In this document: piece after piece, positions 1 to 64,000 of the stretch
How the letters are laid out: each line of letters begins with the position of its first letter
Position numbering within the stretch: position 1 is the first letter of the stretch
Source: Sphingosinicella soli
GTDB lineage: Bacteria > Pseudomonadota > Alphaproteobacteria > Sphingomonadales > Sphingomonadaceae
Direction of reading: 5' to 3'
Assembly (NCBI RefSeq): GCF_014199685.1
Contig: NZ_JACHNZ010000003.1
Location: 1-64,000 of the forward strand
Length of the DNA: 64,000 nucleotides
Position numbers and translations under genes: made by a program
Notes under the pieces: generated by a model
The model's input: the letters and a program-made list of their open reading frames with translations, nothing else
Told to the model about the DNA's origin: nothing
Database searches by the model: none

Positions 1-87
1 GGCTCCGCTTCGCAGGCCATTGCTCAACCCGCGCTCATGCGCAACAAAGCTGCCGGACTCTAATCCGTGCTGGTGGAAACCAGGGGG
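1..87. other. Left edge; possible insertion-sequence end
   Basis: No open frame here can be assigned. Positions 70-83 form a small inverted repeat (CTGGT-ggaa-ACCAG). Homology to the ParE family stops just to the right of this segment, so it may be the end of an insertion sequence whose body lies outside the window. This is a guess from the break point alone. No transposase is visible and no target-site duplication can be seen. Confidence 0.25.
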
Positions 88-213
88 TCACGTCAGCTTG
101 AACAGACCTCGAATGTAGTGGGCGGCCTGCTCCTCGCCCCAATTGTCGCGGGTATAGACGTAGATCTCGTCGAGGCGGCGACCCGCACGATTCTGAACCC
201 GAAAGGTGGCCAC
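88..213 (-). pseudogene. Truncated ParE-family toxin (N-terminal half only)
   Basis: A 41-codon frame starts at a GTG four bases after the antitoxin stop and ends in TGA at 88-90. The translation contains the typical ParE N-terminal pattern RRLDEIYVYTRDNWGEEQAA followed by HYIRGLF. Complete ParE toxins are about 95-100 residues, so the C-terminal beta sheet and the catalytic or gyrase-contact part are missing. Family and truncation are clear from the sequence; the cause (IS insertion or deletion) is inferred. The fragment is unlikely to be toxic. Confidence 0.75.
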
Positions 214-217
214 TCGA

Positions 218-475
218 TCAGCCCCGCGTATTGCGCGCGATCACCGTCTCGGCATCGAGTTTTTCATAGGCCGTTTCCGGCGCAGCAAAAGCGGCCGTCA
301 ATTCGGCTTTCAGCCGCGCGAACCCTTCGGCCTCGGCGCGCTCTTTGTCGCGGCGGATGAGATCGCGGACATATTCGCTGACATTCTCATAGGCACCGTC
401 GTCGCCGATGTTGTTGGCAACAAACTCGCCCAGTGTGCCGCTGACACGGACATTCAGGGTCATGGCCTTGGGCAT
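218..475 (-). CDS. ParD-like antitoxin (CopG/RHH type)
   Basis: This 85-residue protein begins MPKAMTLNVRVSG, the beta strand of a ribbon-helix-helix DNA-binding fold. It continues with YENVSEYVRDLIRRDKERAE, the helix pair typical of ParD antitoxins, and a charged C-terminal tail that normally wraps the toxin. The start at 475 is preceded by an AAAGGA Shine-Dalgarno at good spacing; a longer upstream frame has no such site. It is the first gene of a two-gene toxin-antitoxin operon, but the downstream parE is truncated. It is therefore probably an orphan antitoxin, which may still autoregulate or neutralise related toxins elsewhere. Confidence 0.8.
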   Translation of the reverse strand: MPKAMTLNVRVSGTLGEFVANNIGDDGAYENVSEYVRDLIRRDKERAEAEGFARLKAELTAAFAAPETAYEKLDAETVIARNTRG

Positions 476-813
476 GGCATCGTCCTTTAAAAGACTGTCC
501 TCAACATAAGGAATATTGTGGACAAGTGCAAGCGCATGGATCGAGCGAGGCGACATGGCCGCCTGCTATAGAACGACAAAATCGGCCCTTGGGATGTGCT
601 GACGCAGATCGAGGTCGGGCAGGCTTGCACGACGCGCGCAGGAAGGCCGAGAGCGATGATCTGGTTGGAGAGAAATTCAGCATAAACGGCCTTGTAAGGG
701 GCGCGAGGACGCCAATATCGGCATCGGCACCTTGTCTTTCTGAACGGGAGCGCAGGCATATCGCGACCATAATGCCGGATGACGGCGATTCATCCTTCCG
801 CTAGGGTCCCCGG

Positions 814-1581
814 ATGATGACAGCGAGTGCCAGAACAACGCCTCCAGCGCCGAAAACGCGGCGACAATACAGCAGCCAGGGGATGACCGAGCGCAGGGCA
901 CGGATCATCGCCCGCGCGCATGAAATTCTTGGCGAGGGCGGCGTTCAGGGCTTCACGATCGAGCGCCTGTGCCGCGAAGCCGATGTCGCGCCGCGAACGC
1001 TGTATCGGCTGTACGGCGACAAGGAGGGCGTGATTTTTGCGACAGTCGCCGAACGGCTTTGCGAAGTGCGCGCCCACATCGCGCGCCGCCGCAAGGTCTA
1101 TACCATCGAGGTGGTGTTCGACGAACTCGACTGGATGGTTTCGGAAATGTACCGCGACCTTCTGTACGCGCGCACGGTCATCGATTTCTTCTTTTCATCG
1201 GTGCCGCGCCCGGCTGCCATTCGCGAGTTGGGATCGGTCGCCTACAATCGTTTCCGCAACTGGATGGACCGCGAGATTCTGGCAGGCAACACGTGCAGCA
1301 ATCTCGATCTGGAACGCATCGCGCAGGAGCTCGTCGCCACGGAATTCGTGATCTACCACCGCTGGGCGGTCGAGGCGATTGACGGGCCGGCGTGCCGCCT
1401 GGAGCTTCACGCGAACTTTCTGAAAAGCGCCATCCTTGTACTGGAAGGCGAGGAACGCCGGCGGTACGTTGACCTTCTGGCGGAAACGCACCGCGCGCTC
1501 GGGCTGAGCCCCATCGGCGCGGCGGCATCCACCAACCGGGCCGAACGCGACGACGGCATTCATTTCACCGGCAAGGCATAG
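814..1581 (+). CDS. TetR-family transcriptional regulator
   Basis: The protein has 255 residues. A TetR-type helix-turn-helix lies at about residues 28-80 (ITERR-type helix 1, then FTIERLCREADVAPRTLYRL and YGDKEGVIF). The rest is a variable alpha-helical ligand-binding and dimer domain. Two adjacent ATG codons open the frame and the Shine-Dalgarno is weak. The last 22 bases overlap, tail to tail, the end of the PQQ dehydrogenase gene. It faces the minus-strand catabolic operon at 1560-9487 and could control it, but no operator was identified. The family is secure; the ligand is unknown. Confidence 0.9.
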   Translation: MMTASARTTPPAPKTRRQYSSQGMTERRARIIARAHEILGEGGVQGFTIERLCREADVAPRTLYRLYGDKEGVIFATVAERLCEVRAHIARRRKVYTIEVVFDELDWMVSEMYRDLLYARTVIDFFFSSVPRPAAIRELGSVAYNRFRNWMDREILAGNTCSNLDLERIAQELVATEFVIYHRWAVEAIDGPACRLELHANFLKSAILVLEGEERRRYVDLLAETHRALGLSPIGAAASTNRAERDDGIHFTGKA

Positions 1582-3560
1582 GCAATGATCTCGTCCGAAC
1601 GCGGCGTCTGAAACCACATGTGCTGGCCCGCGGAGACGACGACATATTGCCGCCCCCCGCTCATGTAGCTCATCGGCGTCGTCTGGGTTCCGCCGGGAAG
1701 CCGATCCCGCCAGAGTTCCTTGCCGGAGCGCATGTCGAACGCCCGCAGATAGCGGTCCATTGTTGCGGCGATGAACAGCAGCCCGCCGCCCGTGGTGACA
1801 GGCCCGCCGATATTGGGCGTGCCGAGCGCAATATCCATAGGCAGCGGCACCGGAATACGATCGTTGATCGTGCCGAGCGGCACATCCCAGAGCGTTTTCC
1901 CGGTTCGCAGATCAATGGCGGTGAGCCCGCCCCACGGCGGCGGCGTGCAGGGCGCACCGAGCGGCGATAACAGCCATTCCCGCTTTACGTCATAAGGGGT
2001 GCCGGCCATCGGCGAGACATCTTCGGTTGCGGACAGCTGCACGGTGCCGCCCTCCGACGTCCTCCTGCGCAGCGTTACCACGGACGCCACGCGGCTGGAA
2101 TTGATGAAATAGATCTGCCGCTGCGGATCAATAGCTCCCGCGCCCCAGTTCGCGCCGCCCGACGCCGCCGGATAGGTGATGGTGCCGCCCATGGTGATCG
2201 GCGTGAACAATCCTTCGGAGCGATATTTGGCGATGAGGTCGCGGCACTTGCCGCGGTCCCACCAGGTGAATCCCCACGCCTCGTCAGGCGTGATCGACTG
2301 CGGCGCGATGGGACGCGGGAGGCGCGGCCGGGGCTGGGTCGGCGACAGCCATTCGCCCTCCACGCCGCCTTGCGGAACGGGCACTTCATCAATCGGGAAC
2401 AGCGGCGCGCCGTCGCGGCGATCGAAGACGAAAACATAGCCCTGCTTGGTGGGCTGCACGAGCGCCGGGATGGACACACCGTCGCGGTCTATGGTCATCA
2501 GCGTCGGCTGCGCGGGCGTGTCGTAATCCCAGATATCGTGATGGATGAGCTGCTGCGCCCAGACCAGCTGCCCCGTCGCCGCATTAAGCGCCACGGTGCT
2601 GTTGGCATGGCGATTATCGCCCGGACGCAGGCCACCGTAATAGTCGGGCGAGGCGCTCGAGGTCGGCAGATAGACCATGTTGAGGTCCGGGTCCGCCGAC
2701 ATCACCGACCAGACGTTGGCAGCGCCCGTCGTCTGGCGGCTGTCGCCCATCCAGTCGCGGTCTGATCCGCCATCCTGCGGGATCGGATCGAAGGTCCAGA
2801 TTTCCCGGCCCGAACGCGCATCGAAGGCACGGACAATGCCGCGCGGGGCACTGGCGCGCACGTTGTCGAGCACCGAGGTGCCGATGACGATACTGTCCCT
2901 GACGATAGCGGCCGGGCCCGCGAGCTTCACCTCGCCCGGATGATGGACCTTCCCCGGATCGACACGCACCGTACCGCCCTCACCGAAGGCAACGCAGGGA
3001 CGGCCGCTGCGGGCATCGAGCGCGATCAGGCGCATGTCGACGGTGGCCAGAATGATGCGGGTGGCGCACGCGGCAGTTTCCGGCACCTGCGTGTCGCGCC
3101 ACTGCGAGACGCCGCGGCAGATATATTGATCCGGGATACGGAAGCGCGGATCAATCTGCGGGTCGAAAACCCATCTTTCCCGGCCTGTGGCGGGATCCAG
3201 CGCGATCACGCGCGCGAACGGCGTGCAGGTGATAAGCGAGCCGGCCGCAAGGATCGGCGTCGTCTCGTTGGTGCTGTTCGCCAGCATCGACTCCGACCGG
3301 CGGCCCAGCTCGCCGGTGGAATAGCGCCAGGCGACCTTCAGGTGCGCGACGTTCTGCGGGGTGATCTGTTCCGCCGGGGTGAAGCGCGTGCCGGCCTCGG
3401 TCGCGCCCCACTGTGCCCACGGTGTTTCGTCCGATGCGGTGGCGGGAATGACGAGCGGCCCCGGATCCGATCTGCCAAGCAGCGCCCACGCGCCTGCGAG
3501 CAGCGCGGCAATCGCCAGCAGGATGGACAGGGCTTTGACGGAGCGCGCTCGGCCGGCCAT
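1560..3560 (-). CDS. Membrane-anchored PQQ-dependent dehydrogenase (mGDH-like)
   Basis: A 666-residue quinoprotein. A single hydrophobic helix at residues 9-28 should anchor it in the inner membrane with the eight-bladed beta-propeller in the periplasm. Propeller signatures include the N-terminal WAQWGATEAGTRFTP block, the repeated ALDPATGRERW-type blade motifs, and a C-terminal block with GGPVTTGGGLLFIAAT and RYLRAFD typical of membrane glucose or quinate dehydrogenases. It lacks the five-helix N-terminal membrane domain of Gcd. The ATG at 3560 lies 4 bases after the lipoyl-domain stop; a longer in-frame extension overlaps that gene and was rejected. As the last gene of the operon it probably oxidises an alcohol or sugar-like substrate in the periplasm, passing electrons to quinone. 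The substrate is unknown. Confidence 0.85.
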   Translation of the reverse strand: MAGRARSVKALSILLAIAALLAGAWALLGRSDPGPLVIPATASDETPWAQWGATEAGTRFTPAEQITPQNVAHLKVAWRYSTGELGRRSESMLANSTNETTPILAAGSLITCTPFARVIALDPATGRERWVFDPQIDPRFRIPDQYICRGVSQWRDTQVPETAACATRIILATVDMRLIALDARSGRPCVAFGEGGTVRVDPGKVHHPGEVKLAGPAAIVRDSIVIGTSVLDNVRASAPRGIVRAFDARSGREIWTFDPIPQDGGSDRDWMGDSRQTTGAANVWSVMSADPDLNMVYLPTSSASPDYYGGLRPGDNRHANSTVALNAATGQLVWAQQLIHHDIWDYDTPAQPTLMTIDRDGVSIPALVQPTKQGYVFVFDRRDGAPLFPIDEVPVPQGGVEGEWLSPTQPRPRLPRPIAPQSITPDEAWGFTWWDRGKCRDLIAKYRSEGLFTPITMGGTITYPAASGGANWGAGAIDPQRQIYFINSSRVASVVTLRRRTSEGGTVQLSATEDVSPMAGTPYDVKREWLLSPLGAPCTPPPWGGLTAIDLRTGKTLWDVPLGTINDRIPVPLPMDIALGTPNIGGPVTTGGGLLFIAATMDRYLRAFDMRSGKELWRDRLPGGTQTTPMSYMSGGRQYVVVSAGQHMWFQTPRSDEIIAYALPVK

Positions 3561-3564
3561 CGGC

Positions 3565-3804
3565 TCAGGCCGATATCGTCGCGATATGGGCGCGCACCTC
3601 GACGGTCTCGCCCTCCTCGGCGAGGATTTCGGAGAGCACGCCGGAGCCGGGTGACGGCACCTCGACCGTGGTCTTCGCGGCTTCGATTTCCAGAAGGTAT
3701 TCCCCCTCCTGAACGGTATCACCCACGGCTTTCATCCAGCGGATGATCTCGGCATCCTGCATGCCCATGCCGAACTGGGGAAGCAGCACCTTGATATTTG
3801 CCAT
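3565..3804 (-). CDS. Stand-alone lipoyl (biotinyl/lipoyl attachment) domain protein
   Basis: Only 79 residues, forming one lipoyl domain: MANIKVLLPQFGMGM start, the hairpin EIEAAKTTVEV with the predicted modified lysine at residue 44, and the closing strands ending HIATISA. In normal 2-oxo acid dehydrogenase complexes this domain is the N-terminal part of a 350-450 residue E2. Here no subunit-binding or acyltransferase domain follows; the frame stops and the PQQ dehydrogenase begins. It sits directly after E1 beta, so it is presumably the swinging-arm partner of that E1. Acyltransferase and E3 would have to come from elsewhere. Confidence 0.9.
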   Translation of the reverse strand: MANIKVLLPQFGMGMQDAEIIRWMKAVGDTVQEGEYLLEIEAAKTTVEVPSPGSGVLSEILAEEGETVEVRAHIATISA

Positions 3805-3820
3805 TGTCTGTTGCTCCTCT

Positions 3821-4813
3821 TCAGGCGGGGACAGGTTCGGGCGACGTGACAAGCTGGCGCGCGGCAGCGACGATGCGGTCCGCCGACGGATACAGCGCCT
3901 TCTCGATGGACGGCGAGAACGGCAGATGCGTATCGGCCGTGGCCACCCGCAGAACCGGCCCACGCAGCGACTCGAATGCGTGCTCCGCAATCAGCGCGGC
4001 GATCTCGCTGGCGGCGCTGCAGGTCTGGTGCGCGGGGTCCACGGCAATCGCCCTGCCGGTCTTTCGAACCGACTTCAGAATGATATCCTTGTCGAGCGGC
4101 ACGAGGCTGCGCGGATCGACGACCTCCGCCGAGATTCCCTCTTTCTGAAGTGTCTGCGCGGCCTTCAGCGCCAGCGGAACCGCGCCGCCAATCGCGATGA
4201 TGGAGACGTCTGTTCCCTCACGCTTGATATCGCCGCGGCCGAGCGGAATTATGAAATCGGGATCGTCGGGTAACTCCGATTTCGACGTCCAGCAGGTGGA
4301 ATCCTCAAAGCACAAAACGGGATCATCATCCCGGATCGCGGCCTTCAACATGCCCTTCATGTCGTATGCCGTGGACGGCACCATGATCTTGAGACCGGGC
4401 TGGTTCATGAACATCGGATAGTTCCGATCCGAATGCTGCGCGGCGTTCGCATTGCCGTAGAACATGCAGCTGCGAATGACGAGCGGCAGACGTGCCTGCC
4501 CGCCATAGATGTAGCGCGACTTGGCGATGATGCTCATGATCTGGTCCATCGCCGGATACAGAAACGACGAGATCGTTGCATCGACGATCGGCCGCATGCC
4601 GACCATCGAGGCGCCGGCGGCCGCGCCGATGAATCCATTTTCGGAGATCGGCGTGTCGCGCACGCGTTCCATGCCGAAGGCATCGACGAAGCCGGTCGTC
4701 GTGCCGAAGACGTTGCAGATGATGTCCTCGCCCATGATGAAGACGCGTTCATCGCGGCTCATCTCCTCGAACTGCGCCTCGCGGATCGCTTCAAGAAAGG
4801 TTGTTTTTGCCAT
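3821..4813 (-). CDS. 2-oxo acid/acetoin-type dehydrogenase E1 component, beta subunit
   Basis: A 330-residue protein of the transketolase-like pyrimidine-binding family (PdhB/AcoB type). Recognisable segments are FLEAIREAQFEEMSRDERVF, MGEDI, the VRDTPISENGFIGAAAGASM block near residues 55-75 and a C-terminal transketolase domain (DPRSLVPLDKDIILKSVRKT). It forms an alpha2beta2 heterotetramer with the E1 alpha encoded immediately upstream and binds the pyrimidine end of thiamine diphosphate. The start at 4813 is favoured because family homology begins there; the frame remains open upstream but overlaps E1 alpha. Substrate cannot be read from sequence; acetoin, a 2-oxo acid or a related acyloin are all possible. 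Confidence 0.9.
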   Translation of the reverse strand: MAKTTFLEAIREAQFEEMSRDERVFIMGEDIICNVFGTTTGFVDAFGMERVRDTPISENGFIGAAAGASMVGMRPIVDATISSFLYPAMDQIMSIIAKSRYIYGGQARLPLVIRSCMFYGNANAAQHSDRNYPMFMNQPGLKIMVPSTAYDMKGMLKAAIRDDDPVLCFEDSTCWTSKSELPDDPDFIIPLGRGDIKREGTDVSIIAIGGAVPLALKAAQTLQKEGISAEVVDPRSLVPLDKDIILKSVRKTGRAIAVDPAHQTCSAASEIAALIAEHAFESLRGPVLRVATADTHLPFSPSIEKALYPSADRIVAAARQLVTSPEPVPA

Positions 4814-4826
4814 TGTCTCTCTCCGC

Positions 4827-5825
4827 TCAGGCTTTGATGAAATCAGGGATCGGCAGGCGATCGACGAACACATCGTCGAAGGCTTCGGCCTGTTCGGGAT
4901 AGGCGCTGTCGCGGGCGAACTGGATGGCGTCCGCCACTTCGTCGGCAACCTCGCGCTCGATGGTGTCGAGCACGTCCGCAGCGACTCCGGCCTCCAGCAA
5001 TCTCGCACGGTAGAGCGTCAGCGGATCACGCTTGCGCCATTCGTCCACCTCCGCGCCGCGATCGAGCAGGATGCGCCCCATGTTCACGGCGTGGTCGGCA
5101 TAGCGATAGGTCTTGGTTTCAACGAGGGTCGGACCGCCGCCGGTGCGCGCGCGCTCGACAGCCTCTGCAACGGCCGCCTCGACGGCGTCGACATCCTGAC
5201 CATCGACGATGATCGCCGGCATGGCGTAGGCTTTCGCACGCTCAGCAATGTCTTTCACCGGCACCGCCGCATGTGCGGGTGTGGAGACGGCGTATCCGTT
5301 GTTTTCGCAAACGAAGATCGCCGGCAATTTCCAGACGGCCGCGAGATTGACGCCTTCGTGGAACGCGCCCTCGTTGGTCGCGCCGTCACCGAAAAAGCAC
5401 AAGGCGACGCGGTCGTTGCCCTGCAGCTTCGAGCCGAGCGCCGCGCCGGTCGCAACCGGAATGCCCGAGCCCACGATGCTCGTTTCGCCGAGGCTCCCGA
5501 CGGAAAAATCAGACAAATGCATGGAGCCGCCCTTGCCCTTGCAGATGCCCGTGACCTTGCCGAGCAGTTCCGCCATCAACGGGCGCAGCTTCGCGCCCTT
5601 CGCGATCGGATGGCCATGGCTGCGGTGCGTGCCGACCATGTAATCGTCGTTCCGCAGCGCCATGCACGCGCCGACGCCGGAGGCCTCCTGCCCCGCATAG
5701 GTGTGCAGCGAGCCGGGGATCTCGCCCTGCGCGTGAATGGATTCCGCCAGATCCTCGAATTGCCGAATGCGCTGCATGCGGCGATATTTTTCGAGACTGC
5801 GATCGTTGGTTCCGTCCGTCATCAT
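4827..5825 (-). CDS. 2-oxo acid/acetoin-type dehydrogenase E1 component, alpha subunit
   Basis: A 332-residue E1 alpha. The thiamine-diphosphate motif runs from GDG at residues 146-148 to ENN at 174-176. The HRSHGH loop (67-72) and CKGKGGSMH (95-103) are also typical of PDH and acetoin dehydrogenase alpha subunits. It decarboxylates or cleaves a 2-oxo substrate and reductively acylates a lipoyl domain, here probably the 79-residue protein two genes downstream. Tandem ATGs at 5825 and 5822 are both usable. It lies between the M24 hydrolase gene and E1 beta with gaps of 7 and 13 bases, consistent with one transcript. Confidence 0.9.
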   Translation of the reverse strand: MMTDGTNDRSLEKYRRMQRIRQFEDLAESIHAQGEIPGSLHTYAGQEASGVGACMALRNDDYMVGTHRSHGHPIAKGAKLRPLMAELLGKVTGICKGKGGSMHLSDFSVGSLGETSIVGSGIPVATGAALGSKLQGNDRVALCFFGDGATNEGAFHEGVNLAAVWKLPAIFVCENNGYAVSTPAHAAVPVKDIAERAKAYAMPAIIVDGQDVDAVEAAVAEAVERARTGGGPTLVETKTYRYADHAVNMGRILLDRGAEVDEWRKRDPLTLYRARLLEAGVAADVLDTIEREVADEVADAIQFARDSAYPEQAEAFDDVFVDRLPIPDFIKA

Positions 5826-5832
5826 GGTCCTT

Positions 5833-7137
5833 TCAAACAGTTTCGCGAACTGGCGCGGCGGCAGCCGGCGCGTCCTCGGTGGTGATGAGTTCCAGCGGCG
5901 CGGCATACATCGGCTCCGGCCCCGGCGGTGTGATCGCGTAGACATTTTCCATATGACAGGGCCCGAGCTTTGCGCCGAAATACAGGCTGTCGAGGCTGAT
6001 CAGCATGTCTTCTTCCATCACGAAGCCCTGCTTCACCCCGGCAAGACCGGCGGCGGGATAGGGCAGCGGGATTTCGAGCGGCATCAGCCCGATACCGTGC
6101 GCCACGACGAGGAGCTTTTCGGGCGTCGCGACGCCCTTGTCCTTCAGATACTCGTATCCGATGGCGGGCAGCGTGTTGGTGGAGACACCGGGCCGCAAAC
6201 GATCGACCATCTTCAGGAACGCATCGCGCAGAATGTCGTGCATACGCTGATAGTCGGCGGAGGGCTTGCCGATGACTGCAGTGCGGTTGATGTCGATCCA
6301 GAACCCGTCGAGCACGCCTTGCGTTTCCAGGATGACGATATCGCCGCGCCGCAGTTTGCGATTGCCGCGCGTGCGAAAGAGATCCGGGATGAAATCATCC
6401 TTGTCATAAGAGCCGCCGAACAGCATCGCGCCCTCGTCAACCGGGATGACGCCGTTGCGCACCATGAAATCGCACAGACCCACCTGCACGCCGTTCCAGT
6501 CGACGCCTTCGCCGAGCAGCGATCCGGCGTGGGCGATCACCCGGTCGGCCATCTTGCCGACGCGGCGATAGCGTTCGATCTCGCCGGCGGTTTTCACGAC
6601 GCGCACGCGCATCATGAAATCAAGCGCATCGCGATAGGTGTGTGGAACGGCGGACACAACCGCTGCGGAGACGCGGTGCTCGTCGAACGCAATCGTTTTC
6701 CCGGCCATGCCATGATCGGCAAGCGCGGCGGAAATCGCGGCGGCGATATCGGGCTGGCACGCGCCGCGGATCGCCGACGCCAGCTTCACGGCATCGGCAT
6801 CGAGCGCACCGGGAGTGCGATCCGGATCGATATAGCGCGCGACCTCGCAGAAGTTCAGCATATCGAACGTGCGAATCTCGTCGTAGGTGCAATTGGCGCC
6901 GTCGCGGTTCAGCACCGCGACGATGCCGAGCGTGGCTTCGGGAATGACGAGGATCGCCGGCTTGGCCGGATCCGCGAAGACGATTGCGGCCGCGAACGCT
7001 TCCATCTGCGTCCAGCGTTCCAGGACCGAATGATAGCCGGTGGCATAACGGACGTCGTGCGGATGGCTGAGCACTGCGGCGTCCAGACCTTCGCGCGCCA
7101 TCATGTCACGCATACGGTCGATACGGGGGTTCGGCAT
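5833..7137 (-). CDS. M24 (pita-bread fold) metallohydrolase, Xaa-Pro peptidase/creatinase-like
   Basis: A 434-residue two-domain protein: a creatinase-like N-terminal domain (1-175) and a pita-bread catalytic domain (about 180-410). By alignment to the family pattern the five metal positions read Glu271 (usually Asp), Asp282, His347 in VVAHGIGL, Asp383 (usually Glu) and Glu397 in CHMENV. The first and fourth ligands are thus swapped in kind. The M24 fold includes prolidases, creatinase, ectoine hydrolase and the DMSP lyase DddP, so peptidase activity should not be assumed. Its ATG overlaps the cupin stop codon by one base, showing translational coupling. The role is probably hydrolysis or lyase chemistry within the operon's pathway. 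Confidence 0.85.
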   Translation of the reverse strand: MPNPRIDRMRDMMAREGLDAAVLSHPHDVRYATGYHSVLERWTQMEAFAAAIVFADPAKPAILVIPEATLGIVAVLNRDGANCTYDEIRTFDMLNFCEVARYIDPDRTPGALDADAVKLASAIRGACQPDIAAAISAALADHGMAGKTIAFDEHRVSAAVVSAVPHTYRDALDFMMRVRVVKTAGEIERYRRVGKMADRVIAHAGSLLGEGVDWNGVQVGLCDFMVRNGVIPVDEGAMLFGGSYDKDDFIPDLFRTRGNRKLRRGDIVILETQGVLDGFWIDINRTAVIGKPSADYQRMHDILRDAFLKMVDRLRPGVSTNTLPAIGYEYLKDKGVATPEKLLVVAHGIGLMPLEIPLPYPAAGLAGVKQGFVMEEDMLISLDSLYFGAKLGPCHMENVYAITPPGPEPMYAAPLELITTEDAPAAAAPVRETV

Positions 7138-7610
7138 CAGGCAGGCTCCCGCACCGCAGTGTCGGCGGCTTCTGCCTTCGAAATGTCGGGCTGATGCTTG
7201 CCCAGATCGAGATCGCGCAGGAACTCGTGATTGAGCACGAAACGAATGTCGCCTTCGGGACCAGTGAACGCAACCGCGCCGTGGCCCATGAACAGATATT
7301 CCGTGGGCACCTTGCAATGCGCTTCGGTATGACGCGAACCGATGGGCTCGTAGCCATAGGTGCCGGCGGGCGCGGAGCCGACGTCGTAGATCAGCTCGCC
7401 CTTGGTGATGAAATACTGGCCATGACCGAGGTGCCAGTGCGGCGCGAAGGTGGCGCCGGGCTGCATTTCCACCCACAGCACCCAGTCGCCGGTTTCCTCG
7501 CTGTAGCGCAGCATGCGGATCGTCGTCCCCTCGCCCAGCTGATGCGGTTTCGCGTCGGCGATGTTGACGATGAGATCGCCCACCTTGCCGGGATTATGTG
7601 TCGCAGTCAT
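7137..7610 (-). CDS. Cupin-domain protein, possible dioxygenase
   Basis: A 157-residue single-domain cupin. The first cupin motif is around residues 56-72 (FAPHWHLGHGQYFITKGEL, with His58 and His60), and the second includes His94 or His98. The usual Glu of motif 1 is not obvious; Gln65 or His63 lies in its place. The general shape resembles acetylacetone- and 2,4'-dihydroxyacetophenone-dioxygenase-type cupins, which cleave C-C bonds beside carbonyl groups, but that assignment is only suggestive. The gene lies between an SDR and the M24 hydrolase in the operon, with a 13-base gap upstream and a one-base overlap downstream. Confidence 0.75.
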   Translation of the reverse strand: MTATHNPGKVGDLIVNIADAKPHQLGEGTTIRMLRYSEETGDWVLWVEMQPGATFAPHWHLGHGQYFITKGELIYDVGSAPAGTYGYEPIGSRHTEAHCKVPTEYLFMGHGAVAFTGPEGDIRFVLNHEFLRDLDLGKHQPDISKAEAADTAVREPA

Positions 7611-7623
7611 CGTGCTCTCCTCG

Positions 7624-8385
7624 TCACATCGTCGCTGTAAGCCCCTCGTCGGCGATCACGACCGCGCCGTGGAGCGCGCTCGATTTCGGATCGACGAGAA
7701 AGCAAATCACTTCCGCCATCTGGGCGGGGTCCATGAAGAATTCGCCGCGCGGCGAAGGATGATCCTTCATCAGCGCAGCGATGGCCTGCTCGCCTTCCGG
7801 CGTGCGCAGGCCCGCCGTGAGCGGTGTGGCGACCGAACCGGGGCAAACACAGTTGATGCGAATGCCCTGCGCGCCCAACTCCGCCGCGAGCGTGCGCGCC
7901 AGCATGGCGACGCCCGCCTTCGATGCCGAATAGGCGCTGTCCCCCGCGCGACCGGCGATGCCGGAGACGGAGCCGACAAATACGATCCACCCTGCGCGCT
8001 TTTCCAGCATCGCCGGCAACACCGCGTGCGTGACGTAGAAACTGCCCTTCAGATTCACGTCGATGTGCCGATCGAACAGCGCAAGCGGGCTTTCCGGCAC
8101 GGGATTGGGCGCCCACATCGCAGCGTTGTTGACGAGGATATCGACCGGGCCAGCGGACGCGGTCATGTCTGCGACGCTGCGCGCCACCGCCGCCGCATCG
8201 GAGATATCGACGTGACGCGCCGCGTCGATCATGCCCTCTGCAACGGCCGCATCCAGCTCGGCCTGCGGGGCGTTCGACAACACCATCACATATGCGCCCT
8301 CGCCGCGCAGCTGCCGACTGACGGCCTCCCCGATGCCGGAGGTGCCACCAGTGACGAGCGCGATCTTGTCGGCAAAACGCGTCAT
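7624..8385 (-). CDS. Short-chain dehydrogenase/reductase (SDR)
   Basis: A 253-residue classical SDR. The nucleotide-binding motif VTGGTSGIGEAV is near residues 11-22, the NNAAMWAP segment replaces NNAG, the catalytic Ser is in the GSVSGIAG block and Tyr/Lys are in YSASKAG. The C-terminal INCVCPGSVATPLT follows the usual pattern. The ATG overlaps the stop of the preceding SDR by four bases (ATGA), so the two are coupled. It probably interconverts a secondary alcohol and a ketone with NAD(P) in the same pathway as its neighbour. The exact substrate is unknown. Confidence 0.9.
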   Translation of the reverse strand: MTRFADKIALVTGGTSGIGEAVSRQLRGEGAYVMVLSNAPQAELDAAVAEGMIDAARHVDISDAAAVARSVADMTASAGPVDILVNNAAMWAPNPVPESPLALFDRHIDVNLKGSFYVTHAVLPAMLEKRAGWIVFVGSVSGIAGRAGDSAYSASKAGVAMLARTLAAELGAQGIRINCVCPGSVATPLTAGLRTPEGEQAIAALMKDHPSPRGEFFMDPAQMAEVICFLVDPKSSALHGAVVIADEGLTATM

Positions 8386-9173
8386 TGCGCGGTGTATCCT
8401 CCGTCTACAATGAGTTCGGAGCCCTGCATGTATCCGGACTCGTCTGACGCGAGGAACCTGACCGCCTTCGCGATATCGATGGGATCGGCCATCCGCCCGA
8501 TGGGATGCGCGGGGCCCATTCCGGCGAACGCCTCTTGGACCGACTTGAAGAAACCCTCGTCGACGAAGCGCTGCATGATCTGATCGACCATGCCGGTCTT
8601 CACGCCCGAAGGGTGCAGGGTGTTGACGCGGATTTTCTGCTTCAGCGCCGAGAATTCCATCGCGCACGCCTTGGAGAACAGACGCACCGCGCCCTTCGAC
8701 GTGCAATAGCCCGTGTGCAGCGGCGAGCCGATGAGGCCGGCGACCGACGAAATGATGATGATCGAACTGCCGTGCGGCGTCGTTTCACCGGTCCGCGCCA
8801 TCAGATCAGACGCGACCTTGGTGCCCAGAAATGGCCCATCGACATTGACGGCCATCTGCTTGCGCCATTGTTCAAGCGTGGTGTTGACCAGCTTTTCGAC
8901 AACGACAATCCCGGCGACGTGCGCCAGAATGTCGAGCCGTCCATGCTCGGCTTCGGTCGCGGCGATGGTCTTCTGCCAGCCTGCTTCGTCGGTGACGTCC
9001 AGCCGGTAATAGCTGCTGTTCGCGATATCGCTGGTGAACGTGCCGCTGTCGGCGGGAAGATCGGCGCCGATCACGGTGGCGCCTGCGTCGGCAAGCGCGG
9101 AACAGATTTCCTTGCCGATTCCGCCGGTGCATCCGGTGACAAGCGCAACGCGGCCTTCGAGCGATCCTATCAT
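8382..9173 (-). CDS. Short-chain dehydrogenase/reductase (SDR)
   Basis: A 263-residue classical SDR with VTGCTGGIGKEI (about residues 12-23), the IIISSVAG serine block, and the catalytic Tyr and Lys in YCTSKGAV. The end ASDESGYMQGSELIVDGGY is typical of the family. The start at 9173 has an AGGAG Shine-Dalgarno. It is the second gene of the operon, 11 bases after the ABM-domain gene. Two consecutive SDRs suggest two oxidation steps, or two stereoisomers, of a hydroxylated substrate. Confidence 0.9.
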   Translation of the reverse strand: MIGSLEGRVALVTGCTGGIGKEICSALADAGATVIGADLPADSGTFTSDIANSSYYRLDVTDEAGWQKTIAATEAEHGRLDILAHVAGIVVVEKLVNTTLEQWRKQMAVNVDGPFLGTKVASDLMARTGETTPHGSSIIIISSVAGLIGSPLHTGYCTSKGAVRLFSKACAMEFSALKQKIRVNTLHPSGVKTGMVDQIMQRFVDEGFFKSVQEAFAGMGPAHPIGRMADPIDIAKAVRFLASDESGYMQGSELIVDGGYTAQ

Positions 9174-9184
9174 CCCAATTCTCC

Positions 9185-9487
9185 TTAGATGTTCTTGTCG
9201 GTGAGCGGTGTGCAGAGGTGGATTTCGGGCTGCCCGTCGACACAGTCCCAACCTGCCGCCGACATCGCGACGTGATAGGGTTTGCCGGGATGCGCGGCTT
9301 GGGCTTCGGCGCTTTCGAATAGCTCGGTGAAGATGAAAAGATCGGGATCGTCGTTCGATCGCATGACTTGCCAGATCAGCGCTTCAGGTTCATTCGCGTG
9401 CACATCGCTCTGGAGCTTTGCGACGAGACGTGAGAATTGCTCGGCGCGGCCGGGCTTGGTCCGCACATGCATGATGACGCCGATCAT
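9185..9487 (-). CDS. Antibiotic biosynthesis monooxygenase (ABM) domain protein
   Basis: A 100-residue dimeric alpha-beta barrel (ABM/YgiN type): MIGVIMHVRTKPGRAEQF opens the ferredoxin-like fold, and the middle has the FIFTELFESAEAQAAH helix and the PYHVAMSA segment. Such proteins include quinone and polyketide monooxygenases that need no cofactor, but many members have no known activity. It is the first gene of the nine-gene operon and starts only 14 bases from the oppositely directed TPR/2OG gene. Confidence 0.8.
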   Translation of the reverse strand: MIGVIMHVRTKPGRAEQFSRLVAKLQSDVHANEPEALIWQVMRSNDDPDLFIFTELFESAEAQAAHPGKPYHVAMSAAGWDCVDGQPEIHLCTPLTDKNI

Positions 9488-9501
9488 AAGGAGACACCTC
9501 T
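9488..9501. promoter_or_regulatory. Overlapping Shine-Dalgarno sites on both strands
   Basis: The 14 bases between two divergent genes read aaggagacacctct. On the plus strand AAGGAG serves the TTG start at 9502. On the minus strand AGAGGTG serves the ATG at 9487. No room remains for a promoter here, so each promoter must lie inside the opposite gene or further upstream. Confidence 0.65.
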
Positions 9502-11025
9502 TTGATTTCGCAGGACATGTTGCGTGAAGCTGCGCGATTGGCCCAGGGGCCGACTCCGGCCGCCGCATTGCCGCTCATCGACAGGATGCTCGCGGCGGCG
9601 CCCCGTCATGCGGATGTGCTGACCGTCGCCGGGCTCGCCGCGCAGCGCCTCGGCAACCTGCCGCTGGCGCTCGAACGATTCGCGGCGGCGCGCAGCGTGG
9701 ACCCGGACAATCCCGCGCGGCTTGGAAACCACGCCGTCGCGCTGAAACAGGCGGGCCGATACGACGAGGCTATCGCCGCGCTGCACCGCGCACTGGAGCT
9801 GCGCCCAGGCGCGCCCATCACGCTCGCCAATCTGGGATCGTGCCTGATTGCCGCAGGCAGAGCGGGCGATGCCGTTGCCCCGCTGCGAAATGCCGTATCC
9901 CTGAAACCCGATCATGCCGAAGCCTGGAACAACCTGGGCATCGCACTCGCGCGGAGCGGCAACGCCGACTCGGCCGACACGGCGTATCTGACGGCGGTTC
10001 GGCACCGGCCCGGATATGTCGAGGCGCTGCTGAACCGGGCCGACCTGCTCGTGCGCGGCGACCGCATCGACGAGGCCGAAGCAATCGCTCGCGAGGTTCT
10101 GGCGACGCACAAGGGACATCCCCGCGCCGCGAACCAGCTGGCGAGCCTTCACGACCGGCGCGGCGATCTCGACAGGGCGATTGCGCTCTACCGCGAGGCG
10201 CTCGACAGCGACGGGCTCAATCATCCCATCGGTGTGAACCTCGCCATGGCGCTGCTGCGCGTGGGCGACAATCCCGCCGCGCTCGCGCTGTGCGACAGGC
10301 TGCTCGATGCCTCTCCCAGCATTACAACGCCCCTCGCGCTGAAATGCGCGGCGCTGGACAGAATCGGCGACGCGGCGGCGCTGAATACGCTCATGAGCCT
10401 CGACCGTTTCACTGCGATGATCGACATCGAGGAAGCGCCCGGATTCGAAACGATGGATGAGTTTCACAGGGCGCTCGAACGGGACCTCGCGGCGCACCCC
10501 TCGCTCACGTTCGAACCGGAAGGTCTGGTGGCGCGGACCGGACATCAGAGCGGAGACCTCGCGGAGGACACCTCCCCTGCCTTCGCCGCGCTTGCGCACA
10601 TCGCTCGCACCGAGCTTGCTCGCCACATGGACAGGGTGGGCGATGGCGTTCATCCCTGGCTGAGGGCGCGGCCCTCGGAATGGTCGCTCACGCTGTGGGG
10701 AACGATGCTGTCTCCCGGCGGCGCGGTCGAAGCGCACATTCACGCGCCCAACTGGCTGTCGGGCGTCTATTATCCCGCCTTCGCGCAGGACGGAGGAGAC
10801 GGCCACGAGGGCTGGTTCGCCATCGGCGCGCTGCCGCAGGCGCTCGGCGGCGGCGGCACGCTTCATGTTCGCCAGCCGAAGGCGGGGCGCATGATCCTGT
10901 TTCCGTCTTATCTCTGGCATGCGACATTGCCGTTCACCGGCACGAACCGCCGGATCAGTTTCGCATTCGACCTTGTGCCGGAGGGCATCGGCCGGCGGCA
11001 CAGCCTCGATGCGACCATGGCTTGA
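9502..11025 (+). CDS. TPR-repeat protein with C-terminal 2OG-Fe(II) oxygenase domain
   Basis: A 507-residue protein. Residues 1 to about 300 are tandem tetratricopeptide repeats (for example ALERFAAARSVDPDNPARLG, AIAALHRALELRPGAP). The last 180 residues match the putative 2OG-Fe(II) oxygenase family: AHIHAPNWLSGVYYPAF carries an iron-binding His, and ILFPSYLWHATLPFTGTNRR the distal His and the 2-oxoglutarate-binding Arg. The TTG start at 9502 has AAGGAG at good spacing; the first ATG (9517) is too far from it. Such proteins often lie beside TonB receptors in sphingomonads and Caulobacter, as here, but their substrate is unknown. It converges on the receptor gene at 11101. Confidence 0.85.
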   Translation: MISQDMLREAARLAQGPTPAAALPLIDRMLAAAPRHADVLTVAGLAAQRLGNLPLALERFAAARSVDPDNPARLGNHAVALKQAGRYDEAIAALHRALELRPGAPITLANLGSCLIAAGRAGDAVAPLRNAVSLKPDHAEAWNNLGIALARSGNADSADTAYLTAVRHRPGYVEALLNRADLLVRGDRIDEAEAIAREVLATHKGHPRAANQLASLHDRRGDLDRAIALYREALDSDGLNHPIGVNLAMALLRVGDNPAALALCDRLLDASPSITTPLALKCAALDRIGDAAALNTLMSLDRFTAMIDIEEAPGFETMDEFHRALERDLAAHPSLTFEPEGLVARTGHQSGDLAEDTSPAFAALAHIARTELARHMDRVGDGVHPWLRARPSEWSLTLWGTMLSPGGAVEAHIHAPNWLSGVYYPAFAQDGGDGHEGWFAIGALPQALGGGGTLHVRQPKAGRMILFPSYLWHATLPFTGTNRRISFAFDLVPEGIGRRHSLDATMA

Positions 11026-11027
11026 CA

Positions 11028-11088
11028 GCCCGGCCCGCCGATCGAACCCACGGGGGAGGATTGTGGGAGGCAGATCGGAGGGCCGGGC
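11028..11088. terminator. Long imperfect inverted repeat, probable bidirectional terminator
   Basis: Arms 11028-11043 (gcccggcccgccgatc) and 11073-11088 pair over 16 bases with one mismatch. The loop contains a second nested pair, CCCAC/GTGGG. The repeat lies exactly between the convergent 2OG gene and TonB receptor gene. There is no strong T-tract on either side. Confidence 0.6.
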
Positions 11089-11100
11089 CATCACGGCCGT

Positions 11101-13461
11101 TCAGAACCTCACACCCAGCTCCGCTCCGATGGACCGGGGCGCAGCATAGTTGGTGAAGTTGAACAGGCCGGCAACGGAATTTGCCGCGACGCGATACGTT
11201 TCATCGAGAAGATTGCGCGCGTAGATCGCGACCCGGTAGGTTTCTGTCGGATCGTTCCACTGCAGACTGGTTCCCAGCAGTGTCCGCGACTGACCGATTG
11301 TGAAATCGGAATTGAGCGTCGTGGTCTGGTAATCGGTCTGATAATTCACGTCCGCATTGACCGTGACCTGACCCCAATCCTGCTCGGGGAAGGCGTAATT
11401 GACGGCAAAGTTCGCCGTCCATTTCGGTACGTTGCGCAGCTCGAGATTCGAGGCATCATCATTGATGCCATCACCGTCAATATCCGTGAGGAATTCGAGA
11501 TATTTCGCCTTCTGATAGCCCAGCGCCGCGTTGAGCGTCAGGCCATCCACCGGCGCTGCACTCGCTTCAAGCTCAAGCCCGTAGACCTCTGCCTTGCCGG
11601 CGTTAGTGGTCTTCGTCTCCTGCCCCGGAAGCCCGGTGATCGGATCGGTGAACGGCACCACGGCATCACGCTGAAGATCATCGTAACGCACGTAGAAGGC
11701 AGCGGCATTGAAGCGGAACCGGCGGTCGGCCGTTTCGGTCTTGAAGCCGAGTTCGAAACTGTCCGCCGTTTCCTCGCGGAACGGCAGCGCAGATGTCGCG
11801 GACATCGCCTGCTCGTTATAGCCGCCCGACTTGTAGCCCTGACTGTAGGTGAAATAATTGTTGATACCGTCGGCAATTGTCCAGCGATAACCAGCGCGGA
11901 ACGTCGGCTTCTGGAAGCTGTCGCTGTCCGAATATTCCGGCCAGAAGCCGGTTTCGATCAGCGACCGGCGAACCTGCGGCCGCACCGAGAAGCTCTTTTT
12001 CTCCTTGGTGTAGCGGGCACCCAGGAACACGGAGAACGGATCGGCGAGCTGGTATTCGGCTTCACCGAACGCCGCGTAACTGTCCACCTTGTAATCCGCG
12101 GTCGACTGGTTCGGATCGGACGTCGCCGTATCGTCGCCAAGGTAGCGCAGGAAGCCCAGGAACGACGTGGCGTTCGCGTCCAGCGTCTGCCCCCAGTACA
12201 TCGTACCCACCGTGAATTTCAGGCTGTCCGAGAAATCGGACGAGAAGCGCGCCTCCAGGCTATATTGTTCGCGCACGTCTTCGCGTGTCGAAACGAACAG
12301 ATACGCGCTCTCTCCCGTATAATCCGATGGCAGGCTGGATTCCACACGGCGATAGCCGCCAACGAGCGTGAGCGCGCCGACATCCGGCCAGCTATGCTCG
12401 CCGCGAAGATAGACACCGTCCACGTCGATCCGGTGGCCATTCATCGTGCCAGGACATGTGGGCGCATCCGCGTCGCCGCGGCAAAGCGTGTTGCCGGTGT
12501 CGAACGGGCTGCCGCCCGTCGTCTGGATGCCCGGGAAACCAACCGCGTCCAACAGGAAACCGGGAGGCGTTTCATTGACGCTGGGCGGGGCATCGCCGCG
12601 ATCCCGAAGCATCTCGTAGGTCAGCATGATGTCGGTGTCATCACCGGCTTCCCAAAGCAGTTTCGCGCGCCCGCTGAAATAGCGGGTGCCCGAAATGCGC
12701 TGGCCGCGCGGCTCGACGTCCGGCTGGAACTCATCGACATTGTTGCTCTTCGTCAACCGGTAGAAACCGTCGCTCTCCTGGAAGGACCCCGCAACGCGCA
12801 GGAACAGGTTTTCGGCGAGCGGAAGATTGACCGCCGCCTTCACATCCTTCGTATTGAAGCTCGAATAGCCGACCCGAAGTTCCGCGCCGAAATCGGCGGT
12901 CGGGCGTTTGGTGATGACGTTGATGACGCCGCCCACGGTGTTCTTTCCGAACAGCGTTCCCTGCGGCCCGCGGAGCACCTCGATACGCTCGATATCGAAC
13001 AGATCGAACAGCTGCGTCTGAACGTGCGCCAGAACGAAATCATCAACCACCACGCCCACGGCAGGCTCGAAGGTCAGGATGATGTCGCTGGTCGACTGGC
13101 CACGAATACCAATGGCCGCAGCGTTGAACCCCGGCACGTTCGCGATGACGACATTCGGAACGTCACCGGCAATTGCGCGGAGATCGGTCGCGAACTTGCG
13201 ATCGATCGCGGCGGCGGAAAACGCGGTCACTGCGACCGGCGTATCCTGAAGCGATTCAGAGACGCGGCGCGCAGTCACAACAATATCTTCGAGACTGAAC
13301 ACTTCTTCCTGCGCGCTCATCGGGGCCGGAGCCGGATTTCCAGTCTGTGCTGGCGACGTATCGGCCTGCGCCTGCGCAAGCGCTGCTGTGCTGGTTGTTG
13401 TCAGAAAGGCGATCGTCGCCGTTTCCAGAGCGCGTCTTGCGCCCCAGAGAAACTCCTTCAT
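11101..13461 (-). CDS. TonB-dependent receptor
   Basis: A 786-residue outer-membrane receptor. A signal peptide ends near residue 30 (TAALAQAQA). The TonB box is in SLEDIVVTARR, followed by a plug domain with IERIEVLRGPQGTLFGKNTVGG and a 22-strand barrel ending in GAELGVRF, where the final Phe is required for assembly. There is no N-terminal STN signalling domain, so control by a sigma/anti-sigma pair is unlikely. The ATG at 13461 has GGAGG five bases upstream and is preferred to a start 12 bases earlier. Substrate is not predictable; the nearby minus-strand operon and 2OG protein suggest it imports the compound they act on. Confidence 0.92.
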   Translation of the reverse strand: MKEFLWGARRALETATIAFLTTTSTAALAQAQADTSPAQTGNPAPAPMSAQEEVFSLEDIVVTARRVSESLQDTPVAVTAFSAAAIDRKFATDLRAIAGDVPNVVIANVPGFNAAAIGIRGQSTSDIILTFEPAVGVVVDDFVLAHVQTQLFDLFDIERIEVLRGPQGTLFGKNTVGGVINVITKRPTADFGAELRVGYSSFNTKDVKAAVNLPLAENLFLRVAGSFQESDGFYRLTKSNNVDEFQPDVEPRGQRISGTRYFSGRAKLLWEAGDDTDIMLTYEMLRDRGDAPPSVNETPPGFLLDAVGFPGIQTTGGSPFDTGNTLCRGDADAPTCPGTMNGHRIDVDGVYLRGEHSWPDVGALTLVGGYRRVESSLPSDYTGESAYLFVSTREDVREQYSLEARFSSDFSDSLKFTVGTMYWGQTLDANATSFLGFLRYLGDDTATSDPNQSTADYKVDSYAAFGEAEYQLADPFSVFLGARYTKEKKSFSVRPQVRRSLIETGFWPEYSDSDSFQKPTFRAGYRWTIADGINNYFTYSQGYKSGGYNEQAMSATSALPFREETADSFELGFKTETADRRFRFNAAAFYVRYDDLQRDAVVPFTDPITGLPGQETKTTNAGKAEVYGLELEASAAPVDGLTLNAALGYQKAKYLEFLTDIDGDGINDDASNLELRNVPKWTANFAVNYAFPEQDWGQVTVNADVNYQTDYQTTTLNSDFTIGQSRTLLGTSLQWNDPTETYRVAIYARNLLDETYRVAANSVAGLFNFTNYAAPRSIGAELGVRF

Positions 13462-13756
13462 GGCGTCCTCCATCCCTCAATGGTCGTCCGCCCCTTTCGG
13501 GCGAATCATTTTCCGTTTCATAGCCGGTTGGCTGTTTCATAAAGGAGCATATATGTTCATTTTGTGAAAGCAAAAAAACAGACATGAATGCTTTTTTAGA
13601 GAACATGAACAACAAGGATCAGTGACTTTTTTATACTAACTATTTGATATTATTGACGTATCGCCTTTGTATCGGTATACAATATGACTCTGATTCATAT
13701 GTGGCAGCCCCTATGCCAAGTGACTTTAGTCGGGACGGGATTGATCGGTTGCTTTC
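13462..13756. promoter_or_regulatory. AT-rich upstream region of the TonB receptor gene
   Basis: About 13500-13720 is strikingly AT-rich compared with the surrounding coding DNA. It holds poly-A and poly-T runs and an inverted pair TGTTCAT (13554-13560) and ATGAACA (13605-13611), with further ATGAAT and TTCAT half-sites between. It probably contains the receptor promoter and operator sites. No promoter was matched with certainty, and no gene is supported here. Confidence 0.5.
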
Positions 13757-13759
13757 CTA

Positions 13760-13849
13760 TGTCCGGTGTGGTGTCAGCCCGAGCGACGCGGCGAATTGTC
13801 TTCCCGATCGGAACTGGTCGGGATCGGTGACTGTCGCGGCGATGGCATT
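13760..13849 (-). mobile_element. IS110-family transposase fragment (C-terminal domain remnant)
   Basis: The minus-strand frame reads AIAATVTDPDQFRSGRQFAA followed by SLGLTP and a stop. This matches the conserved Transposase_20 segment of IS110/IS116 elements (D..-F.SGR..AA.LGL.P). Only about 30 residues remain of a protein near 350 residues, so it is a dead relic. Confidence 0.7.
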
Positions 13850-13914
13850 GCGAGAAATTCGCGGCTGAACTCGTCGATGATGCCCGGCATCCGGAACTTG
13901 TTTTTGGCCCGGAG
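13845..13914 (-). mobile_element. IS3-family OrfB integrase fragment
   Basis: In a different minus-strand frame, KNKFRMPGIIDEFSREFLAM matches the rve integrase block of IS3 OrfB (...NVIDEFSRECLAI), including the catalytic Asp. It is closed upstream by TAG at 13915-13917 and runs straight into the IS110 fragment. The region from 13918 to 14144 shows nothing recognisable. Confidence 0.65.
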
Positions 13915-14144
13915 CTAGGAGCCGTCGCGTCCCCTTCCCGCAGCGGCAAGCATAAACGCGCGTTTCCCCCTCCCCGTGGTCGCCCATCCGCCGCCAATTC
14001 AGCCGGGCGGAGCTTGGGACATCGCGCTGCACCCGCGCCCCGTCTTACAACCCCACTGGTGATTGAGGCACACCGGCCATTGCTTGCTTCGCACCTCAGG
14101 CAGACCGCGACATTCGGCATAAGGATTCCGGCAACGGCAACGGG

Positions 14145-15341
14145 ATGATGCCGCCGGTCATGGAGCAGGAATTGCAGTACGGATTGAGGGACGTCGCAGC
14201 CACTATCGATCCGTCACCGGCAAGTTTGATGGTCGATGTCTATTCGGGACACCTGATGCCCGACGAGCAAGTGCGGATTTTCGGACAGACCGAGCGCGCC
14301 TTCGCAACCCGCGCGGTTCGTCGCGGTTCCTCGGTGCGGGCTCTCGGCAGCGGTCCGGCTCGGGGGCTCCCCGCGCTTCCCGTTCTTGCCAATGGCACGC
14401 AGTATGATCTTTATGACTATGTATCGCGCAACCGGGTGGCCGGTCTGCTGGTGATGCAGGGCGACGAACTCGTCCACGAGCAGTACGAGCTCGGCATCGC
14501 CCCGGATACGCGCTGGATTTCCATGTCGATGGCGAAATCCATCAGCACCACGCTGGTGGGCGCGGCGATCAGGGATGGCTACATCGGTTCGGTGGACGAT
14601 CAGCTCACACACTATCTGCCGGAGCTTGGCGGCAGCGGGTATGAGGGCGTCTCGATTCGCGCGCTGATGCAGATGACTTCGGGCGTAAGCTGGGATGACA
14701 CCCACACAAACCCGGATTCTGAACGGCGACACATGCTGAACTTGCAGATCGCGCAGGAACCGGGCGCGATCATGGCCTATATGGCGGGTTTGGCCCGCAA
14801 AGGGCCGCCGGGCACGCTGTGGAACTACAGCACGGGCGAGACCCATGTGGTGGGTGCTCTGGTGCACGCCGCAACCGGAAAATGGCTGGCCGATTATCTT
14901 TCGGAACGGATCTGGTCGCGCATCGGCACGGAAGCCGATGCCGCCTGGTGGCTGGAAGCTCCCGGAGGTCTCGAGGTCGCGGGCAGCGGCATTTGCGCGA
15001 CGCTGCGGGACTATGCGCGCTTCGGGCGGTTTGTGCTGGAAGGCGGTGTCGTTGATGGCGAATCCATTCTTCCGGAAGGATGGGCGGCCGAAGCGGGCGC
15101 TGCGCGAGAGGTCGCCGGCCAGCGGCTGGATTATGGTTACATGTGGTGGGCCGTGCCTGCGCGAGATGGCGCGCTGGCCGACGGCGCTTACTCCGCCCGC
15201 GGCATTTTCGGACAGTATATCTATATCAATCCCGCCCGGCGCATCCTTGTCGTCGTGCTGAGCGCGCGGTCGAAACCCAGGGGCGCCGAAGCGATCCTCG
15301 ACAATGATTTCTTCAATTCGGTCGTCGAGGCTATTGGCTGA
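14145..15341 (+). CDS. NylB-like serine hydrolase (beta-lactamase fold)
   Basis: A 398-residue protein of the class C beta-lactamase/penicillin-binding fold. The SxxK motif is S-M-A-K at residues 128-131 and the catalytic Tyr is Tyr228 in WNYSTGETHVVG. Other family blocks are ALMQMTSGVSWDD, CATLRDYARFGRFVLEGG, YGYMWW and ARGIFGQYIYINP. This set, including YST in place of the usual YSN, resembles the 6-aminohexanoate-dimer hydrolase (NylB) group more than true beta-lactamases. No clear signal peptide is seen, as in NylB. The start is uncertain because of two ATGs without a good Shine-Dalgarno. The POT transporter follows after 28 bases. A cytosolic amide or ester hydrolase acting on imported oligomers is the best guess. 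Confidence 0.8.
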   Translation: MMPPVMEQELQYGLRDVAATIDPSPASLMVDVYSGHLMPDEQVRIFGQTERAFATRAVRRGSSVRALGSGPARGLPALPVLANGTQYDLYDYVSRNRVAGLLVMQGDELVHEQYELGIAPDTRWISMSMAKSISTTLVGAAIRDGYIGSVDDQLTHYLPELGGSGYEGVSIRALMQMTSGVSWDDTHTNPDSERRHMLNLQIAQEPGAIMAYMAGLARKGPPGTLWNYSTGETHVVGALVHAATGKWLADYLSERIWSRIGTEADAAWWLEAPGGLEVAGSGICATLRDYARFGRFVLEGGVVDGESILPEGWAAEAGAAREVAGQRLDYGYMWWAVPARDGALADGAYSARGIFGQYIYINPARRILVVVLSARSKPRGAEAILDNDFFNSVVEAIG

Positions 15342-15369
15342 TGGACATTGGCGGAGGCAAGAACAGGTC

Positions 15370-16758
15370 ATGACCACCGCCATCGACGCCCCCTGCCTGC
15401 CGGGCAAGCCCGCCCCCCGCGAAATCTGGGGACAGCCGCGGGGGCTTGCCTATATCGCCTTCACCGAGGCGTGGGAACGGTTCTCCTTCTACGGAATGCA
15501 GGCGCTTCTGGTCCTCTACATGGCGGGCCATCTGCTTCAGCCGGGCAATATCGAAGCCGTCTGGGGGTTCGCGACGTTCCGCGGCGGCATTGAATCGATC
15601 ACGGGGCCGCTCTCCACCCAGGCGCTCGCATCGCAGATCTTCGGACTCTACGTCGGGCTCATCTACTTCACGCCGGTTCTCGGCGGTCTCCTCGGCGACA
15701 AGGTTACGGGACGCAAGCGCGCGGTTCTGGCGGGTGCCTGCCTCATGGCCATCGGTCACTTCCTCATGGCCCTGGAAGCGGCTTTCCTTCCTGCACTGGG
15801 GACGCTCATTCTCGGCGCGGGTCTTCTCAAGGGCAATCTCGCCGCGCAGGTCGGTGATCTTTACGAAAAAAACGACAGCCGGCGTGACGGTGCGTTCACG
15901 ATCTACTGCACCGCAATCAATGTCGGCGCCACGATCGCCCCCCTTGTGTGCGGTACACTCGGCGAGCTTTACGGCTGGCACTACGGCTTCGGCGCCGCCG
16001 GCATCGGCATGCTGGTGGGCATTGTCATCTATCTTGCGGGCTATCGCCATCTGCCTCCTGAAAACGAGGCCATCGAACGCGGCGACAAGCCGAGCCTGGC
16101 GCCGGGCGACGGCCGCGTCATCATCGCCATCCTCATCGTGCTTTCGATCACCGCGCTTTACTGGATTGCGCAGGCACAGGTCTGGAACACCTACCCGCTT
16201 TGGCTTCGCGATCATGTCGACCGCGATGTCCTTGGCTGGTCCGTGCCGGTCACCTGGTTCCAGTCGCTCGACTCCCTCGCCGTGCTGATGCTCGCTCCCG
16301 TGATGATCCTGGCCTGGCGGAAGCAGGCGAAACGCAGCACCGAGCCGACCGAGCTTTCGAAAATCGCCATAGGCTGCTGCGCCTTCGCGGCTGCCTGCCT
16401 GCTCCTCAGCATCGGCCAGGCCGTTGCAGGCGATGGGCAGGTCGCGCTGGTCTGGCCTGTCGCGTTTCATTTCCTTTGCGCCATCGGCTACCTCTACGTC
16501 GCGCCGATCGCGCTTGCGCTGGTGTCGCGCGATGCCCCTGCCGCCGTGAATGCCATGATGGTGGGCGCCTACTACCTCGGCATCTTCATCGGCGGCATCG
16601 GCAGCGGCTGGCTGGGTCGCTTTTACGAGCCGCTCGGGCCGCTCGGCTTCTGGATGCTTCACGCCGCGGTGGTCGCGAGCGGCGCGCTGTTCGTGCTGCT
16701 GCTGCGGCAATGGCTCGTTTCGATGCTGCGCTCCAACGATACGCGCGCCCGGCACTGA
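15370..16758 (+). CDS. POT/PTR family proton-dependent oligopeptide transporter
   Basis: A 462-residue inner-membrane protein with 12 or more transmembrane helices. The POT signature FTEAWERFSFYGMQALLVLY is at about residues 31-50, in the first helix, and contains the ExxERF proton-coupling motif. The next loop, GGLLGDKVTGRKRAVLAG, is also typical. Homology begins shortly after the ATG at 15370; an upstream in-frame extension overlaps the hydrolase gene. It imports di- and tripeptides with protons. Co-transcription with the NylB-like hydrolase suggests the two handle the same short amide-linked compounds. A strong terminator follows at once. Confidence 0.93.
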   Translation: MTTAIDAPCLPGKPAPREIWGQPRGLAYIAFTEAWERFSFYGMQALLVLYMAGHLLQPGNIEAVWGFATFRGGIESITGPLSTQALASQIFGLYVGLIYFTPVLGGLLGDKVTGRKRAVLAGACLMAIGHFLMALEAAFLPALGTLILGAGLLKGNLAAQVGDLYEKNDSRRDGAFTIYCTAINVGATIAPLVCGTLGELYGWHYGFGAAGIGMLVGIVIYLAGYRHLPPENEAIERGDKPSLAPGDGRVIIAILIVLSITALYWIAQAQVWNTYPLWLRDHVDRDVLGWSVPVTWFQSLDSLAVLMLAPVMILAWRKQAKRSTEPTELSKIAIGCCAFAAACLLLSIGQAVAGDGQVALVWPVAFHFLCAIGYLYVAPIALALVSRDAPAAVNAMMVGAYYLGIFIGGIGSGWLGRFYEPLGPLGFWMLHAAVVASGALFVLLLRQWLVSMLRSNDTRARH

Positions 16759-16762
16759 ACAG

Positions 16763-16791
16763 GGTGCTGGTGCGGTCCGGGCACCAGCACC
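16763..16791 (+). terminator. Rho-independent terminator after the POT transporter
   Basis: GGTGCTGGTG and CACCAGCACC form a perfect 10-bp stem around a 9-base loop, followed by TTTCCGTTT. It separates the hydrolase-transporter pair from the aminotransferase operon. Confidence 0.85.
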
Positions 16792-16846
16792 TTTCCGTTT
16801 GTCATCTTGGCCCTTTCGCCAACCCCCTGAATGATCGCGATCAACA

Positions 16847-16868
16847 GGGTCGCCGACTGAGGCGACCC
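16847..16868. promoter_or_regulatory. Perfect inverted repeat in the aminotransferase leader
   Basis: GGGTCGCC-gactga-GGCGACCC is a perfect 8-bp inverted repeat ending 22 bases before the start at 16891, just upstream of a GAGGA ribosome site. It could be an operator or a leader hairpin; the neighbouring LysR or another regulator may use it. No T-tract follows, so it is probably not a terminator. Confidence 0.45.
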
Positions 16869-16890
16869 GCAGGGTGAGGATTTCAGGGTC

Positions 16891-18261
16891 ATGCTTCGCA
16901 ACTTTGCCGATACCGCCGCGCTTCAATCCCTCGACGCCGCGCACCACGTCCACTCGTTCGCCGACCCCAAGGCGCTGGCGCAAAAGGGCGCGCGCATCAT
17001 CACGCAGGGCAAGGGCTGCTACGTCTGGGACAACGAGGGCAATCGCCTCCTCGATGGGATGGCGGGGCTCTGGTGCGTCGCGGTCGGCTACGGCCGGCAG
17101 GAGCTTTCGGACATCGCCGCGCGGCAGATGACCGAGCTTGCCTACTACAACAATCACTTCGGCACCTCCACGCCGCAGATGATCGAACTCGCAGAGAAGA
17201 TCGCAAGGCTGACACCCGACGGGCTCGATCATATCCTGTTCGCCAATTCCGGGTCGGAGGCCAACGACACCATCGTCCGGCTCGTCCGCCGCTACTGGAT
17301 GCTGCAAGGCAAGCCGACCAGGCAGACCTTCATCGGGCGCGATCTGGGCTATCACGGCAGCACGCTCTGCGCGGTGAGCCTTGGCGGCATGTCGCACATG
17401 CACGGCATGGCCCCCGAGATGCTCCCGGGCTTCGCGCATATCATGCACCCGCACCACTATCTGCTCGGCGACGGCCTGACGCGCGAAGAGTTCGGCCTGA
17501 AGGCTGCGCGCGCGCTTGAAGAGAAGATTCTCGAACTCGGCCCGGACAATGTCGCCGCGTTCATCGGCGAGCCGCTGCAGGGCGCGGGCGGCGTGATCGA
17601 TCCGCCGTCCACCTACTGGCCGGAAATCCAGCGCATCTGCCGCCGGTACGATATCCTGCTCGTCGCCGATGAGGTTATCTGCGGGTTCGGGCGGACCGGC
17701 GAATGGTTCGGCTCGCAGCTTTACGGCATCCAGCCGGATCTGATGCCGATGGCGAAGGGGCTCTCCTCGGGCTATCTGCCGATCGCGGCCGTCGCCGTCG
17801 GCGCGAAGGTTTTCGATGTGCTGAACGAGGGCGGCCTTCTTGCGCACGGCTTCACCTATTCGGGGCATCCGGTCGCCTGCGCGGTCGCGAGCGCCAACAT
17901 CGACATCATCGCGAACGAAGGCCTCGTCGATCGCGTCCGCGAGGATGTCGGCCCCTATTTCCACCAGTCGCTCCGCCAGCTGGCCGACAGCCATCCGCTG
18001 GTCGGCGAGGTTCGGGGTGTCGGCCTCGTGGCGGCGCTGCACCTTGTCCGCGACAGGGCGCCGAAAACCTTCTTCGCCCCGGAGCAACAGGCGGCGATCC
18101 ATTGCCGCGAAACCCTGTGGGACAACGGCCTCATCGCCCGCGCCGTCGGACAGGCCATCGTGCTCAGCCCGCCGCTCGTCATCACGCGCGCGGAGATCGA
18201 CGAGATGGTCGATAAGCTGAAAGCAGGCCTCGACGCGACCGCCGCTGCGTTCGTGATATGA
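16891..18261 (+). CDS. Class III omega-aminotransferase (putrescine/cadaverine or beta-alanine:pyruvate type)
   Basis: A 456-residue PLP enzyme of fold type I. The Schiff-base lysine is Lys289 in PMAKGLSSGYLP, the PLP-ring Asp is Asp260 in LLVADEVICGFGRTG, and the SGSEAND motif is at 120-126. It transfers an omega-amino group from a diamine or omega-amino acid to pyruvate, giving an aldehyde. The next gene, a semialdehyde dehydrogenase, overlaps its stop codon by four bases, so product and enzyme are coupled. SpuC-like (putrescine or cadaverine), beta-alanine and 6-aminohexanoate (NylD-like) roles all fit; sequence alone does not choose. Confidence 0.88.
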   Translation: MLRNFADTAALQSLDAAHHVHSFADPKALAQKGARIITQGKGCYVWDNEGNRLLDGMAGLWCVAVGYGRQELSDIAARQMTELAYYNNHFGTSTPQMIELAEKIARLTPDGLDHILFANSGSEANDTIVRLVRRYWMLQGKPTRQTFIGRDLGYHGSTLCAVSLGGMSHMHGMAPEMLPGFAHIMHPHHYLLGDGLTREEFGLKAARALEEKILELGPDNVAAFIGEPLQGAGGVIDPPSTYWPEIQRICRRYDILLVADEVICGFGRTGEWFGSQLYGIQPDLMPMAKGLSSGYLPIAAVAVGAKVFDVLNEGGLLAHGFTYSGHPVACAVASANIDIIANEGLVDRVREDVGPYFHQSLRQLADSHPLVGEVRGVGLVAALHLVRDRAPKTFFAPEQQAAIHCRETLWDNGLIARAVGQAIVLSPPLVITRAEIDEMVDKLKAGLDATAAAFVI

Positions 18262-19724
18262 TGACGCTGCCGATTTCACCGGCCGCATCGGCGCTGATCG
18301 CGCGCGGACTGAAGCTCGGCGGGCCTGCGTCCCGCATGTTTGCGGTGCTCAATCCGGCAAACGGCGCGCACATCGCCGACGTTGCGGACCGCAGTGCTGA
18401 CGACATGCACGCCGCCGTCGCACGTGCCGGGGCCGCCTTCCCCGCCTGGAGCGCCCGCACCGCGAAGGAACGCGGCGCGATCCTCCGGCGCTGGCATGGG
18501 CTTGTCGTCGATCACGCCGATGCGCTCGCGGAAGTCCTGACGCTCGAACAGGGCAAGCCGCTTGCGGAGGCGCGCGGCGAAATCCTCTTCGGCGCGAATT
18601 TCATCGAATGGTTCGCCGAGGAAGCGAAGCGCGTCTACGGCGACATCATTCCTCCCCATGCGCCTGACAAGCGCTGCCTCGTGCTGAAGCAGCCGATCGG
18701 GGTGGTCGGCGCAATCACGCCGTGGAATTTCCCGAGCGGCATGATGACGCGCAAGGTCGCACCGGCGCTCGCGGCGGGATGCACGATCGTGGTGAAGCCC
18801 GCCGAGGATACGCCGCTTTCGGCGCTTGCACTCGCCGTGCTGGCGGAAGACGCGGGCCTTCCCCGGAACGTGATGAGTGTCGTCACGGCGGCGCAGGCGT
18901 CCGAGGTCGCAGGCGTGCTGACGGCGAGCCCGGATGTGCGCAAACTTTCGTTCACGGGCTCAACCCGCGTCGGCAAGCTGCTGATGCGCCAGTGCGCCGA
19001 TACGGTGAAGAAATTGAGCCTCGAACTCGGCGGCAATGCGCCTTTCATCGTCTTCGACGACGCTGATCTCGATGCCGCCGTCGCCGGCGCCATGGCGACC
19101 AAGTTCCGCAACGCCGGGCAGACATGCGTATCCGCCAATCGCCTCTATGTGCAGTCCGGCGTCATGGATGCCTTTGCACGAAAATACGCCGAGGCGGTCC
19201 GCGCGCTGAAGATCGGCGACGGCTTCGCATCCGGCACGCAGATCGGTCCGCTTATCAATGCCGCAGCTGTCGAGAAGGTCGACGGGCTCGTGCGCGACGC
19301 CATCGGCAAGGGCGCGCTTGCCGTGCTCGGCGGCGGACGGCATCCGCACGGCGGCAACTTCTACCAGCCGACGATCCTCACCGGCGTCTTGCCCGGCATG
19401 GAGATCGCAGGCGCCGAGATTTTCGGCCCCGTCGCGCCGATCACGCCGTTCGAAACCGAGGCCGAGGTCATAGCCCGCGCGAACGATACGCCTTACGGTC
19501 TCGCCGCCTATTTCTGGTCGCGTGATATCGGCCGCGTGTTCCGGGTGGCGGAGGCACTGGAATATGGCATGGTCGGCGCCAACGAAGTGCTGACCTCGAA
19601 CGAAGGCGCGCCGTTCGGCGGCATCAAGGAATCCGGTATCGGGCGCGAAGGCTCGCGTTACGGCATCGAAGACTTTGTTGAAATCAAGTATCTTGCGCTC
19701 GGCGGAATCGCCGCGGCGGCCTGA
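18258..19724 (+). CDS. gabD: Succinate/glutarate-semialdehyde dehydrogenase
   Basis: A 488-residue aldehyde dehydrogenase. Catalytic Cys290 lies in FRNAGQTCVSANR and the general-base Glu256 in LSLELGGNAPF. The GAITPWNFPSGMMTRK segment (151-166) is characteristic of the GabD/DavD succinate-semialdehyde group. It oxidises succinate semialdehyde, and in many bacteria also glutarate or adipate semialdehyde, with NAD(P). The ATG overlaps the upstream aminotransferase stop (ATGA) and GabT follows after 15 bases. The sandwich of aminotransferase, dehydrogenase, aminotransferase suggests stepwise diamine to dicarboxylate conversion. Confidence 0.92.
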   Translation: MMTLPISPAASALIARGLKLGGPASRMFAVLNPANGAHIADVADRSADDMHAAVARAGAAFPAWSARTAKERGAILRRWHGLVVDHADALAEVLTLEQGKPLAEARGEILFGANFIEWFAEEAKRVYGDIIPPHAPDKRCLVLKQPIGVVGAITPWNFPSGMMTRKVAPALAAGCTIVVKPAEDTPLSALALAVLAEDAGLPRNVMSVVTAAQASEVAGVLTASPDVRKLSFTGSTRVGKLLMRQCADTVKKLSLELGGNAPFIVFDDADLDAAVAGAMATKFRNAGQTCVSANRLYVQSGVMDAFARKYAEAVRALKIGDGFASGTQIGPLINAAAVEKVDGLVRDAIGKGALAVLGGGRHPHGGNFYQPTILTGVLPGMEIAGAEIFGPVAPITPFETEAEVIARANDTPYGLAAYFWSRDIGRVFRVAEALEYGMVGANEVLTSNEGAPFGGIKESGIGREGSRYGIEDFVEIKYLALGGIAAAA

Positions 19725-19739
19725 ACAGGGAGAGTTCCG

Positions 19740-21053
19740 ATGAAGACCAGCAAAGAGGTTCTCGCAGCCCGCGCCGAAGCCGTCGCGCGCGGCGTGTCGC
19801 ATGTCACCAGCATCGTTTGCGACCGCGCGCAGAACGCCGAGATCTGGGATCTGGAAGGCCGTCGCTACATCGATTTCGCGGCGGGCATTGCCGTGTGCAA
19901 CACCGGGCATAATCACCCCGATGTGAAGGCGGCCGTCATCGCCCAGCTCGACCGCTTCACGCACACGAGCTTCAACGTCGCGATGTACCCGCAGTATGTC
20001 GAGCTTGCGCAGCGCCTGAACGCGCTCGTGCCGGGCAGCAGCCCGCGCAAGACGATCCTCGTCTCGACGGGGGCGGAGGCTGTCGAGAACGCGGTGAAGG
20101 TCGCGCGTGTGGCGACGGGGCGCAGCGCGATCATCGCCTTCTCGGCGGCATTCCACGGCCGGACGATGATGACGATGGCGCTCACCGGCAAGGTGACGCC
20201 TTACAAGGCCGGCTTTGGCCCCTTCCCCGCCGACGTGTTCCACGCACGCTTCCCGGACAGTGCGGCGGGGATCACGGTGGAAGACAGCATCGCCAGCATC
20301 CACGACATCTTCCACGAGGATGTCGATCCGGCGCGCGTCGCGGCCATCATCATCGAGCCGGTGCAGGGCGAAGGCGGTTTCCACATCGCGTCGGTCGAGC
20401 TTCTGCAGGCGCTGCGCAAGCTCTGCGACGATCACGGCATCCTGCTGATTATCGACGAGATACAGACCGGCTTCGGCCGGACCGGCGCGCTGTTCGCGCA
20501 TGCCCGCGCGGGGATCGAGGCCGACATCATCACGATGGCCAAGGGCATCGCCGGGGGTTATCCGCTCGCTGCCGTTACCGGCCGCGCCGACCTGATGGAC
20601 GCCGCCGCGATCGGCGGCCTCGGCGGCACCTATGCCGGTTCGCCCGTGGCCTGCGCTGCGGCGCTCGCCGTGCTCGACGTCATTGAACGCGAGGATCTGT
20701 GCGCGCGCGCTGAAGCGATCGGAGAGACGATCGAAACCCGTCTCACCGAACTGCGGGCGCGGGCGCGCAAAGGCATGATCGGCGACATCCGCCGCCTGGG
20801 CGCAATGGTCGCCATGGAGCTTTGCGCCGCCGAAGCGCCGCATGCCGCAGACCCGGCGCTGACGCGCGCATTGATCGCGGAGGCGCAGACGCAGTGCCTG
20901 ATCCTGATTTCCTGCGGCACCAGGGGCAACGTCATCCGTTTCCTGATGCCGCTGACGATTCCAGACGCGCATCTCGAAGAGGGTCTTACGATTCTCGAGC
21001 GGTCGCTCGCGGCACTCGATGTGATCTCGCCCCGGCTCGCCAACGCAAGCTGA
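19740..21053 (+). CDS. gabT: 4-aminobutyrate (5-aminovalerate) aminotransferase
   Basis: A 437-residue class III aminotransferase. PLP lysine Lys268 is in IITMAKGIAGGYP, Asp239 in LLIIDEIQTGFGRTG, and STGAEAVENAVK at 109-120 is the GabT phosphate-binding block. It converts GABA or 5-aminovalerate with 2-oxoglutarate to the semialdehyde that the preceding dehydrogenase oxidises. AGGGAGAG provides a good Shine-Dalgarno. The gene ends 6 bases from the convergent LysR gene with no clear terminator between. Confidence 0.93.
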   Translation: MKTSKEVLAARAEAVARGVSHVTSIVCDRAQNAEIWDLEGRRYIDFAAGIAVCNTGHNHPDVKAAVIAQLDRFTHTSFNVAMYPQYVELAQRLNALVPGSSPRKTILVSTGAEAVENAVKVARVATGRSAIIAFSAAFHGRTMMTMALTGKVTPYKAGFGPFPADVFHARFPDSAAGITVEDSIASIHDIFHEDVDPARVAAIIIEPVQGEGGFHIASVELLQALRKLCDDHGILLIIDEIQTGFGRTGALFAHARAGIEADIITMAKGIAGGYPLAAVTGRADLMDAAAIGGLGGTYAGSPVACAAALAVLDVIEREDLCARAEAIGETIETRLTELRARARKGMIGDIRRLGAMVAMELCAAEAPHAADPALTRALIAEAQTQCLILISCGTRGNVIRFLMPLTIPDAHLEEGLTILERSLAALDVISPRLANAS

Positions 21054-21059
21054 AAGCAC

Positions 21060-22028
21060 TCAGGCCTTGCCGGAAAGCGACTTGGCGATCGCGTCCTTCA
21101 GCCAGCGTCGATAGTGCCGGATAAGGGGCGCATCCCAGCGGTCGGCGCGCGCAATGAACAGGTAAATACCGTCGCTGTAGGGCTGGAAACTCTCCAGCCC
21201 CTTGCCGATCTCGACAAGGCGGCCGCTCGCGAGGTCGTCGGCGGCGACAAGATGGTTCGCGAGCGCGACACCGCGCCCATGCAGCGCCGCATCGAGCGTC
21301 AAATGGCCTTGCCAGAGCTTGGGCCCGGTTAAATCTATATCGTCGTAGATACCGTGCGCGGAAAGCCAGTTGACCCAGGAATCGAAGTTATCCTCGTGAA
21401 GCAGTCTGTGGCGAAGGAGATCGCCGGGTTTTTCAATGGGCGCCGAGGCGACAAGGTAGTCGGCGCTTGCCACCGCGACGATCGGCACGCGCGCCAGTTC
21501 GACATGGCGCAGCTTGGGGCCAAGCAGGAACGGTGAACCGTAGGTCGGAACGAAACGGATATCGATATCCGTTTCGTGGGAACCGAAATCGGGGCTGCGA
21601 TCCGTCGGACGGATTTCGATCTGCACGGTCGGGTCAAGCCGCTCGAAAGCGCCGACCCGGCGCGACATCCAGTGCAATGCGAAGCCCGGCATGCACCAGA
21701 TGTGGAGACGGTGCTCGCTCCCTCGCCGGATCAGATCCATCGTGGCATCCGACAGGATGTCGAGCGCCATCGCCACCTGCTCGTGGTAGCGTATGCCCTC
21801 TTCGGTCAGAACGACACCGGCGGACGTGCGCTCGATGAGCGTGGTCCCGGTCCATGTCTCGAGCGTTCGGAGGTGGCGGCTGATCACGGCATGGTCGCGG
21901 CCAAGGCTCTGGGCGGCGCGTCTTACGCCCTTCAGGCGCGCGACCGCGTCGAAGGCGCGCAAGGCCTCGAATGGCGGCAACGACTTGCGCGACGGCGGAT
22001 TGACGCCCTTGACCTTACGCTCCAGCAC
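21060..22028 (-). CDS. LysR-family transcriptional regulator (GcvA-like)
   Basis: A 322-residue LysR protein. The N-terminal winged helix-turn-helix covers residues 12-70 (PPFEALRAFDAVARLKG and AAQSLGRDHAVISRHLRTLE), followed by a periplasmic-binding-protein-like effector domain. The start is taken as GTG at 22028 because GGGAGGACTAT precedes it at ideal spacing; a frame open further upstream lacks such a site. It points toward, and nearly touches, the end of gabT. Its position between the GabT operon and a TonB receptor makes either a target. The inducer is unknown. Confidence 0.9.
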   Translation of the reverse strand: MLERKVKGVNPPSRKSLPPFEALRAFDAVARLKGVRRAAQSLGRDHAVISRHLRTLETWTGTTLIERTSAGVVLTEEGIRYHEQVAMALDILSDATMDLIRRGSEHRLHIWCMPGFALHWMSRRVGAFERLDPTVQIEIRPTDRSPDFGSHETDIDIRFVPTYGSPFLLGPKLRHVELARVPIVAVASADYLVASAPIEKPGDLLRHRLLHEDNFDSWVNWLSAHGIYDDIDLTGPKLWQGHLTLDAALHGRGVALANHLVAADDLASGRLVEIGKGLESFQPYSDGIYLFIARADRWDAPLIRHYRRWLKDAIAKSLSGKA

Positions 22029-22116
22029 ATAGTCCTCCCGACCAGGCTGAGCTTCCCATCCCGCCCTGTTCGGGTCAAGAACCCGTGAACCAACCACTTG
22101 AAAGCCTTAAATCAGG

Positions 22117-22142
22117 GGCGGCGCGTCCGAAGACGCGCCGCC
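22117..22142 (-). terminator. Strong hairpin after the TonB receptor gene
   Basis: GGCGGCGCGTC-cgaa-GACGCGCCGCC is a perfect 11-bp stem with a stable tetraloop, lying 8 bases beyond the receptor stop on the minus strand. The following T-tract is weak (CCTGATTT). Confidence 0.75.
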
Positions 22143-22150
22143 GGTATCGT

Positions 22151-24280
22151 TCAGAAGCTGACCGACGCCTTGACGCCGAGGACGCGCGGACGTGTGCGAT
22201 TGGAGTTTGCCCAGCCCTGATAGGGGTCGATGGCCTTGTTCACGTTGGCGATGTTCTGGCCGTACAGCTCGACGCCCACCGCACCGAACGTCGCGCCGAT
22301 CCGCGCATTCAGCAGCCCGATATCGTCGGACGCCTGCGGCAGCGCGGACGGCAGGAAGCTCGACCGATCGATGTATGTCACCTTGTCACGGTAGCTGTAA
22401 TCCACGCGCACGAAGCCGGGCACGTTCGCCGTCCAGTCGAACTCGTAGTTGGCGCCGAGCGTGATGCTGAACTTCGGCGTGTAGTCCGTGCGGTCGCCGG
22501 GAATATTGACCTGATCCGTATCCGCCGTCGCGACGATCTCGCTGTCGAGATACGCGGCGCTTGCGGTAAAGGTGAGCCCGGCGGTCGGGCGGACGGCGGC
22601 GCCGAGTTCGATACCCTTCACCTCGACCTCGCCGATATTGCTCGATTCCGAGAAATACTGGCCTTCCACCACGACCAGCCGCCGCCGCACCATGTCCTTG
22701 TACTTGGTGAAGAACGCCGCGATATCGTAGCTGAACGCGCCGCCGGGCGTCATGCCCTTCGTGCCGATCTCGTAGGTGTAGACCTTTTCCGGGTCATAGG
22801 GGGCAAACGGCTCGCTGTTGAACCCGCCCGAGCGGAAACCCTTGGCGATATTCGCATAAAGGCTGCCGTTCTCCGAATACTGGTAGGAAACGTAGAAACG
22901 CGGATCGACGGAATCGAATTTCGCCCGCTGCGTCGTACCGGCGCCCGGCGCATATTCGATCAGGCTCGTCCGCTTGTCCTTGAAATAGCGGATGCCGGCG
23001 CCGACGGTCAGGCGGTCGAACAGCTTGTAGGACGCGTCTGCGAACAGCGAATACGACTTTGCGCTGGATTCGGAGAAATAATAGAGGTCGTCGTACAGCA
23101 CGCCGCCGCCCTCGTTGAGATCTCCGTCGGGTGCGTAGACATATTCATAGTCGGCGATGAAATCGCTGTTGCCGTCGCTGTAGAATGCGCCCAGCGTCCA
23201 TTCGAAAGGCCCACCTGCCGACGTCAGCCTCAATTCCTGGCTGAACTGCTCCGCATTGCCCCAGCGATCGTCGTTCCCTTCCACGATACCGTAGGAATAG
23301 TTTCCCGGCCGCGGGATGTAGGTGAACGGATACTGGTGGCTGTGCTCGATGTACGTCGTTGCGCTGACCAGCTCGGCGAAGCCCATGTCGTAGCGGAGTT
23401 CGAGGTTGTAGAGATCGAAATCGAACTTCTTGGGAATCATGGCCTTGCTGCGGTCCGGCCCCACGTCCACCGTGCGGTCCGGTTCTTCGTAACCCATGCC
23501 GAGCTTCGTGTCGGCGCGGTGAATCTGCACCATCGCCTCCGCGCTGAAATTGTCACCTGGCGTCCACAGCAGCTTGGCGCGGACATTGATGAGTTCGGTG
23601 CCGTTGCCGTTCTTTATCCCTGCCTCCGGCTGGTCGATCCAGCCGCCGCCCTGCTCGTAAGCGCCTGCGACACGCAGTGCCAGCTGATCCTCCACCAGCG
23701 GGATGTTGAGCACACCGCTCAGCTTCGTACCGACCTCGCCGTCGGCTACATCATAAACTTCTCCCTCGACCTTGCCTTCGAAGCGGCTGGCGTTCGGATC
23801 GTTGGTGACGAAGCGGATCGTACCCCCCGCAGAGCCCTGCCCGTAGAGCGTGCCCTGCGGGCCCTTCAGAACTTCCACCCGTGCGAAATCGAGCGGAACC
23901 GGGCTCAGCTGATCGAAACCCGAAAGCGAAAGCGGCGCCTCATCCAGATACATGCTGACCAGCGCGCCCGAGCCCGACTGGTTCGCCAGGCCGCGCAGGA
24001 AGATCGTGTAACTGCCGGGGCCGTCTTCGCGCATTGTAAGACCGGGCACCGCGAACGACAGATCCTGCACGCTGTCGATCCCGCGCCTTTCCAGATCCTC
24101 GCCGCCGAGCACCGCTACGGCCATCGGCACGTCGATCAGACGCTGCTCGCGTTTCTGAGCGGTGACGACAATAACATGGCTGCTCTCGCCCGCGTCATCG
24201 ACTGCTTCCTGCGCCTGCGCTGCAGCCGCGACCATCGCGAACGCAGATACGCCTGCGACGAACTTCATTCTCGAAACCAT
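22151..24280 (-). CDS. TonB-dependent receptor
   Basis: A 709-residue receptor. The signal peptide is MVSRMKFVAGVSAFAMVAAA with cleavage after AQA. A TonB box lies in SSHVIVVTAQKREQR. The plug has FARVEVLKGPQGTLYGQGSA near residue 110 and the barrel ends in VLGVKASVSF. The ATG at 24280 follows GAGGGGGTGGTA; the in-frame GTG six bases upstream is less likely. No STN domain is present. It sits between the LysR/GabT genes and glutaryl-CoA dehydrogenase/S58 hydrolase, so it is a candidate outer-membrane importer for the oligomers those enzymes would degrade. Confidence 0.93.
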   Translation of the reverse strand: MVSRMKFVAGVSAFAMVAAAAQAQEAVDDAGESSHVIVVTAQKREQRLIDVPMAVAVLGGEDLERRGIDSVQDLSFAVPGLTMREDGPGSYTIFLRGLANQSGSGALVSMYLDEAPLSLSGFDQLSPVPLDFARVEVLKGPQGTLYGQGSAGGTIRFVTNDPNASRFEGKVEGEVYDVADGEVGTKLSGVLNIPLVEDQLALRVAGAYEQGGGWIDQPEAGIKNGNGTELINVRAKLLWTPGDNFSAEAMVQIHRADTKLGMGYEEPDRTVDVGPDRSKAMIPKKFDFDLYNLELRYDMGFAELVSATTYIEHSHQYPFTYIPRPGNYSYGIVEGNDDRWGNAEQFSQELRLTSAGGPFEWTLGAFYSDGNSDFIADYEYVYAPDGDLNEGGGVLYDDLYYFSESSAKSYSLFADASYKLFDRLTVGAGIRYFKDKRTSLIEYAPGAGTTQRAKFDSVDPRFYVSYQYSENGSLYANIAKGFRSGGFNSEPFAPYDPEKVYTYEIGTKGMTPGGAFSYDIAAFFTKYKDMVRRRLVVVEGQYFSESSNIGEVEVKGIELGAAVRPTAGLTFTASAAYLDSEIVATADTDQVNIPGDRTDYTPKFSITLGANYEFDWTANVPGFVRVDYSYRDKVTYIDRSSFLPSALPQASDDIGLLNARIGATFGAVGVELYGQNIANVNKAIDPYQGWANSNRTRPRVLGVKASVSF

Positions 24281-24393
24281 TACCACCCCCTCTTTGCAGC
24301 TTGTTCTTGGTTGGAAAGGCTATGGGACAGCCACTTTCGCGGCAGATGCGAAAATCGCGACAGGCGGTGCAATGAAGTCACCACCATGACATC

Positions 24394-25566
24394 TTACGTG
24401 AAAGCCGCGATGCCTGTCTGCGCGCGCCCCAGGATCAGCGTATGGACGTCGTGCGTGCCTTCATACGTGTTGACCGCTTCAAGATTGCACATATGCCGCA
24501 TGACGTGAAAGGCGCCGGAAATGCCATTGCCGCCATGAATATCCCTTGCGGCACGCGCGATATCCAGCGCCTTGCCGCAACTGTTGCGCTTGATCACCGA
24601 GATCGCTTCGGGCGGACATGTCCCTTCGTCGAGAAGCCGTCCAACTTTCAGGCATGCCTGCAGGCCGAGGGCGATTTCAACCTGCATCTCAACCAATTTG
24701 CGCTGGACAAGCTGGTTCGCCGCAAGCGGTCGGCCGAACTGGTGCCGTTCGAGCGCATAGTCCCGTGCCGCATGCCAGCAGGCCGCGGCGGCCCCCAACG
24801 CACCCCAGCCAATACCGTAGCGGGCTTTGTTAAGGCAGCCGAACGGACCTTTCAGGCCTTCCACATTCGGCAGGATATTCTCCTCGGGCACAAAAACCCC
24901 GTCCATCACGATTTCACCGGTGATGGAGGCGCGCAGTGCCAGCTTGTCCCTGATTTCGGGTGTCGACAGGCCATCGAAACCGCGCTCGAGTACGAAGCCC
25001 CTGATAACGCTGTCGAGCTTCGCCCAAATCACCATGACGTCGGCGACAGGTGCGTTGGTGATCCACGTCTTGGTGCCCGTGAGTCGATATCCGCCAGCCA
25101 CGCGTTCGGCGCGGGTCGCCATACCGCCCGGATCGGAACCCGAGCCGGGCTCGGTCAGCCCGAAACACCCCGCAAGCTCACCGGAGATCAATCCCGGTAA
25201 CCAGCGTGCGCGCTGCGCGTTCGAGCCATAGGCGTGAATGGGATGGATAACGAGACTCGACTGCACGCTCATCGCGGACCGATAGCCGGAATCCACGTTC
25301 TCGATTTCGCGGGCAATGAGGCCGTAGGCCACATGGCTGGCCCCGGCTCCTCCATCCGCTTCCGGCACCGTGCAGCCGAGCAATCCCAGCGCGCCCATTT
25401 CCCGAAGTATTCCGCGATCGAACACACCATCGCGATTGGCATCAATGATGCGGGGCAGCAGTTCAGCCTGCGCGTAGTTTCGGGCTGTATCCCGGATCAG
25501 GCGCTCTTCATCGGTGAGATCTGAATCGAAGGCGAGCGGATCCGACCAGTTGAACTGGGCAGGCAT
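24394..25566 (-). CDS. gcdH: Glutaryl-CoA dehydrogenase
   Basis: A 390-residue flavoprotein of the acyl-CoA dehydrogenase family. GcdH-specific motifs are [18 protein letters not shown] and the catalytic-base block [20 protein letters not shown] with Glu369. [14 protein letters not shown] binds FAD. It oxidises and decarboxylates glutaryl-CoA to crotonyl-CoA, feeding electrons to ETF. Glutaryl-CoA arises from lysine, tryptophan or 5-aminovalerate; the nearby GabT and GabD could supply glutarate by the last route. It is 19 bases downstream of the S58 hydrolase gene, probably in the same transcript. Confidence 0.93.
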
Positions 25567-25585
25567 GCGAATGTCTCCTTGATGA

Positions 25586-27037
25586 TTAGTTGCCGCGCTT
25601 GCGGCCCGTCTGTTGCCAGCGTCCGGGATTGACGATCACCCCACCCCGATCGTCGAAGCGCAGCACGGTCGGATATCGGCCGGGCACAACAAAATCGCCG
25701 GCTTCCGTCCGCAACAGCTCGACGGGCGCCTCCTTCGGAATACCGAAAACCTTGCGCGCGCCGGTGGCCTTGCCGAAAAGCTTGTCCTGATCCACCGTAA
25801 GTTCGAGTTCGGCCAAAGCGCTGAAGGTGTATCGGCCCGTAAGCCTGCGCAGGGTGGCTTTGTCGGCGGGGTGGCGATCCGGCGTTTCCGACGCTGCAGC
25901 GGGTTGGGGTGGCACGGCGCTGAGAATCGCGTCCCACATCACTTCAGAAGCCATTGTTCCGATATCGATCGATGCGATGCGCTTATCCTCCGGCGGCGTA
26001 TATTCGGCCGTTGAAACCGCATAGAGCACGTCCCCGTCGAACTCGGTCTGGAAGGGCTGAATACCCCGCGCCATCGAGGTGTGAACCTGGATCGCCAGTC
26101 TCTGCAGTTCCGAGGGTTCCATTTTCTGGTTCACGACGATGAGGCTGATCGTCGTATTCTTCTTTTCCCCGGATGCTGGACCTTCGGCCATGCTCGAAGA
26201 CGCGTCCATGGGCTGACCCTGCCACCCCGGCTTGCCGCTCGCCGGTGCGCCCGCCAGAATGTGCTGGGTCTTGAGTCCCTCAAGCCACGTTGTGTCCGGG
26301 TAGCAGGCCACGGCGCGACCGTCACGATCGGTGACGATACCAAGCGCGTTGACGACGGTGAAGGCCGCGATCTTCAGCTCACCGGTCTGCCGGAAGGCAC
26401 CGCCTTGCCCTGAGTGCGCATTGCAGCCGAAGATGCTGCCGCTGATCGCGGATCGGCCCGCGCCGTATGCCCCTCTGGGGAAAACACCGGGCGTGGCTGC
26501 TTTAAGTGCAGCCTGCGCGAGTCGCTTATCCGGGTAAATCTCGTTCAGTCGTCGTCCGCCGAAATCATAGATGATCGACCCCACGGTCAGCCCGATATTG
26601 TCCCAGTTCCCCCCGCGATAGCCCTCGTCCTTCAGCGCCGTGTTGACCGCTGTCACCGCTTCGAGGCCGTACCAGGAGCCGCCGGAGAAGACGACGGCAT
26701 CCAGTTCAGGGAACGGATAACCGATCTTTAGATATTCGGTATTCACGGTGCCGGGCCCGCCGCCCCGAACATCGACCGCCGCGAAAACGCGCCGATCGAA
26801 CCGGAAAACGGTAAGCCCGGTCGGACCATCCTCATATTGACCGGTGCCGATTCTGAGGGCTGGCCAGTCGAAGCGGAGTGCCGCGGGCGATCCGTAGCCA
26901 TCATTTATGGTGAGCTTCAGCGCATCCTGCGCCGGAGACTGGGCCGCGAGCGGAGCGCCCGTAAGAGCCAATGCGATGGCCGCCGCTGCCGCGGCCACCA
27001 TTCCGCGCGTTCTCGCCTGTCCCATTTTTGTCTCCAT
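25586..27037 (-). CDS. S58/P1-family Ntn-type aminopeptidase or NylC-like hydrolase, exported
   Basis: A 483-residue precursor with signal peptide (residues 1 to about 33, ending GAPLAAQ). The S58 (DmpA/NylC) fold is shown by [12 protein letters not shown] at 86-97 and [14 protein letters not shown] at 115-128. The self-cleavage site is probably Asn294/Thr295 in [12 protein letters not shown], giving an N-terminal Thr nucleophile, with Asp334 and Asp336 in the [10 protein letters not shown] loop. An Asn/Thr site is like NylC nylon hydrolase, whereas DmpA uses Gly/Ser. The last 100 residues look like an extra beta-barrel domain absent from NylC. The start could also be the ATG at 27025. It probably cleaves peptides or omega-amino-acid oligomers in the periplasm. 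Confidence 0.8.
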
Positions 27038-27161
27038 CCCGATACCTTCGGGCCAGAATTGCGATGTCTGCCGCAAAAGCGAAGATGCAAATGCGAAAGC
27101 AGGTGTTGCCATAAACGCACCGCCTCAGGCGCGCCAGTCAGCTTCACAGACGCAACGCCTG

Positions 27162-27500
27162 ATGCGTCAATGGCAGCACAGCGATTCTGGAAGGAACGAG
27201 CATTTGGGGAAGGCCAGGCAGCGTTTGCACGCGGGCGTTCTGCGCATTCACCGCCGGCTCAGCCTCGCAGCCGTGTTGTTTTGGCTAGCGCAAGCTCTTT
27301 CAGGGGTTTTGATCGTCTTCCATTGGGAGGTCGAAGACGCATTGATCGCCGCCGTTCATCGGAACACCGATCCGCCGGCGATCGAAAGCCGCCTTGGAGA
27401 GTTGCCGGGACGGCTTGCTGTGGCTGCCACAGGGTTTTGGCTTCTGACGATTTTCATGCTGGGCCTCACCCTGTGGGTCAGGCGCAGAGGGGCGCGGTGA
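27162..27500 (+). CDS. Minimal PepSY-type two-helix membrane protein
   Basis: A 112-residue protein. RIHRRLSLAAVLFWLAQALS followed by GVLIVFHWEVEDAL is the first transmembrane helix and start of a PepSY_TM protein. The end, GFWLLTIFMLGLTLWVRRRG, matches the last helix of the same family. PepSY_TM proteins are normally 350-500 residues with three or four helices, so the middle is missing. It may be a natural short form or the product of an in-frame deletion. The family is often found beside TonB receptors and iron uptake. An 89-base gap separates it from the amidohydrolase gene, so they may be co-transcribed. Confidence 0.6.
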   Translation: MRQWQHSDSGRNEHLGKARQRLHAGVLRIHRRLSLAAVLFWLAQALSGVLIVFHWEVEDALIAAVHRNTDPPAIESRLGELPGRLAVAATGFWLLTIFMLGLTLWVRRRGAR

Positions 27501-27588
27501 TATGCGGACACCGCCGCAGGCGCGGTTGGCAGCACCAACCACCGCCGGGCATTTCTAAGGTAAGTTTAAGGGACAAGGGGGAGATCAT

Positions 27589-30500
27589 ATGCCGTACCTT
27601 TCGACTTTACGCGCGATCCGTGGCGCTACGGCCCTCGGCATCATGATGGGCATTCAGGTCAGTACGGCGCAGGGAACGGAAATTCTGACCTCTCCTGCCC
27701 GAGACGTTGCGCTGACGCTCACGGAAGGCACCTGGATGAGCGTCGACGTGAGCCCCGACGGGAAAACCATACTCTTCGATCTGCTCAACGACGTTTACGC
27801 AATGCCGGCCACCGGCGGACAGGCAAAAGCCATTCTCTCGGGTCCGGCCACACAGCGTAGCCCGCAGTTCAGCCCCGATGGTCGCCACATCCTGTTCCTG
27901 AGCGACGAGGACGGTGCGGACAACATCTGGATCGCCGATACCGACGGCCGGAACGCGCGACAGATCAGCCGGGAAACCGTAGCCATGATCACCGCGCCAA
28001 CGTGGGCGCCTGATGGCCGGGCAATCGCAGCAACGAAAACCAGCGCCTCCGTATTCGAGATGCGCACTTCGGAAATCCGCCGCTTCGAAGTCTCCGGCGG
28101 CGGCGACACCGGAATCGTCGAGGCACCCGCCAGCGGCAAGGATATCCAGGAACCGCGCTACGCTCCCGATGGACGTTCGCTTTATTATACGGAGCGGGTC
28201 GGCGGCACGCATTACGTCTACCATAATCCGGGACTTTCGAACTTCGTCATCCGTCGCCGTGATCTGGTTTCCGGCAAAACCAGCGACCTCATTTCCGGGT
28301 TCGGCAGCGCGACAAGCCCGCAGATTTCCCCGGATGGCACCAAGATCGCCTTCATCCGTCGCGTCGGCGCGAAGACCGTGCTGTTTCGCTACGACATCGA
28401 AGCACGCATACAAACTGCGATCTATCAGGATCTCGATCGGGATCTGCAGGCAGATTATCTGGCGCAGGAACATTACTACCCCGCCTTCGACTGGTTCCCC
28501 GACAACATCCATGTCGCGATCGGGGGCAAGGGCAAGCTTTACAAGGTAAACATGCAGACCGGAGCGGCATCCGAGATTCCGTTTCGTCTCACGGCCCGGC
28601 ACCGGATCCACGACGCGCTGCGAACCAGACTCGACCTGGCTCCGAAGCAGGTCGAGGCGAAGATCATTCGTCAGATTTCGCCGTCACCCGATGGCAGAAC
28701 CCTGTTGTTCCGCGCGCTCGGTGCATTGTGGCAACAGGACATGGAAGGCTCCGCCCCACCCCGGCGGCTCACGCAGGGAACCGGCGTCGAAACCAACCCG
28801 GTCTGGGCTGCTGACGGCAGATCGATCGCCTATGTCGACTGGAATGACGAGACCGGGAGCACGCTGCGGGTGCGCGATGCCCGCGGCGGACGCGAACGCG
28901 TGATCGCAAGCAGCCGGGGCATCATCGGAGAGCCCGTTTTCTCGAACAACGGCAAGAGCATCGCCTATCGCATTCTCGATCCGGACAGCGCGATGGGCGG
29001 CGCAAGCGATGCTGCCGGCCTCTATGTTGTCGATATGAACGGCACCAAACCGCGTTTCCTCGCAAAAGCGTCCGGTGTCGCCCGCTTTTCACCCGATGAT
29101 TCCCGTGTCTATTTCATGGGAACGCCGGACTATGCTGCGAAACGCGCGGTGAACCTGCGCAGCATAGCGGTCGCTGATGGCCAAACGCGAGACCACGCGT
29201 ATGCGGAAACTGCGGATACCGGCGATTTTACGCTCAGTCCCGACCTCAAATGGATCGCCTTCAAGGAAGAGCAGGAACTTCATGTCATGCCCTTCCCCAC
29301 CGCCGGCGAGACGGCCGCGAAGATAAGTGCAAGGGGCAATTCATCCGCGCGAAAGCTGACGCGATCGGGCGGCTTCGACATGGCGTGGAGCGCTGATTCG
29401 CGGCAACTTTACTGGGTTCTTGGACCGAACCTCTTCAGCACCTCGCCCGATGACGCAGGGACAGTGGGCACGGCCACGCGAAAGATTGCAATCACTGCCA
29501 CCGCCGACCAACCATCGGGAGTCATCGCCTTCACCAACGCGCGCATCCTCCCAATGAGCGGCGGCGACACCGTGATCCCACGCGGCACCGTGGTGGTCGA
29601 AGGTAATCGCATCAAATCGGTGGGTGCGGAAAGCCGCGTTCAAATTCCGGCCAATGCCAAGACCATCGACCTCGCGGGCCGAACGCTCATGCCCGGTCTG
29701 TTCGACGCGCATGGCCATATAGACTGCTGCTATGGCACCGGCGTCATGCCGCAGAAGCATCCTACCCGCTACGCGGCGCTTGCCTACGGCGTCACCACGA
29801 ACTTCGATCCCTATGCGAACGAGCTTTCAAGCTACGAAACGGGCGAAATGACGATCGCGGGAAAGATGGTCGGCCCGCGCTGGATCACGACCGGCAACGT
29901 GATCTACGGCCGCGCCGGAAAACCCGACCGCGTGTTCAATCAGATCCGGAGTCTGGAGGATGCCCGCGCTATCACGAGGCGCAAGGCGGCGATCACGGAC
30001 GGCGCGATACTCAAGAGCTACAAGTTGACGACCCGCGCACAGAAACAATGGCTCCTCGAGGCTGCCGCCGAAACCGGACAGATGGTGGATGCCGAAGGCG
30101 CCGGCCACTTCTACGACAACGTCAGCATGATCCTCGACGGTTATACCAACCTTGAACATAATCTGCCCGTCGCGACCTATTACGACGATCTTCTGCAGCT
30201 CTTCAAAAATTCGCAGATGTCCATGACGCCGACGCTCATCGTCACGTTCGGCGAACTTTTCGGGGAGAACTATATCTATCAGCATCAGGAACCATGGAAG
30301 GAATCGAAGGTCCGCACCTTCATCCCCGGTGTCAATAACGCCTATAACCCGGTGTCCGGCCCCTCCGATGCTCCTCTATATGTTCGCGCCATGCAATCGA
30401 TCCATCAGGCCGACGCGCTTTACGACGTCGGCTTCCGATCCGTAGGACGCTCGATCAAACGGCTGGATGATGCGGGCGTCACGGTCAATGTCGGTTCGCA

Positions 30501-30870
30501 CGGACAATCCTCTGGAATCGCCATTCACTGGGAGATGCAACTGCTTGCCGAAGGCGGAATGACGCAGATGCGCATTCTCCGCGCCGCGACAATCAACGGC
30601 GCTAAAACATTCGGGCTCGACCATCAGCTTGGCTCGATCGAGCCAGGCAAACTTGCCGATCTGATTGTCCTCGATCGCGACCCGCTCGTCGACATCAAGA
30701 ACACGAACAGCGTGCGCTACACCATGGTCAATGGCCGGCTCTATGATTCCGAAACGATGAACGAGATTGGCAACCATCCGCGTGAACGCAGCAGGTTCTT
30801 CTGGGAATTGACAGATCAGAACGGGATCGACTGGAATCCGGCATGGGGAGAGGTGGGCCGTGAACGCTAG
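27589..30870 (+). CDS. Secreted TolB-propeller / amidohydrolase fusion protein
   Basis: A 1093-residue protein. An N-terminal signal peptide (about 1-29) precedes a long beta-propeller with repeated WD40-like PD40 motifs (SPDGKTILFDLL, SPDGRHILFLSDEDG, APDGRAIAATK) to about residue 630. From about 645 a metal-dependent amidohydrolase domain follows, with DAHGHID (706-712), a possible carboxylated Lys near 807 (ILKSYKL), His in NLEHN (near 855) and GSHGQ (near 969), and a TINGAKTFGLDHQLGS end. Propeller-amidohydrolase proteins are thought to be periplasmic peptide or cyclic-amide hydrolases, but few are characterised. The long propeller may gate substrate as in prolyl oligopeptidases. No partner gene follows. 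Confidence 0.85.
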   Translation: MPYLSTLRAIRGATALGIMMGIQVSTAQGTEILTSPARDVALTLTEGTWMSVDVSPDGKTILFDLLNDVYAMPATGGQAKAILSGPATQRSPQFSPDGRHILFLSDEDGADNIWIADTDGRNARQISRETVAMITAPTWAPDGRAIAATKTSASVFEMRTSEIRRFEVSGGGDTGIVEAPASGKDIQEPRYAPDGRSLYYTERVGGTHYVYHNPGLSNFVIRRRDLVSGKTSDLISGFGSATSPQISPDGTKIAFIRRVGAKTVLFRYDIEARIQTAIYQDLDRDLQADYLAQEHYYPAFDWFPDNIHVAIGGKGKLYKVNMQTGAASEIPFRLTARHRIHDALRTRLDLAPKQVEAKIIRQISPSPDGRTLLFRALGALWQQDMEGSAPPRRLTQGTGVETNPVWAADGRSIAYVDWNDETGSTLRVRDARGGRERVIASSRGIIGEPVFSNNGKSIAYRILDPDSAMGGASDAAGLYVVDMNGTKPRFLAKASGVARFSPDDSRVYFMGTPDYAAKRAVNLRSIAVADGQTRDHAYAETADTGDFTLSPDLKWIAFKEEQELHVMPFPTAGETAAKISARGNSSARKLTRSGGFDMAWSADSRQLYWVLGPNLFSTSPDDAGTVGTATRKIAITATADQPSGVIAFTNARILPMSGGDTVIPRGTVVVEGNRIKSVGAESRVQIPANAKTIDLAGRTLMPGLFDAHGHIDCCYGTGVMPQKHPTRYAALAYGVTTNFDPYANELSSYETGEMTIAGKMVGPRWITTGNVIYGRAGKPDRVFNQIRSLEDARAITRRKAAITDGAILKSYKLTTRAQKQWLLEAAAETGQMVDAEGAGHFYDNVSMILDGYTNLEHNLPVATYYDDLLQLFKNSQMSMTPTLIVTFGELFGENYIYQHQEPWKESKVRTFIPGVNNAYNPVSGPSDAPLYVRAMQSIHQADALYDVGFRSVGRSIKRLDDAGVTVNVGSHGQSSGIAIHWEMQLLAEGGMTQMRILRAATINGAKTFGLDHQLGSIEPGKLADLIVLDRDPLVDIKNTNSVRYTMVNGRLYDSETMNEIGNHPRERSRFFWELTDQNGIDWNPAWGEVGRER

Positions 30871-31014
30871 ACTAAGCACCTGAGACAGGCCGACATCTTC
30901 GGGGATACGCTGCATGCTGAAGAGGGCAGTGAGGAGAAGCCATCCATGCAGGGCGACACTTGATCCGGCTCAAGCTGGGGAGGCTGTGAAAACCGGCTTG
31001 CCAGTAGTCCCGCG

Positions 31015-32301
31015 TCAACTCGCGCGATTCAGACGGATGCGCGCGGAGTTCCGCCATGCGATCGTAGCGACCGCGAGTGTCGTCATCGCCAGCATCAGAA
31101 AGAACGTCGGGATCGAGCCGCCCACAGCGAACAGGAAGCCCGCAAGCAGCGCAACCAGCACGACCGCAGCGGCGTTGGCCAGATTGTTGGCGGCAACGCT
31201 TCGAGCCCGCCGTTCAGGATCGCCGACCGTCTGCAGGACGGCAAACAGCGGTACCGCGAACGCGCCCGCCGCGAGGGATATGCCGAACAGATCGAACAGG
31301 ATGCGCCAGGAGTTGCCATCCGTCAGAAATTCGGACGCGCCAACGAGCCTGGACGGAGCGGGCAGTCCGCTCGTCACAAGCCAAAGGTCGAAGGTGAAGA
31401 GGCTTAGGAATGCGGCGGAGAACGGCACATATCGCGCCGAAACGCGGCCTTTGAGAAGGTTGCTCACCCCTATCGCACCCGCCGCGAGGCCCAGGGTGAA
31501 GGCCGCAAGGAAGATCGCCCCGACAGTCTCGGTAGCACCGACGACGTTCGCCACCAGCGAGGGGAACTGGCTGGTGAAGCCTGCACCGAGCGCGTAGAAC
31601 CATGAGATGCCGAGGATAGCGCCGAGCAGCACCCGATCCTCCATGGCGGACCTGACCAGATCGATCATTCCGGCTGCCAGGTTCCGCCTCATGGGCAGAT
31701 CGGGGTGCACCGGCGGCGCCGGCGGTATCGCGCACGCCGCAAGGAAAGCGCCGATTGCGAGCAGCACCAGGATCACGGCAGTAGCCGCATTGGGGAGCAA
31801 AGCTGCCGCTACCTGACCGGAAACGGTGGCGAGGAAGCTCGCCGCCTGCATCAGGCCTGTGCCGGCAAGCAGTTCGCGTTCATCGAGGTGCTGCGGGAGG
31901 ATCGAATATTTCAACGGGCCGAAGAAAACGGCCCGCATGCCGGTCCCGAAGACCGCCGCCAGCATCAGCGGCAGCGAGCTCAGCATGATCGCGACCGCCG
32001 CGAACATCATCAGGCCGACATCGACAGCGCGCAGGATCTGCGCGAGCCGCGCCTTGTCCATTCGCTCCGCGAGTTCCCCCGCGAGCGATGAGAACACGAA
32101 ATAGGGAAGGACAGAAAGTCCCCCCGCAACGACGGCCCATGTCCCGGCCATCGCGGCATTGCCGGGGAGTATTTCGAAGGCAATCACGAACAGCATCGCG
32201 GTTCGATACAGGTTGTCGTTGAACGAGTTCACCGCCTGCGTCACGAAAAGGGGCCCGAAGCGTCTTGTACTCAGGAGGCCAAAGCCGGAACCGGCCACCA
32301 C
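31015..32301 (-). CDS. MFS transporter, lysophospholipid-flippase (LplT)-like
   Basis: A 428-residue, 12-helix major facilitator protein. The N-terminal block FGPLFVTQAVNSFNDNLYRT is the hallmark of the LplT group, which in other bacteria flips lysophospholipids for re-acylation and may be fused to an acyltransferase. No acyltransferase domain or neighbour is present here. The start is uncertain: GTG at 32301 or 32298 with GGAGCGCAGGGG upstream is preferred to a TTG at 32358. It converges on the amidohydrolase gene and has no obvious operon partner. Confidence 0.8.
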   Translation of the reverse strand: MVAGSGFGLLSTRRFGPLFVTQAVNSFNDNLYRTAMLFVIAFEILPGNAAMAGTWAVVAGGLSVLPYFVFSSLAGELAERMDKARLAQILRAVDVGLMMFAAVAIMLSSLPLMLAAVFGTGMRAVFFGPLKYSILPQHLDERELLAGTGLMQAASFLATVSGQVAAALLPNAATAVILVLLAIGAFLAACAIPPAPPVHPDLPMRRNLAAGMIDLVRSAMEDRVLLGAILGISWFYALGAGFTSQFPSLVANVVGATETVGAIFLAAFTLGLAAGAIGVSNLLKGRVSARYVPFSAAFLSLFTFDLWLVTSGLPAPSRLVGASEFLTDGNSWRILFDLFGISLAAGAFAVPLFAVLQTVGDPERRARSVAANNLANAAAVVLVALLAGFLFAVGGSIPTFFLMLAMTTLAVATIAWRNSARIRLNRAS

Positions 32302-32863
32302 GGAATGGCCCCTGCGCTCCGAGCGGTTCGAATCGACGATTCTCCCAGCGGTTTTCAAGACGCGGCGGACTTTTTTGCGAGCTTATCCATTGCCATACTG
32401 ATCAACACGGTCGCAGCCGGCCGAAATCGTACCCCATTGCGTGGCGCTTCGACACTCGGATTGAGGGCACGGCGCTCAGCCAAGCGGCCACCGAACTCGA
32501 CCAACATCTCGACCGTGCGAGGGGCAGCCTTAGACGCGTTCGGTCCCGTGATCACCTGCCATTTCCCCGCGGATGCGTCGGTCCAGACAGGAACGACCGA
32601 TCCTTCCGACAACCTATACAGGGTTCGCGCTCTGTTCAAGCAAATCGGCGAGCGTACCGAAGGCGTGTTGGCCCCGGAGCTTGCAAAGGTTTCGGCGATC
32701 CTGAGCATCGTTGGGAGGCAGGCGGAGGGCTTCCCAAGGCGATCACTCCGCCATTCCCGGACGCGATCGTCCGACCCTGCGTCGTCCCTCTGCTGCGCAA
32801 CGCGATGGACTTCGTCTCCTGGACGGACCGCAAGGGCCTGGGTGACGGCGCTCACCCGCCGCG
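32302..32863. other. Interval without a supported gene
   Basis: About 560 bases upstream of the LplT-like gene. Open frames exist on both strands (for example 32355-32855 minus, 32305-32970 plus), but neither resembles a known family, and both overlap other genes or signals. The promoter of the transporter should lie in the left part. Confidence 0.4.
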
Positions 32864-32900
32864 GGCTTTATGGGCGAAAAGCCCTTCCGCTCATAAAGCC
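32864..32900 (-). terminator. Hairpin after katE, with adjacent palindrome
   Basis: GGCTTTATG (32864-32872) and CATAAAGCC (32892-32900) form a perfect 9-bp stem whose loop contains a second GGC/GCC pair. It lies 30 bases beyond the katE stop. A perfect 12-base palindrome CTCTATATAGAG sits between at 32914-32925. The hairpin is a plausible terminator without a good T-tract; the palindrome's role is unknown. Confidence 0.5.
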
Positions 32901-32930
32901 GGGTCAGCCATCCCTCTATATAGAGCGCCC

Positions 32931-35042
32931 TTATGCGAGCATGCGCACCTTGGGCTCTCGGTCCCAATAGCGGGTTTTGGCAGCCTCGACGAAGCCTGCG
33001 AGGTCTACGACACCCTCATCCGGCTCAACCCCTGCCTTTTCGAGCAGAGGAGCGCTCTCAGGTGTATGCCCGATCGCTTTGAGGTGCCCGAACGCGTCCA
33101 TCACAAACTGGATTGCAGCAGCCTCGCCCAGCAGTGTTTTACAGCCCTCTTTGGAAAGGACGAGCGCAACCGCATCGACCATCACCGAAGGGCAGCCGGC
33201 GAGTTGCGCATCCGCCTTGCGTATGGACCCGTCGGCAAGCGTCGCGCCCCCGACCTTGGGCGCGATCAACACTGCGCGTGCGCCGGCCGAATCGATCGCT
33301 TTCAAGAGCTTGTCGAGTGCCTTGGCGTCCGAGCCATCGGCGATCAATACGCCAACCGATCGGCCTGCCAGAGTATCCAGATCAAGCGGGCCGTTGATGA
33401 TTCTCACCGCGGGAGAGGGGTCGAAATCCTGAACGGGCACTGCTGAAGGCGAAGCTTTCGGCAGCGGCATGGCAAGTCCCTCGGCGACACGTTTCGCAAG
33501 GTCCGGATCCACGTTCAAAAGGTTGGCAAGTACCCGTATCCGCACATGCTCCAATCCGACCTTGGACAGCTCGAAAACCAGCGCCGACGCAAGATGTGCC
33601 TGCTCCGCCGGATGCAATGAACGAAAGAACATCCGTGCCTGACTGTAGTGGTCGGCGAAGCTTTCGGCACGGATACGCAGTTTTCCGCCCTGCTCTTCTG
33701 CCACGTCACGACCGATCGCCGTCTCGAAACCGGTGACGGGACATTCGCGGGGGCCGGTCTCCTCGCCTGCCTCGCCTAGACTATTGGGTTCATAGTTGGC
33801 GCGGCCTTTCGGCGTCAGCATCTGCATGTGACCGTCCCGCTGAAAATTCATGACCGGGCACTTCGGCGCATTGATGGGAATCTGGTGGAAATTGGTCGAA
33901 CCCAGCCGCTTCAGCTGTGTATCGAGATACGAGAACAGTCGCCCTTGCAGCAGCGGATCGTTGGTGAAATCGATACCCGGCACGATATTCGCGGGGCAAT
34001 AAGCGACCTGCTCGGTCTCCGCGAAGAAGTTGTCGGGGTTGCGATCCAGCACCATTCGGCCGATCGGCCTGATCGGAAGCACTTCTTCGGGTATGATTTT
34101 GGTGGGATCGAGCACATCATAAGGGAGGCTGTCCGCGAATTTCTCGTCGAAGGCTTGGATGCCAAGCTCCCATTCGGGGAAATCACCGCGTTCAATAGCC
34201 TCGAAAAGGTCGCGCCTCTGGAAGTCAGGATCGGCACCCGCGATTTTCACGGCCTCATCCCAAAGCGTGGATGCCAGGCCGAGTTTCGGCTTCCAGTGAA
34301 ATTTGACGAAAGTGGATTTTCCCTTCGCGTTCACCATCTGGAAGGTATGGATGCCGAAGCCCTCAATGTTGCGGAGGGTGCGCGGAATCGTGCGGTCGGA
34401 CATCGCCCACATGATCATATGCGTCGATTCCGGCATCAGACTGATGAAATCCCAGAATGTATCATGTGCCGAAGCCGCTTGCGGATATCCGCGATCGGCT
34501 TCCATCTTTACCGAATGAATGAGGTCCGGGAACTTGATCGCATCTTGAATGAAGAAAACCGGAATATTATTGCCGACAAGATCCCAGTTACCGTCTTTCG
34601 TATAAAATTTTACGGCAAAGCCGCGCACATCGCGAGGTGTATCGACCGATCCTGCACCACCCGCCACGGTGGAAAAGCGCGTGAAGAGCGGCGTGCGCTC
34701 GCCGGGCCGCTGGAAAATATCGGCTGAGGTAAGCTCGGCAAGGCTCTCGTAAACCTCGAAAAACCCATGCGCCGCAGAGCCGCGCGCATGAACGATGCGT
34801 TCCGGAATGCGTTCGTGATCGAAGTGGAAGATCTTTTCTCGCAGCACAAAGTCTTCAAGCAGCACGGGACCGCGCGCGCCTGCCTTGAGCTGATTCTGGT
34901 TATCCGAAACACGGATGCCCTGATTGGTGGTAAGATGGCCTTCCGCATCATGAGGCCCGCTCTTCGGCACCTGCTGGTGCGTCTCGCCGCCTTTGCCCGG
35001 CCGCGTTTCAAAGCCCGTCGTTTTCGAGTCTACCTTCGGCAT
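32931..35042 (-). CDS. katE: Large-subunit (clade 2) catalase HPII
   Basis: A 703-residue haem catalase. Distal His85 is in [18 protein letters not shown], the Asn is in [13 protein letters not shown], and the proximal Tyr is in the [14 protein letters not shown] block. The C-terminal 150 residues (from [20 protein letters not shown]) form the flavodoxin-like domain that distinguishes 75-kDa HPII enzymes from small catalases. The ATG at 35042 is chosen because GGGGAG precedes it at 8 bases; the frame remains open upstream without homology. It destroys hydrogen peroxide in the cytosol, usually in stationary phase or stress. The adjacent flavoprotein at 35113 would make peroxide if it is an oxidase. 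Confidence 0.96.
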
Positions 35043-35112
35043 GATTCGTCTCCCCATGTTCGCATGCAACTCCAACGGCGGCGGACGCTCGATGTTCCGA
35101 AGCGCCGTCGCG

Positions 35113-36336
35113 TTACGCGCCAAAGCGATAAGGGTCGAAGCAAACCGCGTCGGGGTCCGGGGTGCCGGAAAATTCAGCTGCAATGAGTTCGGCGGCCAGC
35201 GCGGCGAAGCTGACGCCGTTTCCGCCAAAGCCGCTTGCGAGCCATAGGCCGGGATGGTTGGCGGCCTCTCCGATGCCCGGCAGCCCGTCCGGCGATGAAC
35301 CGAAGGCCGCGCCCCATGCGCAGTCCACAGCGATGTCATCCCGGCCGATCATCTTGCTCAGTTTCGCCTGCAGCTTGCCGCGCTTTTCACCGATCAGCGC
35401 GTCTCGCCGGGCCCCGTCCTCGAAATTTTCATCTTCTCCGCCCGCAATCACCCGCCCGTCATGGGTCGCACGCGCGTACATGTAGGGGCTCGAGGCCTCC
35501 CAGATCATCGCGTTTTCCCGCCAAAGCGGCGCGGTGCCCGGCATGGTCGCAATGGCATAGCTTGAAAGGATCGAAAACGCCTCGGGCAGAAACCAGCGCG
35601 CACGCTCGTAGCCGGTGGCAAGAACCACTTTATGCGCGGTTACAGATTGACCGGCATCAGTACGCAGTGTGCTGCCGGTTGCAGAGTGTTCAATCGCATT
35701 GATATCCGCAGGGAATGTTATGGTTGCTCCTTGACTGCGCGCACGGTCCAGCAAGCTCAACGTCAATCTGACGGGATCAACCTCGTAGCTTCCATCGCAA
35801 AGGAGCGCCGGTCTCGGCGGAAGACCAAATCGCGACGCGACAGCGCCGCCTTCCAGGAACTGCGCTGGAAGACCGGCAGCACGCCTGGCTTCACCTTCGG
35901 CTTTGAGCGCGTCTTCATCGAGCAGCGTTCCGGCCAGATACAGTTCGGGGCGCTCCACCCGCGCCGCATCGAGGCGCAACTCATCGATTCTGTTTGCCAG
36001 GCCTCGCACAGCGCTATGCACCCGCCGCCAGCGCCTCCCCGCCTCTTCGGCACCGATGCGTTCCGACAGGTGCGTTAGCGGCACATCCGCCGCCCACATG
36101 ACAAGCGCCGTCGATGCGGCAGTGCTGCCGTGACCCGGCGGCCTGCGATCGAACAGTGCGACGCTGCGCCCGGAAGACGAGAGCCGCTCCGCCAGCATCG
36201 CCCCAATGATACCGGCCCCCACGATCGCGACATCGACAGCATGATCGGGGAACGTGTCGGTCACCGTTTCCGGGTAATCGTCCGGAAGCCAGCAAGAGGT
36301 TCCGCCACGCAGGTTTCGGGTTTCAGTCAGAAACAT
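35113..36336 (-). CDS. FAD-dependent oxidoreductase of the DAO family
   Basis: A 407-residue flavoprotein. The Rossmann motif [17 protein letters not shown] is near residues 35-52. [18 protein letters not shown] contains the FAD-binding acid and the DAO-type loop, and [18 protein letters not shown] closes the cofactor site. The [12 protein letters not shown] start resembles gamma-glutamylputrescine oxidase and other amine oxidases of this group. It oxidises the C-N bond of a secondary amine or amino acid, often giving peroxide. It is upstream of katE on the same strand with a 70-base gap, so peroxide made here could be removed by the catalase. Substrate unknown. Confidence 0.85.
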
Positions 36337-36475
36337 AAGACGCCCTTGCAAATCCGCGTCCGATCTCACGTTTCCGCAAGTCAGTCGGGCATCAAGCCTG
36401 TAGGTATGAGCCACAAGCGCGCGGGCGGCGTTTACGTTCCCTTGGTCTGAAAATTGGCCGCTCTCATGGGCGGCG

Positions 36476-37762
36476 TCACGCCGGCCCGCGCAATTCGACA
36501 AGCGCCGCACGCGCCGCCGCTTCGTTGATGGACTTGCGATCAATGATCCTTCGCGCGACTTCAGCCACCTCGTCGCCGACAGCACCCGCCGCGAACGCGA
36601 CATTCTGGGCATGAAGCGACATGTGCCCCCGCTGGATACCCTCGGTCACCAGGGCTTTCATCGCCCCGAAATTCTGCGCCAACCCCACGGCCGCAATGAT
36701 CCGCGCCAGTTCTCCCGCCGTTTGAACCTGCAAAATGGCAAGCAGCGCGCGCGCCGTCGGATGGATTTTTACAGCACCGCCCACCAAGCCGACAGCGAGA
36801 GGCAATTCGATGGCGCCGGCCAGGTCGCCGCCGGATGTAACCTCCCATTGGGTCAGGCTGCGATAGCGTCCGGTGCGCGCGGCAAAGGCGTGCGCACCCG
36901 ATTCCACGGCGCGCGTATCATTGCCCGTGGCAAGGACGACAGCGGAAATGCCGTTCATGATGCCCTTGTTGTGCGTTGCTGCGCGATAGGGGTCGTTATC
37001 GGCAAATTTATAGGCGGCGATCATCGCATCGCGGATCTCAGCACCCCCGATGGCTTCGCATGTCCAGGTCGCCCGCGCACGCACGACCCGTCGATCGGCG
37101 AGGTTAGACAGGATACGCAGCAGCGTCCGCCCGCCGGTCCACGCCGCGATATCAGGCGCAAGCCGTTCTGCCATCGAATTGACCGCATTGGCACCCATCG
37201 CGTCGTGCGTATCGATTACGATGTGCGTGATGACCATGCAGCCCGAATCCGTACCGATGAGACGGACATCGAGATCGCGGAAGCCTCCGCCCAGGCTGAC
37301 GAGAATGGGATCGCAGGCGTTGCAGATGCGTTCGATTTCCGCCCGGCGTTCCAGAATCAGAAAACGCGCGCGGACGGGATCCGGTATATCGAGCAACTGG
37401 ATCTGCGCGATCATTTCGGTTCCCGACATCGATGTCGTGAAGCCGCCCGATTCATAACATTGGCGCGCCGAATTGCCGACAGCGGCGATGACCGATGATT
37501 CTTCTGTGGCCATCGGTACAAGGACATCGCGCTCATCGACCCGCATGTTCGTCGCGATGCCGACCGGAACGGCGATGGTGGTGACCATGTTTTCGATCAT
37601 ATGGTCTGCCAGATGCGTATCGATATTGGATGGCCGGGCAAGCTGGCGCCGATGCTCGTCTTCAAGGTCTGCAAAGCCGGCGACCAGGTCGATGCGTTCC
37701 TCGACACCGAGTTTGTGAAAGCCTGATATCCGGGATGTCCTTCGGGTCGCGTCGTTTGTCAC
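36476..37762 (-). CDS. mvaA: Class II (soluble) hydroxymethylglutaryl-CoA reductase
   Basis: A 428-residue soluble HMG-CoA reductase without membrane domain. Catalytic residues are all visible: a Glu of PMATEESS (87 or 88), Lys266 in THNKGIMNG, Asp282 in ATGNDTRAVESG and His380 in RGHMSLHAQN. These numbers are almost the same as in the Pseudomonas mevalonii enzyme, which works in the oxidative, mevalonate-degrading direction with NAD. AVPVGIATNMRVD is another signature. The start is GTG at 37762. It is divergent from the MocR regulator gene. Most alphaproteobacteria use the MEP route for isoprenoids, so a catabolic role (mevalonyl-CoA to HMG-CoA) is favoured. No HMG-CoA lyase is in the window. 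Confidence 0.93.
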   Translation of the reverse strand: MTNDATRRTSRISGFHKLGVEERIDLVAGFADLEDEHRRQLARPSNIDTHLADHMIENMVTTIAVPVGIATNMRVDERDVLVPMATEESSVIAAVGNSARQCYESGGFTTSMSGTEMIAQIQLLDIPDPVRARFLILERRAEIERICNACDPILVSLGGGFRDLDVRLIGTDSGCMVITHIVIDTHDAMGANAVNSMAERLAPDIAAWTGGRTLLRILSNLADRRVVRARATWTCEAIGGAEIRDAMIAAYKFADNDPYRAATHNKGIMNGISAVVLATGNDTRAVESGAHAFAARTGRYRSLTQWEVTSGGDLAGAIELPLAVGLVGGAVKIHPTARALLAILQVQTAGELARIIAAVGLAQNFGAMKALVTEGIQRGHMSLHAQNVAFAAGAVGDEVAEVARRIIDRKSINEAAARAALVELRGPA

Positions 37763-37983
37763 CGCTGCTCTTTCGCTTACTGTTGTACGGCGGCACCAGA
37801 CGCGTCAATGCCGCAAAATAACTTCGACAATCCGCACGGTGTCCCGATTTATCGATAGCGATGTCAGCGGACATGATGCAGGTACAATTCAGGACAATAT
37901 GATAGGAACGTAGCGAACGCCGGGAACAGAGCATCACGCCATCGCCACCCCTCAAGATTGATTTCGTCGTCAACAGCATCCTG
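37763..37983. promoter_or_regulatory. Divergent control region of mvaA and the MocR regulator
   Basis: The 221 bases between the two genes contain an imperfect direct repeat, AGGTACAATTC (37880-37890) and AGGACAATAT (37891-37900). MocR-type regulators such as GabR and PdxR bind direct repeats, so this is a candidate operator. An in-frame TAG at 37903-37905 limits how far the MocR gene can extend upstream. Confidence 0.5.
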
Positions 37984-39306
37984 ATGCAACTGCGTGCGGG
38001 CACGCTGCGGCCCGGGCAGCGCCTGCCATCGATACGAGACGAAGCACAGCGCCTCGGCATCGGAAAAAATACCGTGGTCGAGGCATATCTTCGCCTGGTC
38101 GGGCAAGGCATTTTGCAGGCGAAACCGGGATCCGGTTATTATGTTGTCCGAACCCCTCCGGCTGCAACGCAGGAACACAAGATACCGCTGGTCGCTGCGA
38201 CCGACCGGGTTTCGCTACTTGCCGAGCAGCTTGACCGCCGTTTGCCGATCCGTCCCGGCGATGGACGCCCACCTACCGAGTGGCTCGAAACCTCCGAGCT
38301 TCGTCGCTATCTCTCCTATCAAAGATTTCAGGAAGCAGATTCCTACAATTCGAGCTGGGGCTACGCGCCGCTTCGCGAACGACTGTGCGGCGCTTTGGCG
38401 GAAAGAGGTATCTCATGCCGGGAGAGCCAGCTGTTGATGACCCACGGCGCCAACCATGCGATGGATCTCGTCATCAGAAGATATGTCGCGCCGGGCGACA
38501 ATGTGCTGGTTGACGATCCGGGCTATTATCCCTTGCTTGCCAAGCTGGCACTCGCAGGCGCCAATGCGGTCGGTGTCAATCGAATGCAGGATGGCCCCGA
38601 TGTCGGCGATCTGGAAGCAAAGGCAAAAAAAAGCGGCGCACGACTTTTCTTCACCCAGTCGCTTGCTCACAATCCGACCGGTGGATCGATTACCTTCGGC
38701 ACCGCCTATTCCGTGCTGAGAGCGGCGACGGAGTTCGACCTTCTCGTAATCGAGGACGATCCGTTCGCGGATATTCTGCCTTATACCGCGCCCCGCCTGG
38801 CAGCACTCGATCAACTCGACCGGGTAATCTATATCGGCACGTTCTCGAAAACATTGGCGGGCAGTTTCCGCACCGGCTATATCGCCGCCGCACCGCGACT
38901 GGCGAGCGAACTGAACGAACTGAAGGTCGTCACCACCGTTTCGACATCGGCGCATGACGAACGGCTGATCTTCCAGTTGGTCGAGCACGGCCATTATCTC
39001 AAGCACCTTCGCCGGCTGCGCGCGCGCGCGAGCACGGCCACCACGGCGAGCGTGAAGGCGCTGGAGGCTCTGGGGTTCAGCATCCGTCGCCCTATCGGCG
39101 GCGGCTTTTATCTATGGATCGAACTGCCGGAACATATGGGCGGCGATGATCTGGCCCATGATGCCGCGATGGCCGGCATCTTCATCGCCCCGGCCGCCAA
39201 TTTCTCGACCTCCCGGAATCCGCCCCCCGCCATGCGCGTCAACGTGGCCTACGGCGCGGACCCGAGCTTCATCGGCTGGCTGGGCGATCAGGTCAATCGT
39301 CGCTGA
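37984..39306 (+). CDS. MocR-type regulator (GntR wHTH fused to aminotransferase fold)
   Basis: From the first ATG the protein has 440 residues. The winged helix-turn-helix (TLRPGQRLPSIRDEAQRLG and GKNTVVEAYLRLVGQGIL) leads to a fold-type I aminotransferase domain with PLP lysine near residue 290 in YIGTFSKTLAGSFRTGY. The expected first helix of the GntR domain is not after this ATG but encoded just before it (codons for KIDFVVNSIL), with no ATG, GTG or TTG before the upstream TAG. The real start may be a rare codon such as ATT at 37957 or CTG at 37981. It probably regulates mvaA and the downstream CoA genes in response to PLP or an amine ligand. Its end overlaps the crotonase gene by 14 bases, tail to tail. 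Confidence 0.88.
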   Translation: MQLRAGTLRPGQRLPSIRDEAQRLGIGKNTVVEAYLRLVGQGILQAKPGSGYYVVRTPPAATQEHKIPLVAATDRVSLLAEQLDRRLPIRPGDGRPPTEWLETSELRRYLSYQRFQEADSYNSSWGYAPLRERLCGALAERGISCRESQLLMTHGANHAMDLVIRRYVAPGDNVLVDDPGYYPLLAKLALAGANAVGVNRMQDGPDVGDLEAKAKKSGARLFFTQSLAHNPTGGSITFGTAYSVLRAATEFDLLVIEDDPFADILPYTAPRLAALDQLDRVIYIGTFSKTLAGSFRTGYIAAAPRLASELNELKVVTTVSTSAHDERLIFQLVEHGHYLKHLRRLRARASTATTASVKALEALGFSIRRPIGGGFYLWIELPEHMGGDDLAHDAAMAGIFIAPAANFSTSRNPPPAMRVNVAYGADPSFIGWLGDQVNRR

Positions 39307-40060
39307 TCCGGGCGCGCGGCGAAGCGAAGCGGGCCAAGGATTGTTTGGCGGAATCGCTGGTGAATGTGCGCTGGCCGAGGATCGCTTCGCGCGCGAAGGC
39401 TTCCGCGACGGGAAGGTCATACAGCGTCAGTGCCGCTTCTTTGATGGTCTGGACCGCGACAGGGCTTTTGCTTGCGATCTCGGCGGCAATGGCAGCCGCC
39501 GTCGCTTCAACCTCGCCACTTGCAACCACCTGGTTCAACACGCCTCGCGACAGTAATTCCGCGGCGGTGAAACGCCTGCCCGTCAGCATTAATTCCATCG
39601 CATGCGCATAGGCGATCTGCCGGGTCAGGCGAACCAGCGTGCCGCCTGCAGGTACAAACCCGTGCCCGACCTCGGGAAGCTGGAACACGGCGTCTTCGGC
39701 AGCGATCCTGATATCGGTCGCCAGCAAAATCTCGAATCCTCCGCCCATGCACAGCCCGCGTACCGCAGACACGATGGGCTTGTAGAAGGCGCCGGTCTTG
39801 AGATGGGCCGGATCCCAGGCACTGATATCGAACCGGCCCGAAGCAAGCGCCGGAATGGATTCGGTGAGATCGGCGCCGACACAGAACGCCCGGTCCCCAG
39901 CGCCGGCGAGGACGACAGCGTGAATGCGATCATCGCTGCCGATCTCGGCGAAGGCGCGCCCGAGATCGTCGTACATGGCCAGCGTCAGCGCGTTGAGCTT
40001 TTCCGGCCGCGCAAAGCGAACGGTTGCAACCGCGCCGTCGCGCGTCACCTCGATCGCCAC
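39293..40060 (-). CDS. Enoyl-CoA hydratase/isomerase (crotonase family)
   Basis: A 255-residue crotonase. The oxyanion-hole glycines and first catalytic Glu are in MGGGFEILLATD (Glu110); the second Glu is Glu130 in QLPEVGHGFVP. Both acids are present, so a true hydratase is likely. The GTG start has GGAG within the end of the CaiB gene and the gap is one base, so the two are tightly coupled. With HMG-CoA reductase nearby, one possible reaction is hydration of anhydromevalonyl-CoA (5-hydroxy-3-methylpent-2-enoyl-CoA) to mevalonyl-CoA; ordinary enoyl-CoA substrates are equally allowed by the sequence. Confidence 0.9.
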   Translation of the reverse strand: MAIEVTRDGAVATVRFARPEKLNALTLAMYDDLGRAFAEIGSDDRIHAVVLAGAGDRAFCVGADLTESIPALASGRFDISAWDPAHLKTGAFYKPIVSAVRGLCMGGGFEILLATDIRIAAEDAVFQLPEVGHGFVPAGGTLVRLTRQIAYAHAMELMLTGRRFTAAELLSRGVLNQVVASGEVEATAAAIAAEIASKSPVAVQTIKEAALTLYDLPVAEAFAREAILGQRTFTSDSAKQSLARFASPRARISDD

Positions 40061-40061
40061 C

Positions 40062-41312
40062 TCAAATCACTCCGTCTTCGCGAAGCGCAGCAAGCGCAGC
40101 ATCGTCGAGACCAAGCATGCCCTGAAGCACAGCGGCATTATGTTCACCCAGCGACGGCGCCGGATCGTGCGCCGCAGCCGTCGCACCCGAAAGTTTTATG
40201 GGCAGACCCAGCATGCGGATATCGCGCCCACCCACGGGAACATCAACGATCATGCCCCGCGCCTCGATATGTGGATCCGCGATCACTTCATCGATCGATT
40301 TTATAGCACTGAGCGGCACATCATCCCCTGCCATCGCTTCCAGCTGCGCCTTGGTGTAGCGGCCGAACCACCGTTCGAGCAAAGGGTTAACGATCTTTTC
40401 GCTGACCTCCGGATCGAAGCGTTTCTCCATCGTGTCGATCCGCGGATCAGTCGCCATCCCGGGCTCGCCGAACAGCGCGCAGGTGATCGCCCAGAACTTG
40501 TCCGTATATCCGCCGAAGAACACATAGCCGTCGGCACAGGGAAACTGGCCATAGGGCCGAACAAACGGATGATCGTTGCCGAGGGGACCCGCTATCTCTT
40601 TGTCCACGGTGTAGCGGACAACCGCACTTTCGGTGAGAGAGAGCACGGCATCCTGCTGGGAGATATCGACGACCTGGCCGATACCGGTACGCTCGGCCTC
40701 GCGCAATGCGGCGAGGATACCGATCGCCGCATAAAGCGCCGCCGAAAGATCGCCGATGATCGTGCCGACGCGAACGGGCGGCTGCCCTGGATAGCCGTTC
40801 ATCGACCACAGCCCGCCAGTGGCTTGTCCGCTATTGTCATATCCGGGGCGCCTGGAGTTCGGTCCGGTACGTCCAAATCCGCTGATTCCGGCATAAACCA
40901 GGCGCGGGTTCTCGTGCTTCAGATCGTCGTAACCCAGACCGAACTTGTCCATGACGCCGGGGCGGAAGTTCTCGATCAGAATATCGGCTTTCCGAACCAG
41001 CCGTTTGAAAATCTCTTTCCCGTCTGCGCTTCTCAGGTCGAGCGAAACGCCCAGCTTGTTGCGGTTGTACTGCGCGTAAAAGGCGCTCGTCTGGCTTTCA
41101 CCCTCGTTCACCATGGGCGGGAAGGTCCGCGTGTAGTCCGGGTCCTTGGGGTTTTCGATCTTGATGACCGTCGCGCCCATGTCGGCCAGAATCATCGCAC
41201 AAAAAGGCCCGGCGACAACCCGCGTGACATCCAGAACGACAATGCCCGTGAGCGGCCCCGTGCGCGGCGATGCGGGGCCGGCGGTTTCATTGCCGTCAAC
41301 GTTCAGCGGCAT
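40062..41312 (-). CDS. CaiB/BaiF-family (class III) CoA-transferase
   Basis: A 416-residue class III CoA-transferase. The N-terminal LDVTRVVAGPFCAMILADMG and IKIENPKDPD are typical, as is YNRNKLGVSLDLRSADGKEI. The predicted catalytic Asp is Asp188 in TIIGDLSAALYAAIGIL. It moves CoA from a donor such as succinyl-CoA to a carboxylic acid. It lies one base from the genes on either side, in one transcript with the MHS transporter (upstream) and crotonase (downstream), which suggests it activates the acid that the transporter brings in. Confidence 0.92.
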   Translation of the reverse strand: MPLNVDGNETAGPASPRTGPLTGIVVLDVTRVVAGPFCAMILADMGATVIKIENPKDPDYTRTFPPMVNEGESQTSAFYAQYNRNKLGVSLDLRSADGKEIFKRLVRKADILIENFRPGVMDKFGLGYDDLKHENPRLVYAGISGFGRTGPNSRRPGYDNSGQATGGLWSMNGYPGQPPVRVGTIIGDLSAALYAAIGILAALREAERTGIGQVVDISQQDAVLSLTESAVVRYTVDKEIAGPLGNDHPFVRPYGQFPCADGYVFFGGYTDKFWAITCALFGEPGMATDPRIDTMEKRFDPEVSEKIVNPLLERWFGRYTKAQLEAMAGDDVPLSAIKSIDEVIADPHIEARGMIVDVPVGGRDIRMLGLPIKLSGATAAAHDPAPSLGEHNAAVLQGMLGLDDAALAALREDGVI

Positions 41313-41313
41313 G

Positions 41314-42912
41314 CTATTCGTCCTTCAGAAGGTCGCGCTCACGCAGCAGCAGCATGGTCACAACAAGCGCCATCGCGACAACACCCCAACTGTACCAGAG
41401 CCCCGCGTAGGAGTTCCCGGTTCGGGCCACGATATACTGCTCCACAAACGGCAGCACCCCGCCGAAATATCCTGTACCGAAATGGTACGGAATCGACATC
41501 GAGCTATAGCGTATGCGCGCGGGGAACAATTCGCTCAGCAATGCCGCTACAGGTCCGTAAGTCGCGCCGGACAGCGCCGTGAGCGCCATGATGGCAAGGA
41601 AGATGATCGCAATGTTCCGCGGCGACGGCGTGACTTTTTCGAGCCGGTAGCCCGCCCCTGTCAAAGCCGCGTCGAGTTCGGCTTCGCTACGGCCGGTCAC
41701 GACGCTACCCCCCACCGTCATCTCCACGGCGGGCGCTTGTTGCAGACTGTAGGAAATGCCTCGCTTCGACAGATAATCGATCAGGCGGCCGCACGCTTCG
41801 TCCTGTGTCCCGGCAAACGGATTGAAAGCGCAGTCCGGTCCGGAGACAACGATCGGCGCCTGCTGGGCTGCGCGCGTAAGATGCGGGTTCGCCGCCCAGC
41901 CGATCACCCAGTAGAGCGGAAAGAGCAACAGCAGCGTCAGCGCATAGCCTGTCACGATCAGCCGCTTGCGCCCGATGCGGTCGCTCAGCCAGCCGAACAG
42001 TATGAACCAGCCCACGCCCATCGCCGCAGCCGCGCCGACGATGATCTGCGCCACGCTCTCTTCAACGTGCATCGCTCTCTGCAGAAAGCCGAGCGTCGTG
42101 AACATCGCTGTGAACCAGATCACCGTGAGCCCGGCGGCGATACCGAACAGCGCCAGAAAGAGCCGTCGACCGTTTCCGGGATAGGTGAAACTTTCGCGGA
42201 GCGGATTCTTCGAGGTCTTTCCTGCCGCTTTCATGGCTTGGAACACCGGACTCTCGGAAAGTTTGACGCGCATCCAAAGCGAGATCGCAAGCAGCACGAT
42301 GGAGAGCAGAAACGGTACGCGCCAGCCCCATGCGTTCCATGTCTCCGCGGGCATGCTCCATTTGCAGCCCAGCACGACCACAAGGCTGAGGAAGAAACCC
42401 GCGCCGACGCTCGCCTGAATGAAGCTGGTGAAGAATCCGCGCTTACCGGCGGGCGAATGTTCCGCCACATAGATCGCCGCACCGCCATATTCGCCGCCCA
42501 GCGCCAGGCCCTGAAGAATGCGCAGCAGGATGATGAGCGCGGGCGCAGCCAATCCGATGGCGGCATAAGACGGCACCAAACCCACACCCGCCGTTGCCAC
42601 GCCCATCAGCAGGATGGTGACGATAAACGTGTGCTTGCGCCCGAACCTGTCGCCGAAATAGCCGAACACCACTGCGCCCAGAGGCCGGAAACAGAACCCC
42701 ACGGCGAACCCTGCCCACGCAAGCAGTGTCTGGAGCTGTGCATTGTCGGACGGGAAGAAGACCTGGCCGATAATGCCCGATGCGGCAAGTGTACCGTAGA
42801 TAAAGAAATCGTACCATTCGAACAAGGTGCCGAGCGACGAAGCCGTGATGACGCGGCGAACATCCTTGGCGGCTGGTTTATCCAGGCTCGCTTCTTCAAC
42901 TGACACGATCAT
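41314..42912 (-). CDS. MFS transporter of the metabolite:H+ symporter (MHS) type
   Basis: A 532-residue, 12-helix transporter. Typical MHS blocks are SSLGTLFEWYDFFIYGTLA, GRKHTFIVTILLMGVAT and RILQGLALGGEYGGAA. Between helices 8 and 9 is an unusual extracytoplasmic loop of about 80 residues (from NPHLTRAAQQAP to GYRLEKVTPSPRN) with two Cys. The ATG at 42912 is preferred to a GTG 24 bases earlier. The family imports carboxylates and related polar acids with protons (shikimate, 2-oxoglutarate, citrate), consistent with uptake of the acid activated by the adjacent CoA-transferase. Confidence 0.9.
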   Translation of the reverse strand: MIVSVEEASLDKPAAKDVRRVITASSLGTLFEWYDFFIYGTLAASGIIGQVFFPSDNAQLQTLLAWAGFAVGFCFRPLGAVVFGYFGDRFGRKHTFIVTILLMGVATAGVGLVPSYAAIGLAAPALIILLRILQGLALGGEYGGAAIYVAEHSPAGKRGFFTSFIQASVGAGFFLSLVVVLGCKWSMPAETWNAWGWRVPFLLSIVLLAISLWMRVKLSESPVFQAMKAAGKTSKNPLRESFTYPGNGRRLFLALFGIAAGLTVIWFTAMFTTLGFLQRAMHVEESVAQIIVGAAAAMGVGWFILFGWLSDRIGRKRLIVTGYALTLLLLFPLYWVIGWAANPHLTRAAQQAPIVVSGPDCAFNPFAGTQDEACGRLIDYLSKRGISYSLQQAPAVEMTVGGSVVTGRSEAELDAALTGAGYRLEKVTPSPRNIAIIFLAIMALTALSGATYGPVAALLSELFPARIRYSSMSIPYHFGTGYFGGVLPFVEQYIVARTGNSYAGLWYSWGVVAMALVVTMLLLRERDLLKDE

Positions 42913-42936
42913 CCCCCATTTCCATGTTTCGTCCAC

Positions 42937-44610
42937 TCACGCAGAAGGCGCGGCGAAGCGTTCCTCACCATCCACAAAGGTTCGCAGGACGCCGGTCTTC
43001 AAATATTGATCGGGCGCGACGGTAAGCAAATTTCGGTCGAGCACCGTGATATCGGCGAGGCTACCGGCGGCGATCCGCCCGAGGCGGTCTTCCTGAAACC
43101 CGGCAAACGCCGCAGTGCGCGTATAAGACGTCAGTGTTTCCTCGATCGACACCCGCTGTTCGGGATGCCACCCATTCGGGTTCGCGCCGTCGATCGTGTG
43201 GCGCTGCACAGCGGCATCGATGCCCGTCATCGGATCGAGCGGCGCGACCGGCCAGTCCGATCCGAAGCAGGTCCGGACACCGGCGTCGAGAAGCGATCGG
43301 AACGCATAGGTACGGTTCAGCCGCTCCTCCCCGATCCGGTGCACCGCCCAGCGCCCGTCATCGGCGGCATGGTAGGGTTGCACCGATGCGATCACGTTCT
43401 GCTGCGCCATGCGCGACCAAGCTCCGGGGCTCAGGTGCTGGGCGTGTTCGATCCGGAATCGCCTGTCGCGCTTGCCGTTCCGCCGCTCCGCATCGGCGAA
43501 GATATCGAGCACGACATCGTTCGCCTCATCACCGATGGCGTGGGTGGTGATCGTGAGCCCCGCCGCGTCCGCTGCCGGTATCCATTCGCGCATGTCTTCA
43601 ACGCGCGTGGCCCACACGCCGCGTTGATCCGGCGCATCGAGGTAGGGTTCATGAAAGCGCGCGGTCCGCGCACCGAGCGAACCGTCTGAAACGCATTTGA
43701 GCGCGCCCCAGCGCAGCCAGTCGTCGCCCCGCCCTTCCGCCTTGACCAGCGCGGCCATGCGTTCCCAATCCGCGAGCGGGACAAAGGAATTGAAGCGAAG
43801 GCCCAGCCCCCCTTCGCGCCGCAAACGCCGCGCGACATCCTGAACGGTCCAGTCAATCTCGGTGTTATGGACCTGGCTGACTCCTTTGCTCAAAGCATGG
43901 TCAATGCCCTGGCGGACAAGCTGATTCGTGAGTGCATCGGTCAGCGGCGGGATCACTTCGCCCACGCGGCGCGTGGCGTTGTCCTTCAGCACCCCTGTCG
44001 GCTCGCCTCGCTCGTCACGTTCAATAACCCCGCCGGCGACATCAGGGGTATTCCGGTCGATTCCGGCAAGGCGTAGCGCCGCCGAGTTCAGGAACAGCGA
44101 ATGCAGATCGGTGCGGGGAATGGCGATCGGCGTGTCGCCGGACACCGCATCGACCCATTCCTTGCGTGGCAGCTCGCCGCCCCAGCGCTGCTCATCCCAC
44201 GGCCCGCCCGTCAACCACTGGCCGGCTGGAACGGCGCGAACGGCCGCGCCGATGCGGTCGATGAACTCGGCTTTGGACCGAACATCGAGGAAAACAGGCT
44301 GCGCGAGCGTGATGGAGCCCAGCAGAAAATGCGTGTGGCAATCGATGAAGCCGGGCATCACGAACACGCCGCCGCAATCGATCACACGCGTTCCCGGGCG
44401 GGTTGCAGATCGTACCGCGCTGCTCCCAAGGGCTGCGATCCGGTTCCCCGAAATGCCGACAGCATCCGAGATCACGCCAGGATCGCCGGTCCACACGACT
44501 GCGTTGACAAGCGCAGTGTCCAGTGTGCCGTGCGCCGCGAATGCCGGCCCGCAGAGCGCGGCGGCGGCTCCGGAAGCGATCAGTTGGCGACGCGTGATCT
44601 GATGATTCAT
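42937..44610 (-). CDS. Tat-exported amidohydrolase of the YtcJ type
   Basis: A 557-residue protein. The N-terminus MNHQITRRQLIASGAAAALC is a twin-arginine signal followed by an AFAA cleavage site. The amidohydrolase-3 (YtcJ) barrel has metal-binding FIDCHTHFLLG near residue 80, TTHAIGDEAND and FRIEHAQHLS in the middle and CFGSDWPVAPLDP near the end. YtcJ-like enzymes hydrolyse N-acyl amides and related bonds, but most have no defined substrate. It is upstream of the MHS transporter gene by 24 bases in the same direction. Export to the periplasm suggests it releases an acid from an amide before uptake. Confidence 0.88.
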   Translation of the reverse strand: MNHQITRRQLIASGAAAALCGPAFAAHGTLDTALVNAVVWTGDPGVISDAVGISGNRIAALGSSAVRSATRPGTRVIDCGGVFVMPGFIDCHTHFLLGSITLAQPVFLDVRSKAEFIDRIGAAVRAVPAGQWLTGGPWDEQRWGGELPRKEWVDAVSGDTPIAIPRTDLHSLFLNSAALRLAGIDRNTPDVAGGVIERDERGEPTGVLKDNATRRVGEVIPPLTDALTNQLVRQGIDHALSKGVSQVHNTEIDWTVQDVARRLRREGGLGLRFNSFVPLADWERMAALVKAEGRGDDWLRWGALKCVSDGSLGARTARFHEPYLDAPDQRGVWATRVEDMREWIPAADAAGLTITTHAIGDEANDVVLDIFADAERRNGKRDRRFRIEHAQHLSPGAWSRMAQQNVIASVQPYHAADDGRWAVHRIGEERLNRTYAFRSLLDAGVRTCFGSDWPVAPLDPMTGIDAAVQRHTIDGANPNGWHPEQRVSIEETLTSYTRTAAFAGFQEDRLGRIAAGSLADITVLDRNLLTVAPDQYLKTGVLRTFVDGEERFAAPSA

Positions 44611-44700
44611 ATTGTCCTGTCTCCCAAGTCCGTCTTCAGCCACTCGCCCGTTTCGATCAAACGCCGAGGCGCTTTACATCGCACCTTGCAGCGCGAGTCG

Positions 44701-46290
44701 TCATCGTGTTTCTCCAGCGCGTTCCAGGCAAGGCGCGCGACCGGGCAATTCTTGCGCATAAGCACGAAGCGAAGCGGTATCGAGCCTCTGCAGTTCCGGA
44801 TAGTTTTCAAGCGTCGACTTCAGCCCTGCGGGCCGAAAACCACGAACATACTGGTTGAGGAAAGCGAGTGTCGTATCGTTGATGATGGCGAGCGCCCGTT
44901 CACCGTCAAGGCTGGTAAAATGCTTCGACTTGTATGGCCCGCGCGCGCCCAGCACGAAATCGGTCAGCCCCATGTGCAAAATGCCGCGCGCGCGAAGCCG
45001 AAGTATGTCCTCCCTATCGCCGACGCAGTGCCAGTTCTCCCATGCATAGTCCGTGGGATTGAATGTCCGGTCACTGCGCTGTTTATCGCTGAACGGCTGA
45101 TCCGTAAGTATCAGAAGGAGCGGAGCGCGCAGCGCGCGGTCGAATTGCGCGCCGTCAAAATTCTCTCCGTCGAGATCGACCGCCGCAACGCAGTCGGGAT
45201 CGGCGTCGCAGGCGCTCGCAGCCGTCGATCCGCCGAACGACATACCCGCATACGCAATTCTGGAAAAATCTGCGACCGCCATGATACCCTGAACTGCGGG
45301 CGGTGGACGATCGCGCAATGTCCGGCTCGCAAACAGCACATCGTCCCGCCAGACAGTCAGACTTCGGCCCAGCCGGTGTCCTGAGACCGCGGCCTTGTAG
45401 GACGGCAACGCCGCTATGCGCTTTTCGTGGCTCTCGCCTCCCATAAATGCCGACGTTGCCGCGTCCCATTTCCGGTCGGCCGCCGGATCGCCAACCCCTT
45501 CCGGGCCGGTATGAAGCGCCGACGTTATCAATGTCCCGTCCTGCAACCGCACATCGGCGCTGTCGCGCGGGTGCGCAACACTGACGGCGATATAACCATG
45601 GCTCGCCAGCCGTTCCATCAGCGCCGAATTCTGGGCACGGAACGACCAATAGCCGTGGCTGAAAACGACGATGGGAAACTTATGCCCCTGCGCGACATCG
45701 GCATCTTCGATGGCATGCGTACCCGTCGAATGCAGCGAAAGGAACCGATATGCGGGAAAGCCCCACAAGGTCGCCACCGATACCGCCTCGTCAAGCGCCT
45801 CGCGCCGCGTGAGATAGGGGCGTATCTTTCCCTTCGCATCGGCCGACGCCGGATACCATATGGTTAGCGGAATATCCCTTTGCACATCGGGGCCGAGGTA
45901 CGACACGCCCCGGCGGGACGTATCGCGCAGATCGATATTCTGAATACCGACACGAAACGGCCCATCAGGCGCTGGCAAATCGAATATCGGGAAGAAAACA
46001 TACGGCACGACTGCGACAAGCGTGAGCCCGGCGGTGGAGGCCGCCACAAGGCGTCTCCGTTCGGCGTGCCATACCATCCATGCGCCGAGGCCCGTCGAAA
46101 CTGCGGAAACCACAAGCGCAGGAACGATCTGCCAGCGTAGCGACCAGGCCGCGATCGCCGCGACGACAAGTGCCGTGAACGACCCGCACAGGAAGGCACG
46201 TTTGCTGCGCGGGTCATGCCAACACGAAAGCAGGACCGCCGAGAGAAACAACAGCGCAAAGACGATCATGTCCAGTAACGGCACGCCCAC
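44701..46290 (-). CDS. Membrane-anchored alpha/beta hydrolase (PAF-acetylhydrolase-like)
   Basis: A 529-residue protein with about four hydrophobic helices in the first 100 residues, then an alpha/beta hydrolase domain. The nucleophile is Ser351 in AGMSFGGSTAA, the oxyanion region is VVFSHGYWSFRAQNS, and the likely catalytic His is in ILHMGLTDF. The overall pattern resembles platelet-activating-factor acetylhydrolase and dienelactone-hydrolase-like esterases. The start is GTG at 46290 with GAGG upstream; an ATG at 46269 is the alternative. The four-helix anchor would place the catalytic domain on one side of the inner membrane, probably periplasmic. It acts on an ester; substrate unknown. Confidence 0.82.
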   Translation of the reverse strand: MGVPLLDMIVFALLFLSAVLLSCWHDPRSKRAFLCGSFTALVVAAIAAWSLRWQIVPALVVSAVSTGLGAWMVWHAERRRLVAASTAGLTLVAVVPYVFFPIFDLPAPDGPFRVGIQNIDLRDTSRRGVSYLGPDVQRDIPLTIWYPASADAKGKIRPYLTRREALDEAVSVATLWGFPAYRFLSLHSTGTHAIEDADVAQGHKFPIVVFSHGYWSFRAQNSALMERLASHGYIAVSVAHPRDSADVRLQDGTLITSALHTGPEGVGDPAADRKWDAATSAFMGGESHEKRIAALPSYKAAVSGHRLGRSLTVWRDDVLFASRTLRDRPPPAVQGIMAVADFSRIAYAGMSFGGSTAASACDADPDCVAAVDLDGENFDGAQFDRALRAPLLLILTDQPFSDKQRSDRTFNPTDYAWENWHCVGDREDILRLRARGILHMGLTDFVLGARGPYKSKHFTSLDGERALAIINDTTLAFLNQYVRGFRPAGLKSTLENYPELQRLDTASLRAYAQELPGRAPCLERAGETR

Positions 46291-46329
46291 TCCCCTGTCG
46301 TCCTCGCGTCAACCCTGAACCGGGAAACC

Positions 46330-46354
46330 GGGCCGGGCTATGCAAGCCCGGCCC
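46330..46354 (-). terminator. Strong hairpin after the Oar-type receptor gene
   Basis: GGGCCGGGCT and AGCCCGGCCC form a perfect 10-bp stem around a five-base loop, 11 bases after the receptor stop on the minus strand. A short run (GGTTTCCC) follows. The hydrolase gene downstream may thus have its own promoter or depend on read-through. Confidence 0.7.
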
Positions 46355-46365
46355 TCTCCTGTGCT

Positions 46366-49300
46366 TTAAAATACCAGGTCAAGTCCAAGCCGAATGTAGC
46401 GTGGCCGCTGATAGCCGATCGGCGATCCGTATTCGGGCCGCAGGGCATCGCTGTTGTAATCGATCTCGCCGATCTGATCGACGTCGGTCACGCCCTTGAA
46501 GCTGAACAGGTTGAAAACATCGGCACGAAGCGTCGCCTTGCCCATCACCGGCAGATCGATGTCGTACCGGACGGAAACATCGATGTTCTTGACCCAGTCA
46601 CTTTTCAGTCCGGCACCGTCGAGACCCGTACCGCGAGGTTGCAGGCGGCCGAGGCAGTATTGCGACCAGGCACCGTAGAAATACCCGAGGTTGGTGCCGT
46701 CGAACCCGCCGCGGCTGTTGCCGATACAGCCGTAGTGACGCGGCGAGGACAGCGATGCGTTGAACCCGAACAGCAATGCGTCCGTCACCTGATAGGCACC
46801 CCAGACCTTGAACTGGTGGGCGCGGTGGTTCGGCAGTTTACCGTATGCGCCCTCCATCAGGTCGGGTTGATCGAAGTCGCGCGTCAGGCCCGTGCCGTTC
46901 TGGCTGAAGTCGGACTGGACGAAGCCTTCGACGTTGCCGCGGCTTTTCGACCACGTGTAGGAACCGCGCAGCGACCAGACGCCGTCGAAGGCACGTTCGA
47001 AGGTGAACTCCACCGCATCATATTTCCGCACAGCGCTCGGAATGCCGATGTCTTCGGCATTCAGTGTAACTGTTCGCGGCGTCGCTTCGCCGTTGATCGG
47101 ATCGCTGAGCGTGATCTCGATATCCCGGTTCGGATTGGCGACGACATATTGGTGATATCCCGACCAGATATCGTCGCATCCGGCGATGCCTTCCGCGGCG
47201 CAGTATGAGCGTACCGCCGCATCGATCGCGATGTCGTCGGCGACCGCCAGCAGGCGCCGACGCGTATAGGCGACGCCGAACGTCCATTGCTCGTCGAAAC
47301 GGTATGATGCGCCGACGATGATCTCGTCTTCTTCGCTGGCCTTCAGGTTTCGCGAGGCCACCTGGCCGGGGTCGCGGATCGCACCGGTCGCAATGACGTT
47401 GCAATTGGCGCCGCCCACGCCGAAAATCGGCGCCGGGCAGGCTTGGCCTCCGTCCCACCCGGTGATCTGGGTGGTGAGCGTCGGCACGCTGCTGGCACTG
47501 AACGTGCCGTCGGTCTGCCAGTATTCGGTGAAGCTGATCGGAGATCCGAAACTGACGGCGGAAACATTCGACGCCACCGGAAGATAATAGCGGCCATAAT
47601 TGGCATAAAGCTTGATCCGGCCATCCCCCGATACGTCATAGGATGCACCGATGCGCGGGGCCCAGGCATTGTCAAGATCGATGAATTTTACGCCCGCGTT
47701 GCTGGAGTTGGTGAACTGATCGAGCCGAACACCGAGATTGACGGTCAGCCTGGGCGTCACGCTCCATTCGTCCTGGACGTAATACGCCTTGTTCTTGCCC
47801 TCAAATCCGCCGCCGAGGCTGCCGTATCCGACACCTACATAAACCTCGTCCGCCGCGAGACCAGCGGCCACACACTGCGGCGTATCCACACCGCAGACGT
47901 TGAGGTAATAAGCGACACCGCCGGGCGCCGCCGCAAGCCCGTTCGCATCGTAACCATCCGCGCCGGTGGGCACGGAAACCTTCGACAATTTGGTGTTCTC
48001 GGTGTCCATGCCGAAGCGGACATGGTGGTCACCGAGCATCGAGAAATACAGATCGGCGTCGATCCGGTAGAATTCGCGCCGCGTGCTATAGGGAGACTGA
48101 ACGCTGTCGAGCTTCTGGTCACTGAGAACCACGCCGGTCAGCTCGTCCCGCACATAATTGCCGTCGTTGTTGGTGAGAACGTCGAAGCGCTCCTTGGAAA
48201 CGCCGTAGGCACCCGAAATGGTGAACCACTCGGCCAGATTCCCGGTGTAGCGCGCAACATAGCTCGCCCCGCCCGACCGATGGCGCGTCTGGCCGAGTTC
48301 ACCGCCCACCGTGTCCGTCGCCGCATCGAAGGCGTACGTGGTTCTGCGGCGTTCGGTGCCGGTGTCGAAATATGTGAATTCCAGATGATGGTTATCGAGC
48401 GGATAGGCATCGAGCTTGATGCCCCAGATCGGATCATTGTCCCGGTCCACGAAACGCGCGCCCGATTCGATACTGCTGTGGCCGCTCTTGATGTCGCGGA
48501 ACTCGATCAGGCCATACGCGAACAGCCGATCCTTGATAATCGGGCCGCCTACTTCCGCGATCGCGCTGAAATTGTTGTTCGTGTCCTTCCCGTTGCGATC
48601 GCGATAGGTATCCTTGGTTGTAGACCTGAGGCTGTTCGGTTCCCAGTTGAGATGAATGCCCGCCGTCAGGTCGTTCGTGCCGGCCTTCGTCACGGCATTG
48701 ATGATGCCCCCCGTCGCCCGGCCGTATTCGGCAGGATAACCGCCGGTCTTGACCTCGACCGACCGGAAGAATTCGAACGGAACCGGCGCGGAGCCCAGAT
48801 ACGTGTCGAAGTTGGTGATGTTGAGGCCATTGATGTAATAAGCGTTCTCCGCCACCGAAGCACCGCCGAACGACGGAAGGTTGCCGAAGGCCGTATCGCC
48901 GGCCGTGGCGGTGGGCGCGAGCAGCGCCGCATCGGTGAGGCTGCGACCGAGCGGCACGCGGCCGGTCAGCTCCTGAAGGTCGACCGCAATGCCGGTGGTG
49001 GTATTGGAAAAGTCGAGATTGCGCCGTGCGCCCGTCACGACGATTTCGCCGCCCGAACTGACGACAAAGGTGTAATTGGCGGTTGCCGAGGCTGCGATCT
49101 GCATGCCCTCCTCGCTCGTGTCCCCTGCAGCGGACGTGATGGCAACGCTATAGCGGCCCGGCGGAAGCCCACCGAAGCGGAAGCCGCCCGATGAACTGCT
49201 GTTCGCCGTGCGGGAAAACCCTTGGTCTTCCGAGGTCAGCGTGATGTTCGCGCCTGCAACGGGCGCGCCGTCGGCGTCGTTGATCGTTCCTGCAAGAGCG

Positions 49301-49425
49301 CCCGATGTATAATCCTGCGCCATGGCGGGCGCATTGATGCCTGCACTGAATACGATTACCGGCGCTGCATATAGCGCCAGCACGGCCGCCGAACCCGATG
49401 TCAAGAACCGTGTCAATTTCCCCAT
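46366..49425 (-). CDS. Oar-like TonB-dependent receptor with carboxypeptidase-regulatory domain
   Basis: A 1019-residue receptor. The signal peptide ends near residue 36 (APAMAQ). Residues 40-120 form a CarboxypepD_reg-like beta-sandwich (GTINDADGAPVAGANITLTS, FGGLPPGRYSVAI). A TonB box lies in GGEIVVTGARRN, then a plug with VEVKTGGYPAEYGRATGG and a large barrel ending RYIRLGLDLVF. This Oar-type layout is common in receptors for peptides, proteins or large complexes in sphingomonads and Bacteroidetes. The ATG at 49425 follows AGGGGGATTC. It is the first gene of the minus-strand set and lies opposite the IroE-like esterase gene, so both may share a control region. Confidence 0.93.
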   Translation of the reverse strand: MGKLTRFLTSGSAAVLALYAAPVIVFSAGINAPAMAQDYTSGALAGTINDADGAPVAGANITLTSEDQGFSRTANSSSSGGFRFGGLPPGRYSVAITSAAGDTSEEGMQIAASATANYTFVVSSGGEIVVTGARRNLDFSNTTTGIAVDLQELTGRVPLGRSLTDAALLAPTATAGDTAFGNLPSFGGASVAENAYYINGLNITNFDTYLGSAPVPFEFFRSVEVKTGGYPAEYGRATGGIINAVTKAGTNDLTAGIHLNWEPNSLRSTTKDTYRDRNGKDTNNNFSAIAEVGGPIIKDRLFAYGLIEFRDIKSGHSSIESGARFVDRDNDPIWGIKLDAYPLDNHHLEFTYFDTGTERRRTTYAFDAATDTVGGELGQTRHRSGGASYVARYTGNLAEWFTISGAYGVSKERFDVLTNNDGNYVRDELTGVVLSDQKLDSVQSPYSTRREFYRIDADLYFSMLGDHHVRFGMDTENTKLSKVSVPTGADGYDANGLAAAPGGVAYYLNVCGVDTPQCVAAGLAADEVYVGVGYGSLGGGFEGKNKAYYVQDEWSVTPRLTVNLGVRLDQFTNSSNAGVKFIDLDNAWAPRIGASYDVSGDGRIKLYANYGRYYLPVASNVSAVSFGSPISFTEYWQTDGTFSASSVPTLTTQITGWDGGQACPAPIFGVGGANCNVIATGAIRDPGQVASRNLKASEEDEIIVGASYRFDEQWTFGVAYTRRRLLAVADDIAIDAAVRSYCAAEGIAGCDDIWSGYHQYVVANPNRDIEITLSDPINGEATPRTVTLNAEDIGIPSAVRKYDAVEFTFERAFDGVWSLRGSYTWSKSRGNVEGFVQSDFSQNGTGLTRDFDQPDLMEGAYGKLPNHRAHQFKVWGAYQVTDALLFGFNASLSSPRHYGCIGNSRGGFDGTNLGYFYGAWSQYCLGRLQPRGTGLDGAGLKSDWVKNIDVSVRYDIDLPVMGKATLRADVFNLFSFKGVTDVDQIGEIDYNSDALRPEYGSPIGYQRPRYIRLGLDLVF

Positions 49426-49884
49426 GCTACGAATCCCCCTTTTTAAAACCGTGTCGTTCGCCCCGGCCACGTAGCCCGGACGCAGGAATTGGATATTCCC
49501 TTCACCGGGCGGACACTGAAGCCGATGGCTTTTCGCGCTCCGTCCGATGTGCAGGAAAATTTAGTAGAGCATCGACGAACCGACGTTCAGGCATGATTAT
49601 GAGCTTATGTGCAGTTGATGTCCTCGCTTCGAAGCGGGTACAATTTGCAGAATACGCGCCAAAATGGCGTGAAATGCGCTGCCCCATGCAGGAACGATTG
49701 TACCTGATCTGTATCGCGCACGAGCCGCATCATAGGGACAAATCCGCCGAAAACGTCTCTCATGGCGCAGCGCCTTACCTGAAAGCGACCGTGATTACCC
49801 CCCGATCCGCTGGCAAAACGCCGTAGAAAGCGATTCTATGAGGGCGGCAGCTATCGCAATCATGGCTGAACGGAGACTTACGGA
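49426..49884. other. Divergent region between the Oar-type receptor and the esterase
   Basis: These 459 bases should hold promoters for both genes. A plus-strand frame from about 49587 to 49826 (MIMSLCAVDV...) resembles nothing known and has no good Shine-Dalgarno. No regulator site could be matched. Confidence 0.4.
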
Positions 49885-50775
49885 ATGAACATGTCGTGGA
49901 CGAAGCTCGTCGCTGTCACAGCACTTGCTATCGCGATCCCCGCCGTATCGGCAAGTGCAGAGCCGCCCGCGCCACCGCAATCCCCGCCCGGCTATACGAT
50001 GCCCTCGACCCACATGTGGGACATGACGTCCGACACCGGGGAGGTCTACCGGATCTTCGTTTCATTCCCCGGCGAGGGCGAACCGCCCGCTGACGGCTAT
50101 CCCGTGCTCTACGTGCTCGATGGCAACGCGAGCTTCGCGTCCTTTGCCGAAACGCGGCGGTTGCAGGAATTCTACGCGGTCGGAAAATCGATCATCGTCG
50201 GCGTCGGCTATCCGACCGACAAGACATATGATGTCAGACGCCTCAATGACCTGACCCCGCCGCTCCTCGATCCCGCGCCCACACAGTGGCGCGGACTGGC
50301 GAAATACGAAAGCGGCGGCCGCAAGGAATTCCTGGATTTCCTGACCGGAAAATTGCGCACCGAAATCGGCCGGCGCTACAAGACCGATCCCGAACGCCAG
50401 GCCTTGTTCGGTCATTCGCTGGGCGGTCTGTTTGGTCTGTATGCGCTTTATTCGCGGCCCGATGCCTTTCATTCCATTATTGCGGCAAGCCCCTCGATCG
50501 AATGGAATCATCAAGGCGTGCTGAGCGAGGAGCGGGCGTTCACATCGCAGCTTGAAAACGGCAAGATCGGACGGACAAGCCGCCTGATGATTGTTGTGGG
50601 AGATCTCGACGTCGACGACGATCCCGAACCTGCGCGCGCGCTCGCGGATCGGCTCGATCGGTTCTCGGATCGCGGTCTTCGTGTCCGCTTCACGCGCTAC
50701 GAACACGAAGGCCACATGAGCGTACCCGCCCGGTCAGTCACCGATGTCCTGCGGTTCGCGTTCGAGATACGCTGA
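49885..50775 (+). CDS. Periplasmic alpha/beta hydrolase of the IroE/esterase D type
   Basis: A 296-residue protein with a signal peptide (MNMSWTKLVAVTALAIAIPA, cleavage after ASA). The nucleophile is Ser178 in ALFGHSLGGLFGLYAL, the likely His is His277 in YEHEGHMSVP, and an acid is near Asp243. VLYVLDGNASFASF and AASPSIEWN are hallmarks of the family that includes IroE and Fes-like siderophore esterases and fungal TAFC esterases. A GGAGACTTACGGA ribosome site precedes the ATG. It is transcribed away from the Oar-type receptor gene. Hydrolysis of an ester, possibly a siderophore, in the periplasm is the best guess. Confidence 0.85.
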   Translation: MNMSWTKLVAVTALAIAIPAVSASAEPPAPPQSPPGYTMPSTHMWDMTSDTGEVYRIFVSFPGEGEPPADGYPVLYVLDGNASFASFAETRRLQEFYAVGKSIIVGVGYPTDKTYDVRRLNDLTPPLLDPAPTQWRGLAKYESGGRKEFLDFLTGKLRTEIGRRYKTDPERQALFGHSLGGLFGLYALYSRPDAFHSIIAASPSIEWNHQGVLSEERAFTSQLENGKIGRTSRLMIVVGDLDVDDDPEPARALADRLDRFSDRGLRVRFTRYEHEGHMSVPARSVTDVLRFAFEIR

Positions 50776-50790
50776 GCCCGCGCGGCGGGC
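50776..50790. terminator. Small hairpin between convergent genes
   Basis: GCCCGC-gcg-GCGGGC is a six-bp stem directly after the esterase stop and before the transporter stop. It may end both transcripts, though no T-tract is clear. Confidence 0.4.
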
Positions 50791-50796
50791 CGATCG

Positions 50797-52110
50797 TTAC
50801 CCGCTTTTTGTGGAACGCGCGCGCGGCAGCAGGACTATCATCGTCGCCGCGAGCAGCCCGCCGAGGCCCATCGCCAGCGAGACGATCAGCAGGCTGTTTC
50901 CACCCGCAAACAACGCGCCCGCAACCACCGGCCCCAGCGCCGATCCTCCGCGCCCGACGCCGATCACGAAGCCGGTTCCGCTCGCGCGAAGCGCTGCCGG
51001 ATAGGTCTGCGCGAAGATGGGATACATGCCCACGACCCCCGCATTGACGAAGAAGGCCGCAACCGCAGCCGTAATCGCAAGCCGCGTGAGATCGGGCCCG
51101 GCGAGGCCGAAGGCACCGATAGCGAGAAACCCGGCCAGCATCGCACCGGCAACCAGGGGCCGCAGGTTGAAACGCTGGCTCGCAAGGCCGATGACCAGCG
51201 CGCCCGCCAGATTTCCCACGTTGGCGGCAACGAGTACGCGGCCTGCCTCCGCCGCGTCGAAACCGAGATCGACGACGATCTTGGGAATCCATTTCTGGAT
51301 GTAATAGAAAAACAGGATCTGCGCGAAATAGGCCGCCGTGAGCAGGATCGTCACGCGCGCATAATTCTGCGAAAAAAGCGAACCGATGGAAGGCTTCACG
51401 ACCTGTTCCGGCGGCGGAGGCAGCGTATCGACCGGCGCGTGGCCGAGCTTGCGCAGTGTGTGATTGACACCTTCGAGCGCGCCCTCAGGTCGCCGCGCAA
51501 TCAGCGACTCGATCGATTCCGGCAGGAAGAAAATCACCAGCGGAATCATTGCGGCAGTCGCCACAGTGCCGAGCATGAAAACCGATCGCCAGTCGCCTGT
51601 CATCTCCAGCAGTGCGGACGCCACCAGACCGCCGGAAATGGCGCCCACCGAATAGCCCGCGATGTTGAGCACCATGTTGAGTCCGCGTCGCCGGTCGTTG
51701 GAGAACTCGGCAACCATCGCGCTCGTTGAAGAGATCATGCCGCCGATGCCGATACCTGTCATGAATCGCACCGCCGAAAGCGTCAGCACGTCGTTCGCAA
51801 ACAGCGCGGCGGCCATGCCCAGCGTCATCACGATCAGGCAGGCAAGAATTGTCGGTCGCCGTCCGATCCTGTCGGCAATGTTACCGATGAGCACCGAGCC
51901 TGCGGCCATGCCGAACAGTTCCATTGAAAGAACCACGCCCAGCGTCGCCCTGTCGACACCCCACTCGGCGGCGATGCCCGGCGCCGCGAAACTGATCGCG
52001 AGCACATCGAACCCGTCGAGCGCGTTGAGCGCGATGCACAGCGCCACGACGACAATCTGCACCGGTCGCATCGGTGCTGCGGCAAGCACCGCCCTTGGGT
52101 CACTCGTCAT
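50797..52110 (-). CDS. MFS transporter of the aromatic acid:H+ symporter (AAHS) type
   Basis: A 437-residue, 12-helix transporter. The first helix has VVALCIALNALDGFDVLAIS with the DGxD motif of the AAHS family. IADRIGRRPTILACLI is the conserved cytoplasmic loop, and IGVGRGGSALGPVVAGALFA is in helix 11. It imports a small acid, typically aromatic, with protons. The ATG at 52110 has a GGGGGAGGG site. The IclR gene is 67 bases upstream in the same direction, followed further upstream by the SDR and dehydrogenase genes. Together they look like an uptake and oxidation module. Confidence 0.9.
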   Translation of the reverse strand: MTSDPRAVLAAAPMRPVQIVVVALCIALNALDGFDVLAISFAAPGIAAEWGVDRATLGVVLSMELFGMAAGSVLIGNIADRIGRRPTILACLIVMTLGMAAALFANDVLTLSAVRFMTGIGIGGMISSTSAMVAEFSNDRRRGLNMVLNIAGYSVGAISGGLVASALLEMTGDWRSVFMLGTVATAAMIPLVIFFLPESIESLIARRPEGALEGVNHTLRKLGHAPVDTLPPPPEQVVKPSIGSLFSQNYARVTILLTAAYFAQILFFYYIQKWIPKIVVDLGFDAAEAGRVLVAANVGNLAGALVIGLASQRFNLRPLVAGAMLAGFLAIGAFGLAGPDLTRLAITAAVAAFFVNAGVVGMYPIFAQTYPAALRASGTGFVIGVGRGGSALGPVVAGALFAGGNSLLIVSLAMGLGGLLAATMIVLLPRARSTKSG

Positions 52111-52177
52111 GCTGCCCTCCCCCTGAGAAACGCGTACCCGATCGGTCGCGGCTCTTCTTTGATTCCGAGCGCGGACG

Positions 52178-52900
52178 CTACAGCGCCGCCAGATGCCGTG
52201 CGACGATAGCCGCCATTTCCGGCCGCCGCTCCAGACAGCGTGAAACCGGACCCACCACCACGACCGACATGTTCCGGTCGCTCCCCGGCAGCGGCAGGGC
52301 CACGCCGGCCAGATCGGGCGTATATTCGGCGTTGCTCTGGTGCCAGCCGCGCTTGGCGGCATGCTTCAATTCCACCTCCACCGCCTCGGCGCTTGCCGGT
52401 GTCGTCGGCGAATAAAGCGTGAAATCGATCTTCCGATACAGGCGCTCGCGTTCGTCCGCACTCAGTTGCGCGAGAAGCGCACGCCCGGCCGAACTCGCAT
52501 GGATCGGCACCCGGTCGCCGACGCGCGCGAAATAGCGCACCGGCTGACGCGATTCCGCGACATCCACGAAGGTCGCGAAGATCCCCGCAGGTGCCGAGAT
52601 CGCGGTCGTCTCGCCGGTGGCTTCCATCACGTCGCGGGCGAGCCGCTGAAACCGCTCGGGCAGCGGCTCGGCCCGCGTCACCGCTTCGGCGAGCACCAGC
52701 CAGCGCGGGCTGGGATAATAGCTGCCGCGTCCGCGCGGTTCGTAGAGATAGCCCTTGGCGGCGAGCGTGCCCACCAGCTTGAACGTGCTCGATCGCGGCC
52801 AGCCGAGATCCCCGGCGATCTCGGCCGGAGTCGCGGGCTTCAGCCGCTTGGCGAAGTATTCCAGAATTTCCAGCACATTGGCTGCTTGCCGCACGATCAT
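52178..52900 (-). CDS. IclR-family transcriptional regulator
   Basis: A 240-residue regulator. The winged helix-turn-helix is at residues 3-60 (QAANVLEILEYFAKRL, TPAEIAGDLGWPRSSTFKLV) and a GAF-like effector domain follows (YFARVGDRVPIHASSAGRAL). It lies in the middle of the minus-strand set SDR-dehydrogenase-transporter and probably controls it, along with the divergent CoA-transferase at 55316. The start at 52900 coincides with the beginning of family homology. Confidence 0.92.
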   Translation of the reverse strand: MIVRQAANVLEILEYFAKRLKPATPAEIAGDLGWPRSSTFKLVGTLAAKGYLYEPRGRGSYYPSPRWLVLAEAVTRAEPLPERFQRLARDVMEATGETTAISAPAGIFATFVDVAESRQPVRYFARVGDRVPIHASSAGRALLAQLSADERERLYRKIDFTLYSPTTPASAEAVEVELKHAAKRGWHQSNAEYTPDLAGVALPLPGSDRNMSVVVVGPVSRCLERRPEMAAIVARHLAAL

Positions 52901-52979
52901 CTTGGTTTTCGCCTGAAGGATATTGCAGCCTCCCGTATGGCCGAAGCGGCGCGCCCGGAAAAGCCGCAAGCACCTGCGT

Positions 52980-53744
52980 TCACCGTGCCGTGAAGCCGCC
53001 GTCGACGGGCAAGGCGACGCCGGTCACGAAGCTCGCTTCGTCGGAAACCATCCACAGCACCGCGTCGGCCACCTCGCCCGGCTTCACGAGCCGCCCCATC
53101 GGCACGGCCGACACGATCTTCGCCTCGTTCGCTGCGGCTTCGGCGGGATCGCCGCTGCGGCCGGTGAAGCCGACCTTCATCGGCGTGTCGGCAAGGCCGG
53201 GACACACCACGTTCACGCGAATATTGTCCGGGGCGAACGCCAGCGCGAGGCTCTTGCCCAGCCCCACCACGCCCCACTTCGCCGCCGAATAGATCGGGCT
53301 CATCATCGATCCGACGAGGCCGGAGATCGAGGATGTGAAAACGATCGCCCCGCCGCCGCGCGCGCGCATGTGCGGCGCAACCCGCCCCGCGCCGAGTGCC
53401 GCTGCGGTGACATTGAGCGCGATCGCCTTGTCATAGGCAGCAAGATCGAGGTTCTCGACCGATGCCGGGCCGGGCATTCCTGCGTGTGCCCACAAAATGT
53501 CCGCGCCGCCCAGCGCCGCAACGGCCCGGTCGATGCTTTCCGTCGCGCCTTCGGGCGTGGAGAGATCGGCGGCGACGGGTGTTACCCGGCTGTCCCCGAA
53601 CTCCTCGACGAGCGCCGCAAGCGCATCGGCATTGATATCGATGGCGGCAACGCGCGCGCCTTCGCGCACGAAACGCTCCACGCCGGCGCGGCCCATGCCG
53701 GATGCCGCAGCAGTGACGATGGCGAGCTTGCCCGAAAGGCGCAT
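52980..53744 (-). CDS. Short-chain dehydrogenase/reductase (SDR)
   Basis: A 254-residue classical SDR: VTAAASGMGRAGVERF at 10-25, the TSSISGLVG serine block, Tyr and Lys in YSAAKWGVVGL, and the end FVTGVALPVDGGFTAR. In place of NNAG it has WAHAGMPG. It follows the aldehyde dehydrogenase by 10 bases and precedes the IclR gene. It probably oxidises an alcohol or hydroxy acid of the same pathway. Substrate not predictable. Confidence 0.9.
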   Translation of the reverse strand: MRLSGKLAIVTAAASGMGRAGVERFVREGARVAAIDINADALAALVEEFGDSRVTPVAADLSTPEGATESIDRAVAALGGADILWAHAGMPGPASVENLDLAAYDKAIALNVTAAALGAGRVAPHMRARGGGAIVFTSSISGLVGSMMSPIYSAAKWGVVGLGKSLALAFAPDNIRVNVVCPGLADTPMKVGFTGRSGDPAEAAANEAKIVSAVPMGRLVKPGEVADAVLWMVSDEASFVTGVALPVDGGFTAR

Positions 53745-53754
53745 GGTCTTGTCC

Positions 53755-55236
53755 TCAGTTTGCAAAGGGATCGGCGAATGTGCCGGTGGTCGAAACGATC
53801 GTGGTCTTGGTTTCGAGGAACGGATCGAGCCCTTCGATGCCGTTCTCGCGGCCCCATCCGCTGGCCTTGACGCCACCGTAGGGCGTCGACCAGCGAATGT
53901 AGCGGTAGGTGTTCACCCACACCATGCCCGCCTCGATCCGCGCGGCGACGCGGTGCGCACGGCCTGTGTCCCGCGTCCACAAACCGGCTGCGAGGCCGTA
54001 AGGCGTCGAATTGGCGATCGAAACGGCTTCGTCCTCACCGTCGAAGGGGATGATCGCGGCCACCGGCCCGAAGATTTCCTCCTGCGCGATCCGCATGTTC
54101 GCCGACACCCCGGCAAACACGGTCGGCTCGACGAAATAGCCGTCAGCAAGGCCGTCGCGATCGATGCGCGCGCCGCCTGTAATGAGTTCCGCCCCTTCCG
54201 CGCGGCCGATCGAAACATAGGAGAGCGTCTTTTCGAGCTGCTGCTGATGCGCCTGCGGCCCCATGTGCGTCGCCGGATCGAGCGGTATGCCGACCCGCAC
54301 GCGCGCGGCGCGTGCGCGGAACGCCTCGACCACTTTGTCGTAGACAGGCCGCTCCACCAGCACGCGGCTGCCGAGCGCGCAGCTCTGGCCGCAGAGTGCC
54401 CATGCCGAGCCCGTCGCCGCGTTCAGCGCCTGATCGAGATCGGCGTCGGCAAAGAGGATGTGCGGCGCCTTGCCGCCGAGTTCGAAGGTGCAGCGCGTCA
54501 GCGTGTCCGCACCCGCTTTCAGGATGGTCTTCGCCGTTGTCCCCTCACCGGTGAAGCTGATCTTGGCGACATCGGGATGCTCCACCAGACGCGCACCCGC
54601 GACCGGGCCATCGCCGGGCACGACGTTGACGACACCGGGCGGAAATCCCGCCTCCTCGAACAGATGCGCCAGCGCCAGCGAAGACGCCGGAGTCTGCTCC
54701 GCCGGTTTCAGCACCACCGTGCAGCCCGCTGCGAGCGCCGGGCCGAGTTTCCACGCCGCCGCCATCAGCGGCACGTTCCAAGGCGTGATCGCGCCGACGA
54801 CGCCCACGGGGTGACGCGTGGTAAAGGCGTGGACACTGTCGTCCATCGGAATGGTGCGCCCGCCGAGCTTGTCTGCGAGAGAGGCGAACCAGTGATAATA
54901 TTGTGCATGCAGCCCAATATCACCGCGCGACTCCCGCACCGCGCGGCCGTTGTCGCGCGTTTCCACCTCGGCGAGCGCGCCAACCTGAGTTGCGTAAAGG
55001 TCCGCGAATTTCCTGAGCAGCGCCGCGCGCTCCCACGGCGGCATCCTGCGCCACGGCCCCTCGAAAGCCGCCTTCGCCGCCGCGACTGCGGCATCGATGT
55101 CCCGCGCCCCGCCGTAGGCCACATCGCCCCAGGGCTGGCCTGTGGCCGGATCGATGCTGGGCCGGACGCCGCCATCGATCGGGGCCACCCATGCGCCGCC
55201 TATGAACAGACGATCGAAACGAAACCCGGTCGACAT
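53755..55236 (-). CDS. NAD-dependent aldehyde dehydrogenase
   Basis: A 493-residue aldehyde dehydrogenase. Catalytic Cys is in WALCGQSCALGSR (near 300), Glu in CTFELGGKAPH (near 266), and GAITPWNVPLMAAAWKLGPA binds NAD. Near the end, TYRYIRWSTPYGGVKASGWG is typical. It oxidises an aldehyde to an acid that the divergent CaiB enzyme might activate with CoA. It is the first gene of the minus-strand set, starting 79 bases from that gene. Confidence 0.9.
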   Translation of the reverse strand: MSTGFRFDRLFIGGAWVAPIDGGVRPSIDPATGQPWGDVAYGGARDIDAAVAAAKAAFEGPWRRMPPWERAALLRKFADLYATQVGALAEVETRDNGRAVRESRGDIGLHAQYYHWFASLADKLGGRTIPMDDSVHAFTTRHPVGVVGAITPWNVPLMAAAWKLGPALAAGCTVVLKPAEQTPASSLALAHLFEEAGFPPGVVNVVPGDGPVAGARLVEHPDVAKISFTGEGTTAKTILKAGADTLTRCTFELGGKAPHILFADADLDQALNAATGSAWALCGQSCALGSRVLVERPVYDKVVEAFRARAARVRVGIPLDPATHMGPQAHQQQLEKTLSYVSIGRAEGAELITGGARIDRDGLADGYFVEPTVFAGVSANMRIAQEEIFGPVAAIIPFDGEDEAVSIANSTPYGLAAGLWTRDTGRAHRVAARIEAGMVWVNTYRYIRWSTPYGGVKASGWGRENGIEGLDPFLETKTTIVSTTGTFADPFAN

Positions 55237-55315
55237 CGCGACTCCCCAACTAATTTCTGATTGTGGCCAAATTTGTCTCCATTTAGGAATATATGTCAAG
55301 ATGGAGAGAGGGATC
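55237..55315. promoter_or_regulatory. Divergent promoter region, likely IclR target
   Basis: Only 79 bases separate the aldehyde dehydrogenase and CoA-transferase genes. The segment is AT-rich compared with its flanks and contains the palindromic CAAATTTG and a near-repeat of GTCTCCATTT/AGGAATAT. Both promoters and a shared operator must fit here. The IclR protein encoded nearby is the natural candidate to bind. Confidence 0.45.
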
Positions 55316-56512
55316 ATGCTGCCATTGCTGGATGGAATACGGGTAATCGAGGTCGGCGCGGTGGTGCTCGGCCCCTATGCGAGCCAGCTGCTTGCAGACC
55401 TCGGCGCCGACGTCATCAAGGTCGAACCTCTGGAGGGGGATATCGCGCGCCAGGCCTTTCCGCATGGAGAGGGCGGCGGCGCGCTTTTCGTGAACAACAA
55501 CCGCAACAAGCGAATGCTTGCGATCGACCTGAAGGCGCCTGAAGGCCGCGCTGCATTCGCGGCACTTTTGAAAACTGCCGATGTGCTCTTCCACAACATG
55601 CGCATTGATGCCGCCGACCGGCTCGGCCTCGGCTTCGAGACGGCAGCCGCGATCAATCCGCGTATCATCCATTGCGCCGCAGTTGGCTTCGGCCAGCGCG
55701 GCCCCTACCGCGACCGCCCTGCATTCGACGATATCATTCAGGCCGCGGCAGGCATCGCGGGCCTGGGGATCGCAGCGGGCGGCGAGCCGCGCTTCGTGCT
55801 GACCATTCTTGCCGACAAAATTGCGGCGCTCCACGCGGTCTACGGCATCCTTGCCGCACTTGTAGCGCGCGCGAACGGCCGCGAGGGCGCGATCAAGGTC
55901 GAGGTGCCGATGTTCGAGGCGCTCACCGCCTTCCTTCTCAACGAGCATCTCGCAGCGGCGACATTCGATCGCGAGGGCGCCGTCGGCTATCCGCGCATAC
56001 TCTCCCCGAACCGCCGCCCGTTTCGCAGCGCCGACGGCTGGATCGCGGTACTGCCCTATACGGATCGCCAGTGGCGCGCCTTTCTGGCGGAAATCGGTCG
56101 CGAGGACGTGGCGGAAGAAGACTGGTTCAAGGATGCGCGGCAGCGCGCCGCACGGATCGATACACTTTACGCGCTCGTCGCCGAAAGCCTGGCTGCGCGC
56201 ACGACCGCCGACTGGATCGCCGCGCTTTCGGCGCGCGACGTGCCGTGCTCGGAAGTCAAAACGCTCGAAGGGCTGCTCACCGATCCGCATTTGTCGCAGC
56301 TCGGCTTTTTCGACGTTCCGGAAACATGGCCCGAAGGCGTTGTCCGCAGCCTTCCGCAAGCCGTTCTGTTCGACGGCTTCGAACCGCGCCCCGACACGCC
56401 GCCGCGCGGTCTGGGGGAAGACAGCCGCGCGATCCTGCGCGAAACCGGAATGCCGGAAAGCGACATCGATGCCCTGATCGCGACGGGCGTCGTTAAAAGC
56501 GCCCCGGATTGA
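55316..56512 (+). CDS. CaiB/BaiF-family (class III) CoA-transferase
   Basis: A 398-residue protein. VIEVGAVVLGPYASQLLADL, IKVEPLEGDIAR and NNNRNKRMLAIDLKAPEGRA match the class III family. The position of the catalytic Asp is in TILADKIAALHAVYGILAAL. The start is taken as 55316, where GGAGAGAGGGATC precedes the ATG; an ATG at 55301 has no ribosome site. It is divergent from the aldehyde dehydrogenase and may activate its product. The end overlaps the PaiB-like gene by 20 bases, tail to tail. Confidence 0.9.
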   Translation: MLPLLDGIRVIEVGAVVLGPYASQLLADLGADVIKVEPLEGDIARQAFPHGEGGGALFVNNNRNKRMLAIDLKAPEGRAAFAALLKTADVLFHNMRIDAADRLGLGFETAAAINPRIIHCAAVGFGQRGPYRDRPAFDDIIQAAAGIAGLGIAAGGEPRFVLTILADKIAALHAVYGILAALVARANGREGAIKVEVPMFEALTAFLLNEHLAAATFDREGAVGYPRILSPNRRPFRSADGWIAVLPYTDRQWRAFLAEIGREDVAEEDWFKDARQRAARIDTLYALVAESLAARTTADWIAALSARDVPCSEVKTLEGLLTDPHLSQLGFFDVPETWPEGVVRSLPQAVLFDGFEPRPDTPPRGLGEDSRAILRETGMPESDIDALIATGVVKSAPD

Positions 56513-57092
56513 AGCGGCGCATCCACGCCGCCGTCGCCGCGTCGGGTAGCGACCCCAAGATGGATTGCAACGTCTCGGGCGCCTCGTCCTGTCCGAGCTT
56601 GAACCGTCCCGACAGTCCTGTCACGCGCGCCCGAAAGCCGATGATCTGGGCAAGCATCTTCTCATAGCGCGCGCCCAGTTCGTCAGCATTCCAAGGCTGC
56701 GCACGACCCGTTTCCACCGCATCAAGCAGAACCTGCAACGAGGTTTCGGTAAACCCCGCGTCAAACGTGATCTCCGCGCCGATCTTCAGCTGCGCATAAT
56801 TCCATGTCGGTCCCCAGTTGCGCAGGCCCGCGTGTTCAGGGCTCACATAGGCGTCCGGCCCCTTGAACAAAATCGTCGCGCGGGGATCGGCGGCCAGTGC
56901 GGCATGAAGGGGATTGGCCCGCCCCATGTGGCCGATCAATTCCACAAGGGTTCCATCCTCGCCGAAAACACCGACGAGCGGCAGCAGGCTTGCCTCCATA
57001 TCGGCCGCGCCGCCGCCGCAAACCCACGCGAGCGGATAGGCCTCGATCAGCGCGCGCACATCCTCGGGGGCGAATTGTTCGAATATCGACAC
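56493..57092 (-). CDS. PaiB-like FMN-binding protein (annotated as negative regulator)
   Basis: A 199-residue split-barrel protein. Family markers are LIGHMGRANPLHAAL near residue 52, DAYVSPEHAGLRNWGPTWNY (80-100), and the LSGRFKLGQDEAPE end. PaiB in Bacillus was described as a regulator of sporulation and protease genes, but the fold is that of FMN- or haem-binding oxidoreductases. The start is GTG at 57092. It is probably a single gene, and its function here is unknown. Confidence 0.85.
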   Translation of the reverse strand: MSIFEQFAPEDVRALIEAYPLAWVCGGGAADMEASLLPLVGVFGEDGTLVELIGHMGRANPLHAALAADPRATILFKGPDAYVSPEHAGLRNWGPTWNYAQLKIGAEITFDAGFTETSLQVLLDAVETGRAQPWNADELGARYEKMLAQIIGFRARVTGLSGRFKLGQDEAPETLQSILGSLPDAATAAWMRRFNPGRF

Positions 57093-57149
57093 GTGACACG
57101 GCTCCGTCTTTTTTGCGCGCGAGGCGCATAGCCTTCGCGTCGATGCGCT

Positions 57150-59828
57150 TCAAGCCGTGGGGGCGGGCTGCCCGGAAACGAGGCCGCGCTCGGCAGCGAT
57201 GCGCACCGCATCGCGGCGCTTGGCGACGCCGATTTTACGGAAAACCGATTTCAGCCGGTATTTCACGGTATCGGGCGACATGCCGATCAGCCGGGCGATC
57301 TCCTTGTTCGAATGGCCCTGGCTCAGATACAGCAACACCTCGGCCTCCGCCTCCGTGAACGGTCCTTGCCCGGTCACTGTATTCCGACAGGCCGCGACAG
57401 ACCGCGCCAGCGATTTCAGGAACTGCGCCCGAAAGCGGTCCACCTGCGTATCGGCGCGCATCGCATCTTCAAGGCAGGGCTGCACGAACTGCCGCGCGTC
57501 CACGAACGGCCGAACGATATCCTGGAACATCGCGATGCTGACGGCCTCGTCGAAGCAGTTCCGCGCATCCTCGATCGCGCCGAGGTTGCGCATCGCCGCT
57601 GCGCTCAGGATGTTGATATCGACGAGAAACCGCCCTGCCCCGCGCTGATCCGCCCATGCCCGCAGGCGCGTCAGTTCGTCCAGCGCGGCGTCGTGTTCGC
57701 CGGTGAGCAGGCAAAGCCTGACCCGGCAGAGCGACGCGGCCACGGCCACGGGACGGTACTGCGGCGAATCTTCCGCCATCATGTCGGCGTAGCGGTCGAG
57801 ATCAATCGCCTCGGCTGCGGACGAAAGCCCCTGCGATATCTTCAGGTCAGTCTCGCAGATGTCCGCGAGCTGTTCGAGCTGCAGCAGCCGCCGACGACCC
57901 GCCACGCGCCGTGCGCGCGCCACGACATCGCACGCCTCGTCGAATGCCCCCTCGCCCGCCAGCGCCCCGGCCTCGGTGAAATAGGCCACCGCGTACACAT
58001 CGACCCAGCCGTCCGACTGTTCCATGTGCGGCAGCGCCCACGACAGAAGCTCGCGCGCCTCGGCGACCCGGTCCTGCTCGTACAGCAGTTCCGCCTGAAA
58101 CGCCGCGCAGTTGGCGGCAAGGTCGGATCGGCTTCCGAAATTCTCCACGATCGCCTGCCAGGCTGCCTGCAGGATCGTTGCGGCTTCTTTCGATCGCCCC
58201 TGCGCGCGCTTGATCCGCGCTTCGAGGAAGCGCGTGAAGAGATCGCTGTAGAGCGAACCGCAGGATTGGTAATGTTCGCGCGCGGCGAGTGTCGGCTGCA
58301 GCGCGCGTTCCAGCCAGCCGCCCTCGAAATATTTCGCGCCGAGCGATTCGGATATGTTGGCGAGGACGAGATGATCGTTCGCCGGAAACTTGCGGAGCAG
58401 CGCCTCGCGCGACAGCAGATCCTCAAACGTCATCGGCTCGTTTTCATAGTCGGTGAGCGTATCGCCCACGACCTGCATTTCGATGCGCATGGCGGCGGAA
58501 AGCTCCGCCGTTTCCGCTTCGCCCGCCAGCTGATCGTATTCCGCGCGCGCCGCGCCCAGCTCTCCCAGCTTGATCTGCAGATACACCTGCGCCAGCGCGA
58601 GCCCGGGACGCGATCGGATAAACCCGGCGGGCAGCTTCGAAAGGCCGCGCTCGACGACGCCCTGCAAGCCTTGCGGTATCAGCCGCCAGCCTCCGGCTTC
58701 CTCGATGATCCCGGCGAGCAGCATGTCGTCCGACGCCAGGATCGCGTGGTTCACCGCGTCCGCCACCATGCCGCGCTCGGCGAACCACTGCGCGATACGC
58801 CGCTGCAGGGCGGAGTAGCCGGCACGGTCCGATCGCTCGAAGCGGTCACGCAGATATTCGGCGAACAGCTGATGATAGCGGTATTCGCGCCGCTCCCACG
58901 TCACCGGCGCCAGAAACACGCCCTGCTGTTCCAGCCGTTCCAGCACCAGCCAGCCGTCCTGCCGGTCGCACAGCAGATCGACCAGTCCGCCGGTCAGCCG
59001 GTCGAGCAGCGCGGTGCGGATCACGATCTCGCGCGTCTCCTGCGGCAGCGTCATCAGCACCTGCTCGGAAAGATAGCGCGCAAGGTCGGTGCTCGATCCG
59101 CAATATTCGTCGATCACCCGTCCGGCGTCCGCGCCGCGCTTCAGCGACAGCGATGCCAGTTGCACGGCGATCGGCCAGCCTTCGGTCCGGTCGAGAATGG
59201 TTTCGATGTTGGACGTTTCCAAAGGCTGGTCCACGCGCGCCAGCAGGCTTTCCGCCTCGGCAAGCGAGAACTTCAGCTGATGCGCCGTGATTTCGAGCAA
59301 CTGCTCCTCGGCCGCGAGCACGGACTGGCCGATGCGGGGATAGTCGCGGGATGCAAACACGAAATGACAGTCGGCGGGCGCAAGCCGGATCAGCGATTGC
59401 AGGAACGCGACCACGGGTTCGCTGTCCGCGTGGTGAAGATCGTCGAGGATCAGCACGAAGGGCTTTGCACGCCCTGCCAGACCGTTGATGATGGCGGAAA
59501 GCGCGGCACGCGGCGGCAGGTCCGGCGAGGAGCTTTTCTGGCTTCCGTCCTGAGCATCGCTGTGGATGGCAATCAGAAGATAGCGCACCAGCCGTTTCAG
59601 ATCCCGGTCATCGCGTTCCAGCGTCAGCCAGGCCACCTGCGCTGCGGCCGGGTCGAGACTGTCCCGCCACTGCGCGAGAAGGCTGGTCTTTCCGTATCCG
59701 GCGGGCGCGTGGACGAGCGTAAGGCGGTGGGACAGCGCATGGTTCAGCTGGCGCAGCAGAAGTCCGCGGTGAATCTGCTCGCCCATCCATATCGGCGGAT
59801 CGAATTTGGCGGCAATCACATCCAGCAT
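57150..59828 (-). CDS. MalT-like LAL regulator (STAND ATPase with LuxR HTH)
   Basis: An 892-residue signal-transduction ATPase. Walker A is HAPAGYGKTSLLAQW near residues 39-53 and Walker B is FVLILDDLHHAD near 127. A long helical TPR-like sensor region follows (about 400-820), and a C-terminal LuxR helix-turn-helix (FTEAEAEVLLYLSQGHSNKE, IARLIGMSPDTVKYRLKSVF) covers the last 65 residues. LAL proteins activate catabolic genes when they bind both ATP and an inducer. It is divergent from the hydantoinase/DUF917/permease set across a 237-base region and probably activates it. The start at 59828 matches MalT-type N-termini. Confidence 0.93.
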   Translation of the reverse strand: MLDVIAAKFDPPIWMGEQIHRGLLLRQLNHALSHRLTLVHAPAGYGKTSLLAQWRDSLDPAAAQVAWLTLERDDRDLKRLVRYLLIAIHSDAQDGSQKSSSPDLPPRAALSAIINGLAGRAKPFVLILDDLHHADSEPVVAFLQSLIRLAPADCHFVFASRDYPRIGQSVLAAEEQLLEITAHQLKFSLAEAESLLARVDQPLETSNIETILDRTEGWPIAVQLASLSLKRGADAGRVIDEYCGSSTDLARYLSEQVLMTLPQETREIVIRTALLDRLTGGLVDLLCDRQDGWLVLERLEQQGVFLAPVTWERREYRYHQLFAEYLRDRFERSDRAGYSALQRRIAQWFAERGMVADAVNHAILASDDMLLAGIIEEAGGWRLIPQGLQGVVERGLSKLPAGFIRSRPGLALAQVYLQIKLGELGAARAEYDQLAGEAETAELSAAMRIEMQVVGDTLTDYENEPMTFEDLLSREALLRKFPANDHLVLANISESLGAKYFEGGWLERALQPTLAAREHYQSCGSLYSDLFTRFLEARIKRAQGRSKEAATILQAAWQAIVENFGSRSDLAANCAAFQAELLYEQDRVAEARELLSWALPHMEQSDGWVDVYAVAYFTEAGALAGEGAFDEACDVVARARRVAGRRRLLQLEQLADICETDLKISQGLSSAAEAIDLDRYADMMAEDSPQYRPVAVAASLCRVRLCLLTGEHDAALDELTRLRAWADQRGAGRFLVDINILSAAAMRNLGAIEDARNCFDEAVSIAMFQDIVRPFVDARQFVQPCLEDAMRADTQVDRFRAQFLKSLARSVAACRNTVTGQGPFTEAEAEVLLYLSQGHSNKEIARLIGMSPDTVKYRLKSVFRKIGVAKRRDAVRIAAERGLVSGQPAPTA

Positions 59829-60065
59829 GGGGCCTCGAACCTCGCGCGCGTGATTTAACGTGACCAAGCGCGCGGAAGTTACGGATAAAGGGCGTTTATG
59901 GCAACCTGCCGGGGTATCCGCGCGGCGCAGACAAGGCGTTTTACCCACATCGGACAGACGCATTACCCGTTCGCACCCTCTCGCACCCGTAATTCGCGTT
60001 GCGCCCGAGGGGGCAGGCCCTTCAAATCCCCCAAGGTTTGCGAGCGACGCTTCGAGGAGGTTCAG
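59829..60065. promoter_or_regulatory. Divergent control region of the LAL regulator and hydantoinase set
   Basis: This 237-base interval contains a tandem CGCACCC-tct-CGCACCC flanked by TTAC and GTAA, giving the arrangement TTACCCGTTCGCACCC then CGCACCCGTAA. Such repeats are suited to binding an oligomeric LAL activator. GAGGAGG lies just before the GTG start at 60066. No other element was recognised. Confidence 0.5.
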
Positions 60066-61691
60066 GTGCGTATTGGTGTCGATGTCGGCGGAACGAACAC
60101 CGACGCCGTTCTGATCGATGGCCTCCGGATCGTCGCCACGAACAAGCAGCCGACGACCCCGGACGTCAGCAGCGGCGTTTCGGCGGCCATCCGCGCCGTG
60201 CTCGGGGACGCGAACGTCGCGCCCGCCGCGATCACGGCCGTGATGATCGGCACGACGCATTTCACCAATGCGCTCGTCGAGGCGAACCGGCTGGACCGTG
60301 TGGCGATCATGCGGCTCGCCAGCCCCTCGGGCGAGGCGTTGCCGCCGTTCACCGGCTGGCCTGAAAACCTCGCGCAACAGATCTCCAGCGAAACCTTCCT
60401 GCTGCCCGGCGGCTACGAATTCGATGGCCGCGAAATTTCTGCATTCGATGAAGGCCGCGTGCGCGCAGCGGCGCGCCGTTGCCGGGAAGGCGGCATAAAC
60501 AACATCGCCGTCAGCAGCGCGTTTGCGCCGATCAATGCGGCCATGGAAGAGCGCGCCGCGCAGGTGGTCCACGCCGAACATCCCGCAGCCAGCATCAGCT
60601 TGTCGCATACGGTGGGGCGGCTGGGGCTCATCGAACGCGAGAACGGCGTCATCCTCAACGCCGCGCTCATCAGTCTCGCACGGCATGTCGTGGCCTCGCT
60701 CGAACGCGCGCTCGGCGACCTGAAGCTCGCGGCGCCGCTCTTCATTTCGCAGAACGACGGCACGCTGATCTCTGCGGAAGATGCGGCGCGCTATCCGGTC
60801 ATGACGATCGGCTCCGGCCCCACGAACAGCATGCGCGGCGCCGCTTTTCTCACCGGCATCAACGACGCGATCGTGATGGATGTGGGCGGAACCACCTGCG
60901 ACATCGGCGTGCTTTCAAAGGGCTTCCCGCGCGAATCCTCAATTTCCGTGGATATCGGCGGGGTCCGCACCAATTTCAGAATGCCCGACATCCTCGCGAT
61001 GGGTCTTGGCGGCGGCACGCGCATCCACCTCGATCCGGCGCGCTACATGGCCGATGCGCTCGTCGAATCCGATCTGCGGATCGGGCCGGATTCCGTGGGC
61101 TACCGGATCCTGCAGGATGCGTTCCTGTTCGGCGGGCAAACGCTGACGGCTAGTGATGTCGCCGTGGCTGCGGGGCGCACGCGCTTCGGCGATGCTTCAT
61201 CCATCCCTCCGCTCAGCGCGACCGTGCAGACTGCGGTCTGGCACCGCATGCAGGCGATGTTCGCCGAGGGCGTCGATCGCATGAAAACGGCGCAGGGCGA
61301 CGTTCCCATCATCGCCGTCGGCGGCGGGCATTTTCTCATCGACAACGATCTCCCCGGCGCCACGCAGGTCTTGCGGCCTCCGCATGCCGCCGTCGCCAAT
61401 GCCGTGGGCGCCGCCATTGCGCAGATCGGGGCGCAGCTCGAACAGATCGTGGACTACGATTCCGTGCCGCGTCACGCAGCCCTCGAACGCATGCGCGAAG
61501 CCGTCATGGCGCGTGTCACGGCCAATGGCGGTCAGACGGACAGCATCCGGATCGTCGATATGGAGGAGGTTTTTCTGAGCTATCTGCCGGGCCGGTCTGC
61601 ACAGGTACGAATGAAAGCCGTCGGCGATCTCGCTGAACCCACCGCGCCTTCCATGGGCACCGCGGTCGCGGGGGTTCGCCATGCGCATTGA
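60066..61691 (+). CDS. Hydantoinase/oxoprolinase family protein, HyuA-like subunit
   Basis: A 541-residue ASKHA-fold ATPase. The N-terminal phosphate loop is RIGVDVGGTNTDAVLIDG, the second is VMDVGGTTCDIGVLSKG, and TIGSGPTNSMRGAAFLTG and AVGGGHFLIDNDLPG complete the site. The start is GTG at 60066, chosen for its GAGGAGG site. HyuA normally pairs with HyuB, but here the next gene is a DUF917 protein, as in many bacterial clusters. ATP-dependent opening of a cyclic amide such as a hydantoin or oxoproline-like ring is the family reaction; the true substrate is unknown. Confidence 0.88.
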   Translation: MRIGVDVGGTNTDAVLIDGLRIVATNKQPTTPDVSSGVSAAIRAVLGDANVAPAAITAVMIGTTHFTNALVEANRLDRVAIMRLASPSGEALPPFTGWPENLAQQISSETFLLPGGYEFDGREISAFDEGRVRAAARRCREGGINNIAVSSAFAPINAAMEERAAQVVHAEHPAASISLSHTVGRLGLIERENGVILNAALISLARHVVASLERALGDLKLAAPLFISQNDGTLISAEDAARYPVMTIGSGPTNSMRGAAFLTGINDAIVMDVGGTTCDIGVLSKGFPRESSISVDIGGVRTNFRMPDILAMGLGGGTRIHLDPARYMADALVESDLRIGPDSVGYRILQDAFLFGGQTLTASDVAVAAGRTRFGDASSIPPLSATVQTAVWHRMQAMFAEGVDRMKTAQGDVPIIAVGGGHFLIDNDLPGATQVLRPPHAAVANAVGAAIAQIGAQLEQIVDYDSVPRHAALERMREAVMARVTANGGQTDSIRIVDMEEVFLSYLPGRSAQVRMKAVGDLAEPTAPSMGTAVAGVRHAH

Positions 61692-62784
61692 ACGCGCGAT
61701 GCTGGCCGATCTGGCGCGCGGCGCGGGCTTTCTCGGCTCCGGCGGCGGCGGCGATCCCTACTACAGTCTGCTCCTGGCGGAGGCCGCGCTGAAGCGGCGC
61801 GGCCCTGTCGAGCTGATCCCGCTCTCCTCGCTCGTCGACGACGCGCTCGTCGTTCCCTGCGGCTGGATCGGCGCGCCGACCGTCTCGGTGGAAAAACTGC
61901 CGAACGGCCGCGAGGCGGTGGCGGGATTGCGTCGGCTGGAGACGATTCTGGGCCGCCGTATCGATGCTGTCCTGCCCATCGAAATCGGCGGCGGCAACGG
62001 GCTTGCGCCATTCGTAGCTGCGGCGGATATGGGCGTGCCCGTCGTCGATTGCGACGGCATGGGGCGCGCCTTCCCGGAATCGCAAATGGCGATCTTCAAT
62101 ATCCGGGGCCTCAGCGCCTGCCCATCGGTCGTCACCGCCTCCTGCGGCGCGCTTACCGTCATCGAAACCGACGACAATCTCGCGCACGAACGTATCGCTC
62201 GAAGCCTTTCGGTTGCGCTCGGCGGTATCGCGCACATGGTCGAATATCCCCTTTCCGGCGCGCAGGCGCGTGCACACGCCATTGCAGGCAGCGTCAGCGC
62301 GGCAATCGCCACGGGCGCCGCCATACGCGAGGCGCGCGCCGCCCGGCAGGATCCCTTCGAGGCCCTTGCCGAAGCCCTTCGTGCAACCGGACTGTACCCG
62401 CATTGCAAGACGCTCTTCGACGGCAAGATCGTCGATCTGGAGCGCGAGACGCGCGGTGGCTTTTCCGTCGGAAACGTCATAATCGACGGCTTCGGAGGGC
62501 AAGGGCGCATGGAGATCGAATTTCAGAACGAGAACCTGATCGCCCGACAGGACGGCAGGATCCGCGCGATGGTCCCCGATCTCATCACCATCATGGACCG
62601 TGAAACCGCCGACACGATCACCACCGAACGCCTGAAGTACGGCCAGCGCGTCAAAGTGGTCGCCGCAGCGGCGCCCGCGATGCTGCGGGAAGAGTCGGCG
62701 CTGCGTTTCGTCGGACCGCGCGCCTTCAGGCTCGGCACCGATTTCATCGCGCTCGAAAACCTCGACACCGCGGAGACGAAATGA
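61681..62784 (+). CDS. DUF917 family protein
   Basis: A 367-residue protein. GAGFLGSGGGGDPYYSLLLA at 14-33 and the IEIGGGNGLAPFVAAADMGV segment near 100 are diagnostic for DUF917. The C-terminal half carries VPDLITIMDRETADTITTE, also conserved. It overlaps the hydantoinase gene by 11 bases and the permease gene by four, so the three are translationally coupled. DUF917 is thought to work together with HyuA-like proteins, perhaps as their catalytic partner, but no reaction is proven. Confidence 0.9.
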   Translation: MRIERAMLADLARGAGFLGSGGGGDPYYSLLLAEAALKRRGPVELIPLSSLVDDALVVPCGWIGAPTVSVEKLPNGREAVAGLRRLETILGRRIDAVLPIEIGGGNGLAPFVAAADMGVPVVDCDGMGRAFPESQMAIFNIRGLSACPSVVTASCGALTVIETDDNLAHERIARSLSVALGGIAHMVEYPLSGAQARAHAIAGSVSAAIATGAAIREARAARQDPFEALAEALRATGLYPHCKTLFDGKIVDLERETRGGFSVGNVIIDGFGGQGRMEIEFQNENLIARQDGRIRAMVPDLITIMDRETADTITTERLKYGQRVKVVAAAAPAMLREESALRFVGPRAFRLGTDFIALENLDTAETK

Positions 62785-64000
62785 GCGGCGGGCACAGCGA
62801 TGCCCATGCCGGCGGACCGCTGCCGGAAAACCTGACCGTCGCGGGATGGCGCGTCGCGCTCATCATCACCAGCTTCACCTTCTCGCTGCCGGGCTTCCTG
62901 AACGGCGCCCAGACCGGCCTCGCGCTCGGGCTCGACCGGGCCGTTCTGGCCGCCCTGCTCGCCGGTCTCATCCTCTGCGCCGGCGCGTGCCTCACAGCGG
63001 TCATCAGTGTCCGCACACGCTTGACCACCTACGTTCTCGTGCAGCGCTCGTTCGGTCTGAAGGGCGCGGCGCTGGTCAACATCGTGATCGCGATCGTTCA
63101 TTTCTGCTGGTTCGGCGTCAACGTGTCGTTCTTCGGCGATGCGATGGTGGCCGCATCGAAGGAAGGTTACGGGATACCCGGCGATTTCGGCACGTTCGTC
63201 ATCATCGGCAGCGTGCTCATCACGATTTCCACCATCTACGGTTTCCGCACGCTGGACCGCCTGGCGATGGTCGCCGTGCCGCTTGCCGGCGCCATTCTGA
63301 TCGCGGTGTGCGTCACCGCCGTCAGCGCAGGTCCGGTCGATCTCGCGCCCGTCGCAAATCCGCCGACGCCGATGAGTTTCGGCATCGCGCTCTCCGCCCT
63401 CGTCGGCGGCAACATGCTCACGGTCGCCGCGATGCCGGACCTGTCGCGCTTCATCCGCACCCGGCGCGGCGCCATCGGCGGCATGCTCCTTTCCTTTCCC
63501 CTTGCCGCGCCGCTCTTGATGCTGATATCGGCGCTGATCGCGCTTGCGACCGGGCAGACGGACATCATGCAGATCGTCGTCAGCATGGGTTTCGGCATTC
63601 CGGCGCTCGCCATGCTGCTGCTCTCGGTCTGGACGATCAATGCGCTCAATCTCTATTCGGCCGGGCTTTCGATGGCGGCGACGTTTCCGAACGTGCGCCA
63701 CTGGATTTTCATCGTCGGCGGCGGCGCGATCGGTTGCACGTTCGCGCTGCTCGGCATCATCAATTCCTTCATTCCGTTCCTCGTGATGCTCGGCCTCATC
63801 ATTCCGCCGATCGCCGCGATTTATGTGATCGACGGCTTCACGCGCTTTGCGGGGACAGACAGCGAGACGCCGCCCGCGATCGTCTGGCCCGCCGTCGGCG
63901 TGTGGCTCGGCTCGCTCGCCGTCACCATCCCCGCGATGCGCATGGGGCTGTCGCTCACGACCGTTCCCGCGCTCGACGCCACGCTCCTCGCTGCGGGCAG
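62781..64000 (+). CDS. NCS1-type (cytosine permease-like) transporter, cut by window end
   Basis: The first 406 or so residues of a membrane protein continue past the window edge. At least ten hydrophobic helices are visible. LPENLTVAGWRVALIITSFT and LPGFLNGAQTGLALGL resemble the CodB/NCS1 beginning, and NMLTVAAMPDLSRFIRTRRG is the family loop near helix 6. The family imports nucleobases, hydantoins and allantoin with protons or sodium. Start ATG overlaps the DUF917 stop (ATGA). It probably imports the cyclic amide for the two enzymes before it. Confidence 0.88.
   Translation, partial: MSGGHSDAHAGGPLPENLTVAGWRVALIITSFTFSLPGFLNGAQTGLALGLDRAVLAALLAGLILCAGACLTAVISVRTRLTTYVLVQRSFGLKGAALVNIVIAIVHFCWFGVNVSFFGDAMVAASKEGYGIPGDFGTFVIIGSVLITISTIYGFRTLDRLAMVAVPLAGAILIAVCVTAVSAGPVDLAPVANPPTPMSFGIALSALVGGNMLTVAAMPDLSRFIRTRRGAIGGMLLSFPLAAPLLMLISALIALATGQTDIMQIVVSMGFGIPALAMLLLSVWTINALNLYSAGLSMAATFPNVRHWIFIVGGGAIGCTFALLGIINSFIPFLVMLGLIIPPIAAIYVIDGFTRFAGTDSETPPAIVWPAVGVWLGSLAVTIPAMRMGLSLTTVPALDATLLAAG

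What the first reader, a model, noticed from the sequence alone, without database searches (positions are those of the whole stretch)
36476..41312. HMG-CoA reductase, crotonase and CoA-transferase: a mevalonate or anhydromevalonate route
A soluble HMG-CoA reductase of the mevalonate-degrading type is linked to a CoA-transferase and a hydratase. Acid to CoA ester, hydration of anhydromevalonyl-CoA to mevalonyl-CoA, then oxidation to HMG-CoA would be the reverse of the fungal SidI/SidH branch. I know of no described bacterial pathway with this hydratase step.
Basis: partly seen in the sequence, partly recalled or inferred. Interest (0 to 1): 0.75.

Follow-up and report, generated by a model that had tools for sequence, protein, structure and literature searches.

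The report
Bacterial route for eating fungal iron-carriers
This bacterium carries a rare, apparently co-regulated set of genes that looks able to take apart fungal iron-carrying molecules and burn one of their building blocks, by turning it into mevalonate and running HMG-CoA reductase, the cholesterol-pathway enzyme, backwards.

Summary
The three genes are real and linked: degradative HMG-CoA reductase (HMGR, 36476-37762), crotonase (39293-40060), type III CoA-transferase (40062-41312). A MocR regulator lies between. CoA-transferase and crotonase run on with a transporter, an exported amidohydrolase, a hydrolase and a TonB receptor; a divergent gene (49885) encodes a relative of fungal triacetylfusarinine-C esterase. 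HMG-CoA lyase and DXS were found in the genome, mevalonate kinase and HMG-CoA synthase were not, so HMGR is catabolic.

All 7 genomes found first through the crotonase also carry HMGR (1-4% background). The association recurs on three HMGR lineages in Alphaproteobacteria and Actinomycetota. A GGTACAAT element lies before HMGR/MocR in five genomes and recurs at a second transcription unit of the set in each.

The anhydromevalonate idea is partly supported, but its last step is chemically wrong: HMGR oxidises free mevalonate, not mevalonyl-CoA. Best reading: a CaiB/CaiD-like pair hydrates anhydromevalonate to mevalonate, which HMGR and HMG-CoA lyase degrade; the acid probably comes from fungal hydroxamate siderophores (fusarinines, coprogens). 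No activity is shown; the substrate is inferred.

The parts
36476..37762 (-). class II (degradative, NAD-type) HMG-CoA reductase
   Evidence: TIGR00532 427.8 bits, cut-off 259.95; PF00368; PDB 6dio and 1qax E<1e-117; catalytic motifs and Asp184 in IDTHDAMGAN, aligned to the Asp of 6dio (its NAD role is recalled)
37878..37911 (+). probable MocR operator in the HMGR/MocR intergenic region, core GGTACAAT
   Evidence: conserved in own, G085, G150, G257, G584; weaker in G294
37984..39306 (+). MocR/PdxR-like GntR regulator with aminotransferase-like domain, divergent from HMGR
   Evidence: PF00392 + PF00155; MocR also near HMGR in HMGR-only loci such as Acidovorax L022 and Bradyrhizobium L025
39293..40060 (-). 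crotonase-fold enoyl-CoA hydratase, proposed anhydromevalonyl-CoA hydratase
   Evidence: PF00378; E110 and E130 invariant in 15 orthologues
40062..41312 (-). type III (CaiB/BaiF) CoA-transferase
   Evidence: PF02515 415 bits; D188 invariant in 16 orthologues; PDB relatives include SUGCT-type 9br6 (221 bits) and, more weakly, CaiB (98.6 bits)
41314..42936 (-). MFS carrier of the metabolite:H+ symporter kind, proposed importer of the released acid
   Evidence: TIGR00883 336 bits, below its cut-off of 443; 1 bp from CoA-transferase
42937..44643 (-). Amidohydro_3 metallohydrolase with twin-arginine-like N-terminus; start probably 11 codons inside the ORF
   Evidence: PF07969 319 bits; HTH, THAIG, EHAQ, SDWP motifs and TRRQLIAS N-terminus (motif meaning recalled)
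44701..46290 (-). PAF-acetylhydrolase/chlorophyllase-like serine hydrolase with four N-terminal hydrophobic segments
   Evidence: PF03403 67 bits; GMSFGG; conserved in G085 and G150
46366..49470 (-). TonB-dependent outer-membrane receptor with carboxypeptidase-regulatory N-terminal domain
   Evidence: PF13620, PF25183, PF00593, PF07715; conserved in G150, start also in G257
49637..49644 (+). GGTACAAT core between the TonB gene and the esterase
   Evidence: 3 in the window, 0.49 expected, 1 of 100 shuffles reaches 3
49697..49704 (-). second GGTACAAT core in the same region
   Evidence: a pair also lies between esterase and TonB gene in G150
49885..50775 (+). secreted esterase of the EstB/IroE siderophore-esterase family
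   Evidence: PDB: BES 2qm0 8.5e-42, TAFC esterase 6gud 3.2e-31, ferric enterobactin esterase 6gi0, IroE 2gzr; Ser178 and His277 motifs; matches at E<=1e-45 in 3 of 199 family genomes (own, G085, G150), all HMGR-positive
60066..61691 (+). hydantoinase-A-like protein (possible second module)
   Evidence: PF05378/PF01968 on the longer ORF 59898-61691; with a DUF917 partner also in G085, G150, Nesterenkonia, G1389, G1175 loci
61681..62784 (+). DUF917 / S-Me-THD protein, partner of the hydantoinase-A-like gene (possible second module)
   Evidence: PF06032, PF20906

Best explanation
The locus is a catabolic pathway for anhydromevalonyl compounds, most likely fungal hydroxamate siderophores (fusarinines, coprogens) or their fragments. 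Proposed course: (1) TonB-dependent uptake to the periplasm; (2) the EstB-like esterase, helped by the PAF-AH-like hydrolase, cuts the esters of the anhydromevalonyl hydroxyl; (3) the exported Amidohydro_3 enzyme cuts the N-acyl (hydroxamate) bond and frees anhydromevalonate (5-hydroxy-3-methylpent-2-enoate); (4) the MFS carrier imports it; (5) the type III CoA-transferase moves CoA onto it, the crotonase hydrates anhydromevalonyl-CoA to mevalonyl-CoA, and the CoA-transferase takes the CoA back for the next molecule, so that the pair works like CaiB/CaiD and delivers free mevalonate; (6) HMGR oxidises mevalonate with CoA and 2 NAD+ to HMG-CoA; (7) HMG-CoA lyase (on contig C17 here, close to HMGR in several relatives) gives acetoacetate and acetyl-CoA. 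MocR controls the set through GGTACAAT sites. Shown by sequence: the families, catalytic motifs, the conserved linkage, the dependence on HMGR in the genomes checked, and the shared element. Inferred: all substrates, steps 1-5, that MocR binds the element, and the stereochemistry.
For: Catabolic HMGR: mevalonate kinase and HMG-CoA synthase not found, DXS found, HMG-CoA lyase 287.6 bits over a cut-off of 246. Lyase directly beside HMGR in G257, G584, G294, Conexibacter, Brevibacterium, Nesterenkonia and 1.2 kb away in Streptomyces A108. Crotonase goes with HMGR: 7 of 7 crotonase-first genomes, while HMGR occurs without it (Acidovorax and Methylobacterium genomes). This argues that the pair's product is HMGR's substrate. 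The pair is joined to at least three HMGR lineages; 6 label changes on the tree, 5 forced by well-supported branches. Nesterenkonia shows no crotonase match at E<=1e-50 in its genome and has, after the CoA-transferase, a PF13452 dehydratase-type protein, so the hydration step itself appears to be kept. Siderophore link: the esterase is a relative of TAFC esterase and about as rare as HMGR; a homologue is in one run with Amidohydro_1, Amidohydro_3 and a TonB receptor in G584, and follows an Amidohydro_1 homologue downstream of CoA-transferase-crotonase in G454. In G085 a FhuA/FoxA-like receptor and a PepSY_TM gene lie directly next to HMGR; in the own genome their homologues lie 4 to 7.6 kb beyond the window's end, about 30 kb from HMGR. 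In G1372 the amidohydrolase adjoins an FecB/FecCD-type importer and a Fes-like esterase. Regulon: GGTACAAT 14 times in 64.8 kb of locus in five genomes, 1 in 219.8 kb outside. Fusarinine and coprogen carry anhydromevalonyl groups made by SidI/SidH (PMC3709128, passages).
Against: The crotonase shows no special kinship to SidH (7oeq ranks 22nd and 42nd). The operon's own TonB receptor is not of the siderophore type (TIGR01783 37 bits, cut-off 223.5), and that of G584 stays below the cut-off too (144.5). Genes for siderophore uptake of a recognised kind lie near only 3 of 16 CoA-transferase-positive clusters (own, G085, G1372), one HMGR-only locus (L025) has FecCD as well, and L012 with the FhuA-like gene has no GGTACAAT. 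Xanthobacter, G821 and G912 have CoA-transferase-crotonase-HMGR with an ABC binding protein and no amidohydrolase seen nearby; Streptomyces, Brevibacterium and Conexibacter have HyuAB, whose role here is unexplained. Esterases of this family act on several siderophores, enterobactin among them. The CoA-transferase is closest to mesaconate/glutarate/SUGCT types, so a dicarboxylate such as 3-methylglutaconate is possible. The CoA-transferase-positive HMGRs are clustered on the tree (0 of 500 shuffles need as few changes), so part of the association is inherited. No enzyme was assayed.
Confidence: 0.6

Rival explanations
1. CoA-transferase and crotonase feed HMG-CoA directly: 3-methylglutaconate (for instance from ferrichrome A) or HMG is activated, 3-methylglutaconyl-CoA is hydrated to HMG-CoA and cleaved by the lyase; HMGR is a parallel entry for mevalonate.
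For: Among named models the CoA-transferase scores best with mesaconate and glutarate CoA-transferases, below their cut-offs, and SUGCT 9br6, named succinate-hydroxymethylglutarate CoA-transferase, is its 4th nearest solved structure. The Nesterenkonia replacement is of the PF13452 class, which in my recall includes mesaconyl-C4-CoA hydratases. Ferrichrome A is a known bacterial carbon source (PMC10866069, passages); that it carries methylglutaconyl groups is recalled.
Against: The pair should then also occur with the lyase but without HMGR; in the 7 crotonase-first genomes it does not. No structure named as a methylglutaconyl-CoA hydratase is among the 60 listed relatives.
Confidence: 0.17
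2. The chemistry is as proposed, but the anhydromevalonyl source is not a siderophore: for instance anhydromevalonolactone or another fungal ester or amide of 5-hydroxy-3-methylpent-2-enoate.
For: Anhydromevalonolactone appears in papers on an Aspergillus oryzae host and a Streptomyces strain, and 5-hydroxy-3-methylpent-2-enoic acid in one on macrocyclic trichothecenes (search listing only). Xanthobacter-type clusters show no amidohydrolase or outer-membrane receptor.
Against: The esterase belongs to the siderophore-esterase family, genes for C-N bond hydrolases accompany 12 of 16 clusters, and siderophore uptake genes adjoin some clusters.
Confidence: 0.13
3. Plain mevalonate catabolism as in Pseudomonas mevalonii; the CoA-transferase/crotonase operon is an unrelated neighbour acting on another acyl-CoA.
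For: HMGR with MocR occurs without orthologues of the pair in G294 and many proteobacterial loci.
Against: Association with different HMGR lineages, HMGR in every crotonase-first genome, shared regulatory element.
Confidence: 0.08

Closest known systems
Pseudomonas mevalonii mevalonate catabolism (mvaA HMGR, mvaB HMG-CoA lyase; gene names recalled)
   Same: class II NAD-type HMGR run in the oxidative direction, then HMG-CoA lyase
   Different: adds CoA-transferase, hydratase, amidohydrolase, esterase and TonB receptor upstream; regulator is MocR (LysR-type MvaR in P. mevalonii is my recall)
CaiB/CaiD of carnitine metabolism
   Same: type III CoA-transferase plus adjacent crotonase; net hydration of a free enoic acid with CoA recycled between substrate and product (mechanism recalled)
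   Different: not orthologous by scores: CaiB 1xk6 98.6 bits against 239.5 for the best structure; L-carnitine CoA-transferase model 134 bits, cut-off 413; crotonobetainyl-CoA hydratase model 128 bits, cut-off 500. A mycobacterial structure that its depositors call carnitinyl-CoA dehydratase (3r0o) ranks 8th and 16th.
Fungal SidI/SidH branch of fusarinine and coprogen synthesis
   Same: mevalonate, mevalonyl-CoA and anhydromevalonyl-CoA as intermediates, crotonase-fold (de)hydratase
   Different: opposite direction, CoA-transferase instead of ATP-dependent ligase, hydratase not specially close to SidH
Siderophore esterases EstB (TAFC), BES, IroE, PfeE
   Same: family, Ser and His motifs, signal peptide as expected for a periplasmic enzyme
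   Different: sits in a catabolic gene set; substrate untested
Bacterial growth on hydroxamate siderophores (Pseudomonas FC1 on ferrichrome A; Mesorhizobium and Azospirillum on desferrioxamine B)
   Same: siderophore used as carbon source
   Different: those reports describe peptide or amide cleavage with hydroxamates left intact (PMC10866069, passages); here catabolism of the acyl group through HMG-CoA is proposed

Membership tests
Degradative class II HMG-CoA reductase | score above TIGR00532 cut-off | tested here: met
   427.8 vs 259.95 bits
Degradative class II HMG-CoA reductase | catalytic Glu, Lys, Asp, His and NAD-type Asp | tested here: met
   motifs at 87, 265-267, 280-282, 379-381 and D184; residue roles recalled
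Degradative class II HMG-CoA reductase | mevalonate oxidation in vivo | not testable with these tools
   genome content only: lyase found, mevalonate kinase and HMG-CoA synthase not found
CaiB/CaiD carnitine pair | adjacent type III CoA-transferase with catalytic Asp and crotonase | tested here: met
CaiB/CaiD carnitine pair | orthology to CaiB and CaiD | tested here: not met
   below curated cut-offs of the carnitine models and far below other relatives for CaiB; a structure named carnitinyl-CoA dehydratase (3r0o) is among the nearer crotonases
SidI/SidH anhydromevalonyl branch | hydratase orthologous to SidH | tested here: not met
   7oeq 22nd by single sequence, 42nd by profile; no tree made
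SidI/SidH anhydromevalonyl branch | ATP-dependent mevalonyl-CoA ligase | tested here: not met
   none among the ten proteins of the module scanned; CoA-transferase instead. The rest of the genome was not searched for one.
EstB/IroE siderophore esterases | closest to siderophore esterases with Ser/His motifs | tested here: met
   the 9 distinct sequences at E<=1e-20 are BES, EstB/IroE-like or ferric enterobactin esterases; Ser178, His277
EstB/IroE siderophore esterases | hydrolysis of fusarinine/TAFC | not testable with these tools
   needs assay
TonB-dependent siderophore receptor | 46366-49470 above TIGR01783 cut-off | tested here: not met
   37 vs 223.5 bits
TonB-dependent siderophore receptor | receptor outside the window (C3:68095-70104), homologue next to HMGR in G085, above TIGR01783 cut-off | tested here: met
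   own copy 279 vs 223.5 bits; FhuA and FoxA models are the top hits, below their own cut-offs; G085 copy 93% identical
AUH/LiuC 3-methylglutaconyl-CoA hydratase | crotonase closest to AUH | tested here: inconclusive
   no structure so named among the 60 listed, no tree made

The most novel reading that the evidence does not exclude
A dedicated, horizontally recurring bacterial pathway that eats fungal siderophores: esterase and amidohydrolases dismantle anhydromevalonyl hydroxamates, a CaiB/CaiD-like CoA-transferase/hydratase pair converts anhydromevalonate to mevalonate, and degradative HMG-CoA reductase with HMG-CoA lyase burns it, all under one MocR regulon. It would give a natural purpose to many bacterial 'mevalonate-degrading' HMGRs.
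Probability: 0.52. Interest if true: 0.85.

Novelty: new variant of a known kind. Interest (0 to 1): 0.72.

Why it matters
To my knowledge (recalled, not searched exhaustively) the natural source of mevalonate for bacteria with degradative HMG-CoA reductase is unclear. This locus suggests one: the acyl groups of fungal siderophores. It would link bacterial carbon metabolism to fungal iron competition in soils, rhizospheres and perhaps cheese rinds (Brevibacterium aurantiacum carries the set, L099), give names to a CoA-transferase and a hydratase family that are now generic, and offer enzymes acting on anhydromevalonate, fusarinines and coprogens.

Tried and rejected
Considered and set aside: (a) HMGR acting on mevalonyl-CoA, on chemical grounds; (b) biosynthetic HMGR: mevalonate kinase and HMG-CoA synthase not found, DXS found; (c) the crotonase as a SidH orthologue: not borne out; (d) a full 34-bp operator before the other operons: not found, only the GGTACAAT core recurs; (e) siderophore importer genes in every cluster: FecCD found in one CoA-transferase-positive cluster (L121) and in one HMGR-only locus (L025); (f) catalase and FAD oxidoreductase next to HMGR as pathway members: in G085 PepSY_TM takes that place; (g) diketopiperazine cleavage for HyuAB: one search (listing) gave no direct support; left open.

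Led nowhere: the Brevibacterium cheese transcriptome paper has no match for 'mevalon' (passages). No structure prediction was run, since a crotonase or CoA-transferase fold would not tell the substrate.

'HMGR-only' means no orthologue of the pair within the held flank of at most 10 kb on each side; many of those loci are archaeal or cut short, whereas flanks of 15 to 20 kb were read for most G genomes. Weak homologues of CoA-transferase or crotonase in some of those loci (L023, L025, L036, L095: 29-39% identity) were not counted as orthologues. The genome search scored only the best 4 to 12 first-look candidates per genome in the large samples, so presence counts are lower bounds. Gene calls outside the curated genes are my own ORF picks. 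The limits of 'locus' and 'non-locus' were drawn by me after the first sites were seen. Of the 14 sites, one lies inside the HMGL gene of G257 (L014:7225), one at the very start of the TonB ORF of G584 (L104:15508), and one at the 3' end of the PAF-AH ORF of G085, upstream of the amidohydrolase (L013:9684).
Full report
What is there. The three enzymes of the finding are intact and of the families named. They are not one uninterrupted operon: HMGR (36476-37762 -) is separated from the crotonase by a MocR-type regulator on the other strand (37984-39306 +), with 221 bp between HMGR and MocR. Crotonase and CoA-transferase are 1 bp apart and continue, with gaps of 1, 0, 57 and 75 bp, into an MFS carrier, an Amidohydro_3 enzyme with a twin-arginine-like N-terminus, a PAF-acetylhydrolase-like hydrolase and a TonB receptor. 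Divergent from the TonB gene lies a small secreted esterase (49885-50775).

Direction of HMGR. The own genome (99.5% complete by the tool's figure) gave no match for mevalonate kinase or HMG-CoA synthase, has DXS of the MEP pathway and has an HMG-CoA lyase over its cut-off on contig C17. In relatives the lyase is directly beside HMGR (G257, G584, G294, Conexibacter, Brevibacterium, Nesterenkonia) or 1.2 kb away (Streptomyces A108). HMGR is therefore catabolic. HMGR takes free mevalonate: it oxidises the C5 alcohol and puts CoA on it (established enzymology; oxidative acylation of mevalonate is named as the reverse reaction in PMC12292504, passages seen). Mevalonyl-CoA in the fungal sense has its CoA on C1 and cannot be the substrate.

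Conservation of the set. HMGR was found in 5 of 397 genomes of the family. The crotonase orthologue was found in 4 of 396 genomes of the order, 3 of 385 of the class (own genome in both counts) and 4 of 394 of a class sample around Streptomyces A108, which counts that genome itself. Seven genomes came up first through the crotonase, and 7 of 7 have HMGR (G584, six): clustered in five, about 24 kb away in G1389, on another contig in G1175. HMGR background is 5 of 397 and, in the actinobacterial sample, 8 of 197, two of these being crotonase-positive genomes. HMGR occurs without the crotonase (G1006 Methylobacterium and G1007 Acidovorax; G294). So, in the genomes checked, the pair needs HMGR and not the reverse. 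In a tree of 54 HMGRs the 15 from CoA-transferase-positive genomes fall into at least three lineages, with 6 label changes, 5 of them forced by well-supported branches; they are still clustered more than shuffled labels (0 of 500 as low). For example the G821 and G912 HMGRs group with those of Rhizobium while their CoA-transferases are closest to that of Xanthobacter (77%). Nesterenkonia has HMGR-lyase-CoA-transferase but no crotonase match at E<=1e-50; the next gene there is a PF13452 dehydratase-type protein, 31.3 bits over a cut-off of 22, without an NCBIfam match. All this indicates that CoA transfer plus hydration feed HMGR.

What comes before. I count 16 CoA-transferase-positive genomes: own, G085, G150, G257, G584, G454, G821, G912, G1389, G1372, G1175, Xanthobacter, Conexibacter, Streptomyces, Brevibacterium, Nesterenkonia. 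An Amidohydro_3 gene lies in 9 of these 16 clusters, within 10 kb of HMGR, and in none of the 70 HMGR-only loci of 5 kb or more (threshold 80 bits; many of the 70 are archaeal or short). Hydantoinase-type genes (HyuAB, or HyuA with DUF917) are in 9 of 16, some of them more than 10 kb from HMGR, and 12 of 16 have one or the other (G257's contig is only 8.9 kb). These are families of C-N bond hydrolases, so the precursor is probably an amide, hydroxamate or lactam. The esterase at 49885 is the most telling: the solved structures nearest to it are BES, the TAFC esterase EstB of Aspergillus fumigatus, EstB of A. nidulans, ferric enterobactin esterase and IroE. Matches at E<=1e-45 are in 3 of 199 family genomes, own, G085 and G150, which are HMGR-positive (whether G257, G294 or G584 were in that sample is not shown). 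In G584 a homologue forms a run with a TonB receptor, Amidohydro_3 and Amidohydro_1 beside lyase-HMGR, MocR and crotonase-CoA-transferase-MFS; in G454 it follows an Amidohydro_1 homologue downstream of CoA-transferase-crotonase. Just outside the window (C3:64016-71592) lie an amidase, a second such esterase, another Amidohydro_3 gene, a TonB siderophore receptor (TIGR01783 279 bits, cut-off 223.5; best models FhuA and FoxA) and a PepSY_TM gene. In G085 the receptor and the PepSY_TM gene lie directly next to HMGR. In actinobacterium G1372 the amidohydrolase adjoins an FecB/FecCD-type importer and a Fes-like esterase, and HMGR-CoA-transferase-crotonase follow about 4 kb on. Fungal fusarinines and coprogens carry anhydromevalonyl groups made from mevalonate by SidI and SidH (PMC3709128, passages). 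EstB-type esterases hydrolyse fusarinines, and bacteria that grow on hydroxamate siderophores are known, but with the hydroxamates left intact (PMC10866069, passages; PMC11800396, passages).

Regulon. The HMGR/MocR intergenic region holds a conserved element with core GGTACAAT. The core occurs 3 times in the window (0.49 expected; 1 of 100 shuffles reaches 3): once there and twice between the TonB gene and the esterase. In G150, G085, G257 and G584 it again lies between HMGR and MocR, and a further site lies between esterase and TonB gene (G150), at the 3' end of the PAF-AH ORF upstream of the amidohydrolase (G085), upstream of MFS-CoA-transferase-crotonase (G257, G584) and at the start of the TonB ORF (G584). 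In all there are 14 sites in 64.8 kb of locus against 1 in 219.8 kb of other sequence held from own and related genomes (boundaries drawn by me afterwards; one site is inside HMGL of G257). No site was found in L012, which holds the FhuA-like receptor of G085. That MocR is the protein that binds is inferred.

What I conclude. The catabolic direction is near certain. That the CoA-transferase/crotonase pair supplies mevalonate is likely (about 0.7). That the source is fungal anhydromevalonyl hydroxamates is the best single reading (about 0.5-0.6). The main rival, 3-methylglutaconate, is weakened by the dependence on HMGR but not excluded; the same pair might handle both acids. The roles of HyuAB, HyuA-DUF917, the PAF-AH-like hydrolase and the non-siderophore-type TonB receptor remain open.

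Novelty. Full-text searches for anhydromevalonate terms (62 papers, 40 listed; 10 papers), mevalonate catabolism (47 papers, 20 listed; 7), siderophore degradation (20 listed of many; 4; 10) and a mixed query (16, 12 listed) showed in their listings no paper on bacterial anhydromevalonate catabolism or one that ties degradative HMGR to siderophores. Only open-licence papers are held and some hits were not listed, so this is not proof. The enzyme families are known; the combination is a new variant of mevalonate catabolism.

Noticed in passing
window 59898-64000 and G000:C3:64000-71592: HyuA-like, DUF917, NCS1 permease, amidase, second EstB-like esterase, Amidohydro_3, FhuA/FoxA-like receptor, PepSY_TM: apparently a second siderophore-related module, kept in part in G085 and G150.
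   Followed up: partly
L092:2893-7285, L099:72-4390, L070:3661-7918: HyuA-HyuB (ATP-dependent lactamase/carboxylase family) next to CoA-transferase-crotonase in actinobacteria; role unexplained.
   Followed up: partly
L097:13512-14333: PF13452 dehydratase-type protein directly after the CoA-transferase in Nesterenkonia, in whose genome no crotonase orthologue was found: apparent non-homologous replacement.
   Followed up: yes
window 16891-21053: Two class III aminotransferases with an aldehyde dehydrogenase between them.
   Followed up: no
window 25586-27001: Peptidase S58 gene beside an acyl-CoA dehydrogenase gene.
   Followed up: no
window 52178-56512: IclR regulator, SDR, aldehyde dehydrogenase and a second type III CoA-transferase: perhaps another acid-degrading cluster.
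   Followed up: no
L022-L045 and others: MocR near degradative HMGR, often with a DctM-like TRAP transporter gene, in many proteobacterial loci without orthologues of the CoA-transferase/crotonase pair: MocR looks like a general regulator of mevalonate catabolism.
   Followed up: partly
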